A model generated the notes under the pieces. The model saw only the letters and a list, made by a program, of their open reading frames with translations, did no database searches and had not been told where the DNA came from. Source: Brassica napus (taxonomy: Eukaryota > Streptophyta > Magnoliopsida > Brassicales > Brassicaceae). From it: a stretch of 64,000 bases of DNA. Positions 1-64,000 of this stretch are shown in pieces (positions within the stretch are counted from its first letter, which is position 1; each line of letters starts with the position of its first letter). Made by a program: the position numbers and the translations under genes. Location of the stretch: the NCBI RefSeq assembly GCF_020379485.1, contig NC_063452.1:34619608-34683607 (forward strand). The letters are read 5' to 3'.

Positions 1-600
1 CCCAGGGACCCCCCCCCCTTTTCCCCCGGGAAAAGGAAAACTTTCGATAAGGAGAACCTTCCATTTTCCGAATATGGAAGAGTTTAACCTATTCCTACCG
101 ACTAAGACCCGCCTAAAGAAGAATATATAAAGGGAACCTAAACCCTAAAGTAAGAGATCGACACTTCAAGACTTAGAGATTAGAGTAATACGGCTAGAAC
201 TAGGGTTTATATACCAATCATTGTAGTTCCGGCTTCTATACTCAATAAAACATCTCTTCAAGTCTATTTCTCTCAAACTATATACAAAATCTATACAAAT
301 ACCAGCCTTGTCCATCGTTCTATGGTACTCACAAAGATCCTAAACAAAAATCCCCTAATAGGAGGGACGAACGAGGTCGGTGAAGCGCCTCAGTCTCCGC
401 GAGCCGAGGAGGCTGCGCTTCCCATCCATAGAGCTGAGCCGGTGGATGTGGAAGGAGACTTAGACCTGATTCTCGCGGGTTCGATCCAGCTCAGCCATCC
501 GCCAAGCTGGACTGTCTGTTTTTAGGTCCGAGGTTCGTCTCTCTTTTAAACTTACGCTCGGGAACTTTTGCCGAGAGTGTTTCAAGAAGATCTTCGCGAG
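1..600 (+). mobile_element. Gypsy-type LTR 3' part plus leader remnant
   Basis: The first 320 bases read like the promoter-to-end part of a gypsy LTR. A TATA box (TATATAAA, 124-131) sits in the same context as the TATA boxes of element A, and an AATAAA lies near 245. A short open frame follows at 322-525 (67 residues) with no recognisable domain. I do not treat it as a gene. The left end is cut by the window and starts in a run of C and G. The right limit is set where a different LTR fragment begins near 605. There is no partner LTR, so the family assignment is by resemblance only. Confidence 0.4.
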
Positions 601-604
601 GAAA

Positions 605-1411
605 TGTGATTTTAGACATTGATTCCGATGATTCTATAGGAATATCGATCGATACACTTGTTGAAACATTGACCGATTATTTGATTAGAATATCGATCGA
701 CGCTTTTGGTCTAGCCTTAATGCACGGGTTGAATATGCCCACTAAGCTTCCTAGATCATCTTTCGTCTTACTCTAGCAATCTTAGCTCAGTTACGATGGA
801 TTCAGGGTGAGATGCAAGCTATCGCTTATGTCTACAACTCCTAGGGAAAGCTGTAGGTAGCTCAATTAGATACCGTGTAGCCGTCAACAATGGCTTACAA
901 AACACATAAATAGGGTTTTAAGTCGTCCAAAGGTATTCTGGTAATTTGTGTTGCTTCTGGGCTTCAGTCGGTTATAAAATAGGCTCACCCCATAATCTGG
1001 CATCACCGTCGACCGACGGCAATGGTGCACCGTCGATCGATAGTCCTTCATCTCCTCGACAGCTTCCTCTCGCGAGGCAGACTGACTACTCTTCAGTAAA
1101 ATGGGTATAACTTCTGCTATAAGATGCTGATTGACCTCAAACCGGTAGCATTGGAAAGCTAACTCAAAGCTCTATATTGTGTCAAAGGATGAGCTCAATC
1201 TAACGGTGGAAAAGTCTCCATCCATAGCTAGACACCTGACGCGTCTGTTCAGCTCTGCTCTCAAAAGGCTCCAAAAGACACCAAAATCACCACTTTCCTC
1301 CAAATCGTCCTTGAACCTGTAAACACTCGAAATAGATTCTATATCCTAGTAGTTAGTTATTAAAACACATATAAAACATGGTTAAAAGTGGGTAAAATCG
1401 ATGGCCTATCA
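605..1411 (-). mobile_element. Truncated LTR of the SID family (minus orientation)
   Basis: The segment aligns by eye with the LTRs of C, D and E. It shares the blocks on leaf-sized paragraphs such as the Ctrl-like 'AAAAGTGGGTAAAATC' end and closes with CTATCA at 1411, the expected terminal inverted TATCA. It keeps both phased TCGATCGA clusters: 644, 669 and 693 (one base out of phase at the first step), and 1009 and 1033. The TGATA end is missing, so this is a truncated or recombined copy. It has no coding capacity. Confidence 0.7.
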
Positions 1412-2172
1412 ATTTCTTCACCATAAAATATTTTGATTTATTTCACATCTTGCCCTGGATTGAAAGAAATTGGCTCCTCCACGTGGCAAGATCTCAACTC
1501 TCCAATCGGAAGTGTGCATGTGGTGCAATCTGTACCGTTGACTTTGGTTCACTTTTCTCCACATGAGTTGACCTTCATAATCACTGCAAAATATTTCCAA
1601 GACACTCTATTGAATCCAAATCCCATGTTTACACATCTTCATTTGGATTTCGTTTCACCCGATTAGCCAATTTTGACCATATCGACCAAAAATGCGTTCC
1701 TCCGATCCATCTTGGTTTTGCCTCGGCCAAACTCCATATAATGTCTCCAAATAGCTCAGGAAATTTTCCTAGGTTGACTCCCAAACTCTTGGAATCATAT
1801 TGGTTGTCTTCGTCCTTCGACCGCTACCAATACTCTATGTCGACCATCTCCAAAACCTCTATCGACTATTTGTCGTTCGGCTTGAACCATCTTGATTCTT
1901 ACTCGACCCAATGTCTTCATTTGATCCATAAAGATTATAGGATTGAGCCTTACTTGATTTGCTGACTTCACAAAATCATTCATGCTCAACCTCGACCATA
2001 TTGCAGCTCGGTTTCATCTCTTCGACCAATTCTGATATTTACTCGACCAATCTTCAAACTTCTTCGACCAAATGTCTAAGAATATCTTCTTATACCATCC
2101 CACTTCAATCACTGGTCGATACCAAGTCGTTGACTTTGCTTTGTCTTGCCCCCTAAGACCAGGGGTATTACA
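1412..2172 (-). mobile_element. Chromovirus-like LTR remnant (minus orientation)
   Basis: In minus orientation the segment begins TGTAATACCCCTGGTCTTAG (2172 downwards), a typical start for plant chromovirus LTRs. It shares phrases with 19661-20417, such as AGGAAATTTTCCTAGGTTGA against AGGAAATGTTCCTAGGTTAC and a recurring TCGACCAAA. Short open frames here differ between strands and show no domain. The left limit is simply where the previous LTR ends. No second LTR or target duplication was found, so family and limits are inferred. Confidence 0.45.
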
Positions 2173-2494
2173 GCATCGATCGACACCAACATTTATTTGT
2201 CGACCGATACTTCTCAGAAAACGTCGACTGATACTCCTAATCCGTCGACCGACAGTTGTGCGCTATTGACTATCGACACTTCAGTCTGAACATCGATCGA
2301 CATCCGTCTGCGAGACATGGTTGCGACGCTAATCCTAGAGAAGGATGAGAATGGAGACCTGCATGACCAAGAAGGTGATTTGTGTAATGTAGCAGGTCAG
2401 AGGTTAGATGATCAGAGGGCTGTAATTACTGATCAAGATGATGATATTGCCACAGCTGCTCACGCTTTAGATGATGCTGCTCGGCCCAGAATGT
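2173..2494 (+). pseudogene. Gag N-terminal fragment of a SID-family element
   Basis: The plus strand encodes a stretch rich in S-I-D and S-T-D repeats up to about 2300, then an open frame from 2317 with the acidic phrase ILEKDENGDLHDQEGDL. I recognise this as the N-terminal region of Brassicaceae gypsy gag proteins. TCGATCGA-like motifs lie at 2176, 2200 and 2224, 24 bp apart. There is a stop codon in the SID part. At 2495 the sequence is interrupted by remnant B and no continuation is seen downstream of 19660, so this is a broken fragment. It may belong with the D segment at 20418-21827, which has the same orientation. Confidence 0.6.
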
Positions 2495-2535
2495 TGTTGG
2501 GGCCAAAAATGGTCACGACGGAATTAACGCCTGAA

Positions 2536-2540
2536 CACCT
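2536..2540. repeat. Target site duplication of A, left copy
   Basis: CACCT lies directly before the TG of the 5' LTR and is repeated exactly after the CA of the 3' LTR at 9785-9789. A 5-bp duplication is normal for gypsy integrase and fixes both ends of A. Confidence 0.85.
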
Positions 2541-2639
2541 TGTTGGGGTCAAAATCGGTCACGACGGAATCGATGTCCGAAAGTCCTTAAAAACCTGATC
2601 TCGGTCAAAACTTCAAAAGCCGAGATAACGAACAGCCGA

Positions 2640-3010
2640 AACGGATCGCCCGGCGAGCTCGGCCGTGTTGCCGGTCGAGTCGCCGGCGAACTCGGCCGTG
2701 ATGCGGGCCAGCTCGCCCGGCGAGCATGGCCGCGTTGCCGATCGAGTCACCGGCGAGCTCGGCCGTGACACAGGCCAGCTCGCCCGGCGAGCACGGCAGC
2801 GTTGCCGGTCGACTCGCCGGCGAGCACGGCCGCATTGCCGGTCGACTCGCCGGCGAGCTCGGCCGTGACACGGGCCAGCTCGCCCGGCGAGTACTGTTGT
2901 GTTGCCGGTCGACTCGCCGGCGAGCTAGGCCGTGACATGAGCCAGCTCGCCGGCAAGCTGGCCCGTGTTGCCGGTCGGCTCGCTCGATCGTGCCGCGGAT
3001 CGGCTCGCCC
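2640..3010. repeat. GC-rich tandem repeat inside the LTR
   Basis: Phrases such as GTTGCCGGTCGACTCGCCGG and GCCAGCTCGCCCGGCGAG recur with spacings of about 33, 67 and 100 bp, giving roughly five to six imperfect copies. The same block in the 3' LTR (8700-8890) has fewer copies, which accounts for most of the LTR length difference. The block is far richer in G+C and CpG than its surroundings. Confidence 0.8.
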
Positions 3011-3540
3011 GGCGTGCGCGGCCAATTCTCCGTAGACCATTCCAAACCCGTTCCCATCCCATAACCATGCATCCAAAGTTTCCGTAACTCAGTCTTCGGG
3101 TCCGTGGATACAACACCAATGTTTCGTCTAAAAAACATCGTCGAAAGTATTCGGGAAGTTGGGAAGGTTATTTCTCTTGAACAGTTTCCTATTCTTCGTA
3201 GTAGAGCAGGTTACGGTTAACTTAACACCAACTGCCTCGGCTATGCGAAGAAACAGGGTTCCGTTGGAAGAACCATGCCTATACCAACGGCTACTTTGCG
3301 AGTAAAATCGTAAAAATGCTAAAGTCTCGATACGGCCCAAAGAGGGTCCGAATTGCGGACAACGTCCCATCTTTGGTCCCAAAAGACTTGAACCCAAAAA
3401 CTGGTATGACGGTTTATCGCATCCGCGGGAAGTGATAAATATAAAATTTCTGAAGATAATCACAGAGAAGAAGGAAATATGGAAAAGCCCGCTTCGCGAC
3501 AAATCCGGCCCGAGAAGAGGTAAACCGACCTAAGGAGGAG

Positions 3541-3547
3541 TATATAA
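3541..3547 (+). promoter_or_regulatory. TATA box of the 5' LTR of A
   Basis: TATATAA is preceded by AAGGAGGAG and followed by GGGGGACC. The same arrangement recurs in the 3' LTR at 9405-9411 and in the fragment at 124-131. It is the likely start point for element transcription. Confidence 0.6.
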
Positions 3548-3920
3548 GGGGGACCTAGGACGAAGAGAGAAGAGGGAGCATTCTAAGAGCAAACTTAATA
3601 CTTAGAGGAATTTAGGCATTTTTCCGTTTTTACTATCGAGCTGCGACTCGACTAGGTTAGAACTTAGGTGGCTAGACTAGCGAACATACCGACAGCTCTC
3701 GTGGCCTAGGATCTTACCTGTTGTTCACGCTCAAACACGAATTCGGTAATATGACCTCTTTGTTCTCTTTTCGCTCTTTTACGATTTATTACTTTCGAAT
3801 CTTTCATATTGATTGTGTTGTGCGTGGCCCAGCAGATAACCGGGAGCTTCATGGAAGGCTAGGTTAACTTGGCTTTCCTCCGATTAACAAAACTCGACGG
3901 TGTGAATTTTGGTTCCCACA

Positions 3921-3940
3921 GTTTGGCGCTAAAAGGAGGG
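3921..3940 (+). promoter_or_regulatory. Primer-binding-site-like segment of A
   Basis: Directly after the LTR comes GTTTGGCGCTAAAAGGAGGG. The TTTGGCGC core is where Athila-type elements place their tRNA-complementary site, but the rest does not match the site of C (TTTGGCGCCGTTGCCGGGGA). The site is therefore either mutated or uses a different tRNA. Confidence 0.5.
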
Positions 3941-3987
3941 GAGGGTACAGATCTATCTCTCTCGCAACCACACACGCTCAGTCCGAT

Positions 3988-5553
3988 ATGACGACCAACG
4001 CTGACAAAGACCCGCAAACGCACGACAGGACTCCCATCGATGCCAACGCTGATAAAACTCCACCTGGAAACGTATCAACGGTCACTGCCGACACCGTACT
4101 AGACCAGATGAAGGAAATGTTCGCCTCCGCTCAGAAAAAGATGGACGAACAAGGAAAACTCGTGGCCTCTCTCGGAAAACAGGTGGAAACGTTAACGGCG
4201 AAGGCCAGGAGCAAAGCCCCGCGCGGAACCACAAGAGCCCGCAGTGGAAGAAGACTTGATTTCGAAACTCCGGGCAATCGAGCTGCACACACGGACAAGG
4301 CTTCCTCAGGCCAAAACCCTGATGAAACGCTCCAGCCAGGTGCACAGCCAACTGCGGAAAACCTTCCACCTCCTACCAGGAGCAACGAAGGAGAAGAAAT
4401 CGAGCGCATCGACCTGGATATAAGCGACCAGTCCGATCACTCGGATGACGGTGCTGACATCCACCCAAGAAGAACGCGAAGCCAGTCCGCTCGGCAGGAC
4501 GCGTCATTCAAAAAACCCATGACCGAGGAAGAAGAAAATCTATATTGGGTAGAACAGGAGGAGATGGCCGAGAAGCAGGCCAGGATCCAACGCAGCCAAC
4601 ACAGACAAGCTCGCAAGGCTGCCAGAAATCCTGATGAGATCCACTATCTCCGCGAGTACATCGCGAAAACCGCAGCGGAGGTGAAAGCGGTGAAATCACA
4701 AATCCACCACGCGACAAGCGCTGCACCCGAGATCGACAGACTTCTCGAGGAAGCACGCAAAACCCCGTTCACAGCCCGGATTAATGAGACCAACGTCTCA
4801 GACCCGGGGAAGATCAAAATTTCCATCTACGATGGCACCACCGACTCGAAAGCGCACCTGCAGTCTTTCCAGATCGCGATGGGGAGGTGAAAACTCAAGG
4901 AACTCGAACGAGACGCTGGCTACTGCCTCCTCTTCGTCAAAAACCTCAAAGGAGCCGTGCTCGAATGGTTTTCTCGCCTAAAACGACATTCCATCGGAAG
5001 TTTCCGCCAACTTGCTTCAGAGTTTCTCAAGCAGTATTCCATGTTCATGGACAGAGAAACCTCGGACGTCGATCTCTGGAGCTTGTCTCAAAGAGAAGAC
5101 GAGCCACTTCGCGAGTTCATGAACAGATTCAAGCTAGTAATGGCAAGAGTCACCGGGATCAGCGACAAAGTAGCGATCGATGCTCTGAAGAAAACTCTCT
5201 GGTACCGGTCGAAATTCCGGCAATGGGTATCCCTTGAAAAACCGAGAACGATTCAGGATGCTCTTCATAAGGCAACAGACTTTATCGTAATGGAAGAGGA
5301 GATGAAAATCCTCTCCCAGAAGTACAACCCGCAGAAGACGTCCACGAAAAAGAAAAGCTCTCGAAACGACAAGTATGTCCACCACGAGGGAGAAGATATC
5401 CAGGGCGAGCACAACTACACTATCAATTCCGAACAAGGAAAGACCTCCGGAAACACCTGGTCCAGGAACCAGTATAAGGATAACTCCTACCGCGAGTTCC
5501 ACCAGACCAAAGGTCATTCAACTACGAACTGCAAATTCTCGGCGCAAGGCTAG
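3988..5553 (+). pseudogene. Gag polyprotein gene of A, broken
   Basis: The frame starts at ATG 3988, about 65 bases after the LTR. It runs through an acidic, coiled-coil-rich N-terminal region to a TGA at 4888-4890. It continues in the same frame through a classic retrotransposon gag core (with [15 protein letters not shown] and [11 protein letters not shown]) to a stop at 5551. Gag forms the particle that packages element RNA. Near the end the zinc-knuckle-like stretch reads [15 protein letters not shown]; the first cysteine usual in this family is replaced by arginine. A frame change near 5534 separates gag from the protease part. With one internal stop, one frame change and the lost cysteine, the gene is probably dead. 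The homologous gag piece in B lacks the stop at the matching place. Confidence 0.85.
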
Positions 5554-6569
5554 CCGTAAAACTCCTCGCTGGCGACCTCTCAAAGGTCACTAGCATAAAA
5601 GACCTCATCCTGGATTCCGACCGCCCTCCCATGACTGATAAAGAGTCTCCCGAGAGGGACGCACGCGCAAATCTGTCTGGCGAAAAACGCGGAAGAAGGC
5701 AGAATGACCATGGAGACAATAGTACCCGCCGGAGGATAAACATGATCATTGGAGAATCGCAATTCTACCGCAACTCTGTTTCGTCCATCAAGGCCTACGG
5801 AAGAAAGGCGGAAAAAAGTTCTAATTTGACGACTTGGTCCCTGACCGACAACACTCCAAACGATACGATTGTTTTCGAGTAGGAGGAAATCGTCGGACTC
5901 GATAAACCTCACTGCGACCCGCTGGTCATCGACTTGGTGATTCGAGACCTCGAAGTGGGAAGAATCCTCATCCACACAGGCAGCACGGTCAACGTCATTT
6001 TCCGCGACACTCTCCAGAGAATGAACATCGAACTCGGGGAAATCATCCCGGAACCAAGACCACTGACCGGTTTTTCGGGCACAACATCAATGACCCTCGG
6101 ATCGATCAAACTTCCGGTCATGGCAAGGGAAGTCACGAAAATCGTTGACTTCGCCGTAGTCGATAACCCGGCCATCTATAATGTTATCATGGGAACCCCA
6201 TGGATCAACGCAATGAAGGCGGTACCGTCGACTTACCACCTTAGCATCAAGTTCCCAACACCAAACGGAACAACAGTAATTTGGGGATGCCAGAAACAAT
6301 CTAGGCTCTGCTTTTCGGCCGAGCATAAGCTACGACAAACTTGGAACACCCCTGCGGTTAGCCCAAAGCGAGTCAAGAAAACTCAGAGTACCCCCGAAGG
6401 TTCCACAAAGAGCGATTTGGAATCACTCGCCCAGGCAATGGCTCCGGACAGCGACGTGATCCCGGAGTCCATCGCCCTACCAGCGGAAAACCCGACTCAC
6501 GAAATGGCCGCCGATTTAACTAAAGCCTCAACGGACAAAGTAACAGAAATGGCCCTATCCAACGAGTAG
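5554..6569 (+). pseudogene. Aspartic protease region of A, catalytic Asp replaced
   Basis: This follows gag in another frame (open from 5631) and has a TAG at 5880-5882 before the protease core begins (open from 5934 to the stop at 6567). The retropepsin core is clear: the active-site segment reads [14 protein letters not shown], where the family has D-T-G, so the catalytic aspartate is histidine. Further on [11 protein letters not shown] matches the family's flap-to-core segment. After about residue 135 the protein becomes a low-complexity tail and stops at 6569, with no reverse transcriptase downstream. Retropepsins cut the Gag precursor. This copy should be inactive. Confidence 0.85.
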
Positions 6570-7800
6570 GAACTCCCGCAACAACAAAGCAGAACTACGA
6601 GATGACTTGATCCTCGAAAGAGATACGTAGGCAGCTTGTCCTATTGACAAGTTCAGCTATCCCCCTCTCCAAAAAGGGAGGGGGGAGTGGGTACGTATAC
6701 TCGTATACTCCCACAAAGTTTGGAATATCCACACATGTACTCGATATTTTCGAAACTTTTCCAATAAAACTCATTTTATTACGGTCTCCCAATTCACTTG
6801 CAATAAGCCACAACAATCGGAGATTAACCTGAGAAACACCCAGGACAAGGGTCTCCAAACACACATACCTTTCAAGTAGTCTTTGGATGGGAACTAACTT
6901 AAACAACAATCTCTGCGTATCAATGGTCAAGCAAGACCAAATACATCTTCTCTAAAAACGAAGATCGTAACTCTCTCACTACAAAGGATATACCTTTCGG
7001 AAAAAGCGAGGCGTCGTAAATATTTTCGAGAGATATTATCCAAACACACGGTCCGTCCGCGATTCTAAAAAAAAAACAAATTGCCCGTCGATTGGCCCCG
7101 ACGGACAAACCCAAAACGTTCTAAAAAAAGAACTCGTAGTCTAACCTTTCGTAAAAGTAAAGGTTCTCTTACATCCGACGAAGATACCATAGCACGCTAT
7201 ACAAGAAATCCGAAATTTTGGTCAGCACTCCAGACGGTCTCTGGAGAGTGCTCGGTTCGTTCCATACAAGTCATATAGCCCGCGCCAAGTCGCGGACTTT
7301 AAATCGGAAAGAACCAGGTGGAAATCGCCCACAGGCAAAACGAGAGCCGATCAGTCGTCGCATAGGCTTAGAGCCGAAAGTAAACCTAGGTCTTGCCCTA
7401 AACCCAGTCCTACTGGTCCACTAACATCTCAAGACATGATACGAGATCTTAAAAACATGTCCCATCGTATATATCTAATACGCTCACGAAACTTGGCGAA
7501 ACTCCTAAACGTTTCCGAACGCCCTCGTTCAGTAAGAGCAAACGAACAAGACGATAAACTAAGAGTTAAGATACGAAGTGACTACTCGTATCTTTCCCTT
7601 ACACTTGGCAGAAGTATAAACTAAAACGCACAGAATGTCAATCATTCATCATATATATAGAAGCCGCAAAAACGGCTAGGACCCAATGCCACCAAACGGC
7701 CGGTCTCAAACACATAGTTCACATAGCCTCGCAAGGCCATAACACACATAAATCAAATACGGCCACACTCGGTCTAGATACATCAAACCTCGAAATAAAA
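6570..7800. other. Non-coding 3' interior of A
   Basis: About 1.2 kb follows the protease stop. Short open frames exist on both strands but none shows a domain or conserved motif, and no reverse transcriptase, RNase H or integrase motif is visible in any frame. A pyrimidine/purine-rich patch (6660-6690) lies just after gag-protease. This is where pol would be in a complete element. Confidence 0.6.
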
Positions 7801-7825
7801 CTAAGGGAAATAATTCCAACAATCC

Positions 7826-8390
7826 TCAAAGCTCAAAGTCGAAGAACCCGAACATGGAGACCCCGAACGAGCTCGCAGGCTGGTCCACCTCTCCGTCTGC
7901 GACTCCGGCACCTTCATCACCAACACCGGTTCCCGCTTCCGCCGTGTCCTCCGAGACCTCGATGGAATCCCAAAGCTGTCGGACCCTTCCTTCGATCGGA
8001 GGAACCAAGGATTTGGCATGGGCACACCCGTTCATAAGACCTGACATCTCAGCGACCTCGGCAGGAAAAGAGAAGTCCTCGTTCTGCGACTTGTAGAGGG
8101 TAGCAACCGAGCCACGGCACTCGCGGAAATCCTTAAAGCTCTCAAATTTGTTTGCAAACAAAGCAGTCCTCCGCTTCATTTCGGCGACAATCGCTCTCTT
8201 TCCTCTCCTCTCCGCACGGACAAGGGCCCGAGAATGGAGCTCAGCCTGTCTCCGGCTCTGTTCTTCGACCTCCTTCCGAAACCGAAAGAGTTCTCTTTCA
8301 GCCTCCTCGGCTTTGAAGTGAGAGATACGCGACCCCGGAAACTTCCGTCGAGCGCCGCATTGAACACCCTCATCCCCTGCACGAAATTAA
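7826..8390 (-). pseudogene. Antisense coding remnant with coiled coil, in the 3' interior of A
   Basis: Minus-strand frame 8179-7826 (117 residues) starts MKRRTALFANKFESFKDFRE and contains GSVATLYKSQNEDFSFPAEV. The same frame is open upstream of that ATG for at least about 50 codons and gives a strongly charged helix (KEVEEQSRRQAELHSRALVR), typical of a coiled coil. The track frame 8382-8176 is a shifted reading of this segment. Such charged-helix proteins encoded opposite to gag occur in Brassicaceae gypsy elements as far as I recall, but I cannot name the family with certainty. The intact reading over about 180 codons suggests past coding use. It may be a captured or element-specific gene. 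Confidence 0.5.
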
Positions 8391-8577
8391 GATCGGAAAA
8401 GGAATCATTTCTTAAGGGAAGAAGTGAGTAAAGAATTTGAAAAACTTACTTCCATTACTTATACAATATTTTTTACTATTCACCTTCAATCTTTCGACAA
8501 ACGATTACGTCTAATTCCACCTAGAACAGACCATACCGCAAGCTAGGACCTAACACCCAGGTCCACGGATCCTAGCT

Positions 8578-8592
8578 AGCTGGGGGGCTAAC
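8578..8592 (+). promoter_or_regulatory. Polypurine-tract-like site of A
   Basis: AGCTGGGGGGCTAAC lies immediately before the 3' LTR. The run of six G is the likely primer for plus-strand DNA synthesis. It is short for a gypsy polypurine tract. Confidence 0.5.
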
Positions 8593-9784
8593 TGTTGGGG
8601 TCAAAATCGGTAACGACGGAATCGATGTCCGAAAGCCCTTAGAAAAACCTAATCTCGGTCAAAACATCAAAAGCCGAGAAAATGAACAGCCGAAACGGAT
8701 CGCCCGGCGAGCTCGGCCGCGACACAGGCCAACTCGCCCGGCGAGCACGGCCGTGTTGCCGGTCGACTCGCCGGCGAGCACGGTCGTGTTGCCGGTCGAC
8801 TCACCGGTGAGCTCGGACGTGACACGAGCAAGCTCGCCCGGTCAGCATGGCCATGTTGCCGGTCGGCTCGCTCGATCATGCCACGGATCGGTTCACCCGT
8901 CGAGCGCGGCCAATTCTCGTGGACCATTCCGAACCAAGTCCCATCCCATAACCATGCATCTTCGTCCGCCGGTTCCGTAACTCAGTCTTCGGGTTCGTGG
9001 ATATGACACCAATGTTCCGTCTAAAAAACATTGTCGAAAGTATTCGGGAAGTTGGGAAGGTTATGTCTCTCGAACAGTTTCCTATTCTTCGTAGTAGAGC
9101 AGGTTACGGTTAACTTAACACCAACTGCCTCGGCTATGCGAAGAAACAGGGTTCCGTTGGAAGAACCATTCCTATACCAACGGCTAAAGTCTCGATACGG
9201 CCCAAAGAGGGTCCGAGTTGCGGACAACGGCCCATCTTTGGTCCCTAAAGACTTGAACCCAAAAACTGGTATGAAGGTTTATCGCATCCGCGGGAAGAGA
9301 TAAATGTCAAATTTCCGAAGATAATCACAAAGTAGAAGAAATATGGAAAAGCCCGCTTCGCGACAAATCCGGCCCGAGAAGAGGTAAACCAACCTAAGGA
9401 GGAGTATATAAGGAGGACCTAGGACGAAGAGAGAAGAAGGAGCATTCTAAGAGCAAACTTAATACTTAGAGCAATTTAGGCATTTTTCCGTTTTTACTAT
9501 CGAGCTGCGACTCGACTAGGTTAGAACTTAGGTGGCTAGACTACCGAAAATACCGACAGCTCTCGTGGCCTAGGATCTTACCTATTATTCACGCTCAAAC
9601 GCGAATTCGGAAATAAGACCTCTTTGTTCTCTTTTCGCTCTTTTACGATTTATTACTTTCGAATCTTTCATATTGATTGTGTTGTGTGTGGCCCAGCAGA
9701 TAACCGGGACCTTCAGGGAAGGCTAGGTTAACTTTGCTTTCCTCCGATTAACAAAACTCGACGGTGTGAATTTCGGTTCCCACA
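8593..9784 (+). repeat. 3' LTR of element A
   Basis: 1,192 bp, TGTTGGGG to CCCACA. It matches the 5' LTR closely outside the GC-rich repeat block and carries its own TATA box (9405-9411). The first 140 bases and the last 750 bases can be matched line for line with only scattered substitutions, which suggests a moderately recent insertion. Confidence 0.9.
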
Positions 9785-9789
9785 CACCT
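9785..9789. repeat. Target site duplication of A, right copy
   Basis: CACCT, identical to 2536-2540. The following TCGGAAAAT continues the LTR of B. Confidence 0.85.
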
Positions 9790-9987
9790 TCGGAAAATAT
9801 TTTTTAAGAAGTAATTTTCGTAAAAAATTACCGAAATGGAATTTTTTACGAAAGATCCGTACGCAATACCAAAGCAATCAACCAATCGTCCGAAAACATG
9901 CTCGAAAGGAATATACAAACCGGTCAACGTACGATGATCGACCCAATGCGTAAACCGGTCGACGACCAGTTAAACCGTTAACCCATT

Positions 9988-10162
9988 CGACATACGTCAA
10001 GTGGTCGAATCATCGAATCACTCGATGTACGTAGAGTGGTCGAACCATCGAACCACTCGACGTATGTCTAGTGACCGAACCGACGAGCCATTCGACATAC
10101 GTGAAGTGGTCGAACCGACGAGCCACTCGACATACGTCGAGTGGTCGAACCGTCGAACCACT
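9988..10162. repeat. Five tandem 35-bp repeats in the LTR of B
   Basis: Units start at 9988, 10023, 10058, 10093 and 10128, each exactly 35 bp, and a sixth begins at 10163 before diverging. Each unit contains the inverted pair TCGACATACG and GTGGTCGAAC. Unit-to-unit changes are mostly transitions. The open frames here (10001-10207 plus, 10273-10010 minus) are products of the repeat. Confidence 0.9.
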
Positions 10163-10398
10163 CGACGTATGCTGACTGGTCCATCCCGAAGCATCTATCC
10201 GACGTGAAATGATCGGGACGACATGAATTCGTGTACTCTCGCCTAAACCTCGATACGATCTCTTACGAACCACGGCTATACTGCCCCTTACTCCATCTTG
10301 TTCAGGGTTATCATCGAGACTTTACGATAAAAACCGCGATAACTTATAGAAAAATCGTAATAAACGCGACAAGTCGAAAGACAGCCCAAAGAGGCCCA

Positions 10399-10819
10399 AA
10401 TATCATCTGGGTCGAACAAGAGAAGCTGGCCGAAGGGCAGACCGAGATTACTCGCAGCAAACGCCGACAGACTCGGAAAGCTGTTGGCGAGAATCCGGAT
10501 ATTCATGATCTTCACGATTACATAAAAAAGACTGCCACGGAAGTAAGGGCCGTGAGATCCCAGATCCATCACACTACCAGCGCCGCCCCTGAAATCGACC
10601 AGTTACTCGAAGAAGCGCGAAAGACGTCATTCACGGCTCGCGTCGCCGAGACCAAGGTATCTGATCCTGGAAAGATCAAAGTGACAGCCTACAACGGCAC
10701 AACCGATCCCAAAGAACATCTGTAAGCTTTCAAGATCACCATGGGGAGGGCCAGACTCAAAGAGAGCGAGAGAGACGCCGGCTATTTTCGTCTCTTCGTC
10801 GAAAATCTGGAAGGAGCGG
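10399..10819 (+). pseudogene. Gag fragment of B, first half
   Basis: The fragment is homologous to residues about 185-330 of gag in A: it shares [20 protein letters not shown] and the following SDPGKIK block. A stop (TAA at 10723) interrupts the frame just before the [11 protein letters not shown] segment. The sequence is open again to 10819, where C is inserted. The true start is lost because gag is joined directly to LTR sequence at about 10398. Confidence 0.75.
10815..10819. repeat. Target site duplication of C, left copy
   Basis: AGCGG here and AGCAG at 18947-18951 flank C. Four of five bases match. Removing C and one copy rejoins the gag frame of B, which confirms the insertion. Confidence 0.75.
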
Positions 10820-11527
10820 TGATATCACTCAATCTAACAATCCTAGGGCAAGTTCTAGGTAGCTAATCTAGAATCAGGCATTAATGACAATCCTAATGAT
10901 TATTATCACAACTCAGCAATCTATAGTTGGGGCTAATCCCTCATAACCTATTTAAACCCTAAAATCTAACAATGGAACTACTCAGACATGGGCAAGCAAT
11001 TCATAACATCAATTAGGAAAGAAAACTTCATTAGAATAGTAAATAGATATCAATGGAGTTCCAATCACAAATATAACTTTGGATCTTCTCTCCAATCTAT
11101 CAAAATCATAAAAACCTTTTGCTGATAATAGTAAAACTAGAAATAAAAGAAAGCACACTTTCCTTCTAACATGGTAGCAAAGCTTATATAATTAGGTTAA
11201 AACTCGTCAGGGGTAATCTTGTAAATTTGTGAAGACTTGGGCTTCAAGTCGACTGTGACCAAACGGGCTTTCTGCGTGCTTCGCTGTCGAGCGATGTTCT
11301 GATGTGAGCATCGATCGATATTTGTTCCTCAATATCAACCGATGGTCGAGCTCGATGGTCATCTCGGGTGCTTACTCCAAATATCTCCAAAATGCTCCAA
11401 AATCATCACTTATCTCCAAATCACTCCTGATCTTATAAATATAATAAATAGACTCTATAATATAATAAATAGTATTAAAAATACCTATAAACCACGGGTG
11501 AAAGTGGGTCAAATCCATGGTCTATCA
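10820..11527 (-). repeat. 3' LTR of C, with internal deletion
   Basis: 708 bp. After the first 12 bases (TGATATCACTCA) it jumps to the sequence found at about 18255 in the 5' LTR, so about 580 bp are missing, including the downstream cluster of phased TCGATCGA motifs. The remainder matches the 5' LTR closely to the closing CTATCA. Confidence 0.85.
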
Positions 11528-11560
11528 ACTCCTCCAGACTTACCCTTTTGCTTGTCCTCA
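11528..11560 (-). promoter_or_regulatory. Polypurine tract of C
   Basis: On the minus strand CAAAAGGGTAAGTCTGGAGG lies directly before the 3' LTR. The same segment stands before the 3' LTRs of D (plus strand, 20502-20529) and E (minus strand, 23781-23805), which marks it as the conserved plus-strand primer of the family. Confidence 0.7.
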
Positions 11561-12162
11561 AGTAAAACAAACAGGCAGTCTCTCTGAAAGAAGTTTGAAA
11601 ACAACAGGGACTCACACAATTTTAAACTTAGAATCATCACCTCTACAATATTGCAATCCACATCTAAGAAGTCCTAATCACAAAAGCACATTATACCATA
11701 TCCTAGCTTAGAAACCAAATTCACCGGGCTAACAACTTAGCAAATCTTGTCTGACATTCCCCTCAACCAACCTCATTTCTTAGCATAAATAAAAGTGCAG
11801 GCTTTACCTTGGGAGAATCGATCACGGGATGCAAAGATTTTCAAACAAGTATCTGGACCTGTAGGTAAACATTAGTTCTTATCCTCTCTCTCTACTAATT
11901 TTCTCTCTTAGTCAAAGTCTCCTTATATTTGCAAGATCATTGACTAAGATTGGAGAGGCTTCCATGAATCAAGCCTAAATGGTGGTTGCCACCAAGTCCT
12001 GTTCACTTCTTTTTGACCTATATCCTAGGATTATTTGTGAAGCAAGCCTTAATGGTTGTAGCCACCAAGTCATGTTCTAATCCTTTACCTATAGAATTCT
12101 TATGAAACAAACCTTAATGGTTGTAGCCACCAAATCATGTTCGAATCCATTCCTAATAAATA

Positions 12163-12165
<3 letters not shown>

Positions 12166-12200
<35 letters not shown>
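12166..12200. repeat. (TA)n microsatellite
   Basis: A run of alternating T and A of about 35 bp, followed by TAATAATAATTTTTTTT. It is the source of the spurious isoleucine/tyrosine-rich open frame on the plus strand. Confidence 0.9.
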
Positions 12201-12202
<2 letters not shown>

Positions 12203-12720
12203 ATAATAATTTTTTTTAATATCTATATTTCGAAAATAGAGAGAGAGAGGGTGATAAATCTATATACACAAGGCTTTACCTTCCAGACTTGTTTGAAGAA
12301 TCCGATCTCATGTATACTAAGCCCCAAGACAACCAGTAGTGTCAAGTTTAGTGTTGGAGGTCAGCTTTGGGTCCTTCAAACAATCTCAGCAAGTGTAAAA
12401 TAGTTGACAGGTTGATCCACTTTAGTATCTTTAGTACTATCTGCAATCAGTATGTTCTAGAATGGTGCTAAAGAGTGGTTAGATAACAAGCAAAAATCGA
12501 ATAAGTTCATTAATCTAATAAGTTCATTATCCCTTTCTTGACTCAATAAAAACTTTATGTTTGAAAATATTTTTAAAATTCATGAATAAACTAATATCAG
12601 TAAACCTCTCTCCAGACTTAAACTACACTGTCCCCAGTGTAAACTCAGTCGGAGTTATGTTTATAAATCATAAGTACGTAATGTAACAAGTTATAACGAT
12701 GTACCAGACCGGAACGTATG

Positions 12721-12800
12721 TCGACCGATGTAAGGATGTTGATATCGGTCGCGGCAGGTGATGCTATGTCGATCGATGTCGACAGTGTCTCGTCGGTCGA
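12721..12800. repeat. Phased 24-bp TCGATCGA array (C, 3' interior)
   Basis: Motif starts are 12721 (TCGACCGA), 12745 (TCGGTCGC), 12769 (TCGATCGA) and 12793 (TCGGTCGA), exactly 24 bp apart, with unrelated spacers between them. Confidence 0.85.
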
Positions 12801-12968
12801 TACTCACGGCAATCGTCTACTCGGATCCTTTTTTTATGACCTGCAATAATTAAAAACCAACATAAATAGTAGATTAATAAAAACCAAATAAATATTACCA
12901 AATAGAGGGTTGTCTTCCACTCAGTGCTTTGTTATAGTCATTTAGCTAGACTTTGGAGGTGATTTGGG

Positions 12969-13823
12969 CTAGTGATGTTGAAAGCTGGCACTTGTTGGGA
13001 AACAAGTCCCCATCTCTTCTTTGCGCTTGTTGAACCATGTACCAGTGAAGTCTCGCATTGCATCATCTCCTCTACACCATTTGTCCTTCATTATTGTAGT
13101 TGCATCTTCTATCTTCTGCAATCTATCTCCAAGACTCTCAAGATTGAACTGATGTCTCATAACTGTGGCGTATGTGTCAATTGAGATCTCCTCTCCATGG
13201 TTGTGTGCGTCAAACATGTCTGATGTCACCTTTTGTACTAACCTCCCTCGGTTTGTAGCGTTGTCGACCGATGTCTGTCTGTGAGTGTTGGTCGATTTAT
13301 TGCTGCGTTTGTCGATCGATGCTGATGCTTCTGGTCGACAGGCAATGTAACTCTGAATCTCCACTAATTCCCTTTGAATAGCTTCAATCTTGGAAGTCAA
13401 AGCATTAATGCTAAGATCCATTGGGAAATAGATGTCATTACATCTCCTATCAAGCCTCTCTTATGTAGTTTCCAGAGCTCCGTAGATCCCTTCTACCAAC
13501 TGATCTATCTCTTCCCTTGTGTGAAAATCTGGTTGAGACTTCATCATATGTGAGTGTGGTGGATAGTCGTCAACCGATGCTGGAAAGCGATCGTCGATCG
13601 ATGCATATAAGCGACTGTCGATCGATGCCTGTCGATGTTTGTCGATCGATGTAGAGAGAGACACGTCGGTCGCACGCTTAATTCTAGCTTTGTCTTGCCT
13701 CATCTCTTCCATGCAAGTAGTTAGCCAACTGATACTATCATTCAATGGATAGTAGACTCCATCAAGCTTCATCTGGAAGTCTTCTTTGTTCTTCTCTTGT
13801 TCTCCGCAGATTCCATAGAACAT
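12969..13823 (-). CDS. Downstream ORF of C: helical SID-repeat protein, unknown role
   Basis: Two same-frame segments (13823-13461, 120 residues; 13421-12969, 150 residues) are separated by one stop codon at about 13461. The first contains [20 protein letters not shown] followed by an S-I-D repeat region. The second contains [19 protein letters not shown], an SID-poor hinge, then [19 protein letters not shown]. All three look like amphipathic helices or short coiled coils. I see no enzyme motif. It occupies the place where reverse transcriptase would lie and probably formed one protein of about 280 residues. The function is unknown; a structural or accessory Gag-like role is only a guess. Confidence 0.5.
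13570..13673. repeat. Phased 24-bp TCGATCGA array (C, downstream ORF)
   Basis: Motif starts are 13570 (TCAACCGA), 13594, 13618 and 13642 (all TCGATCGA) and 13666 (TCGGTCGC): five members with exact 24-bp spacing. On the minus strand the motif is read as S-I-D. Confidence 0.9.
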
Positions 13824-14388
13824 CTCATTGATCTTATCCTTGGTGTAGATTTCTGGTACTAGCTTGGTTTGTGTGAATGAGCTAGCAATATCTGGAAGAC
13901 ATATGTAGCTGTGCTCATCTCTCGAAGCTATTTCCAGAAGTCTTCTGATATCTTTGTTATGAACACGAATGGTGTGTCCATCTACATCTCTGGCGTATCC
14001 CTGATCATCTCTGTAGATTCCATACTCATCCTTTTCTTTCCAGTAGAATTTCCTAGTACCGAAAAGATCAAAGGCTCTTATGCCAAATTAAGGACGTCAG
14101 TCGACCGATGTTGGGACGTCAACGTCGATCGATGGTCGGGTAGGGTGTCGAGCCTTCTGTTTGAAGCGTTTATCTATGCCACCAGCTGTGTCTTAGAACT
14201 CCTTTGTAACCTTCTGCTGGTGTTCTGTAATAGTGCGTTATTGCATGAAGAGGTTGTCTGCCCCATTTGATGTCTGAAGGATGTCTGCAATATCCTCTCG
14301 AGATACGTGCAGTGTACGTTCATCTATTGCTTTTGCGTAGCCATATGGGTCCCTGAAAATACCAAATTCGTCTGAGTGGTTATCAGAT

Positions 14389-14697
14389 TTATCTTTTTCT
14401 GCTTACAGTGGTTTTTGGTTTTGGGCGGCTGTCGATCGATGTTTTATTGTTGATGTCGATCGATGTTGAAGGATTGATGTCGATCGATGGATAAATAGCT
14501 ATGTCGATCGGATGGCTGATTTGTGTTCTTTCCCAAGCAGCTTCTGCTCGTTTCTGATCTGTTTCATCGCGTCTTTGCATGTTGAGAAGTTCCTCATAAG
14601 TGAAACCCTCATGAAGTTCATCAGCTCCTTGATCACGGTATGTTGTCTCTACTGCGTAGCTCTCGTGATGGCGATCATCTATCCAACTTCCAATTGA
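14389..14697 (-). pseudogene. Remnant ORF between protease and downstream ORF of C
   Basis: Minus frame 14580-14389 (63 residues) begins MQRRDETDQKRAEAAWERTQ, then a chain of S-I-D repeats. The frame upstream of this ATG, towards 14697, reads as a helix with DELHEGFTYEELLNMQ, so the original protein was longer and probably continued from the protease reading. Phased motifs at 14432, 14456, 14480 and 14504 lie inside it. I know similar text from Brassicaceae gypsy polyproteins but no function for it. Confidence 0.5.
14432..14511. repeat. Phased 24-bp TCGATCGA array (C, after protease)
   Basis: Starts at 14432, 14456, 14480 and 14504, exactly 24 bp apart. The last one is followed by GG in place of AT. 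Spacers differ completely. Confidence 0.9.
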
Positions 14698-15678
14698 TTA
14701 ATCTCCGTCTTGGGTAGCGTCGACGTTAGTGTCGATTGATGGGTAGTAGGCGATGTCGGTCGATGCTTGAAGGTGGTTTGGTTGATGAAGTTGAGTGTCG
14801 ATCGATGTTGAACCGTTCCTGTCGATCGATGACGACTTCGTTTTCCAAGAGGAATGATGGAGAAGTCTATCTTCCTCGTCAAAAATCGCTCTTTCTTTTA
14901 CGGATCGTTCTTCCTCATAATCTTCATCGTACTCCTCCGTATGCATGTTGTGTGCTGCCGTAGTGGGATTGTAGTAATCGTTTTCCCATTCTCCTTGATT
15001 ACTGTCCACCGATTCGTCTTCCGCTCCGTCGGTCGATTTTTGCTGGGCACTGTCGATCGATGTTGCAGTGTGAGTTTCGATCGACGCTGAGTATTCTGTC
15101 TCGTACTCGTACTCAGCTCCACAGTGGCATGCTGCAATGATTCTTGGATCATTGATTTTTCTGGGGGTCGTCTGTGGCTTCTTGACTGGAATAGGGTTGT
15201 AATGGACATGAGGATCTATGAGCGTTAGGCACAACCGGTTGGTTTGCAAGTTGCACATTGCTCCTACAGTTGACAAGAAGGCTCTCCCAAGTAATAGAGA
15301 AGAGTTCCAGTTCAGCTTGATGTCCAAGACATGGAAATCTACTGGAACTAGGCCATTAGCAATCTGAACCTTTAGGTCTCTCACCATTCCTCCTGAGCTT
15401 CTCTGAGAACAATCCACATAAGTTAATAATTCCTTAGAAGGCTCCACCTGCAGACCTAGATGGTCTGCCATACCTCTAGGTAGGATGCTGACCGATGCTC
15501 CTGTGTCGCACAAGGCATGTGGGAATTCAATACCCTTCACCGTGCATGGTATTGCAAATTTCCCAGGATCACTCTTCTTCTTCAATGTAACCCTCTTCCT
15601 CATATGTTCTCTAGCTTCACAGAACATTCTCCTAATGTCTTCTTCTGTCTCTCTGGTTTCTCTGAAGAACATCCACAA
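14698..15678 (-). CDS. Aspartic protease of C with SID-repeat tail
   Basis: The open frame is 326 residues. After a helical start comes KFAIPC, then the retropepsin active site ALCDTGASVSILPRGM with the catalytic D-T-G intact. A partner segment LLLGRAFLSTVGAMCNLQ follows at about residues 135-150 (the LGR-F motif usual for Athila-type proteases). Residues about 200-326 are acidic and carry S-I-D repeats. The role by family is cutting of the Gag precursor inside particles. The reading is uninterrupted, unlike gag, so this is the best-preserved gene of the element. The start is the first ATG after the preceding stop. In the full-length protein it was probably fused to gag, as polyprotein frames are in this family. 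Confidence 0.8.
   Translation of the reverse strand: MWMFFRETRETEEDIRRMFCEAREHMRKRVTLKKKSDPGKFAIPCTVKGIEFPHALCDTGASVSILPRGMADHLGLQVEPSKELLTYVDCSQRSSGGMVRDLKVQIANGLVPVDFHVLDIKLNWNSSLLLGRAFLSTVGAMCNLQTNRLCLTLIDPHVHYNPIPVKKPQTTPRKINDPRIIAACHCGAEYEYETEYSASIETHTATSIDSAQQKSTDGAEDESVDSNQGEWENDYYNPTTAAHNMHTEEYDEDYEEERSVKERAIFDEEDRLLHHSSWKTKSSSIDRNGSTSIDTQLHQPNHLQASTDIAYYPSIDTNVDATQDGD
15005..15084. repeat. Phased 24-bp TCGATCGA array (C, protease tail)
   Basis: Starts at 15005 (TCCACCGA), 15029 (TCGGTCGA), 15053 (TCGATCGA) and 15077 (TCGATCGA), exactly 24 bp apart inside the protease frame. Confidence 0.85.
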
Positions 15679-15983
15679 TCTGTGGGTAAAATAAGCCTCA
15701 TCGAATGGCTTATCTAGAGAAATTCTGAAGACTCTTTTTCAGAAACTTTCCTTTTCCTTTTTCATTAGCCCCCCTCTTCAGATGTTTCGCCACTTTTTCC
15801 TTTCTTCTCCTTAGGGTTCTTCCCGTAGGAACCCTATCAACCTCCATAGAATCTGTTTCATCTTCTCAAGGTATCCTGACGGCCTCTGCTGGTTTTTTCT
15901 GAATGTTTGGGTTTGGGCCTGAGTTCATTTAGACGTGCAACATCTATCTTCGGCATCTGCACTCGGTATGTAATATGTGCTCG

Positions 15984-16087
15984 TCGATCGATGGGCGCTG
16001 GCGGTTGTCGATCGATGGCTGTCTCTTGATGTCGATCGATGACGGGGTCAGAATGTCGATCGATAACGGGGTCAGAATGTCGATCGA
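15984..16087. repeat. Phased 24-bp TCGATCGA array (C, gag-protease linker 1)
   Basis: Five exact TCGATCGA at 15984, 16008, 16032, 16056 and 16080, each 24 bp apart. Two neighbouring spacers are nearly identical (GGGGTCAGAATG), showing recent unit duplication; the others differ. Confidence 0.95.
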
Positions 16088-16192
16088 TTTTTACGTAGAC
16101 AGGGCTGGGCGGATTTGGGTGTTTTGCTGCGAACTCCTCGTGAGTCATGATCCTCACGGCATTGCAAGATGAGGTTGACTCCGTAGGTGTTG

Positions 16193-16272
16193 TCGATCGA
16201 TGTCCAGGAGAGGATGTCGATCGGTTTTGGATGACTTCTGTTGACCGATGTTCGTGGCTTGGCGTCGATCGA
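16193..16272. repeat. Phased 24-bp TCGATCGA array (C, gag-protease linker 2)
   Basis: Starts at 16193, 16217 (TCGATCGG), 16241 (TTGACCGA) and 16265, exactly 24 bp apart, but 113 bp from the previous array, so the phase relative to the reading frame changes. Confidence 0.9.
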
Positions 16273-16334
16273 CACCAATGCGATCCGCCGAAACTCATCA
16301 GACTCTCTACTTCGAGATTTCCTTCTTGCAGCTT

Positions 16335-17570
16335 CTATTCTTTCACCACTTGCCAGAAATCATCCCCAATGATGGCATTCACGTGGTGGTTCATCACATC
16401 ATCTTCTACCCCTCTTGTCAAGGCTCCTTGCCTCTTAAAAGCTTCTCCTGTCTGAACAACATGCATCTCCAGCTTCTTCACATGAGTGTTCAAAGTCTCA
16501 AACTTTGTGTTCAGGTTGGTGTAGACAGAATCAATCTTCCCATTGAAGTCCACTGTCATGGGTTGCTGTCCCTCGAGAACTCTATCAAGCATATCCTCAG
16601 TCTTGCTCTCTTGAGTTGGCGGTGGTTGCTTCTGGTAGTAAGAGCTTCCATAGCCCCTGTTGTTGATGTAGTTGTTGCTGTAGGGTTTCTGATGCTGCGA
16701 ACTCTGGTTGAAATTGCCCATATTTCCATAGGAGTTTCTGTTTCCACCTTGGTTTCCAGAACCTTGGAATCCAGTTCCGCTGATGAAGTTCACATATGTT
16801 TCCTCTGCTCTACCCTCTCTGTCTACAGCCTCTGCATCTTCAACAAGGCAGACCTTCTTCCTGAGAAGCTTGTGAACACTGTCCAGCATTTCCCTCACCT
16901 CATCCATCTGATCATTCCCAAGGATGGTGGCAGATCTCTTCCTCTCAAAGTCAGTGTTCTTGGTGCTACTGCTAGATGCTAGATTTTCAATGACTTTCAC
17001 TGCCTCCTCTGGATTCCTGGTGTTGAAGTTCCCATTGCTGGAAGCATCAAGAGCCATCTGGTACTGCACCGCGATGCCTCTGTAGAAAGTACTGAGTAGT
17101 TGTACTTCATTGAATCAATGGTGTGGACAGTCTCTCTGGTAAGACTTGAATCTGATCCACGAGCTTCTGAATGATTCTGCAGGCTCCTGGCTGAATGTAG
17201 CAATCTTGCTCCTCAAGTCTTCAGCACGTGCTTCATCAAAGAAGTTGCATAAGAATGCATTCTTGATGTCGCTCGAGGATGTTAGGGATCCTGGTGGTAG
17301 CTGCTTAAGCCAATGCGAAGCATCTCCAGCAAGTGAGTACTTGAAGAGCTTGCATATGAGGTAGTCTTCAGAGACTCCCTCGACTTTAGTAGCAGATATG
17401 AGATCCTTGAACCTCTCCAGATTGTCCATAGGATGAGGATCGAGCGACGAACAAGCATTGTTGTCGATCGATGAGGAGCGTGCTTCTTTGCGAATTGAAC
17501 GCTCCAAACTTGCATGATCTGGTGAGAATAGCAGTTGAGTTTTTTTGTTTCTTCTGGTACTGTTGGGCAT
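16335..17570 (-). pseudogene. Gag of C, one internal stop
   Basis: Two same-frame segments, 17570-17115 and 17069-16335, are parted by a single TGA at 17115-17117. The N-terminal part has the gag core typical of Athila-like elements: DNLERFKDLISATKVEGVSE, YLICKLFKYSLAGDASHWLK, then DEARAEDLRSKIATFSQEP. After the stop comes the helix DEVREMLDSVHKLLRKKV, an Asn/Gln/Gly-rich segment (NRNSYGNMGNFNQ) and a C-terminal helix region ending WQVVKE. Gag would assemble the particle. The first ATG (17570) lies about 80 bp after the primer site. A homologous gag piece at 63160-64000 lacks matching breaks in the same places. Confidence 0.85.
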
Positions 17571-17643
17571 GTACCTGAAAATCCAAGAAAAAAAATTTTA
17601 TGTCAGAAACTTAACAAAATTAAATCTAATAGGTGATCAAAGC

Positions 17644-17661
17644 TCCCCGGCAACGGCGCCA
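17644..17661 (-). promoter_or_regulatory. Primer binding site of C (Athila type)
   Basis: On the minus strand TGGCGCCGTTGCCGGGGA begins four bases after the 5' LTR. This is the primer site known from Athila and related plant gypsy elements, complementary to a tRNA 3' end (reported as tRNA-Asp, from memory). Confidence 0.85.
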
Positions 17662-17665
17662 AATT

Positions 17666-18946
17666 TGATAACACTCAAATTACCCTAAAGAGTGAATTTA
17701 CTCTCTCAAATAAGAGGTTCAATTGCAGTACTTAGGGATGGAATCCATAAGGAGCTAGGGAACCTAATAAATCTAATGGGATTTGTTAAGTTGGATGGTT
17801 TAATGATTAAAATGTAAATTTGTAGTTTTGTTGAGCAAGTAATTGCTCGATTGATTTGTTGAGGTTTTTATTCAGGAAACTTGGAATTATAATCTTACAG
17901 ATGCCTAATGAGTTGCATGCATGATAATGTAGAGCTCAACAACTAAGCAACAAGTCAATCAGTTCTCGCGTTTCTGAACTTGTCTATTAACTAGATTTAA
18001 TGACCCAAACAAATGTGTTCGATCAATAGCAAGTGTCGATCGATTATCCTATGGGGATATCGATCGATACACCTTTCACTCGGTCGATCGATTATCCAAT
18101 ATGTATATCGATCGACGCGCTTCAAGTTAAGCTTTATGCGCAGATTGAATGATGCTCACTAGGCTCACTAGATCAGCTCTCGCTATACTCTCAGCAAGAA
18201 TCTTAGCTCAATTAGAATGATTTCAGGATGAGAATGAAGCAATCGCTTTTATCTAACAATCCTAGGGCAAGTTCTAGGTAGCTAATCTAGAATCAGGTGT
18301 TAATGACAATCCTAATGATTATTATCACAACTCAACAATCTATAGTTCGGGCTAATCTCTCATAACCTATTTAAACGCTAAAATCTAACAATGGAACTAC
18401 TCAGACATGGCCAAGCAATTCATTACAGCAATTAGGTAAGAAAACTTCATTAGAATAGTAAACAGATATCAATGGAGTTCCAATCACAAATATAACTTTG
18501 GATCTTTTCACCAATCTATCAAAATCCTAAAAACCTTTTGCTGATAACAGTAAAACTAGAAACACAAGAAAGCACACTGTGCCTCTAACATGGTGGCAAA
18601 GCTTATGTAATTAGGTTAAAACTCGTCAGAGGTAATCTTGTAAATTGGTGAAGACTTGGGCTTCAAGTCGGCTGTGACCAAACGGGCTTTCTGCGCGCTT
18701 CGCTGTCGATCGATGTTCTGATGTGAACATCGATCGATATTTGTTCCACAATATCGACCGATGGTCGAGCTCGATGGTCATCTCGGGTGCTTTCTCCAAA
18801 TATCTCCAAAATGCTCCAAAATCATCACTTATCTCCAAATCACTCTTGATCTTATGAATATAATAAATAGACTCTATAATATAATAATTAGTAGTAAAAT
18901 CACCTATAAATCATGGGTGAAAGTAGGTCAAATCGATGGTCTATCA
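17666..18946 (-). repeat. 5' LTR of C
   Basis: 1,281 bp with TGATAACAC at the left end and TCTATCA at the right. It has two phased TCGATCGA clusters (18036-18115 and 18706-18761). It resembles the LTRs of D and E over most of its length. No long open frame is present apart from chance frames. Confidence 0.9.
18036..18115. repeat. Phased 24-bp TCGATCGA array in the LTR of C
   Basis: Four exact TCGATCGA at 18036, 18060, 18084 and 18108, exactly 24 bp apart, in non-coding LTR sequence. A second set follows at 18706, 18730 and 18754 (TCGACCGA), again 24 bp apart. Confidence 0.95.
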
Positions 18947-19045
18947 AGCAGCTCTCGTGTGGTTTTCTCGCCTTAAGAGAAACTCTATCGGAAGTTTTCA
19001 GCAGCTCGCATCGGAGTTTCTCAAACTACTCAATGTTCATAGATA
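18947..19045 (+). pseudogene. Gag fragment of B, second half
   Basis: This continues the gag frame interrupted at 10819: [20 protein letters not shown] matches gag of A. It breaks after about 30 codons and passes into LTR-like sequence near 19045 (AATCGTATAAACGCC, compare 10350 in the other LTR part). Confidence 0.75.
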
Positions 19046-19660
19046 GAGAAATCGTATAAACGCCAAAAGGCCTAAGAACGATCCGCAAGGATCCAAACTG
19101 GTCTAGAGGCCAATCTACGCTCTCAGAAGGGATTTGAGCCCATAAAAGTTATGACTGTTTGTCCTAACTCGCAGAAATACGATAAATGCTAAGTTTCCAA
19201 AGATAAATGTAAAGATTCGAGGATAACTATCAAGATCGACGAAAAATGGAATATTCCCAAAAGAGATAGACTTAGGCCCGAAGGCGAAGGATGGGCCACC
19301 GACCTAGAGCGACTATATATGGAGAGCAGGAGCAGAAGAAAAGGGGACCCGAGAATTTGGACTTAGAGAACTCCTGCTAGCTTAGAGAACTTAGGGCTTA
19401 GGTGGTTAGACTAGCACGGCAAGGCTTAGGACGTCTTGGCCGCCTCTTGTCTTGTTGTTTCGATAGTTAGCATATCTCTACTCCTCTCAGAGAAATCTTG
19501 TATTCATACTATTCAATAAAATGCCTCTGAGCGATTATCTATCTTTTTATCGTTCTAAAGTGATTACGCAGAGAATTCGGACCTTCATGGAAAAACGGGT
19601 TCACTCGGTTTTCCTCTATTATTATTTGTTATAATCGACGGTGTGAATTTTGGTTCCCAC
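19046..19660 (+). repeat. LTR 3' part of B
   Basis: The segment carries a TATA box (19314-19320), an AATAAA (about 19516) and the closing GTGTGAATTTTGGTTCCCAC, which matches the LTR end of A. It is the downstream remnant of B. Confidence 0.6.
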
Positions 19661-20417
19661 TAGTCTCTCTTACTCTCTCTCTAAAGTGAGGCACGGTTTT
19701 GGAATGGGAAAATGGCAAGGGGATGGCTTGGTATTTATAGGAAAAGGGTGGGATGCATGGCTGTGCAAGGTGTCATCACCACATTCCATTTTGGTGACAA
19801 ATGTGACAAATGGCTGAGATCTTTTACACAAGGACAAGTGTTCCCGCTTCTAGAAGACTTCCCTGGGGGTGCCACACGTCCTCCTCTCTGAGCCAATGAA
19901 AAATCGACACTTGGTTCAATTGAAATCGCGCCACTTTGCATCCTCCTCGACCAGTTATCTTCTACCACATCATCTCTTCATTTTTTATCAATAATCCTTT
20001 GCCACATCATCAACTTTAACAAATCCTCAAGTGGATATATTTTGTCAATAAAATAACTCCTGAATGCTCCATTCTTGTTCTGTTGCTTAAATCTCACCCG
20101 ATGAAAAGATTTCGACCAAAACCGGGTTCCTCCTGACCACATAAATTTTTCTTCGACCAAACTCCATATTCTGACTCCAAAATCCTTAGGAAATGTTCCT
20201 AGGTTACTCCTCATACTCCCTAGTGCATTCTTCTCCTCTTCTTCCATCTACTCCACCATTCTCGCTTCCGAATCGACCAAAACGCAAATTACCCGAACCA
20301 TTTGAATTCTTCTTCGACAAAATGTCTTCTTTTGGACCATGCACAGCATCCCAACCAAGGTTTACCTAATCTAGAGGTTTTGATTTTCTCGACCACAAAC
20401 TACCCTAAGACACTACA
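19661..20417 (-). mobile_element. Chromovirus-like LTR remnant (minus orientation)
   Basis: In minus orientation it starts TGTAGTGTCTTAGGGTAGTT at 20417. A TATA box (CTATAAATA, minus strand, about 19733-19741) is followed by a CT-rich leader (19662-19685), the order expected for an LTR promoter. It shares phrases with 1412-2172. Its left end is cut by the end of B. The minus frames at 19968-19735 and 20247-19978 have no recognisable domain. Confidence 0.45.
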
Positions 20418-20738
20418 GTGATCATATTAGATTGTAAATTGTGTGAGTCCCTGCAATTTTTAAAACCTCTTTGCAAAGGGTACCCTTTGTTTTGCTTGAC
20501 GACAAGCAAAAAGGAAAGTCTGGGGGGTATGATATACCATTGATTTTACCCACTTTCAGCCATGGTATATAGGTGTTTTAGAAACTACCTATGTTGGTTT
20601 GGAGTCCTTTTAGCACTTTTACAGGTTCAGGGATGACTTGGAGAAAAGTGGTGATCTGGGTGCATTGTGGAGATAAAATGAGAGGAAGCTCGAAGCTGAC
20701 CATCAAACAAGTTCTAGGTCGGCATTCAGAGTCCACCA

Positions 20739-20770
20739 TCGATCGATGCACACTCTGTGCTATCGATCGA
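20739..20770. repeat. Phased TCGATCGA pair, first LTR cluster of D
   Basis: Exact motifs at 20739 and 20763, 24 bp apart, corresponding to 18706-18761 in C, 28780/28804 and 23391/23415 in E, and 1009/1033 in the fragment at the left. Confidence 0.9.
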
Positions 20771-21352
20771 CAGCAAAAAATGCAAAGCCCAACCGGCTTA
20801 AAACCCAAGTCAAGATATAATTACAGAAATACCCATGGCTTACTTTGAACCTAATATTTATGTTCTCTGCCATTGTTCTAGGCAACACATGCTTTCTACA
20901 CTATTCCTATTTTCTAGTTTTCGTACAACAAAGCTTTTTATTAGATTTGGAGAGAAGATCCAGGACTCCTTCCGAAATTTATATTAAAACTCCAGTATTT
21001 CTAACCTTAATTTATTTATGAATTTATTTATGTTATTTGATATGAATTGCTTTGCTATGTCTGAGTAGTTCATCTTGTTAGGTTTAGGGTTCAGATAGTC
21101 ATGAGGGATTAGCCCAAAATATAGAATTGCTAAGTTGTCTGGATATCCATCAATTGAATTGCCTTTAATGATTGTGTTCTAGCGTAGCTAACTAGGACCC
21201 TGTTCTTAGATAATTGGGTGCAAGCGGAAGCATGGTCCTTTGTCTGATCTAATTCATATTGTGCTAGGATTGCTAGAAACAAGCGACAGTTCATTTACTT
21301 AAACCTAGTGAACACATTCAAACCCGCTCGCTAAAGCTTGCTAGAAGGGACG

Positions 21353-21432
21353 TCGATCGACAACTCGTTAGTTGCATCGATCGACAGACTGAAAGGTGTA
21401 TCGATCGACTATCCATTGATAGCATCGATCGA
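21353..21432. repeat. Phased 24-bp TCGATCGA array, second LTR cluster of D
   Basis: Four exact TCGATCGA at 21353, 21377, 21401 and 21425, exactly 24 bp apart, about 400 bp before the LTR end, the same relative place as in C and E. Confidence 0.95.
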
Positions 21433-21827
21433 CACTTTCTCAAGACCAACAAATGACAATTGAGGTCTTAGATCTAGATAATAGATAATCTAAACAAACA
21501 GAAGTTGAAAGATTATTTTTTTAGTTTGAGCTCTAGGATATCCAATATACAACCTTAGTCTCTATACTACTATAATCATGATTGTGTGAATAGAAACCCT
21601 TAGTCTAACGCTTCTCATAATTGTTTACAAAACCTCAATCCAATCAACCGAACAATTGCATTGTTCACTACTGCAATTTACTATTTCCATAATTGACCTA
21701 GCTTAATTATAAACTGTTGAAGATCTTTTGTGTGCCTCAGCTTCTTGTAGATTCGATCCTTAAGTACTACAACTCAAACTCTTATTTGAGAGAGTCCAAA
21801 TCATTTACGGTAATTTTAGTGATATCA

Positions 21828-22344
21828 CTAACTCTCGTCTTCTGAACTGGCCCACCGGAGATGTTACCTTGCGACGGTAATGCAACGGAGGCGGCGATGG
21901 ATGGTGATGGTTAAAAAAGAAGCATTTGTTAGAGCATGAAGCTACAAGTAGCTTTGTTTTACCATAAACCTTGAAAATATGATGGTGGGCAGTGGAAAAG
22001 TCGGCATGTTCTAAGTTCATGATCCCAAGCGACCCTCGATTGTTCCTTTTGGGAACAACCTTTGCATGTGGAAATAGAAATGGTCCATGCACGCGCCACC
22101 GTGTAACCACATTCAAAACTAACATATTCTTCATGCATGTGATCCAGTAGAAAAAAAACTAATTTTCGTAATTCGAATACGAACACCTTGATGAAAAACA
22201 AAAGTTCTTGGATTGAATTGAATTTTTTTTCTGAAATGAAGGCAAAAAAAAAGAGAATTAAACATGCAAAGAAGAGAGAGATAAACAATAATGATAAAAT
22301 ATAAAGAATAGAATGAGCGTGAGAGACAGAGAGGCATAGGGTCA
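21828..22344. other. 517-bp spacer between D and E, unassigned
   Basis: It has neither LTR family's sequence. A minus-strand frame (22134 to 21828 and on into the LTR) of about 100 residues contains NMLVLNVVTRWRVHGPF and a His/Pro patch but no domain I recognise. The part 22140-22340 is A-rich. This could be original target DNA or a gene scrap. Confidence 0.4.
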
Positions 22345-23780
22345 TGATATCACTCAAATCACCCTAATTGATTTGTACTCTCTCAAACAAGAGGTCGAGT
22401 TGTAGTACTTAGGGATCGAATTCACAGAGAGCTAAGGTACACAATAGATCTAAACAGTTTATGATTAAGCGAGGTAAATTATAGTAATAGTCAATTGTAG
22501 TAAGTAAAGTAAAACATTGGTGAACAAGGCAGTTGTTCAGTTGATTATAAATCAAGAGTTTGCTTGTTATGGAAGGATGGTTGCTAGACTTAGGGTTTCA
22601 GGTTACCAGGATTATAATGATATAGATGCTAAGGGTTGATCTTAGAACTCAAACTTAAGTAATAATCTATCAACTACATCCGTTTGTTTAAATTATCTAA
22701 TGTCTAGATCTCAGATCTCAACTTTCGTTTGTTGATCATGAGAAAGTGTCGATCTATGTTTCTATATGAATATTGATCGATATACCTTTCAAAACGTCGA
22801 TCGATACAACTGTCGTCGTGTTGATCGATGTTTCTTCTAGCAAGCTTTAGCGAATGGGTTTGAAATGTTCACTAGGTTTCCTAGATCAACTGTCGTTTAT
22901 TTTTTAGCAATCCTAGCTCAGCAGATTTAATTACACCATGATGTCGTGTGCGCCTAACTATCCTATGATCAGGGTTCAAGTTAGCTACTCTAGGACACAA
23001 GCAGTAAGAATAATTCAGTAAAAGATTCAATTATCACCCTAGCAATTCTATATTTTGGGCTAATCCTTCATAACCCTATTTAATCATAAACCTAGCATGT
23101 GGATCTACTCAAACATGAAATTTGTCAAAAAAATCATAGATGAATAGATAAAAAATATAAATCAACAATAATACTAATGGAGTTCCAAGAGGACTCTAAA
23201 GGAGTTCCTTTCTACTCTCCTAACCTAAGAGAAAACCTAAAACATAGAATAGAAAGCATAGCCGTCAATAATGGCTTAGAAACCACATAAATATGGTTTC
23301 AAGTCGTACGTGGGCATCTTGGTAATTTGTGGTTGCTTCTGATTTTTAGTCGGTCTTCAAATATACTTGGCCCGCGTTCTGGAATCACCATCGATCGACA
23401 CCAAGGCTGTGTCGTCAATCTACGTTCTATTCGTCTCCTCGACAACTCTCTCCCTCTCGCGAGACAGACTGGCCACTCTTCAGTAAAACATGCATAACGT
23501 CTGATCTAACCGTTAGATTGACCTAAAACCGGTGGCATCGGAAAGCTAGCTCAAATCCCTATATCGTGTCAAACGATCAGCTCAATATCACCATGGGAAG
23601 GTCTCCATCCATATCTAAAAATCTGACACGTTTGTGCAGTTTCGCAACTCAAAAGGCTCCAAAAGGCCCCAAAATGTACATGAACCTGAAAACACTCTAA
23701 AACATACTCCAAACCCATATAATATACTCTAAAACACTCATATACCATGGCTAAAAGTGGTTAAAATCCATGGTATATCA
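22345..23780 (-). repeat. 3' LTR of E
   Basis: 1,436 bp. Phased motifs lie at 22749 (TCGATCTA), 22773 (TTGATCGA), 22797 (TCGATCGA) and 22821 (TTGATCGA), all 24 bp apart, and at 23391 and 23415. It matches the 5' LTR closely but lacks the long CT tract. Confidence 0.9.
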
Positions 23781-24259
23781 CACTTCTAGACTTACCCTTT
23801 TGCTTGTCTTCAAGCAAAACATAGAGTAGTCTTTATGAAAGAGGTTTGAAAACAGCAGGGACTCACACAGTTCAAGAACTCACTATCATCACCTTTACAA
23901 TGTTGCAAGCAACATCAAATCAATTCTAACTTTAGAGATATTATAAATACCATATCCTAACTTAGCAACCAAATTCATCTAACCAGCAACTGATCTAATA
24001 TTGTCTAACTCGCCCCTCTACTTATCTCATTTAGTACATATATAAAAACTGTAGGCTTTACCTTGGGAATATCGATCAAAAGACACATGGACTCTTACTC
24101 AAGCATGTTTCTGAACAGACATGTAGTCTTATCTGATCATTTTCTTCCCTCTTTCTCTCTTCTCTGAATCTCAATTCCAATGAACAATGATGCTATACAG
24201 CCCATCTTTATTCACCTTCTTTTTGATTTTTTTTTATCTTTCTCTTTTTTTTTGCCAAG

Positions 24260-24400
24260 TGTAGGCGAATAATGGGGTCAAAAGAGACATTCCTACCCCT
24301 CCCTTCCAACGATATGTGATCATTTCATTAGAGTAGAATAATGGGGTCGCAGGAGACACTCCTACCCCTCTAAACCGCAAGAAATCATTTCAATCTTTTA
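24260..24400. repeat. Imperfect direct repeat in the 3' interior of E
   Basis: AATAATGGGGTC...AGACA.TCCTACCCCTC occurs at about 24268 and about 24340, a 70-80 bp spaced duplication in a non-coding stretch (23806-24990) that otherwise resembles 11561-12968 of C. Confidence 0.6.
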
Positions 24401-24992
24401 TACTATAGATTTTACCTTCCAAACTTGCAGGAGGAATCCAATCTAATGTATACCAAGCCCCAAGACAAGCAGATTAAGTTTATTTAGGTTGGAGATCAGC
24501 TTTGGTTCCTTAAAACATTCTCAACAAGTGTGGATAATTGGCAGGTGATCCACTTTAGTATCTCTAATACACTCTACAGTCAATAAGTTTAAGAGTGGTG
24601 CTATTTTATAAAACTCTTAGATAAACTAAATATCAGTAAACCTCCTCCCTAGACTTAAATTACAATGTCCCCAGTGTATATCTAGTCGAAGTTTGGCAAG
24701 AACATAAATCATAAGTACATAATGTAACAAGGAAAACGATATACATGCTCGCTGATGTCAGTATCGATCGACAGAATAAAGTGGCAATCAATCGTTTTTG
24801 GTGTCGTACTATCGATCGATATCGACCAGGTCCCAATGTAAAACATAATATTAGTTGAACCTCCCCACAATTAAGCAACACTGCCCCCAGTGTTATAGAG
24901 TCTAATATTGGTGAGAAAATAAAACATAAGTACTAAATTAAACAAGGTTTCGCGAGTATAAATTCCATTGATGTGAGTATCAATCAACAAAG

Positions 24993-25391
24993 TTAAGCGG
25001 CGATCGATATTTGTGATGCTCTGTTGATTAATACGCTGGCCAGCCGTCGATCGATGCTCGTCCTCAACTCATGAAAGTTGGATCTTTTTTTTCTTCCTTT
25101 TTTGATGAACAGTACATCTGCTATAGTGTCGATCGATACTGGTACAGTGGTATCGTTCAGCGCAGCTACAGTGTCGTTGCTCGGTGCTGCTACAGTGTCG
25201 TCGCTCGGCACTGCTACAGTGTCGTCGCTCGGTGCTGCTACAGTGTCGTCGCTCGGTGCTGCTACAGTGTCGTCGCTCGGTGCTGCTACAGTGTCGTCGC
25301 TCGGTGCTGCTACAGGGTCGTCGTCACTGTTCATCTTTTTTCTTTTTTTTACCTGAAATAAACAAAACCCAAAAATCTTATTTAAAACCAT
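24993..25391 (-). CDS. Small repeat protein ORF of E
   Basis: An open frame of 132 residues. After a hydrophobic start and KKRKKMNSDDD comes PSDDTVAA repeated about seven times, then PVSIDTIAD, a basic patch (KKGRKKRS) and SIDRR. The repeat is the product of a 24-bp tandem repeat in the DNA. No domain is recognised. It corresponds in position to the downstream ORF of C. It may not be translated. Confidence 0.35.
   Translation of the reverse strand: MVLNKIFGFCLFQVKKRKKMNSDDDPVAAPSDDTVAAPSDDTVAAPSDDTVAAPSDDTVAVPSDDTVAAPSNDTVAALNDTTVPVSIDTIADVLFIKKGRKKRSNFHELRTSIDRRLASVLINRASQISIAA
25165..25323. repeat. 24-bp tandem repeat, about 6.6 copies
   Basis: Units GCTACAGTGTCGTCGCTCGG + TGCT start at 25165, 25189, 25213, 25237, 25261, 25285 and 25309. 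They differ by one or two bases. The 24-bp length equals the phasing of the TCGATCGA motif elsewhere in the family, and the unit contains the degenerate form TCGTCGCT. Confidence 0.95.
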
Positions 25392-25532
25392 ATTTATAAC
25401 TTACCTAACAGTGGATTGCCTCCCACTCTGCGCTTATTTTTAGTCATTAGCTTGACTTCTGGAGATCTGATTTAGTCCGGATGAGAATGCAAACTAGCTC
25501 CAAACAAGTCTCAATGTCTATTCTCTGAAGCT

Positions 25533-26201
25533 TCAACAACTTTTTATGAAATCCTCCATACAGTGATCTCCCTTGTCTATCATCTCAGCAATAAGTAGTG
25601 CTCGAAGCTTTGCAAATGGCTGTGAGAAACATCTGCTGCTCACTCTGGATTTTCTGACGCCATCCAAGACGTGAGGAAAAAATAATAACTGAGGACCTCC
25701 TTTGGTCATTTTTCTCTTCTTCCAATTCCTCATCTTCTTTCTCCCAGACTTGTCTGGCCGCGTGGTGGTGCCTCCATCAAAAAGATTTCGACACACTTCA
25801 ACCTCTTTCTGCTCTGTTACGCATCCGGTGTCAATCGACGATGAAGTGGAAGTGTCGATCTATGCTTCTTCTGTTGAGCCTTTGATGATTTCACCTCTGA
25901 ATCTCAACCCTCTCTGAGAAGCTACTGCAAACATATGATCGTCAAATGCCCTATTGTAGAAACCCAGATTCACACTTCTATCTGGTAAGATAGGAAATTC
26001 AACTTCAACCATAGCGCATGAAACAACAAACTTCACAGGGTCATTTATCCTTTTCACTCTTTTGTGAATCCTAGCAACTTCTTCTGCCCATATAAGTGGT
26101 CTCTGATGTTTGAGGACAGAAAGATGTGAGCTCTCAGATTTGTGCATTCTTTCCTCAGTCGGTTCCAGCTCAACCACGCAACTCTGCAATTCGTCCAACA
26201 A
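25533..26201 (-). pseudogene. Protease-derived region of E without D-T-G
   Basis: Two same-frame segments, 26201-25860 and 25796-25533, are parted by a stop near 25860. The piece HKRVKRINDPVKFVVSCAMV followed by EVEFP aligns with RKRVTLKKKSDPGKFAIPCT followed by EFP in the protease of C. But where C has CDTGASVSILP, E has PDRSVNLGFYN, so the catalytic aspartate triad is absent. The second segment is basic (RKKMRNWKKRKMTKGG) and then PFAKLRALLIAEMIDKG. If this protein was used, it was not as a protease. Homology is judged by eye. Confidence 0.5.
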
Positions 26202-26303
26202 TGTGTGTCGATTGATGTAATCTGGTGGGCATAGATCTATCCTATCTGTTGCATGTCGAGCGACGATATAGGGTGGGTGTCGATCAATCTCATTAGGTTG
26301 GTG

Positions 26304-26793
26304 TCAATCGATGCTAGCCTTTGGTGAAGTTTCTCGATCTCCTCTCGAAGTATGTTGATCGTCATCAAAATTCTTCTTTGAATTCCGTTCCATTCCTTCA
26401 AGCCATTCCTCCAGCATCAAGAAGTCTTCCATAGTAACTTCCATTCTCGAATACAAATCTTCAAGCTGTTCTCCATCCTTTAACTCCAAGAATTCTTCTA
26501 GCTCCAAGAAATTTTCCAGGTAATCTCTTTTTCTACATCTGGGCAGGATAACAACTTGATGCATCAGTTTTCTTCTGTGTCGAGTCTGAAATGTCCTGAG
26601 GACAACTCGATCTTTTTGGGATTTCTAGTGGTCTCGTTCGGAAACATGATTCTCCGTCGATCGATGCTGAGATGGTGTGGTCGATCGATTCTGAGGTGCT
26701 ACCGTCGATCGATGCTAAGTGAAGATCACCCATATCAGCTTCTTCTGTTATGTTTGGCTCTCCAGATCCATGATATTCATCTCTCTTCGCCAT
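26304..26793 (-). pseudogene. Acidic linker ORFs of E
   Basis: Frames 26793-26533 and 26564-26304 overlap in different phases. The first carries SIDGSTSESIDHTISASIDG from phased motifs at 26657, 26681 and 26705. The second is a Glu/Leu-rich helix (LENFLELEEFLELKDGEQLE). Together they fill the place between gag and protease, as the linker of C does. Confidence 0.45.
26657..26712. repeat. Phased 24-bp TCGATCGA array (E, linker)
   Basis: Three exact TCGATCGA at 26657, 26681 and 26705, 24 bp apart, read S-I-D on the minus strand. Confidence 0.9.
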
Positions 26794-26840
26794 GGTGGGA
26801 TCGTCAATAAGATATCACAACATAGATTCCATCTCTATTT

Positions 26841-27731
26841 CTAGATTTGCTGCAACATCATAGAGAAATTTGTTGAGGAAGGCGTTTGCGATGTCATTCC
26901 AGGCAGTAAGGGAGTCTGGTAGAAAATTCTTGAGCCATTGGGCTGCATTCCTGGCAAGAGAGTATGGGAAGAGTTTGCAGAAGTAGTGTTCTTAAAAGCC
27001 TCCATTGAAGAAAAACAATACCAATTCCTCAAACATGTTGATATGATCCATTGTTTGCTCGTGAGGAAAGCCATGAATGGGACGCAGACGCATAATCTTG
27101 ATATATATAGGTTTCAGCTCAAAGTCTTCCCTCTTAGCAACACTCGGTATGAGTACCTCGACCATCTCTGGATCCCCAAAAGTAGTGTCGTTTTTCACTT
27201 GATAAACAGTGTCGAGATGAACAGTGTCGGAATGAACAATAACGCGGAAAAAGTGTCGCAATGAACAGTGTCGTTGTGAACAATGTCGATCGACGCGAGA
27301 TGAACATTGTGGATCGATACGGGATGAACAGGGTTGTTCGACGGAGGATGAACAGTATCGTCCGACGGAAGATGTAAAGTACTGAGATGAACAGTACTGA
27401 GATGAACAGTACTGAGATGAACAGTGCCATGATGAACAGTGCGGCGATGAATAGTATCGTCCGACACATGGTGAACAGAGTCGTTCGACATCAGATGAAC
27501 AGTGTTGTTCAGTGCTTAGTTCAAGATGTCGATCGCTGCTGCTTGGAGGGTGTCGATCGATACTTCCCTCGTAGATTTACGGATCGTGCGTGAATCAGCT
27601 GGCTTTTTCTTTGAAGAACCAAAAAATCGTCTCTTCATTGTTGTTACTGGTACTAAGATGCATGTACCTGAAACAGAAAAAAAAAATAAAAAATTAATGA
27701 GTTTTCTTAAACAGTAGAAAAACCTAGACAA
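26841..27731 (-). pseudogene. Gag of E, several frame changes
   Basis: Starts near MKRRFFGSSKKKPADSRTIR (ATG about 27636) soon after the primer site. It then runs through short His/Thr-rich repeats (27134-27491), then the gag core ELKPIYIKIMRLRPIHGFPH at 27261-26992, and in another frame a stretch equivalent to CKLFPYSLARNAAQWLKNF near 27000-26900. At least one stop (about 27518) and two frame changes break it. This is a diverged relative of gag in C. Confidence 0.7.
27384..27430. repeat. 15-bp tandem repeat, three copies
   Basis: AGATGAACAGTACTG three times in a row inside gag of E, giving a 5-residue repeat (T-V-H-L-S) on the minus strand. Looser copies of GATGAACAGT occur from 27208 to 27500. 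Confidence 0.85.
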
Positions 27732-27766
27732 AATTTAACTAGACAAGATCTAATGGCGATCAAAGC

Positions 27767-27784
27767 TCTCCGGCAACAGCGCTA
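27767..27784 (-). promoter_or_regulatory. Primer binding site of E
   Basis: Minus strand TAGCGCTGTTGCCGGAGA, four bases from the 5' LTR. It differs from the site of C at three of 18 positions, so it is a decayed Athila-type site. Confidence 0.75.
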
Positions 27785-27788
27785 AATT

Positions 27789-28832
27789 TGATATCACTCA
27801 AATTATCCTAAATGATTTGTATTCTCTCAAATAAGATGTCGAGTTGTAGTACTTAGGAATCAAATCCACAGGGAGTTATAGGGTACACAAAAGATCTAAA
27901 CAGTTTATGATTAAGGTAGGTAAATTATAGTAATAGTAAATAAAGTAAAGCAGTGGTGAACAAGGTAGTTGTTCAGTGATTATAAATCAAGAGTTTGTTT
28001 GTTATGGAAGGATGGTTGCTAGACTTAGGGTTTCAGGTTATCAGGATTATAATGATATAGATGCTAAGGGTTGATCCTAGAACTCAAACTTACGTAATAA
28101 TCTATCAACTTTCGTTTGTTTAGATTATATAATGTCTAGATCTCAGATCTCAACTTTCGTTTGTTGATCATGAGAAAGTGTCGATCTATGATTCTATATG
28201 AATATCGATCGATACACCTTTCAAAACGTCAATCGAATGGGTTTGAAGTGTTCACTAGGTTTCCTATATCAACTATCATTTGTTTTTAGCAATCCTAGCT
28301 CAGTAGAATTAAATCAGCAAGTAAACCATGTTGTCGCGTGCGCCTAACTATCTTATGATCAGGGTTCTAGTTAGTTACTCTAAAACACAAGCAGTAAGAA
28401 TACTCCAGTGAATGATTCGATTATCACCCTAGCAATTCTACATTTTGGGCTAATCCTTCATGACCCTAATTAATCTTAAACCTAGCAGGTGGATTTACTC
28501 AAACATAAAGGTTGCACATAAATCATAGATGAATAGATATAGAATATAAAATCAATAAAGAAACCAATGGAGTTCCAAGAAGACTCTAAAGGAGTTCTTC
28601 TCTTGTCTCCTAAGCTAAGAGAAAACTTACAACATAGAATAGAAAGTGTAGCAGTCAACAATGGTTTAGAAAACACATAAATATGGTTTTAAGCCGTCCA
28701 GGGGCATGTTGTAATTTTTGGTTGCTTCTGGGCTTTAGTCGGTCTTCAAATATACTCGGCCTGCGTTCTGGCATCATCGTCGATCGACACCAAGGCTGTG
28801 TCATCGATCGACATTCCATTCGTCTCTTCGAT

Positions 28833-28907
<75 letters not shown>

Positions 28908-29244
28908 GAGACAGACTGACCACTCTTCATAAAACAGGAATAAATTCTGCTCTAACCGTTAGATTGACTTCAAACAAGTGGCATTGGAAAGCTAGCTCAA
29001 ATCTCTATCTCGTGACAAAAGATCAGCTCAATCGTATCGTGGGAAAGTCTTCATCCATAGTTAAACATCTGACATCTCTGTGCAGTTCTGCACTTCAAAA
29101 GGTTTCAAAAGGCTCCAAAATCATCAAAGTTCTCCAAAACGTACCTAAATCTGAAAAGACTATAAAACATACTCCAAACCCATATAATATTCTCTTAACA
29201 CTCATAAACCATGGGTAAAAGTAGATAAAATTCATGGTATATCA
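27789..29244 (-). repeat. 5' LTR of E
   Basis: 1,456 bp. It matches the 3' LTR except for a small deletion around 28235 and the long CT tract. Phased motifs lie at 28181, 28205 and 28229, and at 28780 and 28804. Confidence 0.9.
28835..28904. repeat. (CT)35 microsatellite inside an LTR
   Basis: Seventy bases of perfect CT repeat. The same place in the 3' LTR (about 23447-23460) has only a few CT units, so the tract grew after insertion. It creates the Arg-Glu and Ser-Leu repeat frames on the two strands. Confidence 0.95.
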
Positions 29245-30144
29245 AATCACCACTGTCATTTCGCATGGGCATAAGCTAGACTTCACGTTTGGGCCTGTAT
29301 GTTTTCCATGCATGTAAATTATCAAATATTTGTATATTTTGTTTGCAAATCACTCTTAATTCATAGATATAAAAGGGCAAATACATTCTGATTGTCGCTT
29401 TTTGCCAATTTCCCCTAATAATACCGATGTTTTCAAACGTGGAGAAAAGTTAGGATTTGAGTGATCTATCTACTTGATTATAGTTGGAGCAATATCTCCC
29501 ACTACGAAATTGACAGCCACTTTCGTAAACTTTGTTCATTCATTCAGTAACTTATGACAGGAGCTTAAAAGACTAAGTTAAGATCCGCGATTTGCGCGGA
29601 ATGAACATTATATATAAATTACTTTTAACATATTATATATACTTTTCATATTAAATAATAAATATATATTGAATAGTTAAAATTAATAAATATTACGTAT
29701 ATAATTAAATTGGTGCAAACACATAAATAAATTTTATTAGTCCAAAAACCACTTTCCTATTTTATATGGTATATAATTAAGTTTAAATGATATTAACATA
29801 GATATATAGTATATTTTTAATATGATGTCTATTAAATAATAGTTTCTAATCATATTGTTTTTTGATCATTTGTATATTTTTACAACAAAACTTTAAATCA
29901 CTTATAACAAAATTTTCATTCTGGGATTTTTAATAGTTTTAGAAATTTGTAATTTTTACAAAAAAAAAATTCAATGCAAAATTTAAAATTTAAATAATTA
30001 GTTGTCAATATTTTTTCAAAACCTTTCATCAACAAAACTTGTTTGAACTAAATTTCAAAATAATATATTTATGTATTTAATTGATATATAGTTTAATTTA
30101 AAAAATTAGTATATATATATATATATACTAGTTTTTTTAAATTA

Positions 30145-30178
<34 letters not shown>

Positions 30179-30832
30179 TTTAATCTTCATATTTATTAAA
30201 AGAGACTTTCTACTTATATAATTTGTAATAATTTGCGTTTTGTCATAAGAAAAATTTTAATCCATGGATCACAAAAGTTTAGTATAGGACTTTTAACATT
30301 TTTGGTATAACATATATGAAAAATATAATTTTAAATTATATGGTTAATGTTCTTGATTAATAGGTTAAAATAAAAACGATAGAGGATACACTAATTTTTT
30401 ATCAAATATTTTTCTTTAAAAATCATTTATTTTCATATATATTTAAACCATATTAGGCAATTTCATAATTTTTATTTAGGAAAAAACGAAAAAATATTAA
30501 TAATTAATTTATTATTAATTTAATAAAAAAGTTATTTTATGTTTAGGTTGACCAAAATAATTTTCTAATGATTATAAGAATCATTATGGTGATGACACAT
30601 AGATACTTAAAATGTTGTAATTTTTTTTTAATATATAAGGAATACTTAGTTTTCTTTTGTCAATAGCATAATAATTAGCAAACAGTTACCTTTTTATTTT
30701 CTAAAATAATTTTCGACGACGTTAGGGTCACATTAATGATGATAGACCCCGCACACACGTCCGAAATAAAGAAGACAAATCACTATTAGAAAGAATCGAC
30801 AGTTAAAACATATTGAAAAATGATTTATCTAA
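29245..30832. other. AT-rich stretch with Helitron-like debris
   Basis: There is no supported gene. The hairpin TCCGCG-ATTTG-CGCGGA (29584-29600) near an end-like sequence, and phrases such as ATTTATTAAAAGAGAC (30190-30205), resemble termini of Brassicaceae Helitrons, but no pair of ends can be fixed. The stretch is extremely AT-rich from 29600 on. Confidence 0.35.
30084..30152. repeat. Long near-perfect palindrome with AT core
   Basis: The left arm TATATAGTTTAATTTAAAAA is mirrored by TTTTTAAATTAAACTATATA, with a TA-alternating centre near 30118. The whole of about 69 bp can fold into one hairpin. Confidence 0.85.
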
Positions 30833-30846
30833 ATATACCATCGACT
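30833..30846. repeat. LINE target duplication, left copy
   Basis: ATATACCATCGACT here and ATATACCTTCGACT at 36750-36763: 13 of 14 bases agree. A 14-bp duplication is usual for L1-type insertions. Confidence 0.8.
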
Positions 30847-31016
30847 GAGCAGAATAAAATAAGAATTTTCTCTCTATAGAATATTCCTTTCTAGAGCCCT
30901 GGACCATCTTTCTTGGTTTATTCAACAAGAAAGATCTTTGTCTTTTCATACCTGTCTCCTAATTACCTTATCCGATTATCATATCCTTTCTCTTAAATCT
31001 TAAGTTCTGATTCATC

Positions 31017-32529
31017 ATGTCTTCTGAGATGGATAACGCCCTTTTAGCCCTCTCTTTGAAAGATGATGATGCTCCTTTTAACCTACCAGATTTTCCTCAG
31101 TTCTACGCCACAGAAAGAAATGCATGCAGCCAGATAGGCCGTCTTCTTAACCCAAGATTCCAGAATATGGCTAATCTGATTCTAGACATGCCAAAGGAAG
31201 TGGCAAAAGGTTAATCGGGTTAGAGGTATCGCTCTCACCAAAGAAAGATTCCAGTTCATCTTTTCGCATGCAAATGATCTTCAAGATGTTCTCGACAAAG
31301 GCATGCAAACTCATAATGATTCGGGTTTAGCCATAAAAAAATGGGTTGAAACCCCTCCTTTGGGTTATCTCCAATCAGTATCAATATGGGTCAGAATAAG
31401 CAACATTCCGGTTAATCACTATACAAAGCCAGCCATCACTGAGCTCGGTGAACTAATTGGTCATGTTGAAGTGGTCGCTTTTGATCCTGAAAAGTCTCCG
31501 AGGCAAGACTATGTTCGTGTGAAGATTAGTATTGAAGTCACCAAACCTCTCAAGAAATCAAGGGTTCTCAACTTACCTGGTGGTGGTCAAACTACCATCT
31601 ACTATTTCTATGAAAAAGTCCAGAAAAGATGCACGGAATGTCAACGGCTCACACATGCAAAGGAACATTGTCCTCTCTTGGCCTACAAACAGAACATGCG
31701 TGCGGTGGAAACTAGTAAAAACCGTCTCTCTCTTCCTACTTCCAACCATACCTTCCTCTCTGAAGGTGATCCTCTGTTTGGAGTCTTACATGAGGATCAA
31801 GTTGGTATTAATCCTCTCTCGGGTCGTCCTCGCATTGCTCCGGAGGTTCTTCAAGAAATGCGAAATTACCTCCTTGCCTCAAGTAAAGAAGAGAGACATG
31901 CTAGGGAGCAGAGAGTGATTTTCTCGGTGAAAGAAGCTGAGAAAAATCCTATTATACAAAAAGCGATGTTACAACTTATCTCTCCTCCGATCTTCACAAC
32001 AAACCTTGATAAGGGTAAAGGGATCGTCTTCGATTTCGAGAAAGCTTCTTGTGAATCCGAAACTACCTCTCAGCCTCAGAAGCTTATGGCATCGGCAATA
32101 TCTGCAGGACATTCATTGACTAATCCACTCAATAATTGTTTTCTGTAGACTCTCATTGCCTCCTGGTTTAATTCCCTCAACTCAGATCTCAAACCTCTCC
32201 TTCTCTGGTGGCTCAAACATCTCAACACCTACTGAGAAGCCAAAAAGGAAGAGTGGAAGATACAAAAGGATTCCTAAAACTCCTAAGAAGATGAAAAAGG
32301 ATACAAAGGAGACTTTGGCTTCTACTTCTGATGTCGCGACTCCTAGCAAAAAACGTAAATCAGAAGATGATCTCTTCGGATCTTTCAGGACAGATAAGAA
32401 GAATGCTCAGAATTCATCTCAAGATAGTCTGCTCAAAAACAAAGAAGGAGTTCAATTGGTTGTTGCATCCAAGGCTGCTAAGAGCAATGCATCACAGATG
32501 GTCCCGCATGAGGGACCGTCCAAAGCCTA
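31017..32529 (+). pseudogene. LINE ORF1: DUF4283 and CCHC zinc knuckle protein
   Basis: Three frames must be combined: 31017-31214, 31303-32148 (phase open before it) and 32156-32529. The first breaks after NLILDMPKEV. The second holds the DUF4283 RNA-binding-type domain (WVRISNIPVNHYTKPAI, AFDPEKSPRQDYVRVK) and then a zinc knuckle RCTECQRLTHAKEHCPLL (C-x2-C-x4-H-x4-C). The third is a lysine-rich tail. ORF1 proteins of plant LINEs bind the element RNA. The start ATG at 31017 has a plausible context (ATCATGTCT). There are at least two frame changes, near 31205 and 32150. Confidence 0.85.
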
Positions 32530-35500
32530 ATGAGTTTCATCAGCTGGAACTGCCGGGGCTTGGGAGATCCTCATGGCCTGACAGTTCAACGCCTCACGGA
32601 ACTAAGACGTACGTACTTTCCTGAGGTGCTTTTTTTAATGGAAACGATGAATGCTCACAACTCTCTTGTAGATATGCAATGTTGGTTAGGTTATGATCAT
32701 GTCTACACTGTCGACCCGGTAAATACTTGGGGGGGTCTTGCTTTTTTTTGGAAGAACAGTGTTGGGGTGGATATTTTGTATGCGAACAAGAATGTTATGG
32801 ATATTAAAATCATGTATGAAGATAAGTGTTCTATGTCTCGTATGTTTACGACAACCCAACTATAATTCTGCGACATCTTGTTTGGGAGCGTTTGATTAGA
32901 TTCAGTATCAATAGGGATAGTAGTTGGTGCATGTTTGGAGATTTTAACGAAATTTTAAATAACTGTGAGAAGATTGGGGGTCTAAGAAGGAGTGACTCCA
33001 CCTTTCAAGATATTTCGGAAATGCTAGAAATTTGCGGCATGATAGAACTTCCAAGTACGGGGAACCCTTTCACATGGAGTGGAAAGAGAGATAACCTTTG
33101 GATTCAGAGTAGGCTTGACAGAGCTTTTGGAAATCAAAAATGGTTTGATCAATTTCCGGCTTCAAACCAAGCCTTTCTTGATAAAAGAGGCTCTGACCAT
33201 CGCCCTGTTTTGATCAAGTTAATCTCGTCTCAAGACTCTTACAGAGGATCCTTCAAGTTTGATAAAAGACTTTTCCAAAAACCCTTAGTCTTTGAAACCA
33301 TAAACAAAGCGTGGAACTCTCCTTCTCCAAATCCAAACATCAACATTGCCTCTCGCATCAAATTGTGTAGACAGGCGTTAAGTAGATGGAAAAAAGAGAA
33401 TGTCTCCAATTCCAAATTAAGGATCTCGAAGATTCAAGTGGAACTAGAACAAGAACAGTCTTCGATGAATCCCTCCTTCCCCAGAATGGAAAATCTTACA
33501 AAATCCTTAGTTAAGGCTTACAAAGATGAGGAAAACTTTTGGAAGCAAAAGTGTAAGGATGATTGGATCCTTCATGGTGACGGGAATACCAAAATTTTCC
33601 ATGCTGCAGTTAAAGTGGCGAGATCAAGAAATGAGATCGTTAAACTTCAAGACATCAATGGGGTTTTTCAACGGTCTGAAGCTTCTAAAGGTCAAGTTGC
33701 CATTCACTACTTCAGTGAGCTCTTTAAATCCTCCAACTCGGTGGATTACTCTGACCTTCTTAGAGACTTACCGGTAAGAGTCTCAAATAATATGAACCTG
33801 ATTCTCACAAGAAAGATCACCAAAGAAGAAGTTAAGGAAGCGGTTTTTTCAATCAAACCTGATAGTGCTCCTGGAGCTGATGGGATGTCAGGTTTTTCAT
33901 TTCAAAAATATTGGGATATAGTGGGAGATCAACTTACTAAAGAGGTTCTTTTGTTTTTTGAGACTGGTGATATGCCTTCATATTGGAATTACACGCAGAT
34001 TTGTCTGATTCCAAAGAAGACAACTGCTTCGGTAATGTCTGATCTGAGACCCATCAGCCTATGTACGGTAATGTACAAGACCATTTCCAAGATTCTAGCC
34101 TCAAGACTTCAACGTTTTCTTCCAGAGATAGTATCTCGAACTCAATCAGCTTTTGTATCAGATAGGCTTGTATCTGATAACATTATTTTGGCTCATGAAG
34201 CAGTCCATAGTCTTCGAACTCATGAAGTGATCTCAAAATCTTACATGGCAGCAAAAACGGATATGTCAAAAGCTTTTGACAGAGTGGAATGGAATTACCT
34301 TCAAGCATTACTTCTATCTCTTGGTTTTGACAATCTCTGGGTGAAATGGATCATGTCTTGTGTTACTACAGTCACCTATTCAGTCCTTTTGAATGGTCAA
34401 TCTTACGGCTACATTTCTCCAAAAAGAGGACTAAGACAAGGCGATCCTATCTCACCTTTCCTCTTTGTTCTTTGCACCGAAGGTCTTACTCACATGATGA
34501 ATCAAGCTTCACTTAGAGGAGATTTGAATGGAATTCAATTCAACTTGGCAGGCCCGGAAGTTCACCATCTTCTTTTTGCAGACGATAGTCTGTTTCTATT
34601 TAAGGCCGAACTTTCTCAGTGTCAAGTCTTTCAAGACATCCTTCTCAAGTACGGAGAAGCTACAGGTCAGGTCATAAATCTTTCCAAATCATCACTCACT
34701 TTCGGCAAAAACACATGTCCACCTCTTAAAGCACAAATTCAGTCAAAGCTTGGTATTTATTCGGAAGGAGGAGCTGGTTCCTATCTTGGTCTTCCGGAAT
34801 GTTTCAGTGGTTCCAAGGTCGAAATGCTTGCATATATACAAGACAAAATGAAAGGCAGAATGTCTGGTTGGTATTCTAGATTTCTTTCTCAAGCTGGAAA
34901 GGAGGTTATTTTAAAATCTGTGGCTATGGCTATTCCTATATATGTCGTGACTTGTTTTAAACTTCCTAAAACCACATGTAACAACCTCAAATCAGCAAAG
35001 GCAGCTTTTTGGTAGCAAGCAACAGAGGATAAAAGTAAAATACATTGCTATAGTTGGGATCAGCTTTGTATTTCAAAGGAAATGGGAGGAATGGGTTTTA
35101 AGGATATTGAATTATTCAATCAATCTCTCCTTGCTAAACAAGCTTGGAGGATTCTCTCAAACCAAGACTCCCTCCTGAATCGGTTTCTGCAAAGTAGATA
35201 CTTTTCTAATGGTTCCTTCTTATCTGCAACTCTTGGGTCCAGACCTTCCTACGCATGGCGCAGTATTTTGCATGGTAGAGAACTTTTGGAAAAAGGCTTA
35301 AGGAACACGGTTGGTAATGGTCTTTCTATATCGGTTTGGTCGACACCTTGGTTGATTGATGGTGAACGACTTCGCATTCCTCTCATGAAGAATATCTTGG
35401 TTGACCTTACTCTTAAAGTCTCTGACCTTATGGTTCCAAACTCTGATCTCTGGGATCATCAAAAGTTGGAGAACTTGTTTTATGATCAAGATATTGAAAT

Positions 35501-36639
35501 CATTCTAAAGATAAAACCAGCGGTGTCTTCTCCTGATTTTCTTTGCTAGAACCACACCCGTTCGGGGGAATATTCTGTGAAATCAGGCTATTGGTTTGCA
35601 TAAAAGGAGGCAAAAAAGGAAGCTTATGTCTCAAGTCAAGTTCTACCTTCTTTAAACGGTATAAAAAGCCATATATGGTCACTGAACACAGCACCAAAAA
35701 TAAAAGTTTTCCTCTGAAAAGTTATTGGAGGTGCTATTTCTGTTGCTGACCACCTAATCGAAAGAGGAATGAAGGTAGATCCTCGCTGCAAAATTTGTGG
35801 TATGGAAGGAGAGTCAATGAATCACGTACTTTCCAACTGTAATATTGCAAGATAATCTTGGGCTATTTGTCACTTCCCTACTCCGGTAAATGGTTTTGAT
35901 CCCTCCTCCATCTACTCCAACATTTTCTATGTTTTAAAGATGGGGAACAATCAAAACTGGCATGTCTATATCAGGAGAAGTGGTCTTTGGATTCTATGGC
36001 AAATTTGAAAAAATAGGAATAATTTTCTATTTCAAGGAAGCCTCGTTGTGGGAACAAAATTTGCAACATCATTATTCCAGGAGGTTGACCATTGGTTCCT
36101 AATCAAAGAAATGTAAAAACAAGAACAAGCCATTGATCTTGAGAAGAAAAAGAGGATCATCTTTGGATGGAAACCCCCTCCTTCATCTTGGTTTAAATGT
36201 GACATTGGCTTTGATTGGGACAAAAACATGAATGAAAGTTGTGCTTCTTGGATACTTAGGAATGCTGATGGGAAAGTTTTACTGCATGGAAGAAGATCCT
36301 TCTCAAACATTCGCAGTAAATCAGAATCCTCTTTTCAAAGCTGGATTTGGGCTTTAGAAAGTATGAAGTCTCTCCACTTTGATCATGTTATTTTCTCAGC
36401 TGAAGACAGGGACATTGTTAATGCTATTTTCAAAACCTGATGCATGGCCATCTCTAAGAGCTTTTTCCTTAAAGCTTATCGCAATGCTCCAAGAATTTTT
36501 GTTTTGGCATGTGGAATCACAATCTCGTCAAGCCCTCAAACCGACCTTTCTTATTGCAAATAGTGTCATAAAGGAGGATCTGTTCCAATCCTACATTGCA
36601 TCAGGGTTCCCTGGCTGGCTTAAGAGATTTTTTGCATAA
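32530..36639 (+). pseudogene. LINE ORF2: endonuclease, reverse transcriptase, RNase H
   Basis: Starts MSFISWNCRGLG, the entry motif of the endonuclease/exonuclease/phosphatase domain. A frame change near 32850 moves reading to 32826-35015, with GDFNEIL and GSDHRPV completing the endonuclease. Reverse transcriptase follows: SDLRPISLCTVMYKTISKIL, TDMSKAFDRVEW, LRQGDPISPFLF and the catalytic FADDSLFL. A TAG at 35013 and another stop at 35547 interrupt the same frame. Beyond 35700 are a zinc-type segment (CKICGMEGESMNHVLSNC) with several stops, and an RNase H-like end (CASWILRNADGKVLLHG, to 36440), shifted once more to 36639. It is a typical plant L1 order, inactivated. Confidence 0.9.
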
Positions 36640-36763
36640 ATTTTCTTAAATCTAGTTTGTCAATGTGGTTTGTTTAGATGCTCCTTTTAATTACTCTTCT
36701 TTTGTATATGGGTCCATCCCTGAATATGAATGAAAGTGTTTAAGAAAATATATACCTTCGACT

Positions 36764-37380
36764 ATATCGTTCAACCCAATATAATTTTAATTTTTCATAA
36801 ACCAAGATTACTTTTCGATCTAATTTATATAATAAAATTAACTAAATTTTCGATAGTAATCTAAATATTTTTTAATTAATTTATAAACCTAAATCTGTAT
36901 AAAAAATTAACATATATCAAAATTAAAAAAAATGCTCTAGTTTACTCTGAAATCCTTTAAAAATATCATATTCAAATTTTCTGCTAGGTTTGGACGTATG
37001 AATCGAATTCAAAAATTTGAATCGAATCAGATCTGATAAAAATGAATTTAAACTGATATGAACTTGATATAAATATGGAATGTCTCTTGTTTTACGGCAT
37101 TTTGTGTTATGGGTTTTATCCAAACCAAATCCAAACCCAAATGGACTATCTTCCAACTCCTTATGACCCAAGCTGATTCTATCACGAGCAGAGTATTCAC
37201 CAAGGCTGAAAAGTATGCTGACATATGCTCCAGGTCTCCACAAGTAGGTATGTATCCTTCCAACCCAATCACATATAATCATCTCTTCGAATTGATTCAA
37301 ACCTACATATTTTTTGCCAAACTGGTAATAACTTGATCATCAGGTGGTCATTTACTGTGTTGTCTCGTTTGTTGGATCCA
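36764..37380. other. Spacer between LINE and F1, no gene seen
   Basis: AT-rich to 37060, then more balanced. Overlapping open frames on both strands (37300-36923 minus; 37109-37336 plus) show no domain. Nothing is assigned. Confidence 0.5.
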
Positions 37381-38428
37381 TGGTGCGGCCCTGGATAGGC
37401 TGTCTAGTCCCTGAATCACTTGAAGGGGCGTGGGTGAAAGGATCAAGAGATTGTAGGTTTCTTGGATGGCGGATGGACTTCACCTTCGAGCTATGGATTG
37501 CTCAGAGGTTGTTTATGCTACTCCTGAGACACAGGGGCGTCCTGCTTGATGTCTAGGATGGATCACAGAAGATTAACTCTCCCTTAGTGTGATATAAACG
37601 TTCACCACTTGTGAACAAAGGAGACAGTGTCGTCTCAAGACTGGTTTGCACCAAAAAGAAGTTTATTGATAAAAAGAATGATTCAACGTTACATGGACGT
37701 GGTGCTGCTGTTTAAAAGCATAAAACATAAAACCCTAAGCCTAAACCAATGTGGTTTAGGAAAACCAAAACCAAATCCTATTGCTAATTGATTTAAAACA
37801 CCAAACCGACTCCTAATGGGTTTATAAAGCCCAAAACCTCTTCCTAATGAGTTTACATAAATAATAAAACCAAATACACTTAAAATAGACCATAGTGGTC
37901 ATGCATAATCATATTGGGCCAATCATAAACCAAGCTGGCTTGTCCTTCCACTTTTTGGGCCGATAAAGGCCTTTTTCGAACAACTCTTTCTTGGGCTCGA
38001 TCCATCTTGTTCCAAGTCCGACCAAGCTGCTCCTTATGCTCATTTGGATGATAAAGGTCCTCATCATGTTCCATTTCCTGCTCTGGTTCTCAATCTTCCA
38101 TTTCCAACTCAATTCACGCATATGTCGGTTTGACCAGTCCATTTCTCGATCAGACTGAATCTCCCATTCCATTTCCTGTCTAACCAGCTTCATCCTATCC
38201 ATTTCCTTGTCAATAAGGGTTGTCACAGGTCGTCCATGATTGTTTAAAGTCAGTCCATGCTTTATAAAGGCCACATCAAGGCCCATAGCCTTTTCTCGGT
38301 CCAGTACCTCATGGATCAAGCCTTTTAGCTTTCCATAAAGCTCATCAGGTCGTGTCATGATCCATTTCCTAGCTCCTTCTCTCCTTGACTTCATGTTCTT
38401 TAGTACGGAGCTGATCAGGGTCACACCA
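37381..38428 (-). repeat. 1,048-bp duplicated block, copy 1 (3' LTR of F1 plus gag 3' end)
   Basis: The block is repeated at 40028-41075 with a constant offset of 2,647 bp and no insertion or deletion. The encoded gag C-terminal parts are identical in the stretch shared by both. It contains the LTR (starting TGGTGCGGCC on the plus strand, i.e. ending ...GCACCA in element sense) and about 520 bp of gag. Because both copies include the inner LTR border, the border cannot be placed exactly (near 37860). Confidence 0.9.
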
Positions 38429-39944
38429 TCCTCTCTCCCTTCAAAAGGATTTGTCCTCAAATCCGAGACTTGTAAGATGATAGAAACATGATCATCTCCT
38501 GGATCAAATACCCAGGACTGCAATCCTTTTCCACGCTTCAGAGAGCTCTTGGAACCTTGCTCAATCATCTCTAAGCCCCTCACGTGCCTGAGTATGTAGC
38601 AAACAAAACTTTCCTTTCCATTTAACTCATAACCAGCTGCTGCTGCAAAAGATTTTCTCCATTTACTCCATAAGCACGCCTCAACCATGGCTGTCTCAGC
38701 ATGTGTTCTATGCTCTCCCGGATAGAATGAGAGCATTAGATCTCTAAAAACAAGCAGAAACCTTGCTGATTGATCTGGTGGCCGAACTAGCTCCTTGTGG
38801 CTGCCTAGGAGAATATCTATGATTTCTCTCAATACACCTTGCCCAATGCTCATTATAACTTGGTTCTCATGCTGCATAGGGTCTGGTGGTCGTGTGTAAT
38901 GATCCCCATATTCATTCTCAAGCTTTGGCATCTTTTTAACCACAGCAAGTTTCTGTTTTGTTGATCTCAGCTGGTTCTGATTAGTTATGGGACTAATCAA
39001 GGGCGTGTTACCTCCTATTTCTCCTCTATTTTTACTGCAGATACTCAAGATCACATCATCCTCTTTCCCTTCAAAAAGATTTGACCTCAAATCTTGTTTT
39101 TCAGGAGTGAAGAAACCTTGCAGATCAAGCTTGTATGTAACTGTTTTCTGCACCAGATTGTTGTTACTTCTTATACTAACACTGAAGCTTCCTTCTGGTT
39201 CAAAAACAACTTGCTGCAGGCCCTTAACAACTCTCAGATGTTCCACTAAGCTGAGCTGAAGACATACCAAAGGTCTGATTAGTAACTCACAAGCTAAAGA
39301 CTTAAAGTTATCACCTTGCTCAACAGTAGGAAGCACCAATTCAAGAGCTTTAGATGACCCTCCAGGAACTTTTTCTTCTTGTTTTATTTGATCAGGCACG
39401 TGGCCACACTCAGCTTCTGCAACTTCTGCCTCCTCCTCGAGTTTAAAACCAAGAGTTGTTGGTTCTAGTTCAGTTTTATGACTCTCCTCAATCTGTTTTA
39501 TTGGAGAAGCTAATATAGAAGCTTGCAGCTTTTCCTCCTCTTGTTTCAATGATAGAACAGGAACCACAAATCTTCTCTCAGCCGATTTTAATGTCAATTC
39601 AGACCAATAGGCAGGCTGATCTAAAGTAGTAAGCTTCGTTGCTGCTTCTGGTTTTAGTTTTGGAAGTTTCCACTGCGAGACAAACCTCTTCTTCATCAAG
39701 GTCTTCATCTCCACCCATGAAATAATTTGTGGTTTTTTGTCAAATCTCCTAGTCTGAGAAACTCTCTGCCACCATGAGAATGCACTTCCACAGAGTCCAT
39801 TGACTGCTAGACATACCTTTTTCTTTTCAGTGTAGTATTGGAGTCCAAAGAGAAACTCCATCTTCTTTCCCAATCAAGGTATGCCTCTGTATCAATCTTT
39901 CCATAGAAGAATGGAATTGTAAGCTCTTGTTCATATCCAGACAT
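37909..39944 (-). CDS. Gag-like protein of F1
   Basis: The track frame is 39873-37909 (654 residues). I place the original start at ATG 39944 (MSGYEQELTIPFFYGKID), where the typical gag entry begins; a one-base change near 39860 separates this from the long frame. The core YTEKKKVCLAVNGLCGSAFS with following WWQRV and MKKRFVSQW is the retrotransposon gag domain. The remaining 500 residues are charged, with helices (EMDRMKLVRQEMEWEIQSDR) and no zinc knuckle or enzyme motif. It is unusually long for a gag-only protein. Function beyond particle formation cannot be read from the sequence. Confidence 0.7.
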
Positions 39945-40012
39945 AGAATACAGCTTGTTAACTGATAGATTTCGTGCTCCCTTGTTAAAACTTCAAACCC
40001 TAACCCTCAAGA

Positions 40013-40025
40013 GGCTCTGATACCA
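40013..40025 (-). promoter_or_regulatory. tRNA-Met primer binding site of F1
   Basis: Minus strand TGGTATCAGAGCC, two bases from the LTR end. It is the well-known site complementary to initiator tRNA-Met used by many plant LTR elements. A second copy lies at 42423-42434. Confidence 0.85.
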
Positions 40026-40027
40026 CT

Positions 40028-41075
40028 TGGTGCGGCCCTGGATAGGCTGTCTAGTCCCTGAATCACTTGAAGGGGCGTGGGTGAAAGGATCAAGAGATTG
40101 TAGGTTTCTTGGATGGCGGATGGACTTCACCTTCGAGCTATGGATTGCTCAGAGGTTGTTTATGCTACTCCTGAGACACAGGGGCGTCCTGCTTGATGTC
40201 TAGGATGGATCACAGAAGATTAACTCTCCCTTAGTGTGATATAAACGTTCACCACTTGTGAACAAAGGAGACAGTGTCGTCTCAAGACTGGTTTGCACCA
40301 AAAAGAAGTTTATTGATAAAAAGAATGATTCAACGTTACATGGACGTGGTGCTGCTGTTTAAAAGCATAAAACATAAAACCCTAAGCCTAAACCAATGTG
40401 GTTTAGGAAAACCAAAACCAAATCCTATTGCTAATTGATTTAAAACACCAAACCGACTCCTAATGGGTTTATAAAGCCCAAAACCTCTTCCTAATGAGTT
40501 TACATAAATAATAAAACCAAATACACTTAAAATAGACCATAGTGGTCATGCATAATCATATTGGGCCAATCATAAACCAAGCTGGCTTGTCCTTCCACTT
40601 TTTGGGCCGATAAAGGCCTTTTTCGAACAACTCTTTCTTGGGCTCGATCCATCTTGTTCCAAGTCCGACCAAGCTGCTCCTTATGCTCATTTGGATGATA
40701 AAGGTCCTCATCATGTTCCATTTCCTGCTCTGGTTCTCAATCTTCCATTTCCAACTCAATTCACGCATATGTCGGTTTGACCAGTCCATTTCTCGATCAG
40801 ACTGAATCTCCCATTCCATTTCCTGTCTAACCAGCTTCATCCTATCCATTTCCTTGTCAATAAGGGTTGTCACAGGTCGTCCATGATTGTTTAAAGTCAG
40901 TCCATGCTTTATAAAGGCCACATCAAGGCCCATAGCCTTTTCTCGGTCCAGTACCTCATGGATCAAGCCTTTTAGCTTTCCATAAAGCTCATCAGGTCGT
41001 GTCATGATCCATTTCCTAGCTCCTTCTCTCCTTGACTTCATGTTCTTTAGTACGGAGCTGATCAGGGTCACACCA
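40028..41075 (-). repeat. 1,048-bp duplicated block, copy 2 (5' LTR of F1, then gag 3' end of F2)
   Basis: This is collinear with 37381-38428. It serves as the 5' LTR of F1 and, continuing rightwards, as the 3' LTR and gag end of F2. Past 41075 (after GGTCACACCA) the sequences differ completely. Confidence 0.9.
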
Positions 41076-42870
41076 ATCCAGGACTTAGTGGGTAACAACA
41101 TTCTCCAATTGGTTTCGTAGTGAAACTTTTGCTGAGTTGAGATGTGCAACACCTTATCGTCTAAGGATGAGAAATCAACAAAACCAAATGTTGCTGCAGC
41201 TGATTCCTTCTCAACCTGTTTGATCTTGTTCCTGTGATTACACAACTCTCCTCCAGGCTCAAATTAAACATTCTTCAACCCCAATTCGTGTCTTGAAAGT
41301 TCCACCGCTCTTGTCTTGTTCCAAGCAAAAGGACTGATCAGAAAGGTACCACATAATGTCTTTTGGAAACCATATGGATCAAAAAAAAAAAATAGATGTT
41401 CCAATCCACTATCTGTTTGTGGTTCCTTTAGTGCCTCCTTTCTATCATATCATGTTTGACAAGAACCAGGTCGTCCATCACTGTTGATCATCTTTCTGGC
41501 TGGTGATTGTTGGAATCTTTGTTTGATCTTCTTGAATTTGTGCTGCGCATTCCGGTTCTTCAACTTTGTGATCTGAGACAGCAGTGAGTCGCTCTTGTTT
41601 ATGTGCTTCTAAGCATGGATGTGTTGTGTTGGTCTTTCTGAGTTGCTTCTCCACATCGATAATCACTTGAGACAGCTCCTTTATGTCCTCCTCACTGAAC
41701 CAGCTTGTTGTCTTGCTGCCTTGTTGTTTCTGATCCGAGTTTGAAGGGTATAGCTTTGTCTAAGACTGCTTTTTAAGCAGCTCTTCGTGGTACTGTCTTG
41801 GAATGTATTGTCTACGCATCATAGCCCTCAATTTAAGCCATGTTTCTACTGGTTCTTTTCCAAAGCGTCTTCTGGATGTTACCAATTGATCCCACCAGCT
41901 TAATGCATAACCACAAAACTCAGCAGTTGCCATTTGAACCTTCTTTCGTTCAGCATAATGTTGACATTTGAAAACTAACTCAATCTTCTCTCCCCACTCC
42001 ACATATACATATGGATCAGCCTTGCCATGATATGGAGGAAGCCTAAGTTTCAAACCAGTATGCTTCTGATCAAAACAAAATTAAAACAACATATCAAAAT
42101 CACAAGCCCTAACCCTAACAAATCTGAACCCAAAACACAACAATCCAGTTTGAAACAAATCAACCATGAACATATTGATTATAAAAAAAAACCTAAACAG
42201 ATTCAGATTGTAGAAAACAGATAAGATTCAAGGTAATTTCGATTTCAAGCAACCTGGTCAGATTAATTAACATAAAACTCTTAAACAGAAACAGATTGAT
42301 AAGTCTTAACCTTAACAGAAACATATCACACAAATCAAATCAAAAACTGAATCTGCAAAGATATGAAGAGTCAAAAGAAATCAGAGAGATAGATGAAAAA
42401 AACTTCCTTTCCTTCCAGAGTTGCTCTGATACCACTTAATGAAATCCTAGGATGATGCTCTGGAAATGGGAAGAGAGAACAGGATGATAACCCTTGCAAA
42501 AAGATAATCAGACAATCAATCTGTATCAGGGCGTGTGGAACGATGCAGGACACAAGAGCTATGGATCAACTCCTGATACTCCAAAGGATACTGATTTAGA
42601 TATCACACACTAAACCAGAAATCCCAAGCTGGATATTACACACCAGCAACTCCAAATCTTGTTGAAAGGACTTAGAAGAAAGAAAATAAGTTTTTGATTG
42701 AAAAAGGGTTACCGAATACATTATTTTTCGGCCAGAATATAAAGGAGAGAAGCTTGACATGCACAAGCTCTCGAAAACAAGAAAAAAAAATTAAAACTAA
42801 AGCTCTCTCGAAAACATAAACAAAGATAGTTTAATTTGAAATAAAACTAAGTTTTAAATAAAAGTTGTGC
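41076..42870 (-). mobile_element. Gypsy element F2, 5' half with a different LTR
   Basis: The interior, 41076-42439, contains gag (below), and the primer site TGGTATCAGAGC lies at 42423-42434. A 5' LTR begins at 42440 (element sense ...GGATTTCA) and extends to about 42870; its outer end is not certain. Its sequence is unrelated to the LTR of F1, so F2 is chimeric: its left end comes from an F1-type element. Confidence 0.6.
41478..42053 (-). pseudogene. Gag fragment of F2
   Basis: 42053-41760 encodes PPYHGKADPYVYVEWGEKIE and FCGYALSWWDQLVTSRRRFG, the standard gypsy gag core (Y-x-E-W, WWDQL). The frame then stops and 41666-41478 continues with a Glu/Gln-rich tail. The stretch from 41245 to 41076 (VEKESAAATFGFVDFSSLDD) is fused in frame to the F1-type gag end at 41075. 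Confidence 0.7.
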
Positions 42871-42889
42871 CTTGCTGGTCGTAGTGCTG

Positions 42890-43015
42890 GATTAACGAAT
42901 GAGAGATATGTAAGTAAACTTGTGACCTCGTTAAAAACCTTATCGGGAAACTCATTGGCACAAAACCCGACAAAGAAAAAAGAGTGCACACGAGCTACTT
43001 GCTCATTCGTTAATC
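42890..43015. repeat. 14-bp inverted repeat around a conserved-looking segment
   Basis: GATTAACGAATGAG (42890-42903) and CTCATTCGTTAATC (43002-43015) are perfect inverted copies 98 bp apart. The enclosed GACCTCGTTAAAAACCTTAT and GACAAAGAAAAAAGAGTGCA resemble a repeat I have seen in many plant genomes, but I cannot name the family. A short plus frame (42865-43134) crosses it and is not judged a gene. Confidence 0.55.
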
Positions 43016-43760
43016 ATCATGAACTTGGTTCAGCTTGGATTGTGATTAAGGTATTCCTGATAACATCTTTATTTCGGCTCAAGGACTCCTCAGATACAAG
43101 CTCTTCCTCAGCTACAAGCTCATCTTCATGTTGAAGTTCAAGCTGCCTATCCATGATCACATCAGCAGGTCTCTCTCTCTCTAACGAATCTTCATAAGAC
43201 AATATCTGACAAAAAAAATTTAATTCATCACATAAATTGTTTAATTTAATAAAAACAAGGTTCCTAATATGTATCCTAGAATTGAACTTAACATATACCT
43301 TTATATACAAATAACATGGATAGTAGATTTGTCAATTATGTATATATTGTTTCAACTCAATCAAATTATTGGAGCAAAAAACAAAGCACACATGGTGTCC
43401 ATGATTAAAGTTCAAAAAGGCAAAAGAAGAACCTAATGATCTTCAGCCAAAGTTGGCACCAAATATGTTAGTAGTGAATTTATATATAATGAATACGAGT
43501 GCTCTCTTACGTCAGCATTGTGTAAGAAAAAAAAACATTTCATATTTTCATCTGTTTGCTCATACGGGGTGGTATTCTCTACTTTTTGTTAGTGCATTGA
43601 CTGAATATTAATTATAAAATCAAGTTGTTATATGTTCCTATATTCTACATTTCTAGTATATGTCCCAAAGTAAAACCACAAGACGAATAAGTTTCGTAGC
43701 TTGGTCGTGTGACATGCAATACTTTAGATTCAATAAATAATCATGGAGTGTTTTTCTTGG
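43016..43760. other. Spacer, no gene seen
   Basis: AT-rich from 43200. A minus frame 43310-43017 is acidic and shows no domain. It includes a GA/CT-rich patch (43170-43180). Confidence 0.4.
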
Positions 43761-43763
43761 CTT

Positions 43764-45250
43764 TTTTTTGTCATCTAAAGATTATATTAAACATGTGAAA
43801 TACATTTGTTACACAACTAAGCCGACAAAAAACACATTTCTTCCAGAGCAATAAGCCGGCAAGGTAATCGTTACCCCCGAGAGACAGATAAAACCAACAA
43901 CGATTACATAACTATAAAAACAACGGGTGGAAAAAATCACTATGAACTTCTGAAACAAGCAAGGGTCCTCAAATATGTGAAGCAAGTCGAAACCAGAAGC
44001 CAGATTGAATATGAAGGCGTTGAAGGTCTGATTTATTAGGGATTCGAGAAGAGCTCGAAGACAAGTTCCGACAAGAAACCACGAGTTACCGACACTCGAG
44101 ATCAAGCTTCAACTGAGAGAAACCACGAGATTATGGATCTATATCCGAGCAGATGACGAAAAAAAACGGTTGACAATCAACTACTCAAAGACCTAACGTG
44201 ATTGAGCTACAGCTCCACAATTCCTTACCAAGAATTCCGGAAACCCACGGTTACAAACCAAGGAATAGCACAACTTCACATCCTGAAGCTTCACACTGGA
44301 CAGATCACACCAAACCCAGGGTCGGACGACGAAACCTTACCGCTCCCAACCTGAGAAGATATAAGACGCCATTGAGGCCAGCTAGAACCAAATACCACAG
44401 CAGAACAACCCAACCCGTAGAGAATAAGCGGCCACAAACTAGCAGAGCCTCAAGACCCACAAGCTCCAGAAGGTCAAATAAATCAGATTCACATTCCTCA
44501 ATTTTTAACAAAACAAGCCATAGCTTAAATACCCTTCGACAGAGACAAACAAAGGATATAGAGGAGGTCGAATACGAAGAGCCTTCGCTGACCCGCCTGA
44601 GAAACGCTTCACCCGATTCGATGGAAGAAGTAACACTCCGACCAGAAAACAGATTCGAAATTGGAGAAGCAGCCCACGCAAGACAATACAGTGATGAGTA
44701 AATCAGAGAGACTCTCCTAGAGGTCCAGAACGTCAAAGTCTCAGAGACATTCAGTAGACAGACCTAGAAGTGACCACAGTGGTCACGCACCTTCAAGTGA
44801 GAGGACATCAGGAACACCGTACCAAGAAACAAGTAGAGGCGGTAGATCGATGAGCTTCACCGGACCCGAACCTTGCCTGATTCTACAGATCTGACCCAGA
44901 TCTACAAAGGCACTGGTGCTAAACAAACCTCTTACTTGAAGCTCCTTTAATATACTTTCTGCGCACCTCACCGAAGCTCCAGCGACGAGACAGACCCCTG
45001 CACGTCGTTGTAGATCCGCCGGACGTGCCGATGAAAACCAGAGCTTTCAAGTATGTCGATGGAGTTAAGAAAGAGTCGATATAAAGGAGATGATACAGCT
45101 AAGAACAAAAAGAGAGAAGAATGAGATGATACAGCTAAGAACACCTAGCAAGCAAGGCGGCGGCTCTTTAGGTTAAAAACGACAAGAGAGTAATCGGGTT
45201 TGCGTGTGTCTGTAATGCAAGTTCTAGACCGTCTCTTTTCCCATGACGTC
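43764..45250 (-). mobile_element. Retroposon-like sequence with poly(A) (minus orientation)
   Basis: On the minus strand a GC-richer stretch of about 1.5 kb ends TCTTTAGATGACAAAAAAAA (left end, 43764-43785), like a 3' end of a LINE- or SINE-type copy. The frames over 44198-44736 on both strands are long (143-167 residues) but show no domain and are probably chance frames. A non-coding retroposon of the kind described in Brassicaceae (Sadhu) is possible; this is a guess. Confidence 0.35.
45087..45143. repeat. 21-bp direct repeat, 36 bp apart
   Basis: GAGATGATACAGCTAAGAAC plus A occurs at 45087-45107 and 45123-45143, near the 5' part of the retroposon-like sequence. Confidence 0.9.
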
Positions 45251-48200
45251 TGACCTACATCTGTAAATACACGATTGGCGACCATAATTGTCTCTCGATT
45301 TTACAAATAGAACAAAATTTAAAAAATGTATAGCAGAAAGTAGATATGTAAGAATATTTGTTTATTCTAAGATTTCCCAAATAACCATGTCTTTCGAACT
45401 TATTAAGCATGGTTTAACTGGAGTAGTAGAATGATGGATGATTTATCGACAAGTGATTCACGATACCATGCGAGTAATGCCAAAGTAAGGGGAATGTCAT
45501 GTGGTGATGAAGGGTGAATAAACAATACTTTCGAGTCTAAGAAAAATTAACGCACCCCCTCCCCCCCCGCACCGAATGGCGCACAAGAGCCGAATAAACG
45601 TGTGTGGGAGGTTCATTATATGTGGGTGGTCGGAGTGTTACAATAATATGATTAATCTAAGTAAAAAAGATGAGTTTTAAATTCACCAAATAGTAAATAA
45701 GTAACTGTATTCAATTTCATACGATAACTAAATAAAGAAACAACTTAAATCAAGGTTTAAAAGTACATTCACAGGTTTTGAAAATTGATTTGATGATCAA
45801 ATCCTAACCTAGGATACTAATCAAACATTTAAATTGTAATTCTTAGGTTTAGGAACACACAAAAAAAATTAATCCCCTTCATGATCCTAATCCGTACATT
45901 AGTTAACTAACATCAATTTCATTGGTTAATTATAAGTAAGTATGCATTATTCTAACTCCATTCAACCACAAATCGTTTTATGAATCAATTTCCATAGGCC
46001 TAATATGCTAAGCAATAAGAATATTTCATTCAAGTATTTCACGGAACACCTTCCGTGAACAAAAAACCTAAGATTTATGGGTTTTCAACCCTAATTTATC
46101 ATGAAAACACCAATCAAATAAGGATCATATATATTAAGCACAAATCAACCTTATCATTCGAACTCATAAGTCTATCAAGTGAATACTCACTAATTATCAT
46201 GAAATCCCTTAAACACATGTAACAATTAGGGATAAACATACTAGACAAGTAGCAAATCACAATTAAACTTACAAAAAGATATAAACAAAAGATAAAATAT
46301 CCAAACTTTAACAATTGTAGCAACTTTTCTTGAGAAAAAGAGTAAGGCAAAATCTAAAACTCATACAAGGTCAACCCAACAATCCTGGGTCAACCCAATA
46401 TTCATAGTTAAAATCTGCCCGTCATGCCGACAGCGGCCGGCTCCCGTCTTCGATATCCACCTGTGGCCATACTTTTTCCCTCACAGCCTGCTTTAGCCTC
46501 GGCCATAGACCGCGGGCCCACCTTATCGATCCATCGTTTCTTTGTCGTGCCCAGATTTGACCCCCATCTGTGTCATGTGGCCTGCCTTCCTTCGTAATCG
46601 CGACATGGCCTTTCCCGTGGTCCGTATCCGCAACGAGTATTCAAATAGTATGGCCAACATCTTCCACAACCTTGGGTCACAGAATCACATATCAAAAATT
46701 GCACTCTCTCGACCAAGATCCAATTTCTCATCGGCGACCTTGTTCCAGCCGCGTTTGTCACCTGCAGCCGTCTTGTACCATTGCCACCCGCTCTCAACCA
46801 TGATACAAGCCCACGATCAACCTACATCCATTACTATTTCCCTACCACAAAAGCTCTGCGGCGGCGGTCAGATCCTTCCCACGACAACACCCCCCCCCCC
46901 CAAACCAACTTATAGCCAATGTCTGCACACCAAGCCATTCCTTCACTCATTTCTTTGTTTTCTGCTCTATTCCGTCCCAAACCGCTCCAAACTCCAATGG
47001 AACCACTCCAAGAATTAATGCACTCAAATGGACATGTATATTCACCAAAACATCTTAATGCGCGAGAAAAAAAAAACCTGAATGATCAAGTAACAAATAG
47101 CTAAAAACCATTAAAACACTATATATTAACTCACTTATCTATTACATGTCCACAAGTAAACAAATCAAATGTTCTGCTATTTAGCTCATGCCTTAAAAAC
47201 CATATATTATCATGTCCCCTAACCATTTAACTTTTATTACGATCAAGGTGAATTCTGAAAACTGGAAAAGTGACCACAAACCATTTGGCTAGGAAGAAGG
47301 CTTCAAAACTGGTGTTTCAAGGAGGTGTATGAAGTTTATGGTAATTTACCCTCAAATGCACGATGAAAAGCAAGACATGTTGTAAAAACAAGGGAGAAAG
47401 GGACAATTGATGCATACACGGAGTTGCTTCCTCAAGTTATACAAATTCCCAAACCATTCCTTAATTATACCCACATAACAAGCTAAGAGATTCAAAATGA
47501 CACTTCTACCCTTTTCAAAAGATTTCAACCACATTCCTTGGATAAATTCACATTCGAAAGTTCATTTTCAATTTTTTTTTCTAGCTTTAAACTCTTTTCT
47601 TTTTCCACTTTTTGACTCTTTAATAGATATCTTTGTTTTCTTTTTCATTAGTGGATTCTTTTTTCCGTAAAGCTTAGATTTTTATTTTACTCTTTGTTTT
47701 GGATCCTTGGGATGTTTCATCTTCACCAAAAACATATTTCTTTCTTCCTTTCATTGATAACAATCCCTCAAATGAAACTATCCTAAAACCAATATAAATT
47801 GAAGTTTAAATCACATCTAAGTGTTGCAATCCTTAAAATGAGGCCAATTCTAAGGAAGATTATCTTTGTCATCCCAATACTAAAAAGTTTTTACACATGT
47901 ATGAAAGAATGAAGACTTCACTCATCAAATAATAGTGTGGGCTAGAAAGGAGTGGATTGGGATTCAAGGGAAGGTATACTTGGACTAACAAGAGAGTGAT
48001 ATGAAAAATATTATGATCCAATCATGATGATCCATAGTTCATGCACTGCAAGCCTATAAGTGAGACAGTTAAATGATTTATTAAGTCCGAATTCACATGG
48101 ATAGCATCAAAACAAAAAAAACTTCCATCAAAACATGAACAAGTAAACTGAGAGATCCAAATATATTTTTCCATTTTTGGTTTGTCAAAGGTTCGGGTCT

Positions 48201-49772
48201 ACTAAATTAAATGACTAAACATAATTATTCACAAAACAAGCTCAATCATTGTTCACAATTCAAATGCAACTGCAACCTATATCAATCAAAACTCAATCCT
48301 AAATGCAAATGAAGCATGGGAACCTATACTTTTCGAAAAAAAAATTATTTCTTTTGGTGCAGTTTTTTATGTAATAAATATTCAAAATACAATGCATGAA
48401 ACTCAAGACAATAAACAAAGCAGAACACATGGTGAGATATAATAATCTCTCCCCAAACTTACTTCACATAGAGGGCTGTATGTGAAATCAAACTTAAAAG
48501 AGACATCAAAAGAGAAAGAAAAGATGATCAAACCTAAATATCTACAAAATTAGAGGGGCACTTACAGTGAAGTTGGTTTGGATGAGGGAATATAAGGATG
48601 AGAGTAGGATGCGCTATGTGGCGATTTGGACATGACCCCATTATAATAAGGAGAATTCCCCTCCCCACCAACTTATTGGTTGCCATCTTGCATTATTCCA
48701 ATGTTTCTAACCTATTCAAACACACAAAAACAAGATAAAAATATACAGTATTATTTACAGAGGATATCATGAGAATTTTTTCCAAGTTAGTTTGTTTAAA
48801 GTTATTAACTTGACTTTCTTTTATTTGGCTAGTGGGAGGAGAATCTTTCTCACCTTCACAACTAATGGTCAAGATTTGAGTGAAAAGCTCTTGAATCTTG
48901 ATTGGGTCACCTTGAAGCTGAGAAGTTATGATGACACTTGAACATAAGAATGTTTTAGACTTTTCCTTGCATTTACCTTGTACAATAATTTTTCCATCCT
49001 TTAGCTTCATTGGGTGAAGAGTAAGGGTGTGCAGTGATTTTATAAAATTTGGAGATTAAAGTTCTTTCATCTTCTTCTTCTTTACATGAGTAGTCATAGT
49101 TACTATACGAACATATTCCTTTTGGGCTTTCCAAGTGATCATCACACATCCTTTGAAGAGCCTCTTCACCAAATCTTCCTTTATCTAACTCTTAGTTTAG
49201 AGTTGACCTTTCTTCCACAAATGAAACTACTTCATACATATGTACTTACAGCAGGAAGCTCTTTGATGGTGATTGTATCATCAGAGAAGGTGATTGTACC
49301 ATCAGAGATGGTGATCCATATTTTCTTTCAACAGGAAGCTCTCTGATGGTGATTGTACTACAATACTTATTTCGAGTTATTGGAGACTGTTTTGTTGATG
49401 TTATGGAGAGCCACCCTTGTAGAGGTCTACGAAATGTCCCACAATATTTAAGAAATGTGTTCCTAAGATCAACGTGGCTCACTTCCCATTCACCATGCCT
49501 AAAACAGTAGAGTCAATTTGAATGGTGCACCCTCCAACATTCATAGTGAAGTATTTAATGATGTAAATTTGGCTGTAGGAGAAAAATCTCAGAACATGAG
49601 TGAGGAAGTGTTGTTTCCATATTTTTGATCCCTACACTCTTCACCATCTCCATTGAAATCACCATCTCCATCTCCATGGTCTCAAATCACTCTGTGCTTA
49701 TCCTTCATTACTTTTCCAAAGATCTCCTCTCATATTTTCGATGAATAAATACAAGTGTAGAATAATTGATTT
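45251..49772 (-). mobile_element. Degenerate LTR-retroelement sequence, no intact gene
   Basis: A long tract with an AT-rich part (45640-46380), a GC-richer part (46400-46900) with a C run (46890-46900), and again AT-rich sequence. On the minus strand AAGTTTGGGGAGAG (48445-48458) resembles a polypurine tract of Athila-type elements. Frames such as 49010-48693 (minus, MKLKDGKIIVQGKCKEKSKT) show no clear domain. GTGATTGTA-CATCAGAGA repeats lie at 49265-49360. Assignment to old Athila-like 3' and LTR sequence is by overall appearance. Confidence 0.35.
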
Positions 49773-52458
49773 TGTAAGACCCTATCCCGGCCGATTAGGC
49801 CGCGGTCGATGCCTCACGTCGCTCGGTCCATACCCTGACCGAACCTCTCAAAATTTTCACCCTTTATTTAAAACATCGCCCATAGGGGAGGGGTAACTCA
49901 GATCTTAGATCAAGACTACCATAGTCTTTCCTAGCTTAGATCAATACAAGACATACGCAGTGGAATAACATCTATCATCCATTGGTCTATAACCAATCTA
50001 ATACTCGCCCGGTCGAATCACCTCAGCTAACGGTTAGTACTCTCAACTACCAGTTAGCTCAAAGGTCGATCCTAGACCCGAATCAAGTCATACGAATCTG
50101 AGGTTCCATTCCCCTAGTCCATTCTATCTAGAACTAAGCAAGAGTTTCTAGATCATACCTTAGCCACATCCACGGAGCTGGTTAGCTCATCGGTCCAGCT
50201 ACTCTAGCTGAATGAACTCGTAAACCAGCTGATCGAGCTGTCACACTCGAACTGAGCTAAGACCGAGATATGGCCAGCTGCCATATACTGCGTCCAGCTC
50301 CTTTACACATAAAACAACTCCCCTAGGTACTTAGTCATTCAGCCAACCATCCCCACTGACTTAGGTAACCTTTGAGAAGTCTTCAAACAACTAAGGACAT
50401 GCATTTGGCCCTTCCCGGCTCATGCTTCATTCAACATCCCGGCTCATGCTTCATTCAACATCCTTTAGCTTATCAGCTTATGATACCAAGTCCAGCTCAT
50501 GGACTAACAATGTCAAGTCCTCTCATGGACTAGTAATGCCCATCAGATCGTAAGTCAATCAACCAACCACCCCACATGACTCATAACGGATGAGTCTTCA
50601 CACATACTCAACCGGCCATGGAACCTTGTCCCAACGGAGCCGATCAGTCTTGCTCTAACATCCGGTGCATCCTTTGATCAATCAGAGCAGACACCTTATT
50701 TCATCACCAATGGATCAGGTCGTTCATCCTTGCCCAAGATCAGAAAACACACGGCTCAGTACTTATGGTCCACACTACCAAGTACTAGCAATACTCTTCT
50801 TTATGGCTCTTATCCAATGCTTTGCACATAGCTTACCAACACCAATGTTGATAACTAACATTCCTTATGATCAATGATCATAAATGACAAACATATCAAA
50901 ACACACAAGCATATGATCAGATAACCTAACACAAGGATCTATCATTGCATGGTTGGTTCCTTATCTAAACATCAAGTTACTCATCACGCCCAAATCTGGC
51001 CAATTTCGAAAGTACTCCAAAAACTATTAAAATTCATGTAAATTCATGATAAATCCCAAATAATAGATTCTTATAATCAGAATCCAATGAATCGACCCGG
51101 ATCATATGGATCCTGACCATGAACAGTACGGCTAAGGCCATGGGCATCATTCCTGAACCGGCCAAGGCCATGGTTCAGTGCCATCAAGTCTGATCCAACA
51201 GACTACACCATGTAAACATAGTTTACATCACAATATATGGTCTTTAAGGGGCGTGCCTTACTTGGCCTCAACAGCACCACAAGAGACATAAACAGGAACA
51301 AGGAAGTAATCATAAAGTATTACCTTGTACATGTTTCTAGATCTTGTGCCTTCCCTTATCATAGACGACCATGCACCACCAGAGCACGCCTCCATCATTG
51401 TCTTATCACATAGCTCCAGTATTGATAAGATCTATTCAAGGGTCGCACCAACTTCCCATCCATGGGACTTCCATGAAACCAGTTTCTACACTGCATCCGC
51501 GTTCAAGGCTGTTCATGCCATTGAGAGTGGAGTCCGGCCTTCTCTCTTCCCTCCTGACCATTTGCGTGTGTTCCCAGGACACAGAGGAAGCCTAGGACGT
51601 GATCATCCATGATCAATCACCATCAAAGGGTCATTCTTAACTCCCCTTGTGATTGCCCATAAAACTGCCTCTTTGCTGCCTTCACACCACTCTTGATCTT
51701 GGATGGAGCAATCCGACTCTCTCTCTCTTTTTCTCTGGTTTTCTTTGTGTTTTAGGGTGTAGAAGGAAGCTCTGGCGTGCCTGCAAAGGCACGGACTTTC
51801 CTTCCTTATATAGGAGAAGGGGTGGTTACTTTTTAACCATTGCATCCCTTCGGTATCATTTCTGGCCATTGATTTAATCAATGGACCAGATCACACCCCT
51901 TTGCCTATGGCAGTTACCAGACGTCCTGGAACTGTCAAACCACTCCTGGACATGTCCAAAACAAGCCCACACGGATTGCCCATGCCCATGGCTTGACCAG
52001 AAGAGCCCACCGGTCCATAGCCATCCTTGGCCAACCAACCGGCCCAGTAACCGCCCATAACTGTCACACTGGTCCGAGCTTCCAACACTCCATCCAGATG
52101 AGTTGAGCTGACTCCCAGCTGTCTCAGCTGAGTGATCTAGTATTCCAGCTAGCTGAGCTACCTGAACTTGATGTGAGCTACAATGAGCTTGTCCGAGCTT
52201 CGCCCAGCTGACCGAGCTTCATTCTCGCATCGTCCAGCTATCTCATCACTCGTCCAACTTGCTCTCTTCATCTTATTCAATCCTGCTAAGTCCCTTGGTG
52301 TATTTCCAGACCTAGACTTGGTTTTCTCATGATCCATCCTGATCATTCACTTCATCACATCCTGTTCACGATCAATTCCCATGATCTGAACCAAAGCAGT
52401 CTCGTTTCTGTTGAAACGTCTATGTCCCATGTCAAGTTCCAGGAACGAGGACATGACA
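49773..52458 (-). repeat. LTR of chromovirus remnant G
   Basis: In minus sense it starts TGTCATGTCC at 52458, just after a purine-rich site (AAGTGGGAGAGACT), and ends GGGTCTTACA at 49773. It contains a TATA box (CTATATAAGG, about 51804-51813 in minus sense) and AATAAA (49864-49869), in the order expected. 2.7 kb is long but within the range of plant chromoviruses. A perfect 24-bp tandem pair lies at 50414-50461. Confidence 0.5.
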
Positions 52459-53505
52459 AGTCTCTCCCACTTAGGATGGATTCGTCCTCGAATCCAGTGG
52501 TGCTGACGTCCTGTCTCAAGACAATTGGTTCCAATCGAACTCTTTGCATCCGGAACATGGAGCATGCTCGATTGGTTCTTCCTAACCAATTCGTTGCATC
52601 TCTCTCCTTGTTCCTTCTCACTGATCACATCTCGATCATCATATATACGAGTCTCCCCCACTTGATAGAGATTTAACCCAAAATCTTATCAAGTGGTTCA
52701 TCTGGTTTTGCTTATGGCACCCTTACTTGGCTACTTCGACCACAGTCGAGGGTCCATCAGGCACCCATACAAAGACATGACTTGTGTCACTGGTCCAACT
52801 CTCCAGGTTGGGGTCCTAGTAGACACCAAGTCCATATCTATCTTTTGAATGTCGTCTACTCTAGACTTTATCCTTGTTCGAATCTTAGTCCATGAATAGA
52901 TCAAATTCAGTCCCTAGGAACATACTGTGTACTCAAGTCTTAGTAGATTTAAACAATCTCTAAGCCACTCAATGCACCAGTCGAGTCCTAGCGAACATGT
53001 TCCAATCTTTAGGCTGCTCACTCTACCATGAGTCCTAACAGATTGTTCTGTTTCCTTAAGTCCTTCCCGGACACTACGGTTTATGATTCCAGCCACCAAT
53101 TACTGGATTGTCCTTAGCCAGCCATAGCCTTTCCCAGCTTGGCCATACTGCTATCTTAGTCCTTCCAAGACTAAACCGCCTCAACATGACTTCTGTCCAC
53201 ACCGGACTTTGTCATATTTCAATCCTGGTCCATTTAGGATGTGATCATATTCCGGTTCTGGTCCACTCAGGGACTCGACCGTGCATTCCGACCATAGGTC
53301 CATCTCCGAGTAGGTCGTGTCCTGACCCTCGTCCCTTACCGGACTTGATCATATTGCGGTTCTGGTCCACTCCGAGACTCAACCGTCTCACCCCAACCAT
53401 CGGTCAATGTCTGACTTGGTTGTGCCGCGATCCTCATCCCTCACCGGACAAGATCGTCTATATTCCAACCATAGGTCAATCTCCGACTTGGTTGTGCTCC
53501 GATCC

Positions 53506-53974
53506 TCATCCCTCACTAAACTTGATCGACTTCAGCTCGGCCATCTCGGCAGGAGCCAAACAATAGGGACTTTTGGACATTGGGGCCGTGCCTGGCTCCA
53601 ATTCTGCTATGAACAGGTCAGTCATATCAGGGGTAATGCCCTGTAGCGCCCGAAACACGTCCTCGAACTCACTGACCAGCGGAATCCCGTCCGGGTTACC
53701 ACCTTTATGACCTCCGCAGTGGTAATAGTAGCCAAGTACGCCTTTCAACCATTTGCAAGCATCCGTTCCGCACGGACTGCTGAAACCACAGAGGTCGAAC
53801 AAATTGCTTGGAAGCTAATCGGGGCTTCACAACCCATCTCACACTGCACCCGTACACGGTGATAGTCAAGGGTGGCCCTATGTTTTCCAAGCCAGTCATA
53901 CCTAAAATCACTTCATGATTCTCAAGGCGGACAACAATCAGATCCGCAGGCATTACTCTCTCTGTGATCAACAA
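53506..53974 (-). pseudogene. Pol fragment of G (protease end to reverse transcriptase start)
   Basis: 53974-53705 reads ERVMPADLIVVRLENHEVIL plus GMTGLE, the late protease region (usual form D-x-I-L-G-M-D-W-L). In a second frame 53802-53506 reads VSEFEDVFRALQGITPDMTD and LEPGTAPMSKSPYCLAPAEM, the conserved entry to the gypsy reverse transcriptase domain (normally P-G-x-x-P-I-S-x-x-P-Y-R-M-x-P-x-E). A frame change near 53760 and loss of everything after AELK show it is a scrap. Confidence 0.75.
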
Positions 53975-54447
53975 TCAGATCCGCAGGAAAACATTTAGAG
54001 TTTAACACTAGGATTTTTTAGAAAAACAATCAATCAATTTTGATAGAATTTTGAATATCTATGGATTATAAAACTTATCAAATATAATATAACTCATTTC
54101 TTCAAATACTGATTTTAGAAGTATATATATTATAATATATTAGATATGAAACCATATAGAGAAATGTAAATTATCTATCCTTATATGTAACATAACATCT
54201 TAATACAATGCATTCAACCATTAAATTTATTTAATGCAAGTCAATACATAAATTAATGCATGCTTTTTCTTCACTTTCTACTCTATTCATGTTTTGTATT
54301 GTGGAAACTCATGAATAATTCATTTCCAATAGAACATTATTTTCCCTGCTATAATAGAGTTACTCTAAAATAGATAAATTATAGAGGAGAAAATTGTGCT
54401 CCATTGTCTAAATAGTTTACATTACGAAGAAAGTTACGGATAAGATG

Positions 54448-54493
54448 ACAAACAGAGTTTTTTTTTTTTTTGTAACACAAACAAACAGAGTTT
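54448..54493 (-). repeat. Micro-insertion with 13-bp target duplication
   Basis: ACAAACAGAGTTT at 54448-54460 and 54481-54493 flanks 20 bases that in minus sense read TTGTGTTAC followed by A's, the look of the last bases of a LINE- or SINE-type copy. Confidence 0.7.
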
Positions 54494-54590
54494 AAGCCTT
54501 AATTTTTCCAAGTGATAGATCCATGTCCCATCGTCATCATGTGTTGCTAGATAATTATCATTATTAGCTTATTACCATTTCGAGTGAAGT

Positions 54591-54635
54591 AAAGAAGATG
54601 CTTAAGTAATGTTCAAAAAAAGAAGATGCTTAAGT
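54591..54635 (+). repeat. Micro-insertion with 17-bp target duplication
   Basis: AAAGAAGATGCTTAAGT at 54591-54607 and 54619-54635 flanks AATGTTCAAAA (11 bases), an end-plus-poly(A) pattern. Confidence 0.75.
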
Positions 54636-55100
54636 GAACATGAGGTTATGGGTAAAAAACTTGGGGAAAGGCAAAAAGCAAAAAGCAAAAAGGCCCACCC
54701 TCTAAGCACTCTCTTTTAAATGGTAATTCGTGCCTGTCAAAGCCTACACTGTCAGAAACACAACCCCAAAGCCACTTAACTTCATATCTTTCTCTCCTTT
54801 TTTATTTCTTTATTTTAAAGCAAAAGCTAGATATCAGAGAGAAAGTTTGAGATTCTACAAACCCGAAGAAACCCCCTAAAAAAAAGAGGAAATAGCATTT
54901 AACCGAAAATAACACTGGTAGTTTTTGTTTGCTTGCTCTCTGTTTTCCTCTGTCTGGACATTGGGATTAAACCAACTTATCATTCTCATTCCTCCTTCTT
55001 CTTCTACTCTTCTTTGTTCTTGTGCAAAAAAACAGGAAAGCACAAGGAGACAAATAGACCTATCCATTTCATTACAAAACAGTCCTTACATTCTCTAGTT

Positions 55101-58100
55101 ATGGCTTCTTCTTCTTCATTTTCTTCTCCAACTGTCACATCCAAATTTATTGGGTTTCTTCTTCTTCTTCTCTCTCTTCAACCAGACTTGTCACTTGGGT
55201 CGGATCTTCATTATAAGAACCAAACTTCCTTCAGACCCAAGAGAGAGATTCAGAAACTTAGAAAAGTAGAAGAATATCTCAAGAGAATCAACAAGCCTTC
55301 CATCAAAACAATCCACGTAACCAAACATACCCTTATTATGGAAGCCTATGTTTCTTTTTAAATTTATGAGAACTTGTTTTTGTTATTTAGTCAAAAAAAA
55401 AAAACTTGTTTTTGTTATTTTGAAACTGTAGAGCCCAGATGGAGATGTAATAGAATGTGTACCGTCACATCTGCAACCAGCATTTGATCATCCCCAGCTA
55501 AGAGGGCAGAAACCACTGGTAATTAATTTTCTCTTTCACTGTACTTGTTTTATAATTTTAGAAAAGAAAGTATTTTTATAAATCCAAGAGCGTGTGGTGT
55601 AGAGGTATGTTTGAGTGAATAGAGGATTCCACATGTAGGTCAAAGCCAGAAATCAAGTTCCAACGAAATATGAAACTCGTTCTCCTCTTGGCAGCCACAT
55701 CCACTCTGGGCATTTCAGCTATTAGTCTGAGTTTATACAAAATCTATTTGGTTATTGAAAGAAAACGTGATTATATATATATGGAAAACATGCAGGATTT
55801 GCCAGAGATGCCAAGTATTGCAATTGCAAATGAAACAACAAATGAAGAAAATTTTAATCAGTTATGGAGTCAGTCGGGTGAATGTTGTCCAATTGGGTCA
55901 ATACCGATGAGAAGGACGACGAAGACTGATGTTTTGAGGGCAAGATCAGTTAGACGGTTTGGTCGGAGACTGAAGAAACCAATCAGACGAGACTCCTCCG
56001 GAGGCGGTCACGAGGTAACTTATTCTACACCTCTCTTACGAATCCATAATGCGGGAGAATAGTATTGTATTCTTAATGCTTTTTACTTTTTAACTTTTGT
56101 TGGTTCAATAAAGCATTTTATTCTCCAACATGAGATAAAAGCATTCTAAAAATGATTCGTTTGAGAAAAGAAAAGGGTCTTTGAATGTTCAAACTATGTT
56201 CTTGATACTGAAAATAAAGTGTAAACCTAAAATTAATTATAAAGGTGTAAGATTTAAAGGTTTTTCATTAATAGATTAGTTTACATGCAGCACGCAGTCG
56301 TGTTTGTTAATGGAGAACAGTACTATGGAGCAAAAGCAAGCATTAACGTGTGGACGCCACGTGTCACTGATGCTTACGAGTTTAGTTTATCTCAGATTTG
56401 GCTAATCTCTGGCTCATTTGGCCATGACTTAAATACCATTGAAGCTGGTTGGCAGGTACCACTCGTTTTACTATATAAGCATTATTTCTGATTATTTAAA
56501 GAACAAAAAAAATTGTTGATTACTAACCATTAATTAGCTAATAAATATTTTTTTTTTTGAAAAAAGAGCTAATTAGCTGATAAATATTTCATCACTAAAA
56601 GAATCAGCCTAAGTTTCTTTCGGCAAAAAGGATCTTCGTTGAGTGATAAGAATCAACCTAGCTATAAAACATATTTAGATTGTTTATTTACATTTTATAT
56701 TTTCATTTTTATATATTAAGTGAATACTTTTCAGATAAACTCAAAACTATCATCATATTATACACAACTTTTATATTGCAAAGCGGACGGGATTTAATAG
56801 TGTTTTCTATGTTTTGATATTTTACGACATAAGTTCAAAAACAATTAAAATTAGCTCCCGAAACAATCAATTTTTATTAGTTTATTAATTTTATAAAATC
56901 ATTTACAATATCTTAATTTTCTCTAAAATAAAGAAATTATAAATAGGTGTGTAATTTACTTCGGTAAATGCATTTAAATATTATTTATGTTCTTCTTACT
57001 TTAAGTACAGAGAAATGCTATTTACCTTTAAATATAGAAGAAAAAGTAACAATTTATATTTTATAAAAAGAAATATAAGTATATTATAGTAGATTTGTAG
57101 CTAAACGTAGCTATAAAAACAAATATAGAGATATGTTAGAAATATTTTAAATGGAGAACCACCCCACTATTCTAGTATACAGTAGTAAGTTGGAAAAGAA
57201 TGAGGATAAAGAGTGGGTCCAGTAATTAAGTTGGTGATTAGTCCTTATTGATTAGTAATTATAGAGCATTTGAAATCTCTTTCAGGTTAGTCCTGAGCTA
57301 TACGGAGATAATTATCCAAGATTCTTCACATATTGGACGGTAAAGACGAGTTCTCTATTTTTATTTATTTATGTATGTATGTTACTATTATGGAAACGAA
57401 ATTGAATTTAATATTTGAAAAGCAGACAGATGCATACCAAGCGACTGGATGCTACAATTTACTTTGCTCAGGGTTCGTACAAACCAACAATAAAATTGCA
57501 ATTGGCGCAGCGATTTCCCCAAGGTCCTCTTACAATGGAAGACAATTTGACCTCGGCTTAATGATTTGGAAGGTCAGTCTTCTTTTCTTCCATTTATTTC
57601 CCCACTTCTAAACATATTTTATCTATTCAATTTATTGATAAGGTCAAAAAAATTCCTGAAAACTTACAATTTGTGAAAATATAATTAATTCCTAAAAGCT
57701 TGCAATTTGTCCTTATACATAGTTGATATTGGTCAACCCAAATACAATATTGATCTATTTAATATTCTATTTCATATCAGTTTTTGATGAAAATTATGGT
57801 AGAATCAAGTCATAGTAGTGCGTGCATGTGATGTTTTGAATTAACCAATAACCTTTTGATTTAAATGAATCGGAATGTGTAGTTTAGCGCATTAACAGGT
57901 GCCCTTCTTCTTTTCTTTCTAGACACTATCAAGAAGTAGAATTTGACGACCCGCTATTACAATTTAAAATGTTTTCTGTAATTAATACTTCGTTTATGTG
58001 TTTGCTTCAAACTTAGGCCGTTAAGATAAGTTCATAAAAAAGCACTATGACCGACACACATTAAGTCAATAACGCATAATCCGCTACGAATATGTTTGCT

Positions 58101-60863
58101 AAAAATCCTTTGTTTTAGACCGACACATTAAAAAATAAGCTTATCACACAACTGTTAATTTGAGCCCCTCCAACCATTCTTTCATTGTCTTTTAAAAAAT
58201 GTTTTGCACCTACTTTTCTTTATTTCACATTACATAAATCTACTTTTTTAACACATGACATATATATATAATATACATATGAATAGTATATAGTAATTTG
58301 AGCCCCTCCAACTATTAATTTGAGCCCTACTAACCATTCTTTCATTGTGTTTTAAAAGTATGTTTTCATGTACTTTTCTTTATTCGTTACATAAATCTAC
58401 TTTTTAAGACATGACGTAGATATAATATACATATGAACAGTATTATACTAAATGGTAAAGTGCGAAACAACTGCGGTGTAGTTGAAGTAGTAAACAAAAC
58501 ATATAGATATATAGATATATGTAGAGATTTTTGTTACTATTAATAAGAGTGCGGTGCGGGGCAGACTGTCACCATTCGGATCCTAATTCTTCCCTAGTGA
58601 GCAGTGAATGGTCGCATATATTTGATATCATGTCTACTTACTCTATCTTCCCAGCACAATTTTTCTTTAAACATTGCCCATGAAAAAATTGCAAGGATCA
58701 GACAATCCATGACTACGTCCGTTCACTCGGTCCATGAGTCTCATTTCGTGCCAAGAGGATTGTATTTCTTTTCCAGAGGTTCAAAAGACTTATTTATTGA
58801 TCTTATCATTACCATTTGACATTTTCCGTGCGTTAACCTTACTGTTATTGCAAATTATTTTTCGATATGTCACACATCCTTCTACTATTCAAACTCAAAC
58901 ACACTTAACTATAGAATCTTTCTTTTGAATGTGTGACCAAAAAAAGTAAATACACTTTAATGATATAGGTAATTAAATCAATTTTCTTTAAGTCTTTCAA
59001 CATATACTACAAACTGGGATGTACATTTCACTCCTTCTCACAAAACACAACATCTTTGTGTTGCGCCCCAAGAATGTAATCATCTTACTGTAAAATCCAC
59101 AAAACTTGTTTACAAAACCTGCAATCACCACGTGACATTTTTTCGTGCTTTGGCCTCATTTACCTAATGACGCGAATTATTTTCCGATAAATCATTCATC
59201 TTTCCACTATGCCAATTCAGGATGCTTAATTTTGAAGTACTTTTTAGACGTGCGAACGAAAAAAAAGTAAATACACTTTAACGATAGAAGTAATTAAATC
59301 AGTTTTCTTAAGTTTTTCAACATATACAGTATCCTGGAAAGATTCAAAAACTTTACACAAAACTATCATGGTAATCATTGGGGGCGATAATTTTTTTTTG
59401 TCGTAGACATAACCAAGGTAAACAAAACGAACGGAATATATTAACCTAAAAATATACAACTCATCAAACAAATGAAAATGACCCCTTGAAATGCTTAACT
59501 TTTACAATGTGTGTGTCACAGTAGTTTCTTTGAAATTTGAATACAAGCAAATCTTTGGGAACAATAAAAAAAAAGGAACCAACTTCGAATTTCATAAGTC
59601 GGAGTAATAAAAAAAAGGTAACGTCAGTTTTTTCAAAAAAAAAATTGTTAATAAATAAAAAGGCTTGATTTGGTGAGAGCACTAAATTGAAGATATGAAA
59701 TTGATGACAACTTCATCACATCAACTAAAAACCTATATGGGAAATGTACGTTGATCTCCCTTAAGTATTAAAAAATATACTTCCTCAGATTGCCAAAAAA
59801 TATCACTTTGACATTTTAAACATAAATTAAGAAAATAATTAAAATGTATTAATTTTTTTATTAATTAAATTAATTTAATAGATAGTATTTAAGATAAATA
59901 AAATTATTTAAAAGATTAAAACATTTTGTAATTAATATTAGATTTAAAGTAAATATAAATTGCATTAGAACTATAAAATAACCCTTTTTGTATTAAAAAA
60001 ATGTTAAAATGAACTCTTTGTGAAAAAATATTAGAGTTAACTTTAAATGGTAACTCAACTAACGATGGTTAAGTAAAAAAATACTTATAATGAAGGTTTT
60101 ATACATTATTTAGTTATCCTCAGCTATGCGAAATCATTCATTTTGGTTTTGAAGGCTTAGATTGTTTGCTTGCTTTTTATCTTAAAGACACAACAACCAT
60201 TAACTTTTTTAATACCTCGGTTGCTAAGAGTAAACGCAATCACTAAACAAAAACATGATGGTAACATGTCAGGTGTTGAGTTCGCTAATTAAGAAATTAT
60301 ATATATATATATATATCCATTCATAACTTCTTAAATAGAATCGTGGCCAGTGTAGCTTTTACCCCAAAAGCATTATGGGTTTCATAGTGTTTTGATATTG
60401 TTCTCTCATTTATATTATTCTTTTTTTTCTTTCTCTTGGACCTAAACGTGGTGTACCCAATTGTGGTTAATTAACAATAACGCAGGATCCGAAACATGGG
60501 CATTGGTGGCTTCAACTAGGAAATGGACTTCTTCTGGGTTACTGGCCAGTCTTTTTATTCAGTCACTTGAGGAGTCATGCAAGTATGGTTCAATTTGGCG
60601 GCGAAGTTGTTAACAGCCGGTCAAGCGGCGGTCACACAGGAACACAGATGGGAAGTGGCCATTTCGCAGATGAAGGCTTTGAGAAAGCTGCATACTTCAG
60701 GAACTTACAAGTTGTAGACTGGGACAACAATCTCTTGCCTCTGAGTAATCTCCATGTCTTGGCTGATCACCCGGCTTGTTATAACATCAGACAAGGTAAA
60801 AACAATGTATGGGGGACTTACTTTTACTACGGAGGACCTGGTCGGAACCCTCGGTGTCCTTGA
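55101..60863 (+). CDS. Neprosin-domain (DUF239) secreted protein, 7 exons
   Basis: Exons, all with GT-AG introns and complete codons at each joint: 55101-55316, 55432-55518, 55796-56014, 56291-56455, 57286-57339, 57426-57572, 60486-60863, giving 421 residues. Residues about 15-33 form a hydrophobic signal peptide (FIGFLLLLLSL). Residues about 45-170 match the neprosin activation region: LRKVEEYLKRINKPSIKTIH, then DVIECVPSHLQPAFDHPQL and CPIGSIPMRR (family form C-P-x-G-T-I-P-I-R-R). From residue 175 comes the neprosin domain: YYGAKASINVWTP, YWT-DAYQATGCYNLLCSGF, GHWWLQLGNGLLLGYWP, QFGGEVVN and NPRCP at the end. Neprosin of Nepenthes is a secreted prolyl-cutting glutamic peptidase; the Glu in QFGGEVVN is a candidate active residue, not proven. 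The frame is intact, so the gene is probably functional. Intron 6 is 2.9 kb. The substrate is unknown. Confidence 0.93.
55371..55420 (+). repeat. Micro-insertion with 18-bp target duplication in intron 1
   Basis: AACTTGTTTTTGTTATTT at 55371-55388 and 55403-55420 flanks AGTCAAAAAAAAAA. It lies just before the exon 2 acceptor. Confidence 0.8.
56531..56589 (-). repeat. Micro-insertion with 20-bp target duplication in intron 4
   Basis: TAATTAGCTAATAAATATTT at 56531-56550 and a copy with one change at 56570-56589 flank 19 bases that read GCTCTTTTTTC then A's in minus sense. Confidence 0.7.
58156..58447. repeat. Direct duplication in intron 6 (about 130 bp units)
   Basis: Unit 1, about 58156-58292, and unit 2, about 58316-58447, share TTGAGCCC...CAACCATTCTTTCATTGT, CTTTTCTTTATT and ATAATATACATATGAA.AGTAT. 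The units differ by scattered changes and small gaps. Confidence 0.8.
58817..59330. repeat. Second direct duplication in intron 6 (about 180 bp units)
   Basis: 58817-58997 and 59141-59330 share GACATTTT.CGTGC, AATTATTTT.CGATA, AAAAAAGTAAATACACTTTAA and TTTTCAACATATAC, with more divergence than the first duplication. Confidence 0.75.
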
Positions 60864-61794
60864 CTAACCTCAAACGATGAAATGAAATATTTTGTGTGAA
60901 TTAGTGCTATAATCATGTTATTAAGATTTTTATTTTCTTCTTATTAGATTGCTTTATTTTCTTCTTTTGCTCTCTTTTTTTTTTCTAAGATTGTTTTCAG
61001 AAACATTAACAGTATTTTTTATGTGAAAAAAGATATATTTTTCTATTTGGAGAATTTTGTCAACATCAGTTCTAACAGTTTTTTTATCCGGAGAATTTCG
61101 GTTTTAAATACCGCTCATATTTACTCGATCTTTTGAAATTTTGTCAACAGGTAGGCATATACCCTGAATCCGCAATTCTAATATTGTATATTTATTTAAT
61201 GGAAATTTGCTAAAACAGAATAAATTACCATAAATATTTTTGGATCCATTTTGGACTTTAGATATCCCTCGATTACTTAAAAATTCATAGAAAATATTTT
61301 AAGAGTCAGAAAATATGAAAAATTATACACAATGTACATAAAAAGAAGCAATTATATGAAACATATTTGTGTTGAGTAAATTGTCTATAAAATATAATTG
61401 CATTTTTTGATCTACTATCTGGTCAAATATATTTTAGTTTCAGCTAATTACATAGTATCTACATTTCTTAGAACGTAATATCTACGTAATGGTCACTAAG
61501 CGAAATCTATAACTGTTTCATTATGATTTCAAATACAAATATGATTTATTACCTTGGCCGCACATCCACACCATGAATATTGAGATAAAGACAACAACCC
61601 GCAACGAGGAAAAGAAGCAACGAAGACTAGACTTGATTTACCGAAGTCTTCGTCGGAAGATAAAAAATGATTAAGATTTGCTGTAAAAGATTTAAGGATA
61701 AAAGGTTTTTGTTTAATAAAAAAACTGCTTTCTAATCTTTTATGAGTTTGGATTTATGAATATGATCAGAAGGGCTTAATTTGGTTTAACAAAA
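60864..61794 (+). other. 3' flank of the neprosin gene
   Basis: AT-rich sequence without a gene. The mRNA end is probably within the first 150 bases (AATGAAATATT at 60882, T-rich tract to 60985), but no perfect AATAAA is present there. Confidence 0.45.
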
Positions 61795-63044
61795 TCTCTT
61801 ATATATTAATTGATAAGCATTACAATATATTTGGTAGCCACATGTCATCACTATAATAATTCTTAAAATCATTAGAAAAATAGGCTGATCCATCTAAACA
61901 TATATTATACGTTTTATTAAACTAACTATCAAATTGATTACTAGTTTATAAAAAAATATTATACATCTTTCCTTAAATAAAGTTACAGAATTACCTAATA
62001 TGATTATTATATATATATATATGAAAATTAATGATTATGAATAATAAAGATTTGATAATAATTTTTGTGTTCTCCCTATATTTTTTAATTTTATATTGTT
62101 AAAAGAAATTAAACAATTACAATAACCATAAAATAAAAAAAAATTAGATTTTTTCTTATATGCTATATTTTGAATTTTCTATAAATTATTAAGAAGTTAA
62201 AAGTCTCACATTGAAAGTTTTGTGATCAATTGGTTAACTTTTAAATTAAACTATATACCATAAAAATACATAAATCTGTTTTTGAAATTTTCATTGAAAA
62301 AATGTTGAGATTTTAATATTTTAATTTTGAAATTTTCATCGAAAAAATCTCACATTGAAAATGTTGTGATTATTGGTTTAAGTTTATATTACAGCAATTA
62401 TACAAGTGGTAATAAAATTATATGAGTAGGAAGTCTCAATAATAAATATTTAAATTATAATATACAATATATCTGTGTAAATATCATTAAAATGTAATTA
62501 TATACCATATAAAATAAATAAAATGATTATTTTGATTTATTTATCAAAACAATTATTGTAAGGAAACAAGAGATATTGTTTTGATTTATTTGCTTACTAT
62601 AATTTAATTATATATATAATATGTAAATGAAAACAAAATAAATAATAATATGTAAAAATCATTTGCATAAAAATCCTAATATATATGTAAAAAAAATTGC
62701 GACTTACTTAAAATAGAAAAAGGTACATTCATACTCGAGACATGTATAATTTTGACAAAAATCTTACCTTAGTGGACTGTTTAGTATAAGCTCATCGTTT
62801 ATTCCATGTAATATGTGATAATGTATTAAAAAAAAGAATTATAATATTTTCTAAAATCTCAGAAGATTTTTGAAGATTTTAAAGGTATAGTTTTTAAAAT
62901 AAAATAATTCATTACTAAATATTGTATGTTAAATGGTTATCGTGGAAACCCAATATATGTATTCAACATTTTAGTTTATAATCAGAAAATATAATTATTG
63001 TTATACGAATCTCACCCCGCGCAAGGACGCAGATAATCACCTAA
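61795..63044 (+). mobile_element. Helitron-like element, non-coding
   Basis: It starts TCTCTTATATATTAATTG after an A and ends with an imperfect hairpin (CCCCGCGCAAGGACGCAG) followed by ATAATCACCTAA before a T. Helitrons begin TC, end CTRR with a hairpin just inside, and insert between A and T; all four points fit. 1,250 bp, very AT-rich, no Rep/helicase coding, so it would be non-autonomous. Confidence 0.45.
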
Positions 63045-63160
63045 TCCCTTATATATTAAAGGAAAAACATTGTAATAAATGTGTTCAAACTATAATAGAC
63101 ACGTGACAGACTCACATCATCGATTTGAGAATGAACACGCTGACGTGTCAAGTGTAGAGA
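63045..63160 (+). mobile_element. Second Helitron-like 5' end
   Basis: TCCCTTATATATTAAAGGAAAAACATTG directly follows the CTAA end of the previous element, with the same TC...TTATATATTAA start. The right end is lost where gag sequence begins near 63160. Confidence 0.35.
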
Positions 63161-64000
63161 GCTACTTAGCCAAACTCTACATAGGAAAAAAGGAGTTGGT
63201 CGATGTTAAGGCTAAGCTGTATAGTGTTCACAAACTTCTCAAGAAGCAGGTTAGCTTTGCAGATGATATGGAAGCTGTAGATGTCAACAGTGACAGATGT
63301 TTTGAGGAGGATGTGAACTTCATCAGTGGTACCAGTTCAGAGTGGATACAGAAACTCCTATGGGAATGGACAGAGGAGTAACTTCAACCAGAATTCACAG
63401 TTCCAGAAACCCTACAGCAACAACTTCAACAACGGCAGCAACAAAAACTATGGAAATTCTTCCTATCAGAACGTGTTACCACAGACTCGAGATAGCAAGA
63501 TAGAAGCAATGATTGATCAAGTTCTTGAGGGCTAGCAGAAGCTGATGGTGAATGTCAATTGGAAGATAGATGATGTCTACACTGAGCTGAATGAAAAGTT
63601 TGAGACTCTGACTACACATGTGAAGAAGTTTGAGACACAAGTGGTTCAGACATGAGAAGCTGTTAAGAAACAAGAGACCTTCATCAAGGGTAAAGGAGAT
63701 GAAGCACTGAAGTACCACGTGAATGCAATCATAGAGGATGATTTTTGGCAGGTGGTTAAGGAGGAAAAGCTTCAGGAGGGAGACATCTGAGCTTCGACAG
63801 TTCACATTGGTGTCGACTGACTTCAAGAGAGGAACATCGATCGATGGGATTAGACGAACACCGATTGATGGAGTCAGTTGCACATGCGAGACGTGAGAAT
63901 CATGACCCATAAAGAGTTTGCACCTATACACCCTCATCCACCCAAACCCTTTTGTATGAAAGATATCGATCGGAAGAATGAGCCAGTCGCCGATCGACAG
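63160..64000 (+). pseudogene. Gag fragment of a SID-family element, cut by window end
   Basis: Frames 63079-63381 and 63326-63535, with open continuation, match gag of C from its middle on: VKAKLYSVHKLLKKQVSFAD, NSYGNGQRSNFNQNSQFQKP, and later KYHVNAIIEDDFWQVVKEEK. Stops (63533, 63654, 63788) and a frame change near 63345 show decay. Phased motifs lie at 63813, 63837 and 63861 and at 63966 and 63990, 24 bp apart within each group. The element continues beyond the window. Confidence 0.75.

Follow-up and report, generated by a model that had tools for sequence, protein, structure and literature searches.

The locus and its retroelements

The stretch of DNA analysed here, referred to as the window, spans 64 kb of a Brassica napus contig, and its motif-bearing elements (a left fragment and the elements C, D and E; Table 1) are Athila-type Ty3/gypsy retrotransposons. 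In the Brassicaceae, Athila is one of the principal retrotransposon groups of the pericentromeres. Among the open reading frames (ORFs) scanned in element C only gag and protease domains were found, with no reverse transcriptase (RT) or integrase. The right long terminal repeat (LTR) of C, read in sense, starts with TGATAG near 18946, ends with GTTATCA at 17666 and is followed by AATTTGGCGCCGTTGCCGGGGA, which we take to be an Athila-type primer-binding site; TG..CA ends with a primer-binding site just inside are as expected of Athila. A full-length copy (L008/L009) carries PF03732, RVT_1, RT_RNaseH, rve and PF03078 (2.4e-25), and the domain order in the full-length relative is that of Athila, the integrase following RNaseH and preceding ATHILA ORF-1 (PF03078). 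Element D lies in the opposite orientation to C, and positions 63216-63842, beside the motifs at the end of the window, align to the gag region of C.

Table 1. Motif arrays and associated features of the window (units by start position).
Feature	Positions	Strand	Remarks
Array, left Athila LTR fragment	645..700		645, 669 (two mismatches), 693
Second cluster, left LTR fragment	1009..1040		1009 (one mismatch), 1033
Two interleaved arrays outside LTR	2176..2300		2176/2200/2224 and 2245/2269/2293
Array, truncated left LTR of C	11287..11342		
Array between C ORFs and left LTR of C	12721..12800		12721/12745/12769/12793
Array in ORF 12969-13460, SID frame	13264..13319	-	
Five-unit array, ORF 13461-14087, SID frame	13570..13673	-	three exact, outer two with two mismatches
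Array between minus-strand ORFs of C	14101..14132		
Four-unit array, ORF 14389-14697, SID frame	14432..14511	-	
Aspartyl protease (retroviral-type) ORF, C	14698..15738	-	Pfam PF13975 5.4e-08
Two arrays, protease ORF, SID frame	14732..14829	-	42 bp apart, mutually out of 24-bp register
Array, protease ORF, SID/STD frame	15005..15084	-	
Five exact units, ORF 15858-16334, IDR frame	15984..16087	-	
Four units, ORF 15858-16334, RST frame	16193..16272	-	codon phase differs from neighbouring IDR array
Retrotrans_gag ORF, C	17115..17597	-	PF03732 2.5e-15
Array near gag start, SID frame	17440..17471	-	
Right LTR of C (5' LTR in coding sense)	17666..18947	-	then primer-binding-site-like stretch in sense
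C LTR cluster 1, M-S1-M-S2-M-S3-M	18036..18115		four exact motifs
C LTR cluster 2	18706..18761		three motifs, last = TCGACCGA
D LTR cluster 2	20739..20770		
D LTR cluster 1	21353..21432		four exact motifs
E first LTR, cluster 1	22749..22828		one exact, three with one mismatch
E first LTR, cluster 2	23391..23422		one exact, one unit with two mismatches
Array inside E, between ORFs and LTR	24764..24819		
Decayed array inside E	25831..25862		
Decayed five-unit array inside E, mostly IDR frame	26208..26311	-	
Three exact units inside E	26657..26712		
Four-unit array inside E, IDR-like frame	27286..27365	-	two units with two mismatches
Partly decayed array inside E	27457..27560	-	
E second LTR, cluster 1	28181..28236		
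E second LTR, cluster 2	28780..28811		
Single motif and decayed pair, window end	63837..63997		pair at 63966/63990

A palindrome repeated at a 24-bp pitch

The motif TCGATCGA occurs in 54 exact copies in the window, against 0.89 expected from dinucleotide shuffles (100 shuffles, top count 3), and all 54 lie in the Athila stretches (21.7 of 64 kb), whose limits were drawn after the motif positions had been seen. The repeated unit consists of a 12-bp palindrome, YR-TCGATCGA-YR, and 12 variable bases; in the flanks of 187 phased motifs the next base is Y in 367 of 374 cases and the one after it R in 332 of 374. Units are arranged in runs of two to five. An earlier note, made from the letters of the window, had listed 26 motif positions and a distance histogram as a check: 18 of the positions are exact, seven have one mismatch and one (23415) has two, and the 24-bp register is kept within each group. 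A histogram of exact pairs peaks sharply at 24 bp and its multiples in the window, where pairs within 200 bp lie 24 bp apart 21 times, 48 bp 12 times, 72 bp five times and at any other distance at most twice. Genome-wide, 22,260 exact pairs at 24 bp compare with one in a reversed control. Genome-wide pairs summed over the sixteen distances from 8 to 23 bp number 4,008 (reversed control 70), and over the twenty-three distances from 25 to 47 bp 16,227 (reversed control 26). Among the first places listed, all on contig C1, one repeated LTR family accounts for many of these other pairs, with distances of 23, 42 or 47 bp, and a few 32-bp pairs fall in a repeat not placed in any element; that repeat apart, the motif is short, repeated within one transposable element (TE) family and rare elsewhere.

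The pitch recurs in copies of the family chosen independently of the motif. In 20 copies picked with a motif-free probe (20 of 40 scored matches; 2,407 candidates) together with the window copy, 38 pairs lie at 24 bp, 19 at 48 and 11 at 72, with any other distance up to 100 bp seen at most once; a separate set of 20 loci was selected for holding a 24-bp pair. The arrays are not confined to non-coding LTRs, where the earlier note had placed them: window motif positions set against LTR alignments put 21 of the 54 copies in LTRs and 33 outside them, many in the gag and protease ORFs of C. One full-length relative has ten clusters, the first in one LTR and the last at the beginning of the other, with gaps of 0.5-1.7 kb, and the motifs of its RT and RNaseH-integrase ORFs fall outside the Pfam domains.

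Divergence of the spacers

The spacers are mostly unlike each other, as first described, with the exception of a minority. Neighbouring inner 12-mers share 4.48 of 12 bases on average compared with 3.28 for random spacer pairs, and 7 of 87 neighbouring pairs reach at least 8 of 12, so that a minority of units represents recent 24-bp duplications (for example 16032/16056). Between LTR families the motifs retain an identity of 0.87-0.94, against 0.49 for S1, 0.68 for S2, 0.40 for S3 (the spacers of LTR cluster 1) and 0.55 for the flank, a comparison that covers 194 of the 210 pairs of 21 LTRs, those at most 80% identical; 29 LTRs had their starts placed by hand, and the 21 used had the S2 signature needed for the comparison, which conditions on the motif before S2. 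By both measures spacers align less well than the motif, and a simple minisatellite was rejected since whole units are not alike between copies.

Within one LTR family the motif is kept no better than the flank at matched site classes (0.950 versus 0.942 at non-CpG positions and 0.833 versus 0.805 at CpG columns, both intervals including 0), and there is therefore no sign that motif CpGs escape decay by methylation. A first count suggestive of CpG protection, with 83% for the motif versus 73%, was lost when columns that are CpG in most copies were used.

The motif within reading frames

In ORFs of 200 aa or longer the motif occupies the three codon phases 29, 18 and 8 times; these occurrences represent 52 distinct motifs, some of them lying in ORFs that overlap, out of a total of 232 exact motifs from 21 sources. 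All three phases are found within a single 452-aa ORF, and two within one ORF of the window (15858-16334). Serine is encoded by the rare codon TCG in 88% of 51 phased S[IVT][DE] triplets compared with 9% elsewhere in the same 28 ORFs, and isoleucine by ATC in 40 of 43 cases in phased triplets compared with 38% elsewhere. The use of three phases and the bias towards TCG led us to reject selection at the peptide level for the SID repeat: what is selected is the nucleic-acid sequence, motif and pitch alike, rather than the peptide. The cis-acting element under selection postulated in the earlier note thus gains support, in that its spacers diverge from each other and its 24-bp peak recurs in family copies.

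The corresponding 8-residue period is also found in proteins of other species, in a set of 120 proteins and in 47 of 59 gag relatives, the latter with two of four named Raphanus proteins; a phased pair is absent in B. carinata P0163 and in Raphanus P0162 and P0164. Six relatives of ORF-1, from Capsella, Cardamine and Arabis, hold no phased pairs, which is uninformative because the ORF-1 frame of B. napus itself holds only one motif.

Self-complementary LTR spacers

Some of the LTR spacers resemble hairpins. Against a half-swap null, the longest stem in the first LTR set averages 3.85 versus 2.97 for S1 (n=13, including three spacers added by hand from LTRs without the S2 signature), 3.55 versus 2.55 for cluster 2 (n=22) and 3.67 versus 3.03 for S3 (n=9, p 0.024; one hand-added spacer dropped out as a look-alike), with no self-complementarity in S2. 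The 87 other spacers, which belong to none of the named LTR sets although some could be of LTR origin, give 2.49 versus 2.37, with p 0.086 under half swap but z 3.8 under inner shuffle. With all spacers pooled, dyads are in no clear excess (top z 2.2; 46 exact and 97 relaxed spacers once look-alikes had been taken out). S1 covariation amounts to 0.442 versus 0.238 in shuffles with 28 spacers and, after addition of six more, to 0.398 versus 0.246 with 34, none of 500 shuffles reaching the observed value in either set and slid controls scoring lower throughout. With 34 spacers, two stricter counts, one of pairs in which both sides had changed and one of the types of pair, were ordinary (reached by 87 and 71 of 500 shuffles).

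Further places beyond 15.4 Mb, a mixture of coding and LTR sites, give 2.78 versus 2.52 (n=41 after look-alike removal, p 0.028; 60 of 66 places listed, each of the six omitted being identical to one kept), and stricter removal leaves n=31 and p 0.09. The hairpins were not replicated in a new set of fourteen LTR pieces, which had been selected by their S1 sequence and so were informative for S3 and cluster 2 only (p 0.18 when these were pooled and 0.56 for cluster 2 by itself); the pooled p was 0.09 before the addition of four S3 places (three distinct spacers) from pieces with an S1 or S2 unit of 23 or 25 bp or otherwise off. An RNA structure, mentioned in the earlier note, is accordingly no more than suggested, by S1, S3 and cluster 2 and against S2 and the new LTRs.

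Proposed function and alternative explanations

The arrays have the look of a protein's landing pad (or of a signal in RNA), kept to the point that codon choice is made to fit. We propose, with confidence evenly balanced, that they constitute a cis-acting recognition system of Brassica Athila, bound by a putative protein that would act on the chromatin of the element and aid transcription or escape from silencing. Arrays at two places in each LTR and in the linkers between coding domains would be occupied by a sequence-specific, probably homodimeric DNA-binding protein, with dimers placed next to one another at 24-bp steps. Binding might then bring the element transcription or escape from silencing, as with the VANC arrays of VANDAL transposons. 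The protein could be encoded by the host or by the element, the candidate in the latter case being the post-integrase ATHILA ORF-1. Searches for a binding protein found none: the domain search with ORF-1 returned only ATHILA, a weak Transposase_32 (7 of 19 members, best 5e-4) and three single matches at chance level, and the AlphaFold model of ORF-1 is poor (mean pLDDT 44.5). Against binding by a protein count the like conservation of motif and flank within one LTR family, the 23- and 25-bp spacings of some LTRs and a pitch that does not correspond to an integral number of turns of B-DNA; nor does binding to duplex DNA account for the hairpin-like LTR spacers.

A stronger version, which we hold to be rather unlikely, is that a protein of the element itself binds the 12-bp palindrome at 24-bp pitch along the whole of Athila, as its own anti-silencing or chromatin-address system; a binding code would then be written through the coding sequence in three frames, and the proteins would bend to the cis-code. 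As far as the literature searched shows, such a system would be without precedent among LTR retrotransposons. A fixed-pitch code kept within coding sequence would reveal a means by which a retrotransposon labels its own DNA or RNA. The array also offers a ready probe of which protein binds and with what effect on methylation, small RNAs or packaging. Annotators are cautioned that selection on DNA can lie behind the SIDxxxxx repeats of Brassica 'hypothetical proteins'.

The hairpins could be a by-product of reverse transcription or replication, if the template is switched from one palindrome to its neighbour and one spacer arm is thereby copied onto the other; stems would then stay complementary without any selection for structure. 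This is a reasonable possibility, somewhat short of an even chance, and is compatible with protein binding. One cluster-2 spacer (L050), when reverse-complemented, is identical to the spacer usual in the family, as expected from switching across a hairpin, and small duplications or deletions surround the motifs in L051, L052, L055 and L058. However, a single flip was seen, S2 shows no such effect although it lies beside S1 and S3, and the process accounts for spacers only, leaving over the motif, the pitch and the codon choice.

The main rival to a protein-binding array is an RNA signal for packaging or dimerisation, whereby the palindromes pair two genomic RNAs or bind Gag and the spacer hairpins present or hold them. 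The self-complementarity of the motif and its distribution along the element are in keeping with such a role, as are the first-set spacers and an S1 covariation beyond all shuffles. We nevertheless consider it unlikely: YR flanks would be unexpected from RNA pairing, mismatched S1 stem cells, read antisense to the coding strand, show no lean to sense-strand wobble (G.T 8 and A.C 5 with 28 spacers; 12 and 6 with 34), and the hairpins weaken in the other, pooled and new-LTR spacers; the unexceptional stricter S1 counts with 34 spacers lowered its odds slightly. Retroviral dimerisation palindromes are likewise self-complementary in retroelement RNA, but normally occupy one or two sites in the 5' leader loop, whereas the Athila motif has many sites along the element, with a pitch.

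Use by the host, as nucleation of silencing by 24-nt siRNAs or as a docking or integration target, appears improbable; each motif has two CpGs and the title of PMC6911290 names palindromes as frequent LTR-retrotransposon targets, but there would presumably be no advantage to an element in preserving a target for silencing, still less in writing one into its codons, and none of the present results points to the 24-nt siRNA link raised in the earlier note. Most improbable of all is a neutral minisatellite or peptide repeat (SIDxxxxx) with no cis role, for although some units are recent duplications, motifs decay like the flank within a family and a 24-bp period, as a multiple of 3, makes arrays harmless in frame, this would leave the three codon phases, the Ser codon bias, the motifs of non-coding LTRs and a between-family motif identity of ~0.9 against 0.4-0.7 for spacers.

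Comparison with known repeat systems

No description of the Athila array was found among the open-licence PubMed Central papers that the searches listed. The nearest counterparts are the arrays bound by VANC proteins in Arabidopsis VANDAL (Mu-like) transposons, where VANC21 has the 9-base motif YAGTATTAY (PMC5735166, PMC10398659). Both are short, family-specific motifs repeated in one TE family, for VANC in tandem-repeat regions. However, VANDAL is a DNA transposon and Athila a retrotransposon, the VANC arrays are described in non-coding regions whereas those of Athila also occupy ORFs in three frames, and the parts of the VANC descriptions consulted give no fixed pitch comparable to the 24 bp of Athila; VANC moreover acts via a TE-encoded protein and demethylation, while the Athila array is known here from its sequence.

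Sireviruses (Ty1/copia) carry repeated motifs in the LTR and linker, with a few extra copies at the start of ENV; most of the repeated motifs have a CGG-CCG core (PMC2829016). The Athila arrays share with these a palindromic motif repeated in LTRs, and the Tnd-1 motif ACAATCGATTGT has the ATCGAT core in common with that of Athila. In the text available, the Sirevirus motifs are mentioned neither in gag-pol nor with a fixed pitch, and Athila has both; the integrase after RNaseH and the ATHILA ORF-1 of the full-length relative rule out membership of the Sireviruses.

The short interrupted repeat cassettes (SIRC) of A. thaliana are a heterogeneous class, 3,050 in number and with repeats measuring 10-29 bp, and, like the Athila arrays, combine short direct repeats with unrelated spacers, their maximum being pericentromeric (PMC10342631, in the portions seen). 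The term '24 bp' is absent from the main text of that paper, which in those portions names no palindrome of this sequence and makes no coding-frame argument. ATHILA2 and ATHILA6A are said there to hold SIRC-like sequences.

Motif excess, pitch and extended site

The palindrome TCGATCGA is present in 54 copies in the window, against 0.89 expected, and its exact pairs lie 24 bp (21 pairs), 48 bp (12) or 72 bp (5) apart, any other distance up to 200 bp being found at most twice. Genome-wide, 22,260 exact pairs stand at 24 bp (reversed control 1), while the sixteen distances of 8-23 bp sum to 4,008 (control 70) and the twenty-three of 25-47 bp to 16,227 (control 26). Many of the off-24 pairs among the matches listed, all on contig C1, are spaced by 23, 42 or 47 bp and belong to a single repeated LTR family; a few are spaced by 32 bp, in a separate repeat. 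Among the same listed matches, a dispersed repeat at G000:C1 3.8-9.0 Mb has the ends TCGATCGATCC...GGATCGATCGA at 32 bp, with no link made to Athila.

In 21 sources (the window plus 20 loci picked because they hold a pair), the 464 positions lying 24 bp from an exact motif, on one side or the other, include 156 exact copies and 84 with one mismatch; exact motifs number 12 at 23 bp and 2 at 25 bp. The 24-bp peak that the earlier note proposed to look for in other family copies is also present when these are found with an LTR probe lacking the motif: 20 such copies and the window copy give 38 pairs at 24 bp, 19 at 48 bp and 11 at 72 bp, and at most one at any other distance up to 100 bp.

Because the bases adjacent to 187 phased motifs are Y in 367 of 374 cases, and the next ones R in 332 of 374, the repeat unit is a 12-bp palindrome, YR-TCGATCGA-YR, plus 12 variable bases. 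The 8-bp core and the 24-bp period first described are real, but the site is longer, and 48 of the 54 window copies match it in full. Among one-mismatch variants, TCGACCGA and its complement TCGGTCGA are the most frequent.

Elements carrying the motif

The motif-bearing stretches of the window, which lies in Brassica napus, are Athila-type Ty3/gypsy retrotransposons and fragments thereof. The LTRs of C, D and E align at 66 to 84% identity, and the 5' LTR of element C (coding sense) is followed by a primer-binding-site-like stretch. The ORFs beyond the protease of element C have no Pfam match and are an uncharacterised part of this Athila element, which is possibly non-autonomous.

Features of the window
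Feature	Position	Description
Element C	about 10.8-18.9 kb	coding on minus strand; gag and aspartyl protease domains
ORFs of element C	12969-14087	beyond protease; SID arrays
IDR-phase array	15984-16087	element C; one ORF shared with RST array
RST-phase array	16193-16272	element C; one ORF shared with IDR array
LTR D	20.4-21.8 kb	opposite orientation; relative
Element E	22.3-29.2 kb	relative
24-bp tandem repeat	25128-25323	element E; codes APSDDTVA; adjoins motif copies, with decayed-looking motif
LTR-like pair	2541-3920 and 8593-9784	85-89% identity
gag domain	4891-5553	inside LTR-like pair, with 33/67/100-bp minisatellites
LINE-like element	31186-35015	DUF4283, zinc knuckle, reverse transcriptase
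Direct repeat	37381-38428 and 40028-41075	1,048 bp, 100% identical, 2.6 kb apart
gag-containing ORF	37909-39873	overlapped by direct repeat

Elsewhere in the genome, L008/L009 is a full-length relative in which ATHILA ORF-1 (PF03078) comes last, after gag, RT, RNaseH and integrase in that order. Its ten motif clusters, separated by nine intervals of 0.5-1.7 kb, extend from the first LTR to the start of the second. The first LTR has two of them and the linker next to it has one; single clusters lie where the ORF-1 frame starts, between ORF-1 and integrase, between the zinc-binding and RNaseH domains, before RT, between RT and gag, close to the gag start and in the second LTR. No motif in the RT or integrase ORF falls within a Pfam domain.

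Selection on the nucleic acid

The target of selection is the nucleic acid. The motif had been described as a feature of non-coding LTRs, yet in our tally against the LTR alignments LTRs account for only 21 of the 54 window copies, the other 33 lying outside them, and arrays cross the ORFs of element C in differing codon phases, mostly that read as SID. In 28 motif-holding ORFs of at least 150 aa, the serine of 51 phased S[IVT][DE] triplets is TCG in 88% (9% elsewhere in those ORFs) and the isoleucine of phased triplets is ATC in 40 of 43 (38% elsewhere). With ORFs limited to 200 aa or longer, the three phases number 29, 18 and 8; a single 452-aa ORF of L010 has all of them. Proteins of other species have the corresponding 8-residue period, also in all three phases: pairs 8 residues apart in 120 proteins comprise 89 SID, 40 IDR and 22 RST, and a phased pair is found in 47 of 59 gag relatives (two of the four named Raphanus proteins among them) and in a Sinapis protein from the first protein search. 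The 24-bp tandem repeat of element E is a 24-bp unit expanded whole.

Between LTR families (21 LTRs give 210 pairs, of which the 194 at most 80% identical were compared), the four cluster 1 motifs are 87-94% identical, against 40-68% for the spacers (S1 49%, S2 68%, S3 40%) and 55% for the flank; because the LTRs were selected by their S2 signature, the motif preceding S2 is conditioned on, but the remaining three are not. Within the C family, with site classes matched, the motif is kept no better than the flank, and the motifs of element E are mutated. Since inserted copies seem to decay neutrally, selection presumably operates in active lineages, which fits a function required for propagation.

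Putative spacer hairpins and proposed function

Arrays most likely bind a sequence-specific, probably homodimeric protein acting along element chromatin. This reading rests on a palindromic site that has a flexible YR step at either end, on runs of 2-5 sites and on the strict pitch; the element would benefit from the putative protein through transcription or anti-silencing. As far as the sources compared describe them, VANC/VANDAL is the nearest precedent in mechanism and Sirevirus RMs the nearest among retrotransposons; the discussion of a paper on sunflower and Arabidopsis methylation raises the question of extra ORFs of this kind in Tork and Athila, and of their influence on methylation (PMC12844716).

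The main rival is RNA dimerisation or packaging, on which the LTR spacers bear. Cluster 1 is typically M-S1-M-S2-M-S3-M (M, motif; TGATA orientation, antisense to the C/E coding strand) and cluster 2 mostly M-S-M. Against a spacer-half-swap null, self-complementarity is high in S1 (z 4.8), cluster 2 (z 6.1) and S3 (z 2.4); 87 other spacers give z 1.5 by half swap and z 3.8 by inner shuffle, and S2, which keeps YACACCTTTC, is without a hairpin (z 0.0). Covariation in 28 S1 spacers is 0.442 (0.238 shuffled) and, with six added, 0.398 in 34 (0.246 shuffled), scores reached by none of 500 shuffles in either set and lower in slid controls for both; in the 34, double-sided pair changes (87 of 500 shuffles) and pair types (71 of 500) are ordinary. 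The S3 and cluster 2 hairpins did not replicate in new LTR pieces (pooled p 0.18). On these comparisons the LTR spacer hairpins are suggestive. Mismatched stem cells show no lean to sense-strand wobble, which gives no preference for sense RNA over DNA.

Template switching across the spacer arms would fit as a non-selective origin of the LTR stems. It fits one copy, L050 (G000:C650:31778-32538): its cluster 2 has the usual family spacer in exact reverse complement, the stretch between the palindromic arms having undergone a small inversion, which shows that spacers can flip. In cluster 2 of L051 (G000:C475:3709812-3710572), an off-phase motif comes from a short duplication, which offers a view of array length change.

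Other features of the window

Exact TCGATCGA is absent from positions 2300 to 11311 of the window. The 1,048 bp direct repeat is a very recent duplication or insertion.
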